A stretch of 33,946 bases of DNA from an uncultured Lachnospiraceae bacterium. Its GTDB lineage: Bacteria > Bacillota > Clostridia > Lachnospirales > Lachnospiraceae. How positions within the stretch are numbered: the first letter of the stretch is position 1; each line of letters starts with the position of its first letter. Location: the NCBI GenBank assembly GCA_947175435.1, contig CAMWMS010000010.1, positions 1 through 33,946 on the forward strand, read 5' to 3'. The position numbers and the translations under genes were made by a program. Below, in pieces: positions 1 to 33,946 of the stretch. The notes beneath the pieces were generated by a model. That model worked only from the letters and a program-made list of their open reading frames with translations, had not been told where the DNA came from and did no database searches.

Positions 1-546
1 TTTGATGTATTAAAGCTGCTTACGTCAAGACTACTCAGGTTACTACAACCGTTAAACATATACCACATATCAGTTACATTTGATGTATTAAAACTGCTTA
101 AGTCAAGACTGCTCAGATTACTACAATACTCAAACATAAATTCCATACCAATTACTTTTGATGTGTTAAAGTTACTTAAATCAAGGCTGCTCAGATTACG
201 ACAACCGGAAAACATATAGGCCATGTTAGTTACATTTGATGTATTAAAACTGCTTAAGTCAAGGCTGCTCAAATTACTGCAGCCACGAAACATATCGCTC
301 ATATCAGTTACTTTTGCCGTATTAAAGCTGCTTAAATTAAGGCTGCTCAGATTACTGCAGCCACGAAACATATAACTCATAGTAGTTACTTTTGCTGTAT
401 TAAAGCTGCTTAAATCAAGGCTGCTCAGACTACTGCAATACTCAAACATACAGCTCATTCTTGTTACATTAGATGTATCAAAGTTACTTAAATCCAAAGC
501 GATTAGATTGCTGCAACCAGCAAACATTCCATGAGCATTCGTCATG
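1..546 (-). repeat. Seven tandem 78-bp in-frame LRR-coding repeats
   Basis: Units begin at 1, 79, 157, 235, 313, 391 and 469, with an exact 78-bp period (26 codons). Each opens with a variant of tttgatgtattaaa on the plus strand. Neighbouring units differ by only some bases, so identity is high at the DNA level as well as in protein. This fits recent duplication or ongoing unequal exchange. There are no spacers, so it is not a CRISPR array. Confidence 0.92.
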
Positions 547-1226
547 CCAGTTACGCGCACTTCTGCGGATTTAACTGAATTCCTATATTCATACCATGGT
601 ACATATTGACCAGAATCATTTACATTACCGTTTCCTACCACCGTCAGCTTCCCACTCGCATCTATTACCCATTTGATATTCTTATAACTGCCGCTTGCGA
701 TGTCATCAGAAGCAAGCTGAACACATAGTTCATCTTCGATTTGATCCTCGTCTATTTGAGCCCCATCTGCCAGATTTTTCTTCGCTTCGCTTTCGTTCGT
801 CTTACCGCCCGCTTCGTCTTCCGAAACAATCTGCCCATCGTCTTCCTCATCCTGCCCTGTTTCCGTTTCCTCTGCATCGAGTAACTGTTCTTCCTGCGTT
901 TCACCTTCCTTTTCTTCCACAGATTCTCCACTATCCGCAGAATCTTCCTTCTCTGAAGTATCTGTCTGCGAACCCTCTTTCTCGTCAGCCCCCTCAACAG
1001 ATTCGGGGTCTTCCGCAACTTCTACGGAATCCCCTTTCTCTTCACTTTCCAAACCATCTTCTCCATTTGGTTTTTCCGCTTCCTTGGGTTGTGTGTCCTG
1101 TATTTCTTCAAACGCTGCATCTTCTTGTGCCGCAAATGCCAAACTGCCCGCAGAACTTAACTCTGTAAAAAACAGTGCCGTACATAATAATACTGTCCAT
1201 AGTTTTTTATAGTTTTTTCTTCTCAT
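1..1226 (-). CDS. BspA-type leucine-rich-repeat surface protein (3' end cut by window edge)
   Basis: Partial gene; the first 408 codons are in the window and there is no stop before position 1. The ATG at 1226 follows a GGAGAT ribosome site. Residues 1-29 are a Sec signal peptide: basic start, hydrophobic core, likely cleavage after LAFA. Residues about 30-150 form a very acidic Glu/Asp/Ser linker. A short unique stretch follows, and from about residue 227 come 26-residue repeats of the BspA/DUF285 class (DLSSFNTSNVT-x-M-x-x-MF-x-x-C-S-x-LSSL), about seven before the edge. Such proteins are secreted and often surface-attached, and bind host or matrix ligands in some species; the ligand here is unknown. 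The cell-wall anchor, if any, lies outside the window. Family assignment is firm, function is not. Confidence 0.88.
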   Translation of the reverse strand, partial: MRRKNYKKLWTVLLCTALFFTELSSAGSLAFAAQEDAAFEEIQDTQPKEAEKPNGEDGLESEEKGDSVEVAEDPESVEGADEKEGSQTDTSEKEDSADSGESVEEKEGETQEEQLLDAEETETGQDEEDDGQIVSEDEAGGKTNESEAKKNLADGAQIDEDQIEDELCVQLASDDIASGSYKNIKWVIDASGKLTVVGNGNVNDSGQYVPWYEYRNSVKSAEVRVTGMTNAHGMFAGCSNLIALDLSNFDTSNVTRMSCMFEYCSSLSSLDLSSFNTAKVTTMSYMFRGCSNLSSLNLSSFNTAKVTDMSDMFRGCSNLSSLDLSSFNTSNVTNMAYMFSGCRNLSSLDLSNFNTSKVIGMEFMFEYCSNLSSLDLSSFNTSNVTDMWYMFNGCSNLSSLDVSSFNTS

Positions 1227-1312
1227 TTGTATTATCTCCTTTATGCAACTCCTAAATTACCAAACCCATTGATTTTATCGGGCTTTCTTCCCTTTATCGA
1301 ATTAATATCCCA

Positions 1313-1337
1313 ACGCACGGTGGATTCCACCGAGCGT
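1313..1337. promoter_or_regulatory. Inverted repeat upstream of the BspA-like gene
   Basis: The core CGGTGGATTCCACCG (1318-1332) has 7-bp perfect arms around one central base. It is extended by ACGC/GCGT on the two sides after a single mismatch. It lies about 90 bp before the BspA-like start codon and just downstream (in minus-strand direction) of a TTGACA-like hexamer at 1339-1344. It could be an operator or an mRNA leader hairpin; no protein partner can be named. Confidence 0.45.
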
Positions 1338-1561
1338 GTCTGTCAAGCAACCTCCATACAATAATTTGCATTGTCGTGATACAGCATACAACATTTTAGG
1401 TATATTGTCTACTCAACCAATCATATGCAACTGCTGCAATATTTATATAAACAAAATCCTCCAGCTTATCTTTTACGATTTTTTAACATGAAACCCTCTG
1501 TTCTTTTCATCTTCCAACAAACAATGAATTTTTCTCCCATTCCATAACGTCACTTCATGAT

Positions 1562-1586
1562 AAAAGCTGTACGGTTTTCGTACAGC
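1562..1586 (-). terminator. Probable terminator of manC
   Basis: The stem GCTGTACG/CGTACAGC with a 5-base loop is followed on the minus strand by TTTTATC. It lies about 130 bp past the manC stop. The U-tract is short, so confidence is moderate. Confidence 0.5.
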
Positions 1587-1715
1587 CTTTGATCTTACAT
1601 TTGCCATCAAGTATTCTACACACATCTCTATATGTGTAATTTATTTTTTTAGCAAATATTCCAATAATATAATAATATTATTCGCACATATCATATACAG
1701 AGCGCTGCTATTGTA

Positions 1716-3035
1716 TCATTTTAAACACCGTTCTATCTTCTTCTTATCATGCACGCTGATCTCCGAACCGATCTGCACCTCGATTACCTGTAGCTTCGTG
1801 TCCGCCAGAATCGTATGCGGCACCCCTGCAGGCATCTGTATCACATCGCCCGCACCAACACTACGCTCCACGCCATCCACAATCGTCCTGCCCCGGCCGC
1901 TGATTACCGTCCAGACTTCATCACGCAGCGCATGGCTATGATAATTCATGCCGTGTCCGGGATTCAGGGTAACCTTAATCGTCATGCTGCCTTCTCCGAT
2001 ATCTATCACCTGAAAACTGCCCCATGACTTTTCTGCAAACATGATCTGCTGATTGATTTCGTCTACATACGGCTTAATATAACTCGACTGATTCTTGTCT
2101 GACACAAGAATTCCCTCCGGGCTGGCTGACACTACCACATCCTTCAGACCCATACACAAAACGGGAACATTGAGTTCATTCACCACATGCACGTTCTCGC
2201 ATCGCTCGTTCAGAATCGCCTTACCGATATGGTCACTCTCCATCGCTTCTGTCAGCGTATTCCATGTCCCCATATCTTTCCACATGCCCGCAAAGCGCAT
2301 CACTTCGATATGGTGCTCATGTTCTACTACCGCATAGTCAAAACTGATCTTCGTCAGTGAATCATACTTGGCGAAAAGATCCTGATAATCTGTAAACTCA
2401 ATCAATTCATGGGCACGCCGCAACACATACTCCAGTCTGAAAGCAAATACGCCACCGTTCCAGAGCGCGCCCTGTGCAATATATTCCTTAGCTGTCTCCT
2501 CAGTCGGTTTCTCCTTGAACACAGATACTCTGCTGATATTATCTTTACTCTCCGGAATGATATATCCGTATTTAGCGCTGGGATAAGTCGGTTCTATCCC
2601 CATGAGCACCAGATTGTCATTCCCGGTCTCTGCACGTTCACCCAGTCTGCGAAGTGCCTCAAAATAGTCTTCTTCCACATAAGGATCTACAGGACAGACC
2701 ACCACCGCCTCCTGCTCCGATATCCCTCTTACATCATGCAGATATGCCGCCGCAAGAACGATTGCCGGAAAAGTGTCCCTTCTGCATGGTTCCACGCTGA
2801 CACCTACGTTCTCACCCAACTGATTGTGTATCGCCGACACCTGCGACTTCGATGTCGCAATGGTAATATCGGCCTCTTTATCAACCGATCTGATCTGGCG
2901 GTACACCCGTTGTACCATGGATTCATATTCCCCGTCTGCAGTCTTAAAAATCTTAATAAACTGCTTAGAACGAGTATCATTGGAAAGCGGCCACAGACGT
3001 TTGCCCGATCCGCCCGATAACAATACGATATTCAT
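1716..3035 (-). CDS. manC: Mannose-1-phosphate guanylyltransferase (ManC/AlgA type) with C-terminal cupin domain
   Basis: 439 residues. The protein should make GDP-mannose from mannose-1-phosphate and GTP. The N-terminal nucleotidyltransferase domain (about 1-280) opens with the pyrophosphorylase signature GGSGKRLWPLS at residues 8-18 and has FKEKP further on. Residues about 330-425 form a cupin of the type-II mannose-6-phosphate isomerase family, with NYHSHALRDEVW and PAGVPHTI motifs. The full two-domain form is usually about 450-480 residues, so this is a slightly compact version; isomerase activity is possible but not certain. It starts with ATG about 60 bp after the ctpA-like gene ends. 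GDP-mannose feeds surface polysaccharide or glycoprotein synthesis, but no glycosyltransferase genes are nearby. Confidence 0.9.
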   Translation of the reverse strand: MNIVLLSGGSGKRLWPLSNDTRSKQFIKIFKTADGEYESMVQRVYRQIRSVDKEADITIATSKSQVSAIHNQLGENVGVSVEPCRRDTFPAIVLAAAYLHDVRGISEQEAVVVCPVDPYVEEDYFEALRRLGERAETGNDNLVLMGIEPTYPSAKYGYIIPESKDNISRVSVFKEKPTEETAKEYIAQGALWNGGVFAFRLEYVLRRAHELIEFTDYQDLFAKYDSLTKISFDYAVVEHEHHIEVMRFAGMWKDMGTWNTLTEAMESDHIGKAILNERCENVHVVNELNVPVLCMGLKDVVVSASPEGILVSDKNQSSYIKPYVDEINQQIMFAEKSWGSFQVIDIGEGSMTIKVTLNPGHGMNYHSHALRDEVWTVISGRGRTIVDGVERSVGAGDVIQMPAGVPHTILADTKLQVIEVQIGSEISVHDKKKIERCLK

Positions 3036-3093
3036 ACATCGTTCCTCTATGTCTATACTATCGATCAGTGGTCTATGCTGTCAGCATTCCGCT

Positions 3094-4482
3094 CTATTTG
3101 ATCATCCGGCTGATCTCCTGCTTTGCGCTCTCCAACTGATTATCCACGCCTCTCTCATAATATGCCTCACTGTCAAATTCACATTCAATATCGGGATCGA
3201 TTCCGATTCCGTGGATATTATTTCCCTTCGGGGTGTAGTAGGAACTGATCGTCAGCTTCAACGCTGTTCCGTCCGTAAGCGGCAGCACACGCTGCACAAT
3301 GCCCTTGCCAAACGTAGTCGTGCCGATCAGCGTTCCTTTATCATAGTCTTTGATGGCTCCGGCAAGTATCTCTGATGCGCTTGCCGAATTACCGTTGATC
3401 AGCACCACCATCGGAATATCCAACTCTTTCTTACCGTCGCAGGTATACTCATCTCTCTTGCCGTATTTATCTTCCGTATATACGATCAATCCTTTCGGTA
3501 GAATCGATCTGGCGATATCTACCACTACCGGAAGACTCCCTCCCGGGTTACTGCGCAGATCCAGAATCAATCCTTTTGCACCGGAGCCTTTGACTACTGC
3601 CAGTGCCTCCGTAAACTGATCCGTCGTCACATCGTCGAACTCTGTGATCTGAATATATCCTACTCCGTTATCATATATCTCATATTTGACCGTAGGAGAT
3701 TCGATCTTGCGTCGCTCCACATTAATCTCCAGATAATCCGTCTCTCCTTCCCGGACAATAGTCAAATGAACGGTAGTGCCTTCCTCGCCCTTTACTCTGG
3801 ACACGATCTCTGACAATTCCAGTCCCTGAATCATCTCTCCGTCCACCTGATATATGATGTCATTCTCCCGCAGTCCTGCTTCCTCTGCCGGCGTGTTTGC
3901 AATTACGCCGTTGATCTTGGCTAACCCGGTGGCGGTATCTAGCTGCAGATAAGCGCCGATTCCATAATAGATTCCTTCTGTATCCGCCAGCAATTCCTTC
4001 CACTCTTCCGCAGTATAATAAACCGAATAAGGATCACCCAGAGAAGCCACCAGGCCGGAATACATTCCCTCCGTCATCTCTTCGACGTCAATGTCTTCAT
4101 CTTTATAATAATACTCGCCAATCACTTCCTCCAAAGCTTCCAGCTTCTCTAAAGTGTCGTCATTTACCAGACTGTTTCCTGCGCTGCCATCCGCACTGGC
4201 CGTCTTAGCCGAACGGCTGCCCGCCAGATGATACAGCCTCGTTCCTACATATGCACAGCTTCCCACCAAAGCGGTAATGATTACACCCACCAGAAGACCC
4301 AGCAGGAATACACCGCCGCCTTTACTATTCTGACCTCCCGCAGGAGGATAGGGATACTGTGGCGGCACCGACGCTGGCTGCTGATAATAGGGGCTGTTTG
4401 TGCTCTGGTTTATGTTTCCCCGGCTGTAATCATTGTTATAGTAGTTATTGTCTCCATTCTGATTCAAATTGATCCTCTCCAT
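3094..4482 (-). CDS. ctpA: C-terminal processing peptidase, S41 family, with PDZ domain
   Basis: 462 residues. A long polar, Asn/Tyr/Pro/Gln-rich cytoplasmic N-terminus (1-52) precedes one membrane segment (about 57-80), so the protease domain is outside the cell. A PDZ domain spans about 172-255. The S41 core follows, with LDLRSNPGG (308-315), the serine motif NGNSASASE (363-371, catalytic Ser most likely 368) and the lysine motif TFGKG (Lys393). Such Ser/Lys proteases trim or destroy exported proteins. The start lies 11 bp after the stop of the M23 hydrolase gene, so the two are co-transcribed. Ctp proteases control peptidoglycan hydrolases in other bacteria, so the hydrolase is a plausible partner (inference). 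Confidence 0.93.
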   Translation of the reverse strand: MERINLNQNGDNNYYNNDYSRGNINQSTNSPYYQQPASVPPQYPYPPAGGQNSKGGGVFLLGLLVGVIITALVGSCAYVGTRLYHLAGSRSAKTASADGSAGNSLVNDDTLEKLEALEEVIGEYYYKDEDIDVEEMTEGMYSGLVASLGDPYSVYYTAEEWKELLADTEGIYYGIGAYLQLDTATGLAKINGVIANTPAEEAGLRENDIIYQVDGEMIQGLELSEIVSRVKGEEGTTVHLTIVREGETDYLEINVERRKIESPTVKYEIYDNGVGYIQITEFDDVTTDQFTEALAVVKGSGAKGLILDLRSNPGGSLPVVVDIARSILPKGLIVYTEDKYGKRDEYTCDGKKELDIPMVVLINGNSASASEILAGAIKDYDKGTLIGTTTFGKGIVQRVLPLTDGTALKLTISSYYTPKGNNIHGIGIDPDIECEFDSEAYYERGVDNQLESAKQEISRMIK

Positions 4483-4493
4483 ATCTCATGATC

Positions 4494-5699
4494 TTATTTT
4501 AAATAATTCCAAGGACTGACATAGCTCCCGTTTAATCGCACACTAAAATGAAGGTGAGGTCCCGTGGATCGTCCCGTACTGCCTACCGCAGCAATATTCT
4601 GTCCTTTCGTAACTGCCTGCCCCTTAGATACATACAATGCAGAACAATGCATATATATGGTATACAATCCACTTCCATGGTCGATCATAATATAATTGCC
4701 CATGGAACCGCTGTACGCTGCCGCAATCACATCACCGTCATAAGCTGCCAGTATCGCTGTACCGCTGGGCGCTGACATATCTACACCGTTATGGAACTGC
4801 TGTGTTCCCAGAATCGGATGAATCCGATTTCCGTATTCATCCGATATTCGCTTATACCCCGGGCAAGGCCACGTAAACATACCGCCGTTATAGATCCTCG
4901 CCTGTGCATTCTCTGCCTCCAGCCTCGCCTTTTCCTCGGCTACCGCCTTCTCTAAAGCTGCGATCTCCGCATTCTCCTGCGCGATCATTTCCTCATATTC
5001 CTTAATCGCCGCTTCCTTATTGGAGATATCGCCGGATACCGATATGATCTTTGCTTGCTTCTCCTCGATGAGAGAACTGATATTTGCTTCCTCTACTTCC
5101 ACGGCGCTCTTCGCCTCATCCAGCATTTCCTTCTGTGTTTCCAGCTCTTCCTTACACAGCTCCACCATTTCTCTGGTCTGCACATACTCCTCGAGTTTGT
5201 TTCGGTCATACCGCGACAATGACTCGATGTAGTCAGCCTTATTCATCATATCAGCGAAACCCGCTGACGAGAACAGCATCTCCAGATAAAAGGTATCACC
5301 CTTCTCATACATAAACCGGATGCGCTTCTTCATCGCCTCGTACTGATCTTCCTGCTGTTTGATCGCTTCGTTCAGTTCCTCAGTGGTCTCCACGATCTGA
5401 GCTTCTTTTTCCGTAATCAGTGTATTATATTTCTTAATCTTCTCCTGTATGCTGCTCAATTCACTGTCCAACTGTGTCACATAGGCCGTCAGATCGTTCT
5501 TCGACCGCTCCAGCTCCTTCTTCAGCGCCTCCACATCCGTCAGACTGGATTTCAGATTGGAAACCTCTTCCTTCGCTTTCTTGATCTGATCCTCTTTCTC
5601 CCGAATGCTCTCATTCGTGACCGCCCGTGCCGGTTCAACATATGTGAACATAATAGCAATTCCCAAAAGCACGCATACTGCTTTCTTCCAATGTCTCAT
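4494..5699 (-). CDS. Secreted coiled-coil M23 (LytM) peptidoglycan hydrolase, EnvC/PcsB-like
   Basis: 401 residues from the ATG at 5699, which has AGGA seven bases upstream. An in-frame GTG at 5717 is possible but has a poorer ribosome site and spoils the signal peptide. Residues 1-27 are a signal peptide ending near PARA. Residues about 30-265 are almost entirely heptad-rich coiled coil (Glu/Lys/Leu). The LytM domain occupies about 274-401 and keeps all expected residues: zinc ligands His303, Asp307 and His384, plus His351 and His382. It therefore looks catalytically active, unlike E. coli EnvC, which is degenerate. It sits directly after ftsX, so FtsEX probably recruits and activates it through the coiled coil (inference from EnvC and PcsB). 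Confidence 0.92.
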   Translation of the reverse strand: MRHWKKAVCVLLGIAIMFTYVEPARAVTNESIREKEDQIKKAKEEVSNLKSSLTDVEALKKELERSKNDLTAYVTQLDSELSSIQEKIKKYNTLITEKEAQIVETTEELNEAIKQQEDQYEAMKKRIRFMYEKGDTFYLEMLFSSAGFADMMNKADYIESLSRYDRNKLEEYVQTREMVELCKEELETQKEMLDEAKSAVEVEEANISSLIEEKQAKIISVSGDISNKEAAIKEYEEMIAQENAEIAALEKAVAEEKARLEAENAQARIYNGGMFTWPCPGYKRISDEYGNRIHPILGTQQFHNGVDMSAPSGTAILAAYDGDVIAAAYSGSMGNYIMIDHGSGLYTIYMHCSALYVSKGQAVTKGQNIAAVGSTGRSTGPHLHFSVRLNGSYVSPWNYLK

Positions 5700-5723
5700 A
5701 GGCATTCCTGTGCTCACCGCACC

Positions 5724-6620
5724 CTATACTCTCAAATGTTTCCTTACCGTAATGATACTTCCCAGAAAACCGATTCCTACACCGATTCCCAGAGAAACCG
5801 GCGTCAATACATGAAAAATCTCCTCTACCTTTAAAAAGCTGAGCAACGAAGACAACATCGAAAATCTGGTGGTGATATATTCCATCACAATATTATATAA
5901 CGTATATATGATCCCCAAGGGAATCGCTGCCCCGACGAGGCCGATCATCATGCCCTCGATCACAAACGGAGATCTGACGAAGAAATCCGTAGCCCCGATA
6001 TATTTCATAATATTGATCTCTTCCTTACGGACCGAGATACCGATCATAACCGTATTACTGATCAGGAAAACAGATACTGCAAACAGAATTGCTATAATGC
6101 CTACAGATACATATGCGATCAGCGCATTCACTCCCGTCAACGTAGTCGCTACAAGCTCGGAACGGTTGACCATCCTGACACCGTCCAGCGATTCTAAGTA
6201 TGTTACCAGCGCGGACTGCATGGACACATCACTCAGATAGACTTCATACTGTGCGGAATTCTCCAGAGGATTCTCCGTAAAACCATCCTCGTAACCACCC
6301 AGATAGTCTGCCTTGAAAGACTCCCATGCCTCCTCGGCGGACACAAAGTCAACCCGGGACACTTCCGGACGTTTTAGAATCATCTCTCCGATCTGCTGTA
6401 TCCTGCTCTCCTCCAGCCCGTCATCAAAGAATACATACACCGCAACACCTTCCTGCGCATTCTTCACAATATGCTGGAAATTCATAACAATCGCATAAAA
6501 AAGTCCGAACAGAAACAGACATGCGCTGATCGTCGCAATCGACGCGAGTGTAAACCACTTATTTCTGAAAAGGTTACGGACACCTTGTCTGAGTGTGTAG
6601 AAAAAACTGTTAATCCTCAT
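5724..6620 (-). CDS. ftsX: Cell-division ABC transporter permease FtsX
   Basis: 298 residues. The topology matches FtsX: a short cytoplasmic tail, membrane segment one at about 23-46, a large extracellular loop (about 47-165), then three membrane segments near 168-193, 218-243 and 268-293. The conserved start LRQGVRNLFRNKW is visible at residues 10-22. FtsX with FtsE passes ATP hydrolysis across the membrane to peptidoglycan hydrolases and does not transport a substrate. The start codon overlaps the end of ftsE by 11 bp, implying translational coupling. The next gene encodes the presumed client hydrolase. Confidence 0.95.
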   Translation of the reverse strand: MRINSFFYTLRQGVRNLFRNKWFTLASIATISACLFLFGLFYAIVMNFQHIVKNAQEGVAVYVFFDDGLEESRIQQIGEMILKRPEVSRVDFVSAEEAWESFKADYLGGYEDGFTENPLENSAQYEVYLSDVSMQSALVTYLESLDGVRMVNRSELVATTLTGVNALIAYVSVGIIAILFAVSVFLISNTVMIGISVRKEEINIMKYIGATDFFVRSPFVIEGMMIGLVGAAIPLGIIYTLYNIVMEYITTRFSMLSSLLSFLKVEEIFHVLTPVSLGIGVGIGFLGSIITVRKHLRV

Positions 6621-7341
6621 CGATGTATCCTCCCTTTTCCTCGTCGCTTATGATAACACCCCTCTTCAAAGTGACAACTCGCTTCTGCATTGCATTGACG
6701 ATCTCCCTGTTGTGTGTTACGACGATGACGGTGGTGCCGTTCTCATTGATCTGTTCCAACAGTTTCATGATTTCCCATGAATTTTTCGGATCAAGATTTC
6801 CCGTAGGCTCATCCGCCAGCAGGACAGTCGGCTTATTAACCAGTGCCCTCGCAAGCGCCACTCTCTGCTGCTCACCACCGGACAATTGCTTCGGTTTCGC
6901 CTTATACTTGCCCGCAAGCCCTACGATTGCCAGAATACTCGGCACATTCTTCTTAATCTCTTTATTGGACTTCTGTATGATCCTCTGTGCAAAGGCAACA
7001 TTCTCATATACATTACGATCTTTCAGGAGTCTGAAATCCTGAAACACAACGCCCAGATTCCTTCTGAACTTCGGAATCTTCCTGTGCCTGATCTTGGACA
7101 GATCATATCCCATAACACTAATGTAACCGCTCGTAATCGTCAGCTCCCGAAGAAGCAGTTTGATCAGAGTAGATTTCCCCGATCCGCTGTCACCGACGAT
7201 AAACACGAATTCCCCTCTGTTAATGTGAAGATTAACGTCCTTGAGTGCCGGTGCCCCGGTAGAATACGCCTTACAGACATTTGTCAGGGTAATGATCTCA
7301 TTCTCTGCTACTGTACTTCTCTTCTTTCTCTTTACTGCCAC
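6610..7341 (-). CDS. ftsE: Cell-division ATP-binding protein FtsE
   Basis: 243 residues, a single ABC ATPase domain. Walker A is GDSGSGKST (50-58), the ABC signature LSGGEQQR is at 153-160, Walker B with its glutamate is VLLADEP (173-179), and the switch histidine is His210. The start codon is GTG, preceded by a GGTGGTGG purine stretch. The N-terminal basic extension (about 12 residues) is longer than in most FtsE proteins. It overlaps ftsX, with which it forms the membrane complex. The upstream neighbour, 53 bp away, is the CdaR-like regulator gene. Confidence 0.95.
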   Translation of the reverse strand: MAVKRKKRSTVAENEIITLTNVCKAYSTGAPALKDVNLHINRGEFVFIVGDSGSGKSTLIKLLLRELTITSGYISVMGYDLSKIRHRKIPKFRRNLGVVFQDFRLLKDRNVYENVAFAQRIIQKSNKEIKKNVPSILAIVGLAGKYKAKPKQLSGGEQQRVALARALVNKPTVLLADEPTGNLDPKNSWEIMKLLEQINENGTTVIVVTHNREIVNAMQKRVVTLKRGVIISDEEKGGYIDED

Positions 7342-7394
7342 TTGTCCACCACCTATGTTAAAAATAAATTTGCTTCACAAATCAGCCTTCATTC

Positions 7395-8483
7395 TTAATA
7401 TTCGAAGCTCTCCATATATTTCATATACTTCACAACCATCAGCGCAATCTTAAAGGTAATCGCATCCTCAAACACACGCAGATCCAGCCCTGTACTCTTC
7501 TGCAGCTTATCCAGACGGTATACAAGCGTATTCCTATGAATAAAAAGCTGTCTGGATGTCTCCGATACATTCAACGAATTTTCAAAGAACTTGTTGATCG
7601 TCGTCAGCGTCTCCTCATCGAAATCATCCGGACTCTTGCCGTCGAAGATCTCCTTGATAAACATCTTGCACAGTGGAATAGGCAGCTGATAAATCAATCG
7701 ACCGATTCCCAGCTCGCTGTAGGCAATGACGTCACGTTCTCCGAAAAAGATCTTGCCTACATCCAGCGCCATCTTCGCTTCCTTATAAGAGCGGCTTGCC
7801 TCCTTGATCTCATTAACAGTTGTACCGTAGGCGATTCTGACATTCTTCATATTTTCCTTTTTCAAAAATGCCGCAATGCCGTCTGCCGTCTTATCAATCT
7901 CCTTCACGCTGTCACCCTCAGACAGATCCTTGACCACGATCACATTATTCTCATCCACCGCAGTAATGAAATCCTTACTGTTGCTTCCGAAATAAGTGCG
8001 CATCATCTCCAGCACATTGCTGTCTTTAGTATTCTCTGTCTCAATGATCAGCGCAACCCTCTTTACATCGGTCTGGATATGTAGCTTCTTCGCCCGACTA
8101 TAGATATCCACCAGAAGCAGATTGTCTAAAAGCAGGTTCTTAATGAAATTATCCTTGTCAAATCGCTCCTTATACGCTACCAGAAGATTCTGGATCTGAA
8201 AAGCGACCATCTTACCCACCATGTAAACATCCTCACCGACACCCCCTGCAATCAGAATGTATTCGAGCTGCTGCTCGTCAAATATTTTAAAATACTGATA
8301 TCCCTGTATCTCCTGAGAATCCGCCGGAGATTTGGCAAATTCCGCTGCCGGTCTGCCGCATTGTTCCATCTCGTCCGCCGTCATCGCAACCGCCTTCCCA
8401 TCGATATCCATGACGCACAGTTCTACTCTGGCGATTGATTTTAATCCTTCAATCGTATTTTGTAAAATCTGATTTGAAATCAT
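7395..8483 (-). CDS. CdaR/PucR-family transcriptional regulator
   Basis: 362 residues. The N-terminal part (about 1-130) resembles the sugar-diacid recognition domain of CdaR. The middle (about 135-260) fits the degenerate GGDEF-like domain of this family. The C-terminus carries the PucR/HTH_30 helix-turn-helix (about 295-355; motifs NVSETSRQLFIHRNTLVYRLD and RVFEDAITFKIAL). These are cytoplasmic DNA-binding regulators, commonly of carbon or nitrogen source use. The inducer here cannot be told from sequence. It is the first gene of the ftsEX run, and a promoter lies upstream. Whether it regulates ftsEX or is merely co-transcribed is open. The ATG has an AAGGGG ribosome site. Confidence 0.85.
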   Translation of the reverse strand: MISNQILQNTIEGLKSIARVELCVMDIDGKAVAMTADEMEQCGRPAAEFAKSPADSQEIQGYQYFKIFDEQQLEYILIAGGVGEDVYMVGKMVAFQIQNLLVAYKERFDKDNFIKNLLLDNLLLVDIYSRAKKLHIQTDVKRVALIIETENTKDSNVLEMMRTYFGSNSKDFITAVDENNVIVVKDLSEGDSVKEIDKTADGIAAFLKKENMKNVRIAYGTTVNEIKEASRSYKEAKMALDVGKIFFGERDVIAYSELGIGRLIYQLPIPLCKMFIKEIFDGKSPDDFDEETLTTINKFFENSLNVSETSRQLFIHRNTLVYRLDKLQKSTGLDLRVFEDAITFKIALMVVKYMKYMESFEY

Positions 8484-8631
8484 AGCCCACCCCTTGTTAT
8501 TCTTTTAGCAAATTACACAACGCAATAAAACGCTAAATTCATCGAAATACAACATCCAGTATTCATTTTAATCTATATTTACAAAAAAATCTACCTCTAA
8601 TCATGATTTTTTTGTGTATTTTTTAAAGTAA

Positions 8632-8660
8632 ATTATACTTTTTCACGTTTTATCTGTTTA
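8632..8660 (-). promoter_or_regulatory. Probable sigma-A promoter of the CdaR-like gene
   Basis: On the minus strand, TAAACA (8660-8655) and a perfect TATAAT (8637-8632) are separated by 17 bp. The predicted start near 8625 leaves a leader of about 140 nt, with no recognisable riboswitch. Confidence 0.6.
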
Positions 8661-8740
8661 GACATTTTATACAAATATTTTACAGTATCCGAAACAGTCT
8701 GCATACCGCTTGAAAAAACTGCTGTAAATGCAAAAAACTC

Positions 8741-8769
8741 TCGTCAAAATAAAAATCCTGTGTTATAAT
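8741..8769 (+). promoter_or_regulatory. Probable sigma-A promoter of the YjfB-family gene
   Basis: TCGTCA (8741-8746) and a perfect TATAAT (8764-8769) are separated by 17 bp. The leader would be about 87 nt. A CCGATTT at 8823-8829 recalls a sigma-28 -10 box, but no TAAA box sits at the right distance. Confidence 0.65.
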
Positions 8770-8862
8770 TTAAATAAATATAGCACAAGATCGTTTTATG
8801 TATTTTCGGAGTCTGCTTACGGCCGATTTCGAAAGAAGCGTTTCAGGAGCAGGAGGATCATT

Positions 8863-9054
8863 ATGGATATTGCAGCATTATCTATGGCCATGGCACAGGT
8901 CAACACACAGAGCGCATACGGTGTAGCTATGTTGAGCAAATCTCTCGATCTGGCTTCCTCCACCGGCGACCAAATCGTAGGCATGATGGATGCCGCCGCT
9001 ATGGAGTTATCCGTAAATCCGCATATCGGTGCCAATATTGATATTTCCGTATAG
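8863..9054 (+). CDS. YjfB-family small protein (putative motility protein)
   Basis: 63 residues. The start is the ATG at 8863, with AGGAGG six bases upstream; a longer in-frame reading from 8728 has no ribosome site and enters the promoter region. The sequence begins MDIAALSMAMAQ and ends near NIDISV, with an Ala/Met/Ser-rich amphipathic middle and no membrane segment. This matches my recollection of the YjfB family, small proteins named as putative motility proteins and common in flagellated Bacillota; their biochemical role is not known. It stands alone on the plus strand, with its own promoter and terminator, and no flagellar genes are near. Confidence 0.75.
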   Translation: MDIAALSMAMAQVNTQSAYGVAMLSKSLDLASSTGDQIVGMMDAAAMELSVNPHIGANIDISV

Positions 9055-9086
9055 GACTTTGGTTTCCCGAAGAATTAACGGTATTA

Positions 9087-9126
9087 AAAATCTCAACCCT
9101 GATAAGAGGATTGAGATTTTTTATTT
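9087..9126 (+). terminator. Intrinsic terminator after the YjfB-family gene (likely bidirectional)
   Basis: The stem AAATCTCAA/TTGAGATTT with an internal loop is followed by TTTTATTTT on the plus strand. The minus strand also has a T-run, so it may serve the convergent cvfB-like gene that stops at 9167. Confidence 0.8.
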
Positions 9127-9166
9127 TCCTGCACAACGCATTCGCCGCGCGCATCATCTAAAATAC

Positions 9167-10000
9167 TTATATAGAACGGATTGCCCTCTCCGTAATCTGA
9201 ATCTTTCCTTCCTTAAGCAGATGGCCCACCGCTCGTTTGAACTCGTTCTTGCTCATCTGCATCTCTCGGCGGATCACTTCTGGCGATGCCTTGTCCGTAA
9301 ACGGGAGCGCGCCGTCGAAGCTGTCGATAGCCTCCATAACCCGCCTCGCATCTTTCTCGATCTGTAAGTATGCCTTCTCCCGAATGCTCAGATTCAGCTT
9401 GCCATCCTCTTTCACACCGGTGACACGTGCCTGCACCACATCCCCGATCCTTATCTCGCCATACAGCTCTTTTTTCGGAATCAGACCCGAATACTTATCA
9501 TCCACTGCCACAAATGCGCCGAAATTATCGCTGATCTCATAGACCGTTCCGCTGACTCTGTCCTCTTTACCATATGGACTCTCCATGGACAGATAAGGAT
9601 ACACATTCATAGTCGCACACAGCCTGTTACTCTTATCAATATAAAGCGCCGCAAGGCACGTCTCTCCAGCCGCTACTTTCCGGGTCTGTTCCTTATAAGG
9701 AAGCAGTAGATCCTTCTCAAGCCCCCAATCCAAGAACGCTCCCACCGCGCTGATTTGCGCGACCCGTAGTCTTGCCACGCCGTGCAGCGTCAGCTTCGGC
9801 ATATGAGTAGTGGCGATCAGACGATCCTTAGAATCGCGGTAGACAAACACCTCCACCTCATCACCTGTCCGCGCCTGCTCGGGCACCTGTTTCTTCGGGA
9901 GAAGCACCTTGTCTTCGCCGCCCATACCATCACTCAGATATACACCGAACTCCACTTTCTTTACGATCTGCAGAGTCTGGATCTCTCCCAACCGAATCAT
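9167..10000 (-). CDS. cvfB: CvfB-family S1 RNA-binding protein
   Basis: 277 residues from the ATG at 10000, which has GGAGG a few bases upstream; ten further in-frame codons exist upstream but lack a ribosome site. The N-terminal part and middle hold repeated S1-like (OB-fold) segments (for example VSGTVYEISDNFGAFVAVDD and QARVTGVKEDGKLNLSIR). The C-terminus (about 215-277) is a winged-helix domain of the kind found in CvfB/YitL, with MSKNEFKRAVGHLLKEG. Members are about 280-300 residues and bind RNA; in staphylococci CvfB affects virulence gene expression. The cellular RNA target here is unknown. It follows the thioesterase gene closely and is probably co-transcribed with it. Confidence 0.88.
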   Translation of the reverse strand: MIRLGEIQTLQIVKKVEFGVYLSDGMGGEDKVLLPKKQVPEQARTGDEVEVFVYRDSKDRLIATTHMPKLTLHGVARLRVAQISAVGAFLDWGLEKDLLLPYKEQTRKVAAGETCLAALYIDKSNRLCATMNVYPYLSMESPYGKEDRVSGTVYEISDNFGAFVAVDDKYSGLIPKKELYGEIRIGDVVQARVTGVKEDGKLNLSIREKAYLQIEKDARRVMEAIDSFDGALPFTDKASPEVIRREMQMSKNEFKRAVGHLLKEGKIQITERAIRSI

Positions 10001-10040
10001 ACTTGCACCTCCATGCTCTTCCTGACGCAAACACCTTCAC

Positions 10041-10757
10041 TCATCTCTGTCCTGATATTTCCACAATACAATAAGGTTTCCCGTCTTCTTTGTTCAGCGA
10101 TACCGTATGTAACGTACCGTCCCCACTTACCGCCGTAACGGGACAGATCATATCATCCAACACAGCCTGACTCTTATATTCCACCCGAAGTTGTCCGACG
10201 GCAAAATCCTTCGGAATATATTCCATCGCCATGCGCACGTACTGTCCGTTATTAACATGATTGTTCGTGTCCAGATGATGTGACCGCACCTTAAAAGGTT
10301 CCATCTTCTTTCCGTCCGCAGGTACATTAATCTTGCGTGGTGCATACTCCATCGGATATTTATCTTCCAACACATACTCCGCCAGCATCTTCTCATTGGG
10401 TTTCGCCGGCACCATCTTTTCCACATCCATCAGGCTCCAGATGGAATTGGCATAAGCCAGCACTTCTCCCGCCTGCGTCCTCATCTCAAAATTACGGCAT
10501 CCTATAAATCCTCTGAAATCATATGGCGCCGTGCCGATAACGATCCGCTCACACAGATGCGGATATCTGTTCACGCAAATCTGCCACGCTGATAAAAGCC
10601 ACACCTGGTTCAGTTCATTAAAATAGTCCACTCCCAGCCCGATATCTTCCGAATGAAATGTGGAGCAGTCCTGGAAATAATCCAGAAGCGATTCAAGTGT
10701 CATATTGCCGTCCACACCTACTTCGCTGTACCGTACTCTGCTTTCAAATGTATACAA
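10041..10757 (-). CDS. Acyl-ACP thioesterase (double hotdog family)
   Basis: 238 residues. The protein resembles bacterial relatives of plant FatA/FatB thioesterases, which release fatty acids from acyl carrier protein. Two hotdog halves are visible. The first begins RVRYSEVGVDGNMTLESLLDYFQD-C; the second carries HHLDTNNHVNNGQYV (about 152-166), with the conserved Asn and His of the family's active site. The start is TTG at 10757, placed by an AAGGGAAG ribosome site and by alignment of the typical N-terminus (YTFESRVRYSE). Such enzymes in gut Clostridia may tune lipid chain length or export fatty acids; the physiological role is not clear. Immediately upstream lie the tRNA-Gln gene and its terminator. 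Confidence 0.88.
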   Translation of the reverse strand: MYTFESRVRYSEVGVDGNMTLESLLDYFQDCSTFHSEDIGLGVDYFNELNQVWLLSAWQICVNRYPHLCERIVIGTAPYDFRGFIGCRNFEMRTQAGEVLAYANSIWSLMDVEKMVPAKPNEKMLAEYVLEDKYPMEYAPRKINVPADGKKMEPFKVRSHHLDTNNHVNNGQYVRMAMEYIPKDFAVGQLRVEYKSQAVLDDMICPVTAVSGDGTLHTVSLNKEDGKPYCIVEISGQR

Positions 10758-10789
10758 TGTCTTCCCTTCTTTCTAAATAAGACAAAAAC

Positions 10790-10813
10790 AACTCGGCTGA
10801 TCTCTCAGCCGAG
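10790..10813 (-). terminator. Terminator after tRNA-Gln
   Basis: The perfect 9-bp stem CTCGGCTGA/TCAGCCGAG with a 4-base loop is followed on the minus strand by TTGTTTTTG. It sits within 10 bases of the tRNA 3' end. Confidence 0.85.
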
Positions 10814-10821
10814 CCTATCAA

Positions 10822-10893
10822 CTGGGCTACAAGGATTCGAACCTTGAAATGACGGAGTCAGAGTCCGTTGCCTTACCGTTTGGCGATAGCCCA
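10822..10893 (-). tRNA. tRNA-Gln (anticodon CTG)
   Basis: A complete cloverleaf can be drawn. The acceptor stem is TGGGCTA/TAGCCCA. A D-arm lies around AAACGGTAA. The anticodon stem ACGGA/TCCGT has loop CTCTGAC, giving anticodon CTG (reads CAG). The T-arm is CAAGG-TTCGAAT-CCTTG, and the discriminator base is G. The 3' CCA is not encoded. It is a single-gene transcription unit with a near-consensus promoter and its own terminator. Confidence 0.95.
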
Positions 10894-10906
10894 TCAACAA
10901 TTAAGG

Positions 10907-10935
10907 ATTATATAGGATATTATCCCTTTTTGCAA
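10907..10935 (-). promoter_or_regulatory. Promoter of tRNA-Gln
   Basis: On the minus strand, TTGCAA and a perfect TATAAT are separated by 17 bp, and the -10 box ends 14 bases before the tRNA 5' end. Confidence 0.85.
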
Positions 10936-10999
10936 GTGTTTTTATAAATTTTTTTGGAAAAACTCTCAAAAATATATTTCTGCTCTGATTTTGACAAAC

Positions 11000-11039
11000 G
11001 CCCCTTCTTATAAAAATCGAAAAATCTATAAGAAGGGGC
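11000..11039 (-). terminator. Terminator of glutamine synthetase III gene
   Basis: The perfect 13-bp stem GCCCCTTCTTATA/TATAAGAAGGGGC with a 14-base loop begins 33 bp past the glnA stop. The downstream T-run on the minus strand is short (GTTTGTC). Confidence 0.75.
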
Positions 11040-11071
11040 TTTGTTTATCACTCCATTTATGGTCTTACATC

Positions 11072-13183
11072 TTAAATCTCAAACATCAACTCGCCATATG
11101 TAGGAAGCGGCCAGATTTCCTTATCGACGATCATTTCCAGTTCATCCGCCGGAGCACGTAACTCATCCATAATAGCCCTAACTGTATCCTTGTAGAAGAA
11201 CGCCTGCGCCTTCACATCTTCCATCGCAGAGGCTTCTTTCTCAGCTTTCTCGAGTTTATGAAGAGCCGTCTGCATAGCCGTCAGCTTCTCACTCACTTCC
11301 CGTAAGATTTCCGTCTGTGTAGAAGCATCGACTCCTGCTGCCTTCACTGCATTCACGGTATCCGCCAGAGATTTGGAATACTTAACCACTGCCGGAATAA
11401 TCTGCTTGCCGGCCATATCGATCATGGCAAGAGCCTCGATATTGATTGTTTTCGCATAAGTCTCATATATGATCTCCTCACGGGACTCCAGTTCCACTTT
11501 CGTGAAGATACCGAACTTCTCGAAGAGCTTCACCGCCTTATCGGTGGTAATCGTGTTTGCCGCCTCGATCATGGACTTAATATTCGGCAGTCCTCTTCTC
11601 TGCGCTTCCGCTACCCAATCCTCGGAATAACCGTCACCGTTGAAGATAATTCTCTGGTGTGCAGTCATATATTCCTTGATCAGATCATGGATAGCAAGCT
11701 CCAGATTATCTGCTTTCTCTAATCTGTCCGCCGCCTCGCAGAACGCCTCCGCCACGATGGCATTCAATGTCGTATTCGGGCTTGCAATAGAATCGGCAGA
11801 ACCCACCATACGGAACTCGAACTTATTTCCCGTAAATGCAAAAGGTGATGTTCTGTTTCTGTCTGTCGCATCCTTCTGAAAATCAGGTAATGTCTTAACA
11901 CCCGTCAGAAGCTTGCCGCCCTCTTTTACGCTGGTTGCTTCACCAGTCTCAATCAACTGGGTAACCACATCTTCAAGCTGCTCGCCTAAGAAGATAGAGA
12001 TAATCGCCGGAGGAGCCTCATTTGCACCGAGTCTGTGATCGTTACCCACATCGGAAGCCGACTGTCTGAGCAGATCTGCATGAGTATCTACCGCTTTCAT
12101 GATGCAGGCCAGTACTAGAAGAAACTGTATGTTATCGTTAGGCGTATCACCCGGATCCAGAAGGTTCACGCCGTTATCTGTAGTGATCGACCAGTTATTA
12201 TGCTTACCGGAACCATTCACGCCTGCATAGGGTTTCTCATGCAGCAGACATCTCATACCGTGACGAATCGCAACCCTCTTCATCGCCTCCATAACCAACT
12301 GGTTATGATCTACCGCGATATTAGCCGTCTCATAGATGGGTGCCAGCTCATGCTGTGCAGGAGCCACCTCGTTGTGCTGTGTCTTAGCAGTCACACCCAA
12401 CTTCCACAGCTCCTCGTTCAGATCTTTCATGTATGCGCCCACACGCTCTCTGATGACGCCGAAATAGTGATCTTCCATCTCCTGCCCCTTCGGTGCCGGC
12501 GCGCCGAACAGGGTACGTCCTGCAAACATCAGGTCGGTTCTCTTCATAAATAAGTCTTTATCTACCAAGAAATATTCCTGCTCCGGTCCTACGGAAGCCG
12601 TCACCTTCGTCGCTTCCGTGTTGCCGAACAGCCTCACGATACGCAGCGCCTGCTCACTGAGCGCTTCCATGGAACGTAAAAGCGGTGTTTTCTTATCCAG
12701 CGCCTCACCGGTATAGGAGCAGAATGCCGTCGGAATACACAGGATCATGCCGCAGCCGGATTCTTTCAGAAAAGCCGGAGACGTAATATCCCAAGCGGTA
12801 TATCCTCTCGCTTCGAACGTAGCGCGCAGACCCCCGGAAGGAAATGAAGATGCATCCGGTTCGCCCTTAATCAGCTCCTTACCGGAGAACTCCGTCAACA
12901 TTCTGCCTATCTCGTCAGGATGTGATACGAAAGCGTCATGCTTCTCCGCCGTAATACCCGTTAGCGGCTGGAACCAGTGCGTATAGTGCGTTGCGCCGTT
13001 CTCTACCGCCCAGTCCTTCATAGCCTTAGCGACCATGTTCGCTGTATTCATGGACAGCTCGCCGCCTTCATTCATAACCTTTACCACTTCTTTGTACGCA
13101 TTCCTCGTCAGACGTTCCTGCATCTTGCTGAGTGTAAATACGTTCTTTGCAAAAATCTCTTCCACATTAAATACTTCACTCAT
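11072..13183 (-). CDS. glnA: Glutamine synthetase type III (GlnN class)
   Basis: 703 residues from the ATG at 13183, placed by the GGAGGAG ribosome site at 13192-13198; an upstream in-frame extension reads through the leader RNA and is not real. The enzyme makes glutamine from glutamate, ammonia and ATP, the main ammonia-assimilation step. Length and motifs are those of GSIII (about 700 residues, dodecamer), not GSI. Visible motifs are the GSIII N-terminal domain (LRATFEARGYTAWD), the glutamate/ATP site (SVGPEQEYFLVD, KHNNWSITT) and DHRLGANEAPPAIIS. The C-terminal helical part is long and includes a coiled coil of Glu/Lys/Ala. It is transcribed alone. A leader of about 250 nt with an attenuator-like hairpin suggests control by transcription termination. 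Confidence 0.96.
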   Translation of the reverse strand: MSEVFNVEEIFAKNVFTLSKMQERLTRNAYKEVVKVMNEGGELSMNTANMVAKAMKDWAVENGATHYTHWFQPLTGITAEKHDAFVSHPDEIGRMLTEFSGKELIKGEPDASSFPSGGLRATFEARGYTAWDITSPAFLKESGCGMILCIPTAFCSYTGEALDKKTPLLRSMEALSEQALRIVRLFGNTEATKVTASVGPEQEYFLVDKDLFMKRTDLMFAGRTLFGAPAPKGQEMEDHYFGVIRERVGAYMKDLNEELWKLGVTAKTQHNEVAPAQHELAPIYETANIAVDHNQLVMEAMKRVAIRHGMRCLLHEKPYAGVNGSGKHNNWSITTDNGVNLLDPGDTPNDNIQFLLVLACIMKAVDTHADLLRQSASDVGNDHRLGANEAPPAIISIFLGEQLEDVVTQLIETGEATSVKEGGKLLTGVKTLPDFQKDATDRNRTSPFAFTGNKFEFRMVGSADSIASPNTTLNAIVAEAFCEAADRLEKADNLELAIHDLIKEYMTAHQRIIFNGDGYSEDWVAEAQRRGLPNIKSMIEAANTITTDKAVKLFEKFGIFTKVELESREEIIYETYAKTINIEALAMIDMAGKQIIPAVVKYSKSLADTVNAVKAAGVDASTQTEILREVSEKLTAMQTALHKLEKAEKEASAMEDVKAQAFFYKDTVRAIMDELRAPADELEMIVDKEIWPLPTYGELMFEI

Positions 13184-13226
13184 TTTTTCATCTCCTCCAT
13201 TCCAGCTTGTGGGTATCACACTGTAT

Positions 13227-13346
13227 GTATCAGCAGATTCGTAAGACTTCGTCTTACTCATTCGCGTTGCTCGTCGTAAGCCTTCCGCAGCATGCTTACG
13301 TGCGAGCACGACGCCTGCTGTGGTAAGCTTCCGACTCTGCTGATAC
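13227..13346 (-). ncRNA. Structured leader element upstream of glnA (unclassified)
   Basis: A perfect 11-bp outer stem (GTATCAGCAGA at 13227-13237 with TCTGCTGATAC at 13336-13346) encloses further hairpins: GTAAGAC/GTCTTAC (13241-13257), and a stem TGCTCG/CGAGCA (13268-13308) around GTAAGC/GCTTAC (13276-13299). The element lies between the attenuator and the glnA ribosome site. It could be a leader RNA or an inserted palindromic intergenic repeat. No known riboswitch class was recognised. Confidence 0.5.
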
Positions 13347-13350
13347 GCGC

Positions 13351-13385
13351 AAAAAAGTGTTCCAAAAATATGCCTTTTGGAACAC
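13351..13385 (-). terminator. Attenuator-like terminator in the glnA leader
   Basis: The perfect 11-bp stem GTGTTCCAAAA/TTTTGGAACAC with a 7-base loop is followed on the minus strand by TTTTTT. It lies about 50 nt after the predicted glnA start site and before the gene. Nothing is encoded upstream on this strand for it to end (the LysR gene stops at 13475, on the same strand, and is the only alternative client). It could therefore serve as the lysR terminator, as a glnA attenuator, or as both. Confidence 0.7.
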
Positions 13386-13438
13386 CATCGTTCATGATAC
13401 CACTATGTCGAACCGTTTCAATCAGCGATTCTTTTTAT

Positions 13439-13467
13439 AAGATACATTACTTTTTATGAAAATGCAA
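13439..13467 (-). promoter_or_regulatory. Possible promoter of glnA
   Basis: On the minus strand, TTGCAT (13467-13462) and TATCTT (13444-13439) are separated by 17 bp. If it is used, the start site near 13432 lies upstream of the attenuator-like hairpin. Confidence 0.5.
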
Positions 13468-13474
13468 GAGAAAA

Positions 13475-14362
13475 TTATAAAAAATCTTTTCTCTGTTTTA
13501 TTTCGCCTAACACTTTGATAACCGTCTCTAATGTTGGATTCAGAAACTTATTACGATTATAAGATAAATGATAGTTTTTTTCCCAAACTCCGCCACTGAT
13601 GGGGAGCATTTTAACTTTATAATTGGAATACAACTTTTTTGCCATACTACGAGGTACAAGAGCATATCCTAGACCGACTTCTGCTAATTCTATCAACCCT
13701 AACGTACTTGTACTTTCAACAACAATATTCTGTGGATAACCATTCTTTGAAAATTCAGAATCTATACGGTTTCTCATTCCACTTCCTTTTTCCCGTAATA
13801 ATAATGGCATTTTAGATAGCTGTTCAAGGCTGATACATTCCTCATGATATTGATCTGCTGAACAACAAGCCACAATACTATCTTGAAATAATGGTAGTGC
13901 CATTTTCGTTTCTTTGTCTGCAATTTTATCATAAATGGCAAAATCTATCTGATTATCTGTCAGGAGCTGGTCTATCTGCTCGTTATTATGTATACATATT
14001 TTTAACGTGATATGGGGTATTTCTGTATTGATTGCGACTACTATATGGGATAGGAATGTTTCCGCCACAGAAACATTCACTCCAAGCCTGCATTTTGTAA
14101 AAAATGTTCCATTACGCAATACGGAAATGGATTCGTCATATTGTTCCAATAAAGTATCTGTGTATTGAAGAAGGACATTTCCTTCTTCTGTAAGATAAAT
14201 TTTGCGGTTGATGCGGTCAAATAATTTTGTATGATAAAAAGCCTCCAGTTCTTTTACGGCTATACTGACGGAAGGTTGCGTGATATTAAGCCTTTCAGCC
14301 GCAGATGTGATACTTTTACATTCACATACTGTTTTAAATATTTGTAAATGTCTGATTGTCAT
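13475..14362 (-). CDS. LysR-family transcriptional regulator
   Basis: 295 residues. The N-terminal winged helix-turn-helix (1-60; SITSAAERLNITQPSVSIAVKELE) is typical of LysR proteins. Residues about 90-290 form the periplasmic-binding-protein-like inducer domain. The gene is divergent from the chrA pair, the usual arrangement for a LysR regulator and its target, so it probably controls the chromate-type transporter. The effector is unknown. The gene is visibly AT-rich compared with glnA and the U32 gene around it, as is the chrA pair. The ATG follows a GGAGTAACC ribosome site. Confidence 0.9.
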   Translation of the reverse strand: MTIRHLQIFKTVCECKSITSAAERLNITQPSVSIAVKELEAFYHTKLFDRINRKIYLTEEGNVLLQYTDTLLEQYDESISVLRNGTFFTKCRLGVNVSVAETFLSHIVVAINTEIPHITLKICIHNNEQIDQLLTDNQIDFAIYDKIADKETKMALPLFQDSIVACCSADQYHEECISLEQLSKMPLLLREKGSGMRNRIDSEFSKNGYPQNIVVESTSTLGLIELAEVGLGYALVPRSMAKKLYSNYKVKMLPISGGVWEKNYHLSYNRNKFLNPTLETVIKVLGEIKQRKDFL

Positions 14363-14491
14363 GGTTACTCCATATATAGATATTTGCTTATGTTTAAAAT
14401 ATTAATATACGAATTGATTAATGTCAATGCAGAGATTATTCTGATAATAGATTTATATTATGATTAGCAAACGCGGAGAAGAGTCTGTACC
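14363..14491. promoter_or_regulatory. Divergent lysR-chrA control region
   Basis: This very AT-rich spacer holds both promoters. ATTAAT half-sites at 14400-14405 and 14416-14421 form an interrupted palindrome that could be a LysR-type operator. TTGATT (14413-14418) with TATTCT 17 bp further on is a weak chrA promoter candidate. Confidence 0.35.
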
Positions 14492-15064
14492 ATGAAAAAA
14501 ATCACAAATATATTTTTAATCTTTTTGAAGATCGGCGTATTTACTTTTGGAGGCGGCTATACCATGATTACCTTACTGAGAAATGAATTTGTTTCCAAAA
14601 AGCAGTGGATTATAAGTGATTTGTTTCTTGATATGGTTGCCATTGCCGAATCAACACCGGGACCTATAGCAATCAATAGTGCAACTTACATCGGCTATCA
14701 TATAGCCGGTTTCAATGGTGCTCTTGTGGCAACAACAGCTGTCTGTATCCCTTCTTTTACGATAATATACATCATTTCATCATATTTTGACAGTTTTCTG
14801 AAATTGTCTTATGTCAGCTATGCCTTTGATGGTATCCAGGCATGTGTGGTGTACTTAATAATTTCCGCAGCAATACAGATGTTAGCCGGTGTTCGTAAGA
14901 CTTTTTTTAATTTGGTAATTGTAAGCACTATATTTATTACAATGCTTATATTTTCCGTATTGTCCATTGACTTTTCAACGGTATTCTATATTCTTATTTG
15001 CGGTATGATAGGTGTCGCAAGGGATTTTATCAAGTTAATACCTCGTGGAGAAAATAAAAAATGA
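14492..15064 (+). CDS. chrA: Chromate transporter family protein, first half (short-chain ChrA)
   Basis: 190 residues. This is a single CHR domain with about five to six membrane segments. The motif FTFGGGYTMITLL is near the N-terminus (17-29), and ESTPGPIAINSATYIG (52-67) is the family signature. Short-chain CHR proteins come as adjacent pairs that together equal one long ChrA. The second member overlaps by 4 bp (ATGA), so the pair is translationally coupled and probably forms a heterodimer. The family includes chromate exporters, but many members in gut anaerobes have unproved substrates. Divergent from the LysR gene. Confidence 0.9.
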   Translation: MKKITNIFLIFLKIGVFTFGGGYTMITLLRNEFVSKKQWIISDLFLDMVAIAESTPGPIAINSATYIGYHIAGFNGALVATTAVCIPSFTIIYIISSYFDSFLKLSYVSYAFDGIQACVVYLIISAAIQMLAGVRKTFFNLVIVSTIFITMLIFSVLSIDFSTVFYILICGMIGVARDFIKLIPRGENKK

Positions 15065-15633
15065 TTTATTTTCAATTATTTTGGCAGTTTTTAAAAATCG
15101 GCACAGTTTCATTCGGCGGTGGATATGGCATGATTTCTCTGATACGCGAAGCCGTACTGACAAATAACTGGCTAACAGAAAACGACTTTCTGGCATTTAT
15201 TGCTGTTTCGGAATCAACACCGGGACCATTAGCTGTGAACATGGCTACTTTTATCGGTGCCTCACAAGGAGGTATTTTAGGTGCTTTTCTCGCAACCCTT
15301 GGAGTTATTTCACCGGCTTTTATCATGATACTTATCATAGCTTCCTGCATGAAAAATCTATTAAAATATGCAGGCGTTAAAGCCTTTCTTGCTGCTGTTC
15401 GTCCTTGCATCGCCGCTTTGGTACTGGCAACGGGAATTAATATGGGATTGAGCGTTTTTTGCGGTATAAAACAGATAACAGATTCTTTCAATATAAGTTA
15501 CAGCAGGTTTTTTATATTTTTAATAATTTCATGCATAGGGATTATTACAAAAAAAATAAAGCAGAAAACACTTTCCCCGATTTTGATGATAATGATATCT
15601 GCATGTCTTGGGATTGTGGTTAATCTGATATAA
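15061..15633 (+). CDS. Chromate transporter family protein, second half (short-chain ChrA)
   Basis: 190 residues, the same length as its partner and clearly homologous to it. SFGGGYGMISLIREAV (17-32) and ESTPGPLAVNMATFIG (52-67) align with the first gene. It has about five to six membrane segments; the two halves are expected to sit in opposite orientation in the membrane (known for short-chain CHR pairs, not visible directly). The ATG overlaps the upstream stop. The C-terminus reaches LGIVVNLI. There is no strong terminator; the gene converges with the MIF-like gene 46 bp away. Confidence 0.9.
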   Translation: MIYFQLFWQFLKIGTVSFGGGYGMISLIREAVLTNNWLTENDFLAFIAVSESTPGPLAVNMATFIGASQGGILGAFLATLGVISPAFIMILIIASCMKNLLKYAGVKAFLAAVRPCIAALVLATGINMGLSVFCGIKQITDSFNISYSRFFIFLIISCIGIITKKIKQKTLSPILMIMISACLGIVVNLI

Positions 15634-15679
15634 ATATACGAAACTATATTGTCTGCTTCTTGCTCAAAATTACTGTTAA

Positions 15680-16021
15680 CTAAAAATTGTTCCCATTCCA
15701 TCCCCAGTTTTCGGTCAGCATATAACTGACATACACCCTGTCCGCAGATATTCCGAGGTTATCAGTCAGTATGTTCGTAACCTTGCCCGTAAGGGTCTGC
15801 ATAGCGCTGCTCGAAGCGTTTCCGTAAAGCTGTACCTCCACCATAGCGGCAGGCGCGTCCGTACCCTTGAAGTAAAGCGTGTGATCCCCCTCAACGCCAA
15901 CCATGAGCCAGCCCTCGTTCTTACCGGGAATTGCGGTAATAGCATTTCCCAGAGCGGACTTAATACTTTCAGCTTTCTCCTTTGTAACGTTTACATTTGC
16001 TTTAACATTTATAAATGGCAT
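15680..16021 (-). CDS. MIF-like tautomerase (macrophage migration inhibitory factor family)
   Basis: 113 residues. The length and the whole course of the sequence match MIF. It begins Met-Pro-Phe-Ile, so removal of Met exposes the catalytic N-terminal proline. It ends SADRVYVSYMLTENWGWNGNNF, close in pattern to the C-terminus of animal MIF (SPDRVYINY...GWNNSTF). Members tautomerise phenylpyruvate-like substrates and act as trimers. There is no signal peptide. An AAAGGAG ribosome site precedes the ATG. Base composition is richer in GC than the chrA pair next door, so it probably does not belong to that cassette. Role in the cell unknown; action on host cells is only a possibility. Confidence 0.88.
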   Translation of the reverse strand: MPFINVKANVNVTKEKAESIKSALGNAITAIPGKNEGWLMVGVEGDHTLYFKGTDAPAAMVEVQLYGNASSSAMQTLTGKVTNILTDNLGISADRVYVSYMLTENWGWNGNNF

Positions 16022-16082
16022 AAAAACTTTCTCCTTTAAAATTATTTTTGTTTACATATCTGCTCATGAAAATCTGCAAAAA

Positions 16083-17327
16083 CTAACAATTCCCGACCCG
16101 CAGGATATCATACACCTGTGGTGCCTCGGAAAGCAGCACATCTATCACCTGCTTAGAATGCGGACAAGATTCCACGGGCTGTCCCTGTTCGTCATACATG
16201 GCAAGAACCTGAACGGACACATTGGTTCCGTCGGGCTTCATGATCTCGATAGAATCGCCCACGCAAAACTTGTTGCGCTGTTCGATGCGGGCACACAGAT
16301 GTGTTCCGGCCCCCGGCACCGGTCTCAGACTTCCCACGATGCCAAGATAAGTATATTCGTTCACATAGGTATTATTGTCATAGATCTGGGTATTTTCATC
16401 AGTTTTTCCGAAATAAAACCCTGTCGTAAACTGCCGGTAAGTACACTTGGAGATTTCCGCCAGATACCAGTCCATATTGGCGCGGTATTTTTCCTCTGAC
16501 TCCAGATAATCATCGATCGCTTTACGGTATGTACGCGCCACCGTTGCTACATAGAGCGCTGTCTTCATCCGCCCTTCTATCTTAAAGCTGTCGATCCCTG
16601 CAGCGATCATTTCGGGAATATGCTCTATCATACATAAGTCCTTGGAATTAAAAATATAGGTTCCCCGTTCGTTCTCATAAACAGGCAGATACTCTCCTGG
16701 GCGCGTCTCCTCCACCACCGCATACTTCCAGCGGCATGGATGGGTACAGGCCCCATGATTGGCATCTCTACCCGTAAAGTAGCTGCTCAGGAGACATCTT
16801 CCCGAATAGGAAATACACATCGCTCCGTGAATGAAGCTCTCGATCTCAAGATCATCGGAAATATGTTCTCTGATCTCCCTGATTTCCCGCAAAGATAATT
16901 CTCTGGCGGACACAACACGTTTCGCGCCCAGTTTCTGCCAGAACTGATACGTCATATAATTGGTATTATTCGCCTGCGTGGATACATGAATATCAATTTC
17001 CGGGCAGATCTCCCGCGCCAGCATAAACATTCCGGGGTCAGCAATAATCAGCGCATCGGGCTTCATCTCTTTTAACTCGCGGAAATACTCTTCGGCGCCT
17101 TCCAAGTCATAATTGTGCGCCAGAATATTCGCAGTCACATGCACCCTCACGCCGTGCTCATGGGCAAAAGCAATTCCCTCCGCCATTTCCTCCGACGTAA
17201 AGTTCTTCGCCTTGGCACGCAGCCCGAACGCCTCTCCGCCGATATAGACCGCATCCGCTCCGAATATAACCGCTGTTTTCAACACTTCCAAGCTGCTCGC
17301 AGGAATCAATAACTCAGGTTTTTTCAT
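16083..17327 (-). CDS. U32-family peptidase-like protein, probable tRNA hydroxylation protein (TrhP/YrrO type)
   Basis: 414 residues. The N-terminal TIM-barrel-like region begins PELLIPASSLEVLKTAV and includes GADAVYIGG (23-31). The U32 signature is present with four cysteines, Cys171, Cys178, Cys194 and Cys198, in HGAMCISYSGRC and HGACTHPCRW; these probably hold an iron-sulfur cluster. A C-terminal beta domain follows (about 330-414). U32 proteins of this type install 5-hydroxyuridine at position 34 of tRNA, using prephenate-derived chemistry. The neighbour upstream encodes an O-methyltransferase like TrmR, which methylates that product, so the pair supports the tRNA role over the old peptidase name. 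Confidence 0.87.
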   Translation of the reverse strand: MKKPELLIPASSLEVLKTAVIFGADAVYIGGEAFGLRAKAKNFTSEEMAEGIAFAHEHGVRVHVTANILAHNYDLEGAEEYFRELKEMKPDALIIADPGMFMLAREICPEIDIHVSTQANNTNYMTYQFWQKLGAKRVVSARELSLREIREIREHISDDLEIESFIHGAMCISYSGRCLLSSYFTGRDANHGACTHPCRWKYAVVEETRPGEYLPVYENERGTYIFNSKDLCMIEHIPEMIAAGIDSFKIEGRMKTALYVATVARTYRKAIDDYLESEEKYRANMDWYLAEISKCTYRQFTTGFYFGKTDENTQIYDNNTYVNEYTYLGIVGSLRPVPGAGTHLCARIEQRNKFCVGDSIEIMKPDGTNVSVQVLAMYDEQGQPVESCPHSKQVIDVLLSEAPQVYDILRVGNC

Positions 17328-17394
17328 GCTGTTTCTATCCTTTCAGGCACACGTCACTACACTAAGTCATACTCTCTACGACCTTAGTGCAACT

Positions 17395-18039
17395 TCATGT
17401 TCTCCGAACACTGATCGTCACCCCGTCCCCCACCGGCAGAATCACCGTCTCCAGCTCGGGATGATGCTTTAACTCATATAAATATTCTCTCATGCGGCTG
17501 TGTATGGTGCGGTTTCTCCGCGTCACCGCAAAACGCGACTCTATGATGTCTCCGTCCTGCAGCACATTATCCGACAGCAGGATTCCTCCCGGAGAAAGCA
17601 GTCTTAAGACATCCGGCAGGAAGTGAATATACTGCCCCTTCGCCGCATCCATAAAGATCAGGTCATAAGAGCCGTCCAGTTCTTTCAGAATATCTGCCGC
17701 ATCTCCTTCTAACAGTGTGATCCTGTCTTCCCTGCCGGCGCGTCTGAAATTCTCCCGCGCCACGGGAATCCTTTTCTCATAATTCTCTATCGTCGTAATA
17801 TGGCAGTTCGCCGGCGCATACTCACTCATAAGTAAAGCAGAAAAACCAATGGCACAGCCCACCTCCAGAATCGACTTTGGCTTCTGCATCGCAAGCAGCA
17901 ATCTGATCAGGCTCTGCACCTGCGTGCGGATAACGGGCACATTGGTTTTCTTCGCTTCACTCTCTATTTCATTTAAGAAAGGAGTATTGCCGATATCCAG
18001 AGAATCGATAAACGCGCTCATTCGCTCGTCTGTTATCAT
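17395..18039 (-). CDS. trmR: SAM-dependent O-methyltransferase, probable tRNA 5-hydroxyuridine methyltransferase (TrmR/YrrM)
   Basis: 214 residues, a class I methyltransferase of the catechol-O-methyltransferase-like group. The SAM site is SILEVGCAIGFSALLM (57-71), the acidic ribose contact is Glu85 (TTIENYE), and a metal/substrate loop lies at DLIFMDAAKGQ (126-136). TrmR makes mo5U34 from ho5U34 in tRNA. In Bacillus subtilis yrrM (trmR) is followed by the U32 genes yrrN and yrrO and preceded by yrrL (mltG). Here the order is the same: MltG-like gene, methyltransferase, U32. That synteny is the main ground for the specific name. Confidence 0.85.
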   Translation of the reverse strand: MITDERMSAFIDSLDIGNTPFLNEIESEAKKTNVPVIRTQVQSLIRLLLAMQKPKSILEVGCAIGFSALLMSEYAPANCHITTIENYEKRIPVARENFRRAGREDRITLLEGDAADILKELDGSYDLIFMDAAKGQYIHFLPDVLRLLSPGGILLSDNVLQDGDIIESRFAVTRRNRTIHSRMREYLYELKHHPELETVILPVGDGVTISVRRT

Positions 18040-18060
18040 TGTAATACCGTCCTTCTCACG

Positions 18061-18444
18061 CTATTCTTCACTCTCTTCTTCCTCGTCCGGTGCAATCACG
18101 GCCAACATCTCCTGCGCTGTCATGGAAGTGTTCAGGTCATAGATCCCCGGTTTAATCTTTCCCCGATGCTCAGACAGAAGCTCCTGAATCATGAACAGAT
18201 TCGCATCACGAATCAGTCCTTTCTCCTGTAACATCTCTCCTACTTCTTTTGCGGATTCCTTTTCCTCTATATAAACGCTGATCGTCCTGCCCTCTCCCAC
18301 CGAGATCGGCGTTTCCGCAAATACTCGGTAGCCATAGTCATACGCTGCCACCGATATGCGTAGAATATACGTAACGATAAACACAAGCACAACTGCTTTA
18401 ACAATCAGTTGGACCGTCCCACCTACAAGATACTTCCAATTCAT
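18061..18444 (-). CDS. MltG-like protein lacking the lytic transglycosylase domain
   Basis: 127 residues from the ATG at 18444, which follows GGAGAAAG; an ATG eight codons earlier overlaps the ylbF stop but has no ribosome site. A membrane segment lies at about 8-30. Residues about 50-118 match the LysM-like N-terminal domain of MltG (VGEGRTISVYIEEKES, EMLQEKGLIRDANLF, KIKPGIYDLNTSMTAQEML). The protein then ends in an acidic tail (DEEEESEE). The catalytic YceG part, over 150 residues in normal MltG with its conserved Glu, is absent, and no remnant of it is seen in the 21-bp gap before trmR. It is in the place of yrrL/mltG, so the shortening looks fixed rather than a recent break. Confidence 0.8.
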   Translation of the reverse strand: MNWKYLVGGTVQLIVKAVVLVFIVTYILRISVAAYDYGYRVFAETPISVGEGRTISVYIEEKESAKEVGEMLQEKGLIRDANLFMIQELLSEHRGKIKPGIYDLNTSMTAQEMLAVIAPDEEEESEE

Positions 18445-18464
18445 AACTTTCTCCATTCTGACCG

Positions 18465-18797
18465 TCATTCAAAGTCGATCTCTGCCGCAAGCAATATTTC
18501 AACGTCCTGCATCATCCTGCAAAAAGCGAGCTCCGCCCTCAAGAAATCATCCACCAGCGGGTCCTCCCGGAATTTCGCGTATTCCTGATCAAACGCTTCC
18601 ATCCGGTCAAACAGATCTTCACTGTCCGACTCATTCTGCAGATCGAAATTCTTCTGTCGAAACTCATTGACTTTGTCATACAGTTCAGGCTGTTTCTTTA
18701 CCTTTTCCCTCTGATTATAATATTCCTTATAAGTATCGGTCTCCTGAATGATTGCCGCAAACTTCTTAGCGGCTTCCATAATTTCGCTGTCTGACAT
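18465..18797 (-). CDS. YlbF-family regulator
   Basis: 110 residues, all helical. The sequence fits the YlbF/YmcA (Com_YlbF) family: early helix IMEAAKKFAAIIQETDTYKEYY, then KVNEFRQKNFDLQ, and a last helix before LLAAEIDFE. In Bacillus, YlbF with YmcA and YaaT forms a complex that directs RNase Y-dependent mRNA maturation. It lies directly downstream of the RNase J gene, which fits an RNA-processing role, but no RNase Y, YmcA or YaaT gene is in the window. A strong AAGGAGG ribosome site precedes the ATG. The gene starts about 45 bases after the structured element at 18841-18960. Confidence 0.88.
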   Translation of the reverse strand: MSDSEIMEAAKKFAAIIQETDTYKEYYNQREKVKKQPELYDKVNEFRQKNFDLQNESDSEDLFDRMEAFDQEYAKFREDPLVDDFLRAELAFCRMMQDVEILLAAEIDFE

Positions 18798-18840
18798 GTC
18801 GTCATTCCTCCTTAAGTATGAAAAGAGAGTCTAAAAATCA

Positions 18841-18960
18841 GCTCTGCGCACTTGCTGCGCTGAGCGTACACGCGCCATGCAGCTTGTCTGCATGTGTGCA
18901 TCTTGTACTTGTGCCCAGCTTTTCATAAACGTTTGTGTCTGGAAAGACATGGGCACAAGT
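18841..18960. repeat. Structured palindromic intergenic element between RNase J and ylbF genes
   Basis: Three hairpins stand in a row. The first is 18841-18865: GCTC, a mismatch, GCGCA and loop CTTG, returning to GAGC. The second is CATGCAG/CTGCATG (18876-18894). The third is a perfect 11-bp stem ACTTGTGCCCA (18907-18917) with TGGGCACAAGT (18950-18960), holding an inner TGTCT/AGACA hairpin. There is no T-run, so it is not a plain terminator. It may be a processed mRNA spacer or a repeat family. Its layout recalls the element before glnA, though not its sequence. Confidence 0.55.
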
Positions 18961-19012
18961 ATGGATATATCGCTTTCTCCACTGTACAATGACCTAAACT
19001 GCGGTCACGGTG

Positions 19013-20689
19013 TTACACTTCCATGATAATAGGCAGGATCATCGGACGGCGTTTGGTCTTCTTCCACACAAATTCGCTCAGCACATCCTTGATCGTAGAT
19101 TTTAACCTGCCCCAATCGGTCTTGCCTTTGTCCAAGCATCCCTGTACCGCATCATTTACCAGAAGCCGCGCTTCATCCAGAAGCTCGTCGGATTCTTTGA
19201 CATAGACAAATCCTCTTGACACGATATCCGGCCCGGATACAAGTTGATCGCTGTAAGAATCCAGTGCCAGCACGACAATCAGGATACCGTCCTCTGCCAG
19301 ATGCTGTCTGTCACGCAGAACCACATTGCCCACATCGCCGACACCTAAACCGTCTACCAGAATGGCACCTACAGGCACCTTACCGGCGATCTGTGCATTC
19401 TCCTCATCCATCTCCAGCACGTCACCGGACTGTATCATAAAGATATGCTCCTTCGGAATCCCCAGCTCATCCGCAATCTTTGCCTGGGCCTTCCGATGCT
19501 TATACTCCCCGTGAATGGGTACTGCATACTTCGGCTTCACCAGACTGTAGATCAGCTTGATCTCCTCCTGACAGGCATGTCCGGATACATGTACGTCCTG
19601 AAAAATCACGTCTGCGCCCTTCATCTGCAGCTCATTGATGACATTCGTGACAGCCTTCTCATTACCCGGTATCGGATGGGATGAGAAGATGACCGTGTCG
19701 CCGGGCAGAATAGATATCTTCTTATGATTGTCACTGGCCATACGACTAAGCGCCGCCATACTCTCTCCCTGACTTCCGGTCGTGATGATGACTGTCTTGT
19801 CATTAGGATAATTCTTTAATTGTTCTATGTCAATCAATGTGTTCTCCGGAATGTGCAGACACCCCAACGCAGAAGCGGTATCGATGATATTAACCATGCT
19901 CCTGCCTTCCACCACAACTTTTCTGCCAAACTTGTAGGCTGAATTAATAATCTGCTGTACACGATCCACATTCGACGCAAAAGTCGCAATAATGATCCTC
20001 GTATCCTTGTGCTCCGCAAAAAGGCTGTCAAACGTTCTGCCCACCGTCTTCTCGGAAGGTGTAAATCCAAGCCGCTCTGCGTTGGTGGAATCACACATGA
20101 GCGCCAGCACGCCCTTCTTGCCGATCTCGGCAAACCGTTGCAGATCAATGGCATCTCCAAATACCGGCGTATAATCCACTTTAAAATCACCGGTGTGCAC
20201 CACAACACCTGCCGGCGAATAGATCGCCAATGCCGCAGCATCCACGATACTGTGATTCGTCCTGATAAATTCTATCCGAAATTGTCCCAGATTAATGGAC
20301 TGACCGAACTTCACAACTTTGCGCTTCGTCTTAGTCGTCAGATCATGCTCGGCCAACTTATTTTCAATAATTCCCATAGTCAGCCGCGTCGCATAGATCG
20401 GCACGTTCAGTTCCTTCAGGACATAGGGCAGAGCGCCGATATGATCCTCGTGCCCGTGGGTAATAACAAATCCCTTTACCTTATCCGCATGTTCTTTCAG
20501 ATAAGTGATATCCGGAATCACGAGATCTATTCCCAGCATCTCATCTTCGGGAAACGACAGCCCGCAATCCACTACAATAATGCTGTCTTCATACTCAAAG
20601 GCAGTAATATTAAGCCCAATCTGCTCTAAACCGCCTAATGGGATCACTTTCAGCTTAGAAGCCGCTTTCCCCTGTTCAATTTTTTTCAA
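19013..20689 (-). CDS. rnj: Ribonuclease J
   Basis: 558 residues. A metallo-beta-lactamase/beta-CASP nuclease with both 5'-3' exonuclease and endonuclease potential in mRNA decay and rRNA maturation. The zinc motif HGHEDH is at 78-83. The beta-CASP signatures include MCDSTNAERLGFTPSE, SGHACQEE and PIHGEYKHR. The C-terminal domain (about 460-558) ends with the usual KTKRRPMILPIIMEV. The start codon is TTG at 20689, supported by GGAGG seven bases upstream and by the expected N-terminus. It is downstream of DUF1292, ruvX and ireB on the same strand and upstream of ylbF. J1 and J2 cannot be told apart by eye. Confidence 0.95.
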   Translation of the reverse strand: MKKIEQGKAASKLKVIPLGGLEQIGLNITAFEYEDSIIVVDCGLSFPEDEMLGIDLVIPDITYLKEHADKVKGFVITHGHEDHIGALPYVLKELNVPIYATRLTMGIIENKLAEHDLTTKTKRKVVKFGQSINLGQFRIEFIRTNHSIVDAAALAIYSPAGVVVHTGDFKVDYTPVFGDAIDLQRFAEIGKKGVLALMCDSTNAERLGFTPSEKTVGRTFDSLFAEHKDTRIIIATFASNVDRVQQIINSAYKFGRKVVVEGRSMVNIIDTASALGCLHIPENTLIDIEQLKNYPNDKTVIITTGSQGESMAALSRMASDNHKKISILPGDTVIFSSHPIPGNEKAVTNVINELQMKGADVIFQDVHVSGHACQEEIKLIYSLVKPKYAVPIHGEYKHRKAQAKIADELGIPKEHIFMIQSGDVLEMDEENAQIAGKVPVGAILVDGLGVGDVGNVVLRDRQHLAEDGILIVVLALDSYSDQLVSGPDIVSRGFVYVKESDELLDEARLLVNDAVQGCLDKGKTDWGRLKSTIKDVLSEFVWKKTKRRPMILPIIMEV

Positions 20690-20778
20690 ATATTTTCCTC
20701 CATTCTCTTCCCGTTAAAAAGCGATGCACATCGGTCTGACCCATCGTCATTCCCTGCCATCGCCATGACCGGTACTCA

Positions 20779-21033
20779 TTACATTAATTTCACGTCGTCT
20801 AACATATTTTCAAATACAGCCGCCACTGCATTCAGTTCCTCATCCTCTGTCACAATCTCGTATATGGCTTCCGTCTCTCCATCTGTGGAAATATCCCGAA
20901 GGATTAATGCCTCCGCGTCTCCGTCCTCGGAATCCGTCACCAGAATATAGTTGATCCCGCCCAGTCTGGTCTGTTCCAATACGTAGAATTCAACAGTTTC
21001 TTCTCCCTGCGCCGTAAATACAATCTTTTCCAC
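20779..21033 (-). CDS. DUF1292 protein (YrzB-like)
   Basis: 84 residues, strongly acidic, with a beta-rich start (EKIVFTAQGEETVEFYVLEQTRLGGINYILVTD) and a C-terminal helix. This is the DUF1292 family, whose function is not known. The GTG start at 21033 directly follows the ruvX stop, and the ribosome site GGAGAAAG lies in the last codons of ruvX. The ireB-ruvX-DUF1292 order (yrzL-yrrK-yrzB in Bacillus) is conserved across Bacillota and supports the call. Confidence 0.88.
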   Translation of the reverse strand: MEKIVFTAQGEETVEFYVLEQTRLGGINYILVTDSEDGDAEALILRDISTDGETEAIYEIVTEDEELNAVAAVFENMLDDVKLM

Positions 21034-21489
21034 TTACTCTTTCTCCTCGTTTGCGTCATCCTGCAAATGACTTGCGCGATAATCCAGATATCCCTGCAGG
21101 ATAAAAACCGCAGCGATCTTGTCCACATACTCCTTGCGATGTTCCCTGCGTATGCCGGCCTCCATCATCGCCTTATCCGCCGCCACCGTGGTAAGTCTCT
21201 CGTCCCACATCGTAACGGGCAGTCCTGTTCTTCTCTCGAGCTTGTCCTTAAATTCTAAAGACAGCTCCGCCCTGTCGCCTATCGTATCGTTCATATTCTT
21301 CGGCAGACCCAGCACGATCTCAGACACCTCATACTCTACAATCAGTTCCTCGATCCGCGCAAGCGTCTGTCGTAGTTTATTCTCATCTTTCCGTCTGATA
21401 ATCTCAATTCCCTGTGCAGTAATAAGCAGCGGGTCACTGATTGCCACGCCCACTGTTTTAGACCCATAGTCCAACCCCATGATTCTCAT
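21034..21489 (-). CDS. ruvX: RuvX/YqgF-family Holliday junction resolvase-like nuclease
   Basis: About 151 residues with an RNase H-like fold. The catalytic-strand motif [13 protein letters not shown] is at the start, [12 protein letters not shown] in the middle, and [10 protein letters not shown] near the end. YqgF proteins are linked to Holliday junction resolution and to maturation of 16S rRNA. The start at 21489 gives the usual MRIMGLDYG beginning. An ATG at 21504 overlapping the ireB stop (TGATG) would add five residues and would be coupled; I cannot decide between them. The gene is inside the ireB-ruvX-DUF1292 operon. Confidence 0.92.
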
Positions 21490-21503
21490 ATGTTCGCCCG
21501 CCA

Positions 21504-21767
21504 TCACTTATGCAGAGAATTCTTAATGTACTCCACCAGCATCTCCTCCACCAGTTCATCACGCTCCACCTTCATGATCAGGCTGCGTGCGCTCTTGTGA
21601 CTCGTAATATAGGTGGGATCGCCGGACATAATATAGCCCACGATCTGATTGACCGGATTGTATCCTTTCTCCGTCAACGCCTCATATACCGTAGAAAGTA
21701 CAAGTTTAACTCCCGTCTCCGGTTCCGTCTCTACCGTAAAAAATTGTGTGTTTTCTAAATCCTGCAT
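21504..21767 (-). CDS. ireB: IreB-family regulatory phosphoprotein
   Basis: 87 residues. The sequence follows the IreB/YrzL (DUF965) pattern closely: FTVETEP near the start, then [34 protein letters not shown], then a helical C-terminus. In Enterococcus, IreB is phosphorylated by the Ser/Thr kinase IreK and affects cephalosporin resistance. The Thr-rich N-terminus ([10 protein letters not shown]) is where phosphorylation would be expected. No kinase or phosphatase gene is in the window. It is first in the ireB-ruvX-DUF1292 run, 78 bp after the mtaB stop. Confidence 0.92.
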
Positions 21768-21845
21768 TGTTTCACGCCCTTATCCATTGTCAGTTAATAT
21801 TACCCCTATTATTACCATAATACTCTATCGTCGCACAAAATTCAA

Positions 21846-23189
21846 TCATTTTAGAAGCATGATGTCTTCCTCCAGGAACCCTGCAATGGTTCCTCTTTGG
21901 ATCTGGTTCCCCAGATTTTCCGTACCGGCCGCCTCCTTTGCCGCTTTTATATACTGCGGTGTATGCCCGACCCAGTAGATTCTGCCGTTCTTTTCTTTCT
22001 TTTCCTCAAACAGGACTTCCGCTTCCCTGCCCAGCCAGCCTGTCCGGTAATCATGGGACATTTCCCGTTCCGCTTCTGACAAGATCATGCTGCGCCTGCT
22101 CTTCTCGGCTTCCGTGAGCTGCCCGTCCATCGCTGCCGCCCGTGTTCCCTGCCGTCTGGAATATTTAAAAATATGCATCTCGTAAAAATTGACTCTGCGC
22201 ACGAATGCTTCCGTTTCCCGAAATTCCTCCTGCGTCTCTCCCGGGAATCCCACGATCACGTCCGTTGTAATCGCCGGATCTCCGTAATACTTCCTGAGCG
22301 CTTCTGTTGTCCGAAAGTATTCCCCACTGGTATAGTGTCTATTCATTCTCTGCAGCACCGAATCACAACCGCTTTGCATAGACAGGTGAAAATGCGGACA
22401 TATTTTAGGCATCGCGCTGATCTGCCTCGCAAACTCTTCCGTCACGATGCGCGGTTCCAAAGAACCAAGCCGTATTCGCTTAAGTCCTTCTATGCTATGC
22501 AGCTTTGTCAGAAGCTTAAGCAGTTCCGGAGTTCCTCTGTCGACTCCGTAGGAACTGATGTGTATACCCGTCAGCACGATTTCCTGCCAGCCTGTCGCCA
22601 CGATTCCCTGCACTTCTTTCAGAATGTCTTCCTCCCTGCGGCTTCTGACCCTTCCTCTGGCATAAGGAATGATACAATAAGAGCAGAACTGATTGCACCC
22701 GTCCTGAATCTTAATGTAAGCTCTGGTGTGCTCTGCTGTCCGCGTCAGCGTCATTTCCTCATATTCATCCGTATGGTTGATATCAATGATATCGGTCACA
22801 ACCGTCTCACTTACCGCTCCCGTGCCTGCATTCCCATTCTCCCGCTTGTCCAGATATTCCTCCAAAATAGAAACCAGATCCTTCTTGCGGTTGTTTCCGA
22901 TTGCAAGATCAATTGCCGCATCCTGCTTTACGTTCTCCTCCGCGGTCTGCACATAACATCCCACCGCTACCACCACTGCATCCGGATTACATTTCTTAGC
23001 GCGATGAATCATCTGCCGGCTTTTCCTGTCTGCAATATTGGTCACTGTGCACGTATTAATGATATAAATATCGGCTGCCTTATCAAATGGTACAATTTTG
23101 TACCCCTTTTCCTGTAATCTTTGTTGCATAACGTCCATTTCGTATGCATTCACCTTACAGCCCAAATTATGTAATGCTACACTTTTCAT
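21846..23189 (-). CDS. mtaB: tRNA (N6-threonylcarbamoyladenosine-37-C2)-methylthiotransferase MtaB
   Basis: 447 residues. A radical SAM methylthiotransferase that converts t6A37 to ms2t6A37 in ANN-decoding tRNAs. The N-terminal UPF0004 domain has the three cluster cysteines Cys11 (HNLGCKVN), Cys47 (INTCTVTN) and Cys78 (VGCYVQ). The radical SAM motif CNQFCSYC places Cys165, Cys169 and Cys172. A TRAM-like C-terminus (about 385-447) follows. The HNLGCKVN start and the TRAM spacing point to MtaB rather than MiaB or RimO. Start by ATG with a GCGGAG site. The divergent promoter region is shared with the HPr-like gene. Confidence 0.94.
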   Translation of the reverse strand: MKSVALHNLGCKVNAYEMDVMQQRLQEKGYKIVPFDKAADIYIINTCTVTNIADRKSRQMIHRAKKCNPDAVVVAVGCYVQTAEENVKQDAAIDLAIGNNRKKDLVSILEEYLDKRENGNAGTGAVSETVVTDIIDINHTDEYEEMTLTRTAEHTRAYIKIQDGCNQFCSYCIIPYARGRVRSRREEDILKEVQGIVATGWQEIVLTGIHISSYGVDRGTPELLKLLTKLHSIEGLKRIRLGSLEPRIVTEEFARQISAMPKICPHFHLSMQSGCDSVLQRMNRHYTSGEYFRTTEALRKYYGDPAITTDVIVGFPGETQEEFRETEAFVRRVNFYEMHIFKYSRRQGTRAAAMDGQLTEAEKSRRSMILSEAEREMSHDYRTGWLGREAEVLFEEKKEKNGRIYWVGHTPQYIKAAKEAAGTENLGNQIQRGTIAGFLEEDIMLLK

Positions 23190-23222
23190 AGTAATCTCCG
23201 CATTTTTTGTATTGTTTTAGCA

Positions 23223-23251
23223 TTGACTTTTACTCGTTCAACCCTTAGTAT
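23223..23251 (+). promoter_or_regulatory. Probable promoter of the HPr-like gene
   Basis: TTGACT (23223-23228) and TAGTAT (23246-23251) are separated by 17 bp. The start near 23258 leaves a leader of about 35 nt. Confidence 0.55.
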
Positions 23252-23293
23252 TATAGCAACAGATATAAAAAATCTAAAGGAGGTAATGCTTAA

Positions 23294-23524
23294 ATGAAAA
23301 CAGTACAGATTTCTTTAAATTCTATTGATAAGGTTAAATCTTTTGTAAACGATATTACAAAATTTGATTATGACTTCGATCTCGTATCCGGCAGATATGT
23401 TATTGACGCGAAATCTATCATGGGTATTTTCAGCTTAGACTTATCCAAGCCGATCGACTTGAATATTCATACTGAAGAAGGTACCGAGGAAGTCCTCGCT
23501 ACATTAAAACCATATATTATGTAA
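23294..23524 (+). CDS. HPr-like protein without the phosphorylatable histidine
   Basis: 76 residues with the HPr fold pattern. The region around the regulatory serine is well preserved: DAKSIMGIFSLDL (38-50), where Ser41 matches Ser46 of HPr. The active-site loop is not. Where HPr has GLHARPAT, this protein has SLNSIDKV (7-14), so Asn9 replaces His15, Ile11 replaces Arg17 and Asp12 replaces Pro18. It therefore cannot carry phosphate from Enzyme I in the usual way. It might act in regulation (as Crh does in Bacillus, which also lacks His15 but keeps Ser46). A very strong AAAGGAGGT ribosome site, own promoter and own terminator suggest high expression as a single gene. Confidence 0.82.
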   Translation: MKTVQISLNSIDKVKSFVNDITKFDYDFDLVSGRYVIDAKSIMGIFSLDLSKPIDLNIHTEEGTEEVLATLKPYIM

Positions 23525-23546
23525 TTAATACCCGACACAAGATTCA

Positions 23547-23578
23547 GGAGAATGCCAAAACAGGCATTCTCCTTTTTT
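23547..23578 (+). terminator. Strong intrinsic terminator after the HPr-like gene
   Basis: The perfect 10-bp stem GGAGAATGCC/GGCATTCTCC with loop AAAACA is followed by TTTTTT. It lies 23 bp past the stop. Confidence 0.93.
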
Positions 23579-23601
23579 CGAGTTTGCGAAGCAAATCTCG
23601 C

Positions 23602-23628
23602 AAAGTTAATTCCGAAGGAATTTACTTT
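23602..23628. terminator. Weak hairpin at the thiI 3' end
   Basis: The arms AAGTTAATTCC and GGAATTTACTT pair with one mismatch around a GAA loop. On the plus strand TTTTTA follows, so it could also act as a second terminator for the HPr-like gene. It ends just beside the thiI stop at 23630. Confidence 0.4.
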
Positions 23629-23629
23629 T

Positions 23630-24808
23630 TTATCTAACAATGATTACTTCATCCTCATCCAGCGCCTTCTGCACCAATTCATTAATCTTCTCATCCAGAT
23701 TATGCTCATGCTTTCTAATAATCTTCAGATTCGGCTTCGTCACCGGATGTTTCGCCACGAAGATCGTGCAACAGTCCTCGTAGGGCTGAATCGATGTCTC
23801 ATAGGTGTCAATTTTCTCGGAGATATCAACGATCTCCATCTTATCGAATCCGATCAGCGGTCTGTAAACCGGCAGCTCACATACTTCGTTAGTAGCCATC
23901 AGGCTGTGCATCGTCTGGGAGGCCACCTGTCCAATGCTCTCTCCTGTGATCAGTCCTAAGCATTCCGTCTCTTTGGCGATATGCTCTGCTATGCGCATCA
24001 TATAGCGCCGCATAATGATCGTCAGCTCATCATGAGGACATTTATCATAGATATATAACTGAATATCCGTAAAACTAATTACATGCAGATAGATCGGCCC
24101 CGTGTAAGCCGCCACCTTAGCCGCCAGATCCACCACCTTCTGCTTCGCCCGCTCGCTCGTATACGGCGGTGCATGAAAATATACGGCATCGATCTTGACA
24201 CCGCGCTTGGCAATCATCCAGCCTGCCACCGGGGAATCAATGCCGCCGGACAAAAGCAGCATGGCTTTGCCGCCCGTGCCCACCGGCATGCCTCCCGGCC
24301 CGGGAATAATTTCCGAATAAATATAGATTTTGTCACGAACCTCCACATTCAGCATAATGTCAGGCTTATGCACATCCACGCGCATCTCCGGATAGGAATC
24401 GAGAATCATGCCGCCCAGCTCTACATTCATCTCCATAGAATTAAGCGGATAATTCTTTCTGGCACGCCTCGCCGCCACCTTAAAAGTCTTATTCCTGTCA
24501 GGATACACATGGCCGATATATTCAACCACCGTTTCACCCAGCTTCTCAAATCCCTCATCTTCCACATAGATCATCGGGCAGATTCCGGATATGCCGAACA
24601 CCTTCTGTAACGCCTTCACTGTCTCATCATAGTCAAATTCGGAAACCGCATCCACATAGATGCGTCCGTCCGTCTTGCGCACGGCAAACTCGCCGTCGCA
24701 TTTCTTTAATGCGTACTTAATCTGCTGTACCAGTGCATTTTCAAACAGATAACGATTCTTACCCTTCACACCGATCTCCGCATATTTTATCAAAAAAGCC
24801 GTAAACAT
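23630..24808 (-). CDS. thiI: tRNA 4-thiouridine synthase ThiI
   Basis: 392 residues from the ATG at 24808, placed by GGAGGAAG just upstream; thirteen extra in-frame codons upstream have no ribosome site. An N-terminal ferredoxin-like region and THUMP domain (about 50-160) precede the PP-loop adenylation motif LLSGGIDSPVAGW (about 185-197). EDCCTIFV near the C-terminus contains the position of the conserved cysteine. The rhodanese domain of E. coli ThiI is missing, as in most Bacillota. In these, a dedicated cysteine desulfurase supplies sulfur. The gene just upstream encodes such an enzyme, so the two form a sulfur-relay operon for s4U8 in tRNA. Confidence 0.95.
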   Translation of the reverse strand: MFTAFLIKYAEIGVKGKNRYLFENALVQQIKYALKKCDGEFAVRKTDGRIYVDAVSEFDYDETVKALQKVFGISGICPMIYVEDEGFEKLGETVVEYIGHVYPDRNKTFKVAARRARKNYPLNSMEMNVELGGMILDSYPEMRVDVHKPDIMLNVEVRDKIYIYSEIIPGPGGMPVGTGGKAMLLLSGGIDSPVAGWMIAKRGVKIDAVYFHAPPYTSERAKQKVVDLAAKVAAYTGPIYLHVISFTDIQLYIYDKCPHDELTIIMRRYMMRIAEHIAKETECLGLITGESIGQVASQTMHSLMATNEVCELPVYRPLIGFDKMEIVDISEKIDTYETSIQPYEDCCTIFVAKHPVTKPNLKIIRKHEHNLDEKINELVQKALDEDEVIIVR

Positions 24809-24851
24809 AGTACTTCCTCCCATGATATCACCAAGTGATTCCTGCATACGC

Positions 24852-26006
24852 TTATCTTCTGGAATACCGCCTGAGCGCCGGAATCAATTCATGCAATGCC
24901 TGTATAGTATACTGGATTTCCTCTGCAGTTGTAAAGACAGAAAAGCTGAAACGTATCGTAGAATCCAGCAGTTCCCGTTCCACACCGATCGCCTTAAGTG
25001 TCGCCGATGTCTGCGGTTTATTGGAAGAGCAGGCGCTTCCGGCAGACACATAGATATCTCTCTCCTCCAGCGCATGGAGCAGCACTTCGCTCCGCACACC
25101 CCGCACCGACAGGCTTACGATATGCGCTGCGCCCTCTCTGCCCGGACAGCCGTTGACTCTCACATCCTCTATATCACTTATTCCCTCTATCAACATATCC
25201 CGCAGCCCGTACATTCTATCCATATCCTGATCCAGATTCTGATAGACCATTTCCGCCGCTTTGGCCAGGCCTGCGATTCCCGGAACATTCTCTGTTCCCG
25301 AGCGCATTCCCTTCTGCTGTCCGCCGCCGTATATGATCGGATTGACCCTGGCTCCTTTTCTGATATAAAGGAAGCCAACGCCCTTCGGGCCGTGAATCTT
25401 ATGTCCGCTCACAGACAACATATCCACATACGCCTTCGCCGGATAAATGCGAAACTTACCGAATCCTTGTACCGCATCCACGTGGAAAAGTGTCTGCGGA
25501 TTCATGCGCTTGATCAATTCTCCCGCTTCCACAATAGGCTGCACGCTCCCGATCTCATTGTTTGTATGCATGATCGATACAAGGATCGTGTCCGGTCTGA
25601 TCGCACGCCCCAAATCTTCTAACGATATTTTCCCCTCATGATCTACAGGCAGATATGTCACCTGAAATCCCTGATTCTCCAGATACGCCATCGTCTGCAG
25701 TACTGCCGGATGTTCGATCATGGTCGTGATCAGATGTCTTCCTCTTCTATGGTTTGCCATCGCCGTACCGATCAGCGCAATATTATCGGACTCCGTACCG
25801 CCGGAGGTAAACAGGATCTCTTTCTCATCTACTTTCAGCAGATCCGCCAGTGTCTTTGTCGCATCTCTTAAGTACTTCTCTGCTTCTACTCCTTTGTGGT
25901 GCATACTGGAAGGATTCCCATAATCCTCACACATGATCTTATGCATAAGATGTGCGACTTCCTCAAAACAGACGGTTGTCGCAGAATTGTCTAAATATGC
26001 TTCCAT
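24852..26006 (-). CDS. Cysteine desulfurase, NifS/IscS-like (probable ThiI partner)
   Basis: 384 residues from the ATG at 26006; AAAGGA lies nine bases upstream. An ATG three codons earlier sits directly on the ribosome site and is less likely. This is a PLP enzyme that removes sulfur from cysteine. The start YLDNSATT is typical of the family. SGHKIHGPKG carries the PLP lysine (Lys203). SAGSACSS holds the catalytic cysteine (Cys326) in a short loop. Its place directly before thiI matches NifZ of Bacillus, which serves ThiI. No IscU or other Fe-S assembly gene is next to it, which favours the tRNA thiolation role. Confidence 0.93.
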   Translation of the reverse strand: MEAYLDNSATTVCFEEVAHLMHKIMCEDYGNPSSMHHKGVEAEKYLRDATKTLADLLKVDEKEILFTSGGTESDNIALIGTAMANHRRGRHLITTMIEHPAVLQTMAYLENQGFQVTYLPVDHEGKISLEDLGRAIRPDTILVSIMHTNNEIGSVQPIVEAGELIKRMNPQTLFHVDAVQGFGKFRIYPAKAYVDMLSVSGHKIHGPKGVGFLYIRKGARVNPIIYGGGQQKGMRSGTENVPGIAGLAKAAEMVYQNLDQDMDRMYGLRDMLIEGISDIEDVRVNGCPGREGAAHIVSLSVRGVRSEVLLHALEERDIYVSAGSACSSNKPQTSATLKAIGVERELLDSTIRFSFSVFTTAEEIQYTIQALHELIPALRRYSRR

Positions 26007-26148
26007 GTTTGCCATTCCTTTCTTAGCTTATCGTAGGGCATTCTCCGCATAGATTTGAGATTCCGGGGAACGGAATCGTGGGGTAACAAAAGTTTGCTCA
26101 TAATTGCAGCATAAAACGGAGTGCTGCTTCATACCTTATAATATGATG

Positions 26149-26889
26149 CTAAGATTCTAATTGATACATCAGCCATGACAGCACTGTCATTCCTGCCGTC
26201 TCCGTTCGAAGAATTCGTCTCCCCAGCGTAATCGGCTCTATGCCGGCAGAGACTGCCGCCTGCACCTCGCTCTCCTCAAATCCGCCCTCGGGTCCGATGA
26301 ACACCGCAATGCTACTGCCGGCAGAGACTTCCTCGATCAGAGCCTTCGTATGACCCATATCCTCCGCCAGCTCGTAGGGGATTAGACGGACATCCATATC
26401 CTTTGCATATGCAATCGCTTCTCCCATGCTCATGACATCGTGTACGGTAGGAATCACACTGCGTTTACTCTGTTTCGCTGCCGCTTCCGCAATCCCCTGC
26501 CACCTGCCTATCTTCGCTGCCGCCTTTTTATCATCCAACTTTACCACACAGCGTTTTGCCGCCACGGGTATCACCTCATACACCCCCAGCTCCACCGCTT
26601 TTTGAATCACCAGCTCCATCTTATCCGCCTTAGGCAGTCCCTGAAAAAGATATATTTTAGACGGCAATTCCACGCCGTCCTCCTTGATAAAACGAAGCGT
26701 GCAAATCACTTCGTCCTCCGTATATTCTTCGATTCCACAACGATATTCCCTGCTGTCGATCCCATTGCTGACCGCGAGCTCCTCCCCGATCTTCATGCGA
26801 AGTACGTTTTTGATATGGTTAACATCCCTGCCCGTTATCACGATTCTCTTATCTTGTATCTGGGACGGTTCTACAAAAAATCGATACAT
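26149..26889 (-). CDS. rsmE: 16S rRNA (uracil-1498-N3)-methyltransferase RsmE
   Basis: 246 residues. The N-terminal PUA-like domain (about 1-70; MYRFFVEPSQI, HIKNVLRMKIGEELAVS) is followed by a SPOUT trefoil-knot methyltransferase domain. The knot motifs are VFIGPEGGFEESEV and LGRRILRTETA near the C-terminus. The enzyme methylates U1498 in the ribosomal decoding site. The start is six bases after the vanZ-like stop, and its GAGGA ribosome site is inside that gene, so the two are translated from one mRNA. The prmA-rsmE neighbourhood is widespread in Bacillota. Confidence 0.95.
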   Translation of the reverse strand: MYRFFVEPSQIQDKRIVITGRDVNHIKNVLRMKIGEELAVSNGIDSREYRCGIEEYTEDEVICTLRFIKEDGVELPSKIYLFQGLPKADKMELVIQKAVELGVYEVIPVAAKRCVVKLDDKKAAAKIGRWQGIAEAAAKQSKRSVIPTVHDVMSMGEAIAYAKDMDVRLIPYELAEDMGHTKALIEEVSAGSSIAVFIGPEGGFEESEVQAAVSAGIEPITLGRRILRTETAGMTVLSWLMYQLES

Positions 26890-26895
26890 TGATTC

Positions 26896-27420
26896 TTATC
26901 CTCGCTTTCCCTGTCCGCGCCGTTTTCGCAACCGTTCAATCAATCTCAATATTAACAGAAAAACCGCCATCCCCAGCACAACACCCGCACTGTCTATGAG
27001 CACATCACTAAACTTTCCGGCGCGCCCCGCTACAAACAGTTGATGCAGTTCATCGCTACACGCATACAATACCGCCAATATTGCCGCCGCTGCCGCCTTG
27101 CGCAGACGGGAAAGCTGCCATCTGCACAGCCATCCGTACAGCAATAATGCCAGTATTGCAAATTCCGTCATATGTGCGCCTTTTCTCACAAAACGCTCAA
27201 TAGCTTCCGTAATCTCCCTCAGCTTCTCCTCATCTATATGCAAGTGAAAAAGCAGTCCGGTCGAGCTGACTATACGGTAACTGAACCCTTCACTGACCAC
27301 ACTGGATTCTTCTTTGGTCTGTGCAGAGAAGGAAAAGATCACACACATCCATATGATTGCCAGGATACCCGCGATATTGCTCCATTTTACTATCTTATTC
27401 TGTCGTACTGTTTTAATCAT
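26896..27420 (-). CDS. VanZ-family membrane protein
   Basis: 174 residues from the ATG at 27420; a longer reading would overlap prmA by 38 bases. Four membrane segments are visible (about 13-32, 82-98, 105-123, 140-160). The VanZ-like family signature is present: RKGAHMTEFAILALL, then SDELHQLFVAGRAGKFSDVLIDSAGVVLG. VanZ itself gives low-level teicoplanin resistance, but most chromosomal members have no proved role, so no resistance should be inferred. It is placed between prmA and rsmE, an arrangement that suggests a shared transcript and not a shared function. Confidence 0.88.
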   Translation of the reverse strand: MIKTVRQNKIVKWSNIAGILAIIWMCVIFSFSAQTKEESSVVSEGFSYRIVSSTGLLFHLHIDEEKLREITEAIERFVRKGAHMTEFAILALLLYGWLCRWQLSRLRKAAAAAILAVLYACSDELHQLFVAGRAGKFSDVLIDSAGVVLGMAVFLLILRLIERLRKRRGQGKRG

Positions 27421-27424
27421 GATC

Positions 27425-28414
27425 TTATCCGTTCTTGCGTGCCGTAACGCTAACCCACTCACCCTGATATGTCACCTCGAGAATCTCCAGTCCTGCCGCT
27501 TCCACTGCCTCTCTGACTGTCTGTTCTTTCATGTCAATAATGCCCGACGTGATGTATATGCCGCCCTTTTTCATCTGGTGGACGATAACCGGAGTGAGCG
27601 GTACCAGTACGTCCGCAAGAATATTGGCAACTACGATATCATAGCACTCGTAACCTACCTGTTCCTGTACTTCCTTGTCCGTGATGATATTGCCGATCAT
27701 CATCCGAAAAGCCTCTTCTGCTATCCCGTTTGCTTCCATATTCTGCGCCACTGCCTCTACTGCACAAGGATCTAAGTCCGTACCGACTGCATGTTTCGCA
27801 CCATACATAAGGGCAAGAATCGCCAGAATACCGCTGCCTGTCCCTACGTCGAGAAGCTCTGTCTCAGGCGTAAGATATTTCTTAATCTGCCGGATACACA
27901 GCTGTGTCGTCTCATGCATGCCGGTTCCGAAAGCGGTTCCCGGATCGATATGCAGTATCTTCTTATTCCTGTCCTCCTCTTTTACCTTTTCCCAGGACGG
28001 AATCACCAGAAGATCATCTATGTAAAACTGGTGGAAATATTGTTTCCAGTTATTGATCCAGTCAATGTCCTCCGTCTCCGACACGATGATACTGCCCTCC
28101 CCGATCTCCATGTAGAAACGCAGTTCTTCAAGCTCCTGCCGTATCTGTGTCTCCACGGCATCCCTGTCAGTGGACATACCATTTACTTCCAGACTGCCAT
28201 CTTCCTTCTGTTCCACAAAGAAACTGAGGTAGGCGATGCCATCGTCCTCCGGTCCATCCGGCAGGATATCCACAAACATCTGCTCTTTCTCAAGCGCTGT
28301 AAGAGGTATCTTATCTTCAATCTGCGCGCCCTCCAGACCGATATCATAGAGCGTACTGATAATGATGTCCTCCGCTTCTGTTATTGTTTTAATCCTGAAC
28401 TTCGTCCACTTCAT
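27425..28414 (-). CDS. prmA: Ribosomal protein L11 methyltransferase PrmA
   Basis: 329 residues, slightly longer than the usual 310-315. The N-terminal substrate-recognition domain (about 1-150, acidic) precedes a class I methyltransferase domain. SAM motifs are LLDVGTGSGILAI and VGTDLDPCAVEAV; NPF/Y-like catalytic loop is VVANILADVLV. HIDPGTAFGTGMHETT is a hallmark of PrmA. It trimethylates lysines and the N-terminus of ribosomal protein L11. First gene of the prmA-vanZ-rsmE run; a GAGG ribosome site precedes the ATG. A gap of about 110 bp separates it from the DUF3048 gene upstream. Confidence 0.94.
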   Translation of the reverse strand: MKWTKFRIKTITEAEDIIISTLYDIGLEGAQIEDKIPLTALEKEQMFVDILPDGPEDDGIAYLSFFVEQKEDGSLEVNGMSTDRDAVETQIRQELEELRFYMEIGEGSIIVSETEDIDWINNWKQYFHQFYIDDLLVIPSWEKVKEEDRNKKILHIDPGTAFGTGMHETTQLCIRQIKKYLTPETELLDVGTGSGILAILALMYGAKHAVGTDLDPCAVEAVAQNMEANGIAEEAFRMMIGNIITDKEVQEQVGYECYDIVVANILADVLVPLTPVIVHQMKKGGIYITSGIIDMKEQTVREAVEAAGLEILEVTYQGEWVSVTARKNG

Positions 28415-28484
28415 GTTTTACCTCTTTTCTGCACTGTTATTACACATTACGTCCAAGCATATCGTCCTTTACAGACTAAATACA

Positions 28485-28515
28485 GCATCCGCACCGGTCC
28501 GTCCCGGTCGGATGC
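28485..28515 (-). terminator. Probable terminator of the DUF3048 gene
   Basis: The stem GCATCCG/CGGATGC, continued by CCGG/CCGG after a mismatch, lies about 12 bases after the stop at 28528. On the minus strand TGTATTTAG follows, so the T-run is weak. Confidence 0.55.
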
Positions 28516-28527
28516 CGTATATTTTTA

Positions 28528-29772
28528 TTATTCTTTGGCTTGACTGGCGGATTTGACCGAAGGTACATCCGGTGTGATCAGGCTGGTATCGTCCGCGCCA
28601 TACTGCACGCATTCACCATATTCCTGCCAGATATTGCATACCCATGTCTTACCCTGATTGAAGATAATCTCTTCGCCGTCTTCGTCGTAATACTTCGCCG
28701 GCGTGAAATCTCCGTCGTATCGCATCCATTTGCCCGGAATCGCTTTTCCGTTCGTGAAGACGATCGCATCGCCCTCTCCGTGTACCCCAAATGCAAGGTA
28801 ATCGTGATCATCTCTGACCTCTCCGTGGCAATACTGGAATATCACATTGCTGACCGCAAGCTGCTCATTGTTAAGCTCATCGATCTGCTTGCCCCCGTCC
28901 TGATAACGATAGTAGAGCTGATCGTCCTCATGATATTCAAAATATGGATTATACGCTCCGTATCCGCCGGAATTATTGCCAGTCTTACCGCCCGGATAGA
29001 TGATCCGCGCATCCTCATTCTCCGCATAATCCGCCCGCACATTATCCGCCGCAAACAGGAACGGAGGTACATAGGCCGCATCATAATTCCAGTCATATCC
29101 GAGACGGTCCACCGCTTTAAACAGACCGTCTATCTTGAGATATCCGGTAAATTCCTGAGCGTATCCCGGACGCTTTACTCTGCCGAAGGCCTCGTCAGCG
29201 GGATTGTGGATACCGCTCACCGCCGCACTGACATTATAATAGTTCGGCCTGTTGATCAATTCCTCCACATACGGCTTTGCCAATCCCCAGTTGCAGTAGA
29301 TCGCTTCATATCCCATTGCCACATAGACGAAATAGTCACGGCTGCTCCGCACCGGTCCGATCCGTTCCAGATCGTCAAAATCCTCAAATACAGCCATCAG
29401 TCTCGTAATGCGCCCCTCTACCGGCGCCTCATATATAATACCAGCCCTCGATAATCCATACTGCGGCATCGCCGGCCTGTTATTCGGAATCATGACCGCA
29501 ATCGGTCTTCTGTCCGCCTGCTCTGTGCTTGTCCACTGACCGGTCAAGTAACTCTGCACCTTACCGTTTACCACTGTTCTCTCTTCGATCACAGGATAAG
29601 CCGTCGTAGGTTCGGGTTCTTCCACGACCTCCTCTTCCGGTTCTGGCTCCGGTTCCACCACCACTTCGGGCTCCGGCAGCGGCGCAGGCTCTTCTTTCTT
29701 GCCGCAACCGTTTAAACAAACAGTTACACATAATGTCGTCGCAATTAATAAGGCTATTTTCTTATGAATCAT
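28528..29772 (-). CDS. DUF3048 lipoprotein (YerB-like)
   Basis: 414 residues. The signal peptide ends in the lipobox LNGC, with the lipid-carrying Cys23, so the protein is tethered outside the membrane. Residues about 28-57 are a Pro/Glu-rich spacer (PEPEVVVEPEPEPEEEVV). The rest is the DUF3048 N- and C-terminal pair: RRPIAVMIPNNRPAMPQYGLSRAGIIYEAPVEG, then ERIGPVRSSRDYFV, and, late, YGECVQYGADDTSLI. The family is common in Bacillota and its function is not known. It has its own promoter and probable terminator, so it is a single-gene unit between the protease locus and prmA. Confidence 0.9.
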   Translation of the reverse strand: MIHKKIALLIATTLCVTVCLNGCGKKEEPAPLPEPEVVVEPEPEPEEEVVEEPEPTTAYPVIEERTVVNGKVQSYLTGQWTSTEQADRRPIAVMIPNNRPAMPQYGLSRAGIIYEAPVEGRITRLMAVFEDFDDLERIGPVRSSRDYFVYVAMGYEAIYCNWGLAKPYVEELINRPNYYNVSAAVSGIHNPADEAFGRVKRPGYAQEFTGYLKIDGLFKAVDRLGYDWNYDAAYVPPFLFAADNVRADYAENEDARIIYPGGKTGNNSGGYGAYNPYFEYHEDDQLYYRYQDGGKQIDELNNEQLAVSNVIFQYCHGEVRDDHDYLAFGVHGEGDAIVFTNGKAIPGKWMRYDGDFTPAKYYDEDGEEIIFNQGKTWVCNIWQEYGECVQYGADDTSLITPDVPSVKSASQAKE

Positions 29773-29852
29773 CTTTCCCTCTCTTCCACGTCATACGTTC
29801 TTTTGTCATATTTTGTTGCACATGAATTAGTATGCGAATGATAAACAATTTT

Positions 29853-29881
29853 ATTATAACCGAAAATTGGAAGGGTGTATA
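29853..29881 (-). promoter_or_regulatory. Promoter of the DUF3048 gene
   Basis: On the minus strand, TATACA (29881-29876) and a perfect TATAAT (29858-29853) are separated by 17 bp. The leader is about 75 nt. Confidence 0.65.
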
Positions 29882-29901
29882 TAAGAACTTCTCTGGAGCT
29901 T

Positions 29902-30258
29902 TTACCTTCTGATAAAATTAACGGATAACTCATGATAACCATTTTCCTGTCCTCTTGCAATTACATCATATGGATCTTCTTCAGTTTGATATACAGCAAT
30001 CCCATTTTCGAAAGATACCATTGTTATTCCATACTGCTCTGCAATTTCCTCTGCTTCTTTCTGTGTATCGGCAACTGCTATGAGCGGATTTTCCGCTATT
30101 TGCATTGACTGCATTTGATTTTCTCCTATTTCTACTGTTTTTAAAAAAGGAAATGCCGGACCTCTTCCAAAATGAACGAACATTACATACCACCCCACCA
30201 ATACCACAATAATAACTGCTATAATTATTATTACTGTCATCAACATCTTCTTTTTCAC
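29902..30258 (-). CDS. Small membrane-anchored protein with a protease pro-region-like domain
   Basis: 118 residues from a GTG at 30258, which has AAAGGGG five to six bases upstream; longer in-frame readings have no ribosome site. A basic tip (KKK) is followed by a membrane segment at about 6-29, then an extracellular domain. Residues about 57-118 (PLIAVADTQKEAEEIAEQYG, then ENGIAVY) resemble the stretch in the pro-region of the large protease upstream (VVYLAETAEEAEQVATAFGG, then SYGVAVI). I compared these by eye. It lies 160 bp after the protease stop on the same strand, beyond a terminator. It may be an anchored inhibitor or folding helper for the protease (inference). I do not recognise a named family. 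Confidence 0.7.
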   Translation of the reverse strand: MKKKMLMTVIIIIAVIIVVLVGWYVMFVHFGRGPAFPFLKTVEIGENQMQSMQIAENPLIAVADTQKEAEEIAEQYGITMVSFENGIAVYQTEEDPYDVIARGQENGYHELSVNFIRR

Positions 30259-30386
30259 TATATCCCCTTTCCTATACAAAAAAAATACTAGTCTCGCATA
30301 TTGACATAATAGCATATTGGGTTGACGAATTAAACATCTCAGCAAATTTGTCGCTAGCTGAAATATCAGTAATCGCCTATTATAGC

Positions 30387-30417
30387 AAAAACAGCCGGCC
30401 GAAGCCGACTGTTTTTT
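30387..30417 (-). terminator. Terminator of the S8 protease gene (likely bidirectional)
   Basis: The 10-bp stem AACAGCCGGC/GCCGACTGTT with one G-T pair and a 4-base loop has T-runs on both sides (GTTTTTTATT on plus, GTTTTTGC on minus). It sits directly after the stop at 30419. Confidence 0.85.
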
Positions 30418-30418
30418 A

Positions 30419-33400
30419 TTAATTAGTATACTTGATTGTTCCGTCTGCAAAACGAGCAGCATAGGTTGTCATTTTTGCTGTCAAACCTGAGCCGTCCCGA
30501 AGTTTAACTGTAACTGTCATTTTTTGTGCTTCATTCATATATAAAGTACTTGTAGAAGATGGTTTATTCGTTGTCACTTTACCCGGAATTGGATCAACAT
30601 AATATATATAAAATGGTTCACCAGTCGTTTCGTCAATCACCGTCTCGGGGCCCTTGTCAAGTCCAGGATTCTTGCCACCAGACACAGTAACAGTGAAATA
30701 CTCAGGTGCATAAATTTCACTACCGTCTGATAATGTCACAGTTACAATATGATTTCTCTCTCCAATAGAAATTGCCTTAAATAGCGGCGTAACTACAAAG
30801 AGATACCGGTTAGAAACCACGCCACTGCCATCTGCCGCTGTTGCTGTGATGTAAGCCTCTTTATACAGTCCGGCTTCTTTCACTGCAGTCACCTTTCCGT
30901 TTTTGTCCACCTTCAATATACTGGGGTCACTAGATGCCCAAGTTACCTTTTTATCAGTAGGCGTTCCATAATTGCTGCTATATTTGGCAGACAGCTTAAT
31001 GCTCTTCCCTTGTGCTATATAACCTCCATAACCGTCAAGATCATTAAAATAACTTCCATAACTGTCTGTGGTTCCTATGCTTAACTTGGACATTGGCACA
31101 TTAACTTTCACTGTGCAAGTCGCTTTCTTATTGCTACCATCAGTAGCAGCACAAGTAATCGTAGCCTTACCCGGTGCCTTTGCAGTGATATTACCGTTTG
31201 TATCTACACTGACTATAGAGGGCGCGCTGCTGGTCCATTCGATCAAGGTCGTGTCTGCACCGGGCTCACCGTCTACGGTAGCAGTCAATTTCCCTGTAAG
31301 AGGCGTATCTGCGCTCGCTTTTTTACTGAAGAGTACCTTACTCTTATCAGAAAGCGTAATCGTTGTAATCTTTCCTGATACGATTGTAATAGGATAAGCT
31401 GCGGAAGAAATGTTGGAACCATCTGCCGCCGTGGCCGTCACAGTACATGTCCCTGTTGCACCACTCTTCGCAGTTACCTTACCATTTGCTACCGTTACCT
31501 TATCATTACCTTCCACTTTCCAAGTAAGCTTTTGGTTGGTGGCGTTCGCAGGTGCAACTGTCGCTTTGAGCGTAATCGCTTTACCGACAGCCACTTTTTG
31601 CGGTCCGCTTAATGCGATTCCCGTAACAGGCTGCTTTACGGTTATATTGCAAGATGCACTCTTATTGTATCCATCGTTTGAGATTGCTTTAATTACTGCT
31701 TTACCGGGTGCAACAGCGGTAACGACACCATCCTTAACCGTAGCTACCTTACTGTTGCTGCTGGACCAAATCACGTCGTTAGCACCATACACGGAACCCT
31801 CCTGTGTGGTCACATTAAGATAAAGTTTCAGATCCAGAGTTTTACCGGTATCCAAAGTCTGCGCTTTTAAGTTTTTCCCATTATCCTTAAATGCAATCGT
31901 CTGGATGATCGATCCACCAATTACCTCAAACTCATAAGTTCCCACAGCACCATTATAATTTTTGCCATCTGCTCCCACTGCTGTAGCCTTAACAGTATAC
32001 TTGCCGGGAGCGGTGGTAGCCTTAGTTTTTATAGTGCCATTTGCAACCGTGATTCCTGCATCCTTCTCCGTGTCACCCACAGACCACTGCACTTTTGCAG
32101 AAACCGCATACGCCGGTGTAACAAACGCGGATAAAGCTAAACTCTTACCCGGGGCAACGCGTGAAATACCTGTCTTAGAATCCAATGTCACGGCTGTAGG
32201 AATCGGTGCTAAAGTGCATGCCTTAGAAGCAACCTTGCTCGCCTTACCCGTAATCGGATTCAAAGCAATCGCCTTGATGGTCACCTTCTTCGCACCCGTT
32301 AATGTAATCGTCGCTCCCTCAGTATACTTACTACCGTTTGTAACCTCACCATTCTTATATGTGGGATTCTTTCCATCTGTTGTATACCAGATTTCCACAC
32401 CTACAGCAGTTTTTGTAGAAAGTGTAACAGTTACGCTCTCAGTTTCATAAGTCGTACCGGTCTTCGGTGTTTCCTTGATCGTAATAACCGGAGCATCCGG
32501 TGCGGACATATCCGATGCAATTTTCAATGCACCCGGCAGCCAAGTAGTACCTGCTCCCATACCGGAGCTGGAGCACTTAGTAGTGGAAGACTTCATGGCG
32601 GAGAGAAGTGCATCCACTCTGGCTTTACCAGTTTTTTTACGAATGGAGTCGTTGGCGGAAAGAATGACCGCCGCTGTACCCGACGCCGCAGGACATGCCT
32701 GACTGGTACCACTCATATAACCATAACCACTGGGAAGCGTAGAGTAAATATGCACTCCCGGGAAAGACAGCTTCACACTGCCGCCATAGTTAGAGAAAGA
32801 AGCTCTTGCACCGTTCTGGTCCACCGCTCCCACGGAAATAGCACCGTTATAGGCCGCCGGGAAGTTATAGCCGTCTGTATCGTCATTACCGGAAGAAGCA
32901 AAGATTGCTACACCAGCTTTATATGCTTTAGAGACCGTCTCCTCATATTGAGCGTTGTACATGGAACTACCCAAGCTCATATTGATGATATCGTTACCAT
33001 CCGTCACAGCGGCATTAATAGCTCTCATAATGTCTGCAGAGTCTGCACTTTCGCCCGCTGAAGGAAATACACAATACCCCCTAACCTGAGCGTCCGGCGC
33101 GATTCCTACGCCGCCTTTACCGTTATCATCTGCTGCAATGATACCCGCCACGTGTGTACCATGTGTACCGTTGTCGGTGTTATTCTCCGTGCCGGTTGCG
33201 CCTTTAACAAAATTTCTTCCCGCAACAGCATTTGCTGATAAATCCTCATGGTTTTTCTGTAACCCTGAATCAATCACGGCTACTTTCACACCCTGACCTT
33301 TATAACCCGCTGCCCAAGCATAGCTAGTACCTATGTAGTCATGCTGCCACTGTTCACCAAGCCCCGGATCAGTGGGACCGGCCACTGCCTTGCCCTCGTT

Positions 33401-33946
33401 CACATCACTTGTAAGATAGTTATAATAGTTGGGCCATACAGCGGGCAGCTTCATATCAGGCTCTGCAGCAGCAGCCACTGCCATGGTTACCGTAGCTTTC
33501 TTGGGTAGGCTGATTACTGCCACTCCATAAGAGTAGCTGTCTATCTCACCGCCAAAAGCCGTAGCAACCTGTTCGGCTTCCTCTGCCGTCTCAGCCAGAT
33601 ACACCACTTCGCCGAGCTCATAAATTCCATCTGCATCTGGGTATTCGTCGGCATTTCTGGCATATGTACTTAAAATATCGCTCACATGTGCAGCCAGCAC
33701 TCTTTTATCCGCCATCTGCGTCGAGGACAATGTATAGTTATCGCCTAATCCGGGGAAGATTGCAAAAACATCTTCCTCCTCGGGGTCTTCTTCCGGAAGC
33801 GTATTCTCCGATATCGTATTTTCTGATACACTATCCTCAGAATCTTCTGTCTCGTCTAAAGAAGCCTCCTCCCTATCGGGCGCTTCTGTTTCTTCCGAAG
33901 GCGCCCCTGTGTCCTCTGAGGGTTCTTCGGGCTCCCCATCTTCTCC
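30419..33946 (-). CDS. Secreted subtilisin-like (S8) protease with BIG2 domains (5' end cut by window edge)
   Basis: Partial; 1175 residues are in the window and the frame stays open to its end. Numbering is from the edge. Residues 1-60 are a Glu/Asp/Ser/Pro linker; about 75-150 is an I9-like pro-region (VVYLAETAEEAEQVA). The catalytic domain has Asp226 (VAVIDSGL), His262 (NGTHGTHVAG), Asn354 (SSGND) and Ser415 (SGTSQACPA). The usual PH after the serine motif is PA here. After it come a CHB_HEX/FN3-like domain (about 450-540), five Ig-like BIG2 repeats (about 545-1040, each ending like VATVKDGVVTAVAPGKAVI) and a beta-rich tail. No LPXTG or choline-binding anchor is present. The true start and signal peptide lie beyond the window. 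Confidence 0.93.
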   Translation of the reverse strand, partial: GEDGEPEEPSEDTGAPSEETEAPDREEASLDETEDSEDSVSENTISENTLPEEDPEEEDVFAIFPGLGDNYTLSSTQMADKRVLAAHVSDILSTYARNADEYPDADGIYELGEVVYLAETAEEAEQVATAFGGEIDSYSYGVAVISLPKKATVTMAVAAAAEPDMKLPAVWPNYYNYLTSDVNEGKAVAGPTDPGLGEQWQHDYIGTSYAWAAGYKGQGVKVAVIDSGLQKNHEDLSANAVAGRNFVKGATGTENNTDNGTHGTHVAGIIAADDNGKGGVGIAPDAQVRGYCVFPSAGESADSADIMRAINAAVTDGNDIINMSLGSSMYNAQYEETVSKAYKAGVAIFASSGNDDTDGYNFPAAYNGAISVGAVDQNGARASFSNYGGSVKLSFPGVHIYSTLPSGYGYMSGTSQACPAASGTAAVILSANDSIRKKTGKARVDALLSAMKSSTTKCSSSGMGAGTTWLPGALKIASDMSAPDAPVITIKETPKTGTTYETESVTVTLSTKTAVGVEIWYTTDGKNPTYKNGEVTNGSKYTEGATITLTGAKKVTIKAIALNPITGKASKVASKACTLAPIPTAVTLDSKTGISRVAPGKSLALSAFVTPAYAVSAKVQWSVGDTEKDAGITVANGTIKTKATTAPGKYTVKATAVGADGKNYNGAVGTYEFEVIGGSIIQTIAFKDNGKNLKAQTLDTGKTLDLKLYLNVTTQEGSVYGANDVIWSSSNSKVATVKDGVVTAVAPGKAVIKAISNDGYNKSASCNITVKQPVTGIALSGPQKVAVGKAITLKATVAPANATNQKLTWKVEGNDKVTVANGKVTAKSGATGTCTVTATAADGSNISSAAYPITIVSGKITTITLSDKSKVLFSKKASADTPLTGKLTATVDGEPGADTTLIEWTSSAPSIVSVDTNGNITAKAPGKATITCAATDGSNKKATCTVKVNVPMSKLSIGTTDSYGSYFNDLDGYGGYIAQGKSIKLSAKYSSNYGTPTDKKVTWASSDPSILKVDKNGKVTAVKEAGLYKEAYITATAADGSGVVSNRYLFVVTPLFKAISIGERNHIVTVTLSDGSEIYAPEYFTVTVSGGKNPGLDKGPETVIDETTGEPFYIYYVDPIPGKVTTNKPSSTSTLYMNEAQKMTVTVKLRDGSGLTAKMTTYAARFADGTIKYTN

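Follow-up and report, generated by a model that had tools for sequence, protein, structure and literature searches.

An S8 protease gene and an adjoining small gene, whose product carries a domain like the pro-region of such proteases, were found to represent a family of gene pairs. The outer domain of the small protein is, from profile comparisons across the family, a homologue of the S8 pro-region, and the small proteins coevolve in sequence with the protease encoded downstream of them. We consider the chances about even that they are cognate, membrane-tethered prodomain copies, each of which would restrain one secreted S8 protease near the membrane and so protect the cell's own surface. The window (the whole stretch analysed, 33,946 nucleotides of contig CAMWMS010000010.1 from an uncultured Lachnospiraceae bacterium) ends with a protease and a small gene that are neighbours but probably not each other's cognates.

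Results

Arrangement of the two genes in the window

The window protease matched PF00082 (166.9 bits) and Big_2 (115 bits) in Pfam, and its domains were ordered as an acidic N-terminal stretch, the prodomain, the catalytic domain, Fn3_assoc and Big_2 repeats. The Asp, His, Asn and Ser positions of the catalytic domain were invariant in 7/7 aligned sequences. As the preliminary description had stated, the small gene lay directly after the protease on the same strand, with its own ribosome site and a hydrophobic stretch near the N-terminus of its product (17-residue mean hydropathy of 3.56). The coordinates of all features are shown in Table 1.

Table 1. Features of the protease and small gene region of the window
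Feature	Position	Strand	Basis or remark
S8 protease	30419..33946	-	5' end beyond contig edge; open frame of 1175 codons
Protease prodomain, homologous to the outer domain of the small protein	33410..33604	-	small-protein profile, E 4.2e-11
Protease catalytic domain	32504..33355	-	catalytic profile, E 3.1e-125
Terminator-like hairpin directly 3' of the protease stop codon	30392..30407	-	pattern scan and sequence reading
Ribosome-binding site of the small gene, AGGAAAGGGG	30264..30273	-	read from sequence
Small gene encoding 118 aa from a GTG start; T type (membrane helix)	29902..30258	-	open frame
Predicted membrane helix of the small protein, limits approximate	30178..30243	-	hydropathy alone, no dedicated predictor
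Outer, prodomain-like domain of the small protein	29902..30087	-	profile match at 29902-30084 and homology to prodomains

The protease stop and the start of the small gene were separated by 160 bp, which included the terminator-like hairpin. Given that a pattern scan detected two terminator-like sites in the whole stretch, against an average of 0.8 in shuffled sequences, and nothing promoter-like between the protease and the small gene, it is likely that they are transcribed separately. Downstream of the small gene of the window there was no protease. Its counterparts in L047 and L048 were 82% and 91% identical, respectively, and had an ATG at the same place as its start.

Pairing of small genes with S8 proteases

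The mapped set comprised 50 small genes, defined as profile matches in frames under 300 codons (44 genes from 37 genomes plus six genes). L087 was excluded, being itself the start of a protease truncated at a contig end, and we left out L044 (a weak match, E 0.004, which a later profile search did not recover) and L046 (E 0.459); the genomes G731, G755 and G773, in which a small gene occurs close to a prodomain, stood outside the set. The preliminary description had taken wide occurrence of the small gene without a neighbouring S8 protease as evidence against its proposal; nothing of the kind was seen, since each of the 50 mapped genes had an S8 protease no more than 700 bp away in the same orientation. 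The protease was downstream in 40 of the 50, within 100 bp in all but one of these 40 (median gap 36; negative gaps arise because the longest frame was used for each gene). Across 77 genomes of the genus, 37 had both a small gene and a large S8 protease, one had the protease only, none had the small gene only and 39 had neither (Fisher p 2.9e-21, uncorrected for relatedness).

According to hydropathy or the presence of a lipobox, 49/50 small proteins appeared to be anchored, so that the outer domain looks tethered to the membrane. The tails of the T-type proteins ranged from 4 to 39 residues, that of the window being the shortest of the 50. A tail able to plug the active site was not constant in the T type, an observation that speaks against the tethered-restraint reading given above.

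Homology of the outer domain and the protease prodomain

When the two domains of the window were compared alone, BLASTP gave 25.4 bits with 11/31 identical residues (E 9e-6 for this single comparison), and the observed local score was reached by 1/5000 shuffles, which is suggestive of a direct likeness. A phmmer search with the outer domain of the window (E<=0.01) matched prodomains of other proteases; the window protease was absent from the matches. It was the family that made the case solid. With separately made alignments, hhalign related the small proteins to the prodomains with probabilities of 97.7% for the T type and 98.5% for the L type, and once gappy columns had been removed the score was 82, compared with at most 21 for 300 column shuffles, so the likeness noted in the preliminary description is real. 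Another hhalign comparison fitted both alignments to one model and its 99% figures therefore lean, a bias that the separate alignments avoid. In a first null, 3/100 shuffles scored about 132, higher than the real match, but they aligned only 6, 9 and 14 columns, the two that were inspected doing so at the end of the template, and we treated them as artefacts.

Two protease fragments without the prodomain region were omitted from the prodomain set used for hhalign. The 66 proteases of this set came from loci picked by profile matches, so that the figure of 64/66 describes a non-independent sample, and we preferred a genus-wide count, in which the prodomain and catalytic profile lists were compared by eye: the small-protein profile detected a pro-region beside 56/57 large S8 catalytic domains, the exception being a fragment of 861 codons from G023. 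Solved structures, when searched by sequence with the profile of the small proteins, yielded no believable match (best E 0.47); with the protease profile there were 200 matching chains, and the 60 listed of these aligned over the catalytic part.

In Pfam, the window small protein matched no prodomain family. All five D-type small proteins passed the cut-off of 21 of PF22148 (the fervidolysin prodomain) stand-alone, with 25.5 to 29.5 bits, and 5 other types scanned fell short of it. Some protease prodomains also passed, that of the window remaining under the cut-off with 15.1 bits. In G018 and G020, a six-frame search with PF22148 missed the D-type genes, although their proteins pass directly. 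PF18492 (ORF_2_N) was matched at E<=1 by 4/16 small proteins, the best at only 0.029, and 2/12 protease fragments matched it, with a best E of 0.12.

Identification of the cognate protease

Distances among the small genes correlated with those among the downstream catalytic domains (r 0.85, n 40). In the nine loci with proteases on both sides, r was 0.91 with the downstream and 0.003 with the upstream protease; when every small gene preceded by a protease was counted (19, the D type among them), r with the upstream protease was 0.59, a value that speaks against the tethered-restraint reading. Host relatedness was removed in 18 loci only, where the partial r was 0.85 after removing the DnaJ distance. 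These distances show that the small proteins coevolve with the downstream protease.

In 45 pairs, where the cognate was defined as the downstream protease where present and as the upstream one only for the D type and L085, identity of the small-protein hairpin to the cognate prodomain was 0.462, compared to 0.365 by permutation and 0.401 by permutation within type (both p 2e-4); helix 1, used as an internal control, gave a p of 0.56. Eight loci had a prodomain on either side; there, the hairpin identity averaged 0.43 to the downstream prodomain and 0.26 to the upstream one, two loci being tied. At the level of sequence, then, the hairpin is closer to the cognate prodomain than to the rest, a likeness that could have arisen from gene conversion.

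Partners of the window genes

The preliminary description had regarded the two window genes as a possible matched pair. We set this direct pairing aside, because in the nine two-sided loci it is the downstream protease that coevolves with the small gene and because, in the tree, the window protease groups in a clade of partners of L-type (lipoprotein) small genes. The hairpin of a lipoprotein encoded on contig C229 had the window protease as its best match, tied with two close relatives of that protease; tree, hairpin sequence and synteny together suggest that the window protease probably belongs with this lipoprotein. Synteny with L047 would place C229 adjacent to the edge of the window contig. 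At the end of C229 and at the window edge alike, the sequence codes for the N-terminal portion of one kind of protein, but the two share an exact overlap of 2 bases only and six common 15-mers.

The hairpin of the window small protein had an identity of 0.31 to protease A of C229. Its match to the prodomain of the neighbouring window protease was just as weak (0.31), which also speaks against tethered restraint. Protease A had been considered as a candidate partner of the window small gene because it occurs in all three genomes that carry a terminal small gene of the window type. In the window genome, which is 82% complete, the large S8 proteases seen were the window protease and protease A, other S8 matches being frames of 320, 571 and 674 codons. 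The dN/dS of the window small gene was 0.16 with respect to L048 and 0.30 with respect to L047, values that indicate purifying selection. The terminal small gene was kept in three species in which the preceding protease differs, and the window small protein appears to be a conserved terminal copy.

Discussion

The preliminary description proposed a protease and its antidote. What stands of this is an outer domain that is homologous to prodomains, seems anchored and adjoins a protease; the matching of the two window genes to each other is not supported. In the tethered-restraint reading, the small protein would be a stand-alone paralogue of the S8 protease prodomain, held at the outer face of the membrane by its helix, or by lipid in relatives. 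Each small protein would be co-produced with a single secreted S8 protease as its cognate, its gene usually lying directly before that of the protease, and would dock on the enzyme face used by the built-in prodomain; the docked protein would restrain the protease near the membrane, by which the own cell surface would be protected. Outward orientation, binding, inhibition and protection are what we infer in this scheme.

It seems fairly unlikely that the tethered domain is instead an external folding aid, which would meet the protease, still unfolded, on its exit from the membrane, help it to fold and release it, as ORF2 does for ASP. Subtilase prodomains are folding aids (PMC6993865), ASP receives such an aid from a neighbouring gene (PMC5638518), the small gene is usually first in order, and the matches of four small proteins to ORF_2_N, at E 0.029 or worse, lean in the same direction. 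However, a prodomain is retained beside nearly all the large S8 catalytic domains of the genus, whereas ASP is without one. Folding and protection are indistinguishable by sequence, and a pure folding aid would be less needed because the proteases keep their own prodomain. We regard as very unlikely that the domain is a surface dock, which would bind the mature protease and retain it at the cell without stopping its activity. The anchors of nearly all small proteins and their cognate matching to proteases would suit a dock, as would the variable T-type tails, which need not enter the active site, and Pfam matched no sortase or surface-layer domain in the window protease; nevertheless, a copied prodomain surface used as binding site would be expected to disturb activity.

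For the window small gene in particular, it might be asked whether it is what is left of a duplicated cassette and at present serves no function, given that no protease follows it, that its hairpin fits both proteases of the two contigs poorly and that its tail is so short. This appears most improbable in view of the low dN/dS values, the intact frame and ribosome site and the retention of the terminal gene in three species despite the change of the protease before it.

A broader extension of tethered restraint, which we think unlikely, is that these pairs are modular protease-immunity cassettes, in which a tethered decoy prodomain would accompany each secreted S8 protease and use its b2-b3 hairpin as a recognition code for that enzyme. 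If so, arrays at loci such as dnaJ-prmA would gain, lose and shuffle protease/decoy cassettes, and extra decoys like that of the window could guard against proteases that the cell does not make, those of neighbours included. The family offers natural matched and mismatched pairs for studying the selectivity of a prodomain for one subtilase over another, and it bears on the question of how a gut commensal copes with the proteases that it secretes itself. Among the ranked matches of our searches of the open-access literature there was no prior description of a bacterial tethered-prodomain family, which is weak evidence of novelty because subscription papers were mostly outside the search.

Among known systems, stand-alone propeptide-like subtilase inhibitors (MEROPS I9) include SUB1-ProM of Plasmodium, TgMIC5, POIA1, the yeast proteinase B inhibitor and SPI-1 of Arabidopsis (PMC6993865). 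Like them, the small genes are separate and encode a propeptide-like domain (in the window, a frame of 118 aa that has a start and a ribosome site to itself, with 50 mapped relatives), and SUB1-ProM also adjoins subtilase genes. The mimics named in the introduction of PMC6993865 are, however, eukaryotic, with measured inhibition, whereas the family described here is bacterial and membrane-anchored and comprises many cognate pairs, known from sequence, that bear evidence of partner specificity. The Aeromonas ASP-ORF2 system shares with our pairs a bacterial S8 protease and a neighbouring gene whose product acts on it, ORF2 being also an inhibitor of ASP (PMC5638518). ASP is propeptide-deficient, whereas the proteases here, that of the window included, keep a prodomain, to which the small, anchored protein is homologous. 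In SpeB-Spi, staphopain-staphostatin and the Bacteroides Bfi proteins, the inhibitor gene lies beside the protease gene, as in our arrangement, Spi being a propeptide analogue and some Bfi proteins having predicted lipoprotein signals (PMC2873492). Their targets are nonetheless cysteine proteases of families C10 and C47, as opposed to the S8 protease of the window, and Bfi resembles staphostatins and not propeptides. SppI of Bacillus subtilis is described as a membrane protein that inhibits a membrane protease, SppA, of a different family. A relation at the domain level is that with the fervidolysin N-terminal prodomain PF22148, which is named for a domain inside a protease and which the D-type small proteins share with some protease prodomains, the window small protein falling outside it.

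Genes at the contig edge

The S8 protease at the contig edge comprised an acidic N-terminal stretch, a prodomain, the catalytic domain (PF00082, 166.9 bits), Fn3_assoc and Big_2 repeats, and the product of the small gene that follows it ran from a lysine-rich start through one hydrophobic stretch to an outer domain roughly 60 residues long. In a pattern scan two sites resembled terminators, where 0.8 would be expected, and nothing promoter-like came up between the protease and the small gene, suggesting that the two are likely transcribed separately. The next two genes, which we take to be DUF3048 and prmA-like, are presumably followed by dnaJ and dnaK.

Positions of the genes and loci discussed
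Feature	Position	Strand	Remarks
Large S8 protease frame	30419-33946	minus	1175 codons, without 5' end, at contig edge
Terminator-like hairpin	30407-30392	minus	directly 3' of protease stop
Small gene	30258-29902	minus	GTG start at 30258, AGGAAAGGGG ahead of start, 118 residues
Lipoprotein-like gene	28528-29772		past small gene
prmA-like gene	27425-28414		past small gene
Second set, window's own genome (L045)	G000:C229 2-4387		protease A (5' cut), lipoprotein-type small gene, start of another protease
D-type locus L042	6770-11292
D-type locus L043	3310-7782
L090 (G478)	6799-11565		two shorter S8 proteases, 725 and 741 codons, same prodomain type
L035	1335-14352		one small gene, three consecutive large S8 proteases
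L029, L092 (one stretch of G023:C14)	161-3075, 8161-11075		S8 protease split into two frames (122 and 849 codons) that overlap
L067 (G100)	9337-13849		S8 frame starts 535 bp past small gene, 130-codon same-strand frame between
Extra frame, L047	11360-12415		351 codons; after cassette array, ahead of DUF3048-like gene
Extra frame, L050	14760-15779		339 codons; same place

Distribution and arrangement of the gene pair

The small gene was found in 37 of the 77 genomes of the window's genus (44 genes), and a large S8 protease (E at most 2.1e-82, frame >600 codons) in those same 37 and one more that is 64% complete (Fisher p 2.9e-21, related genomes being counted as independent); the next catalytic-profile matches had E 4.8e-42 and frames of <=371 codons. 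Matches occurred in 12 of 397 genomes of a family sample (nine outside the genus, six of these with the small gene), in 10 of 392 of an order sample and in one of 398 of a phylum sample, the window's own.

The pair recurs in other genomes: for each of the 50 mapped small genes an S8 protease lay at most 700 bp away on the same strand, so that no small gene of this set lacked one, while some proteases had no small-gene neighbour. The protease lay downstream of 40 small genes, within 100 bp in 39 (median 36). Downstream of the small gene of C229, a contig of the window's own genome, a protease-like frame starts and is cut by the contig end. The five genes of D type, encoded downstream of their protease (L042, L043, L074, L075 and L077), and that of L085 directly follow a protease. 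The remaining three small genes, the window's and those corresponding to it in L055 and L064, had a protease solely upstream.

No small gene lies within 700 bp of the L090 proteases, which makes this locus a possible control for the small gene's contribution. The array of L035 stands between dnaJ-like and DUF3048/prmA-like genes, a site that seems to gather such cassettes in several genomes. The split protease of G023:C14 has no recognised prodomain and is followed by transposase-like frames, and the protease start at L067 may be broken or misread.

Predicted anchors of the small proteins

In the 22 proteins with a predicted membrane helix (T type), a GWY...GP.FP segment came after a hydrophobic stretch. 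The 14 proteins of lipoprotein type (L type) showed a lipobox, and the five D-type proteins a hydrophobic stretch, as did eight of the nine remaining ones, anchors being called by hydropathy and a lipobox pattern rather than a dedicated predictor. Hydropathy revealed no such stretch in the protein of L082, whose start may be misread. Because the N-terminus is positively charged and a lipobox is present, the outer domain would face outward. The tail expected to reach into the active site has 9-12 residues in L type, 6-9 in D type and 4 to 39 in T type, so that T-type proteins may bind without plugging the active site.

Similarity of the outer domain to protease prodomains

The preliminary description held that the outer domain resembles the protease pro-region, and this was borne out by profile matches and by the comparison of separate alignments. 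For the two window domains alone the likeness was modest (a single pairwise comparison gave E 9e-6 with 11 of 31 positions identical; one of 5000 shuffles scored as well; no match of the two at E<=0.01 in a phmmer search with the outer domain); with relatives added, it was clear. Used alone, the window small protein retrieved from other genomes prodomains that lie in frames of some 1300 codons (E down to 1.9e-6), as did a profile of 14 small outer domains (E down to 1.9e-14). Such a prodomain adjoined 56 of the 57 large S8 catalytic domains of the genus, which came from an independent catalytic profile and to which the prodomain neighbours were matched by eye. Separate alignments of the small proteins and of the regions ahead of the catalytic domain matched with a probability of 97.7% for T type and 98.5% for L type, and the alignment score was 82 against 21 for the best of 300 column shuffles. 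In a first null that kept gappy columns, three of 100 shuffles scored about 132 by aligning 6, 9 and 14 columns; these were counted as artefacts.

Support from outside this family came from Pfam, where all five D-type small proteins scored above the cut-off for the N-terminal prodomain of fervidolysin; they also retain a prodomain-like C-terminus (PNYQ.Y). The window prodomain fell under that cut-off, and the window small protein gave no match to this Pfam family. A six-frame search with the family did not return the D-type genes of genomes G018 and G020.

Matching of small proteins to proteases

Distances among small outer domains tracked those among the downstream catalytic domains (r 0.85, n=40, p 2e-4), and the partial correlation with host distance, taken from DnaJ, removed was 0.85 (18 loci). 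At the nine loci whose small gene stands between two proteases, r was 0.91 downstream (p 2e-4) versus 0.003 upstream (p 0.40); counting every small gene preceded by a protease, those of D type among them (n=19), upstream r was 0.59. In the catalytic-domain tree 13 L-type partners formed one clade (local support 0.999), which also included the window protease and that of L091, a protease without a small neighbour, and the five D-type partners a separate one (0.998).

Among elements named by reading of the sequence, the b2-b3 hairpin of the small protein was 0.462 identical to the cognate prodomain versus 0.365 to others (p 2e-4; within-type comparison 0.401, p 2e-4), helix 1 had no excess likeness (p 0.56) and the C-terminal half a slight one (p 0.001; within type 0.0074). 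In 39 of the 45 pairs the own prodomain had a rank higher than the median, and at eight loci with prodomains on either side mean identity was 0.43 to the downstream and 0.26 to the upstream one, two loci being tied. Since shared ancestry alone does not give long-separated paralogues a local likeness, the hairpin indicates either a common binding surface or gene conversion.

The window protease and small gene had been proposed as a protease-antidote pair; both are members of the family, but they are probably not matched to each other. The order is intact in L047, a locus from a Lachnospiraceae MAG: protease A comes first and a small gene of lipoprotein type second, ahead of the orthologue of the window protease. 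Next stands a T-type small gene that shares 82% identity with the window's, and after one extra frame the downstream genes are those of the window. In the window's genome protease A and the lipoprotein-type gene are on C229; the protease start at the end of that contig resembles the window protease and probably continues at the window's edge. Among the prodomains compared, the hairpin of the C229 lipoprotein best matched that of the window protease (0.77, tied with L057 and L040), to which the window small protein was matched at 0.31. In L048, taken as one with L055 because their contigs are equally long, the same terminal small gene is preceded by a protease of a different clade and is therefore not tied to its upstream neighbour. 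By its dN/dS (0.16 against L048, 0.30 against L047), the window small gene is maintained by selection.

Proposed function and known systems

Subtilase prodomains fold, then inhibit, their enzyme (PMC6993865), and a copy tethered outside the membrane would restrain its cognate protease at the cell surface. This is the best reading of the sequences, because the copy is predicted to be tethered outside, is usually encoded just ahead of the enzyme and carries a hairpin like that of the enzyme's own prodomain. The main rival is a folding aid, the role given to ORF2 for ASP (PMC5638518); it is weakened by the proteases here retaining their own prodomain. We found no description of a bacterial tethered prodomain copy in the open-access literature searched, and the relevant passages of a survey of prokaryotic serine proteases name N-terminal domains within subtilases and no separate ones (PMC2605481). 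The systems nearest in idea are SUB1-ProM, a Plasmodium inhibitor that resembles a propeptide, stands alone and is encoded beside subtilase genes (PMC6993865), ASP-ORF2 (PMC5638518), and SpeB-Spi together with the Bfi inhibitors of Bacteroides, some of which carry a predicted lipoprotein signal (PMC2873492). Possible further relatives in idea are SppI and the intracellular protease inhibitor IPI of Bacillus.
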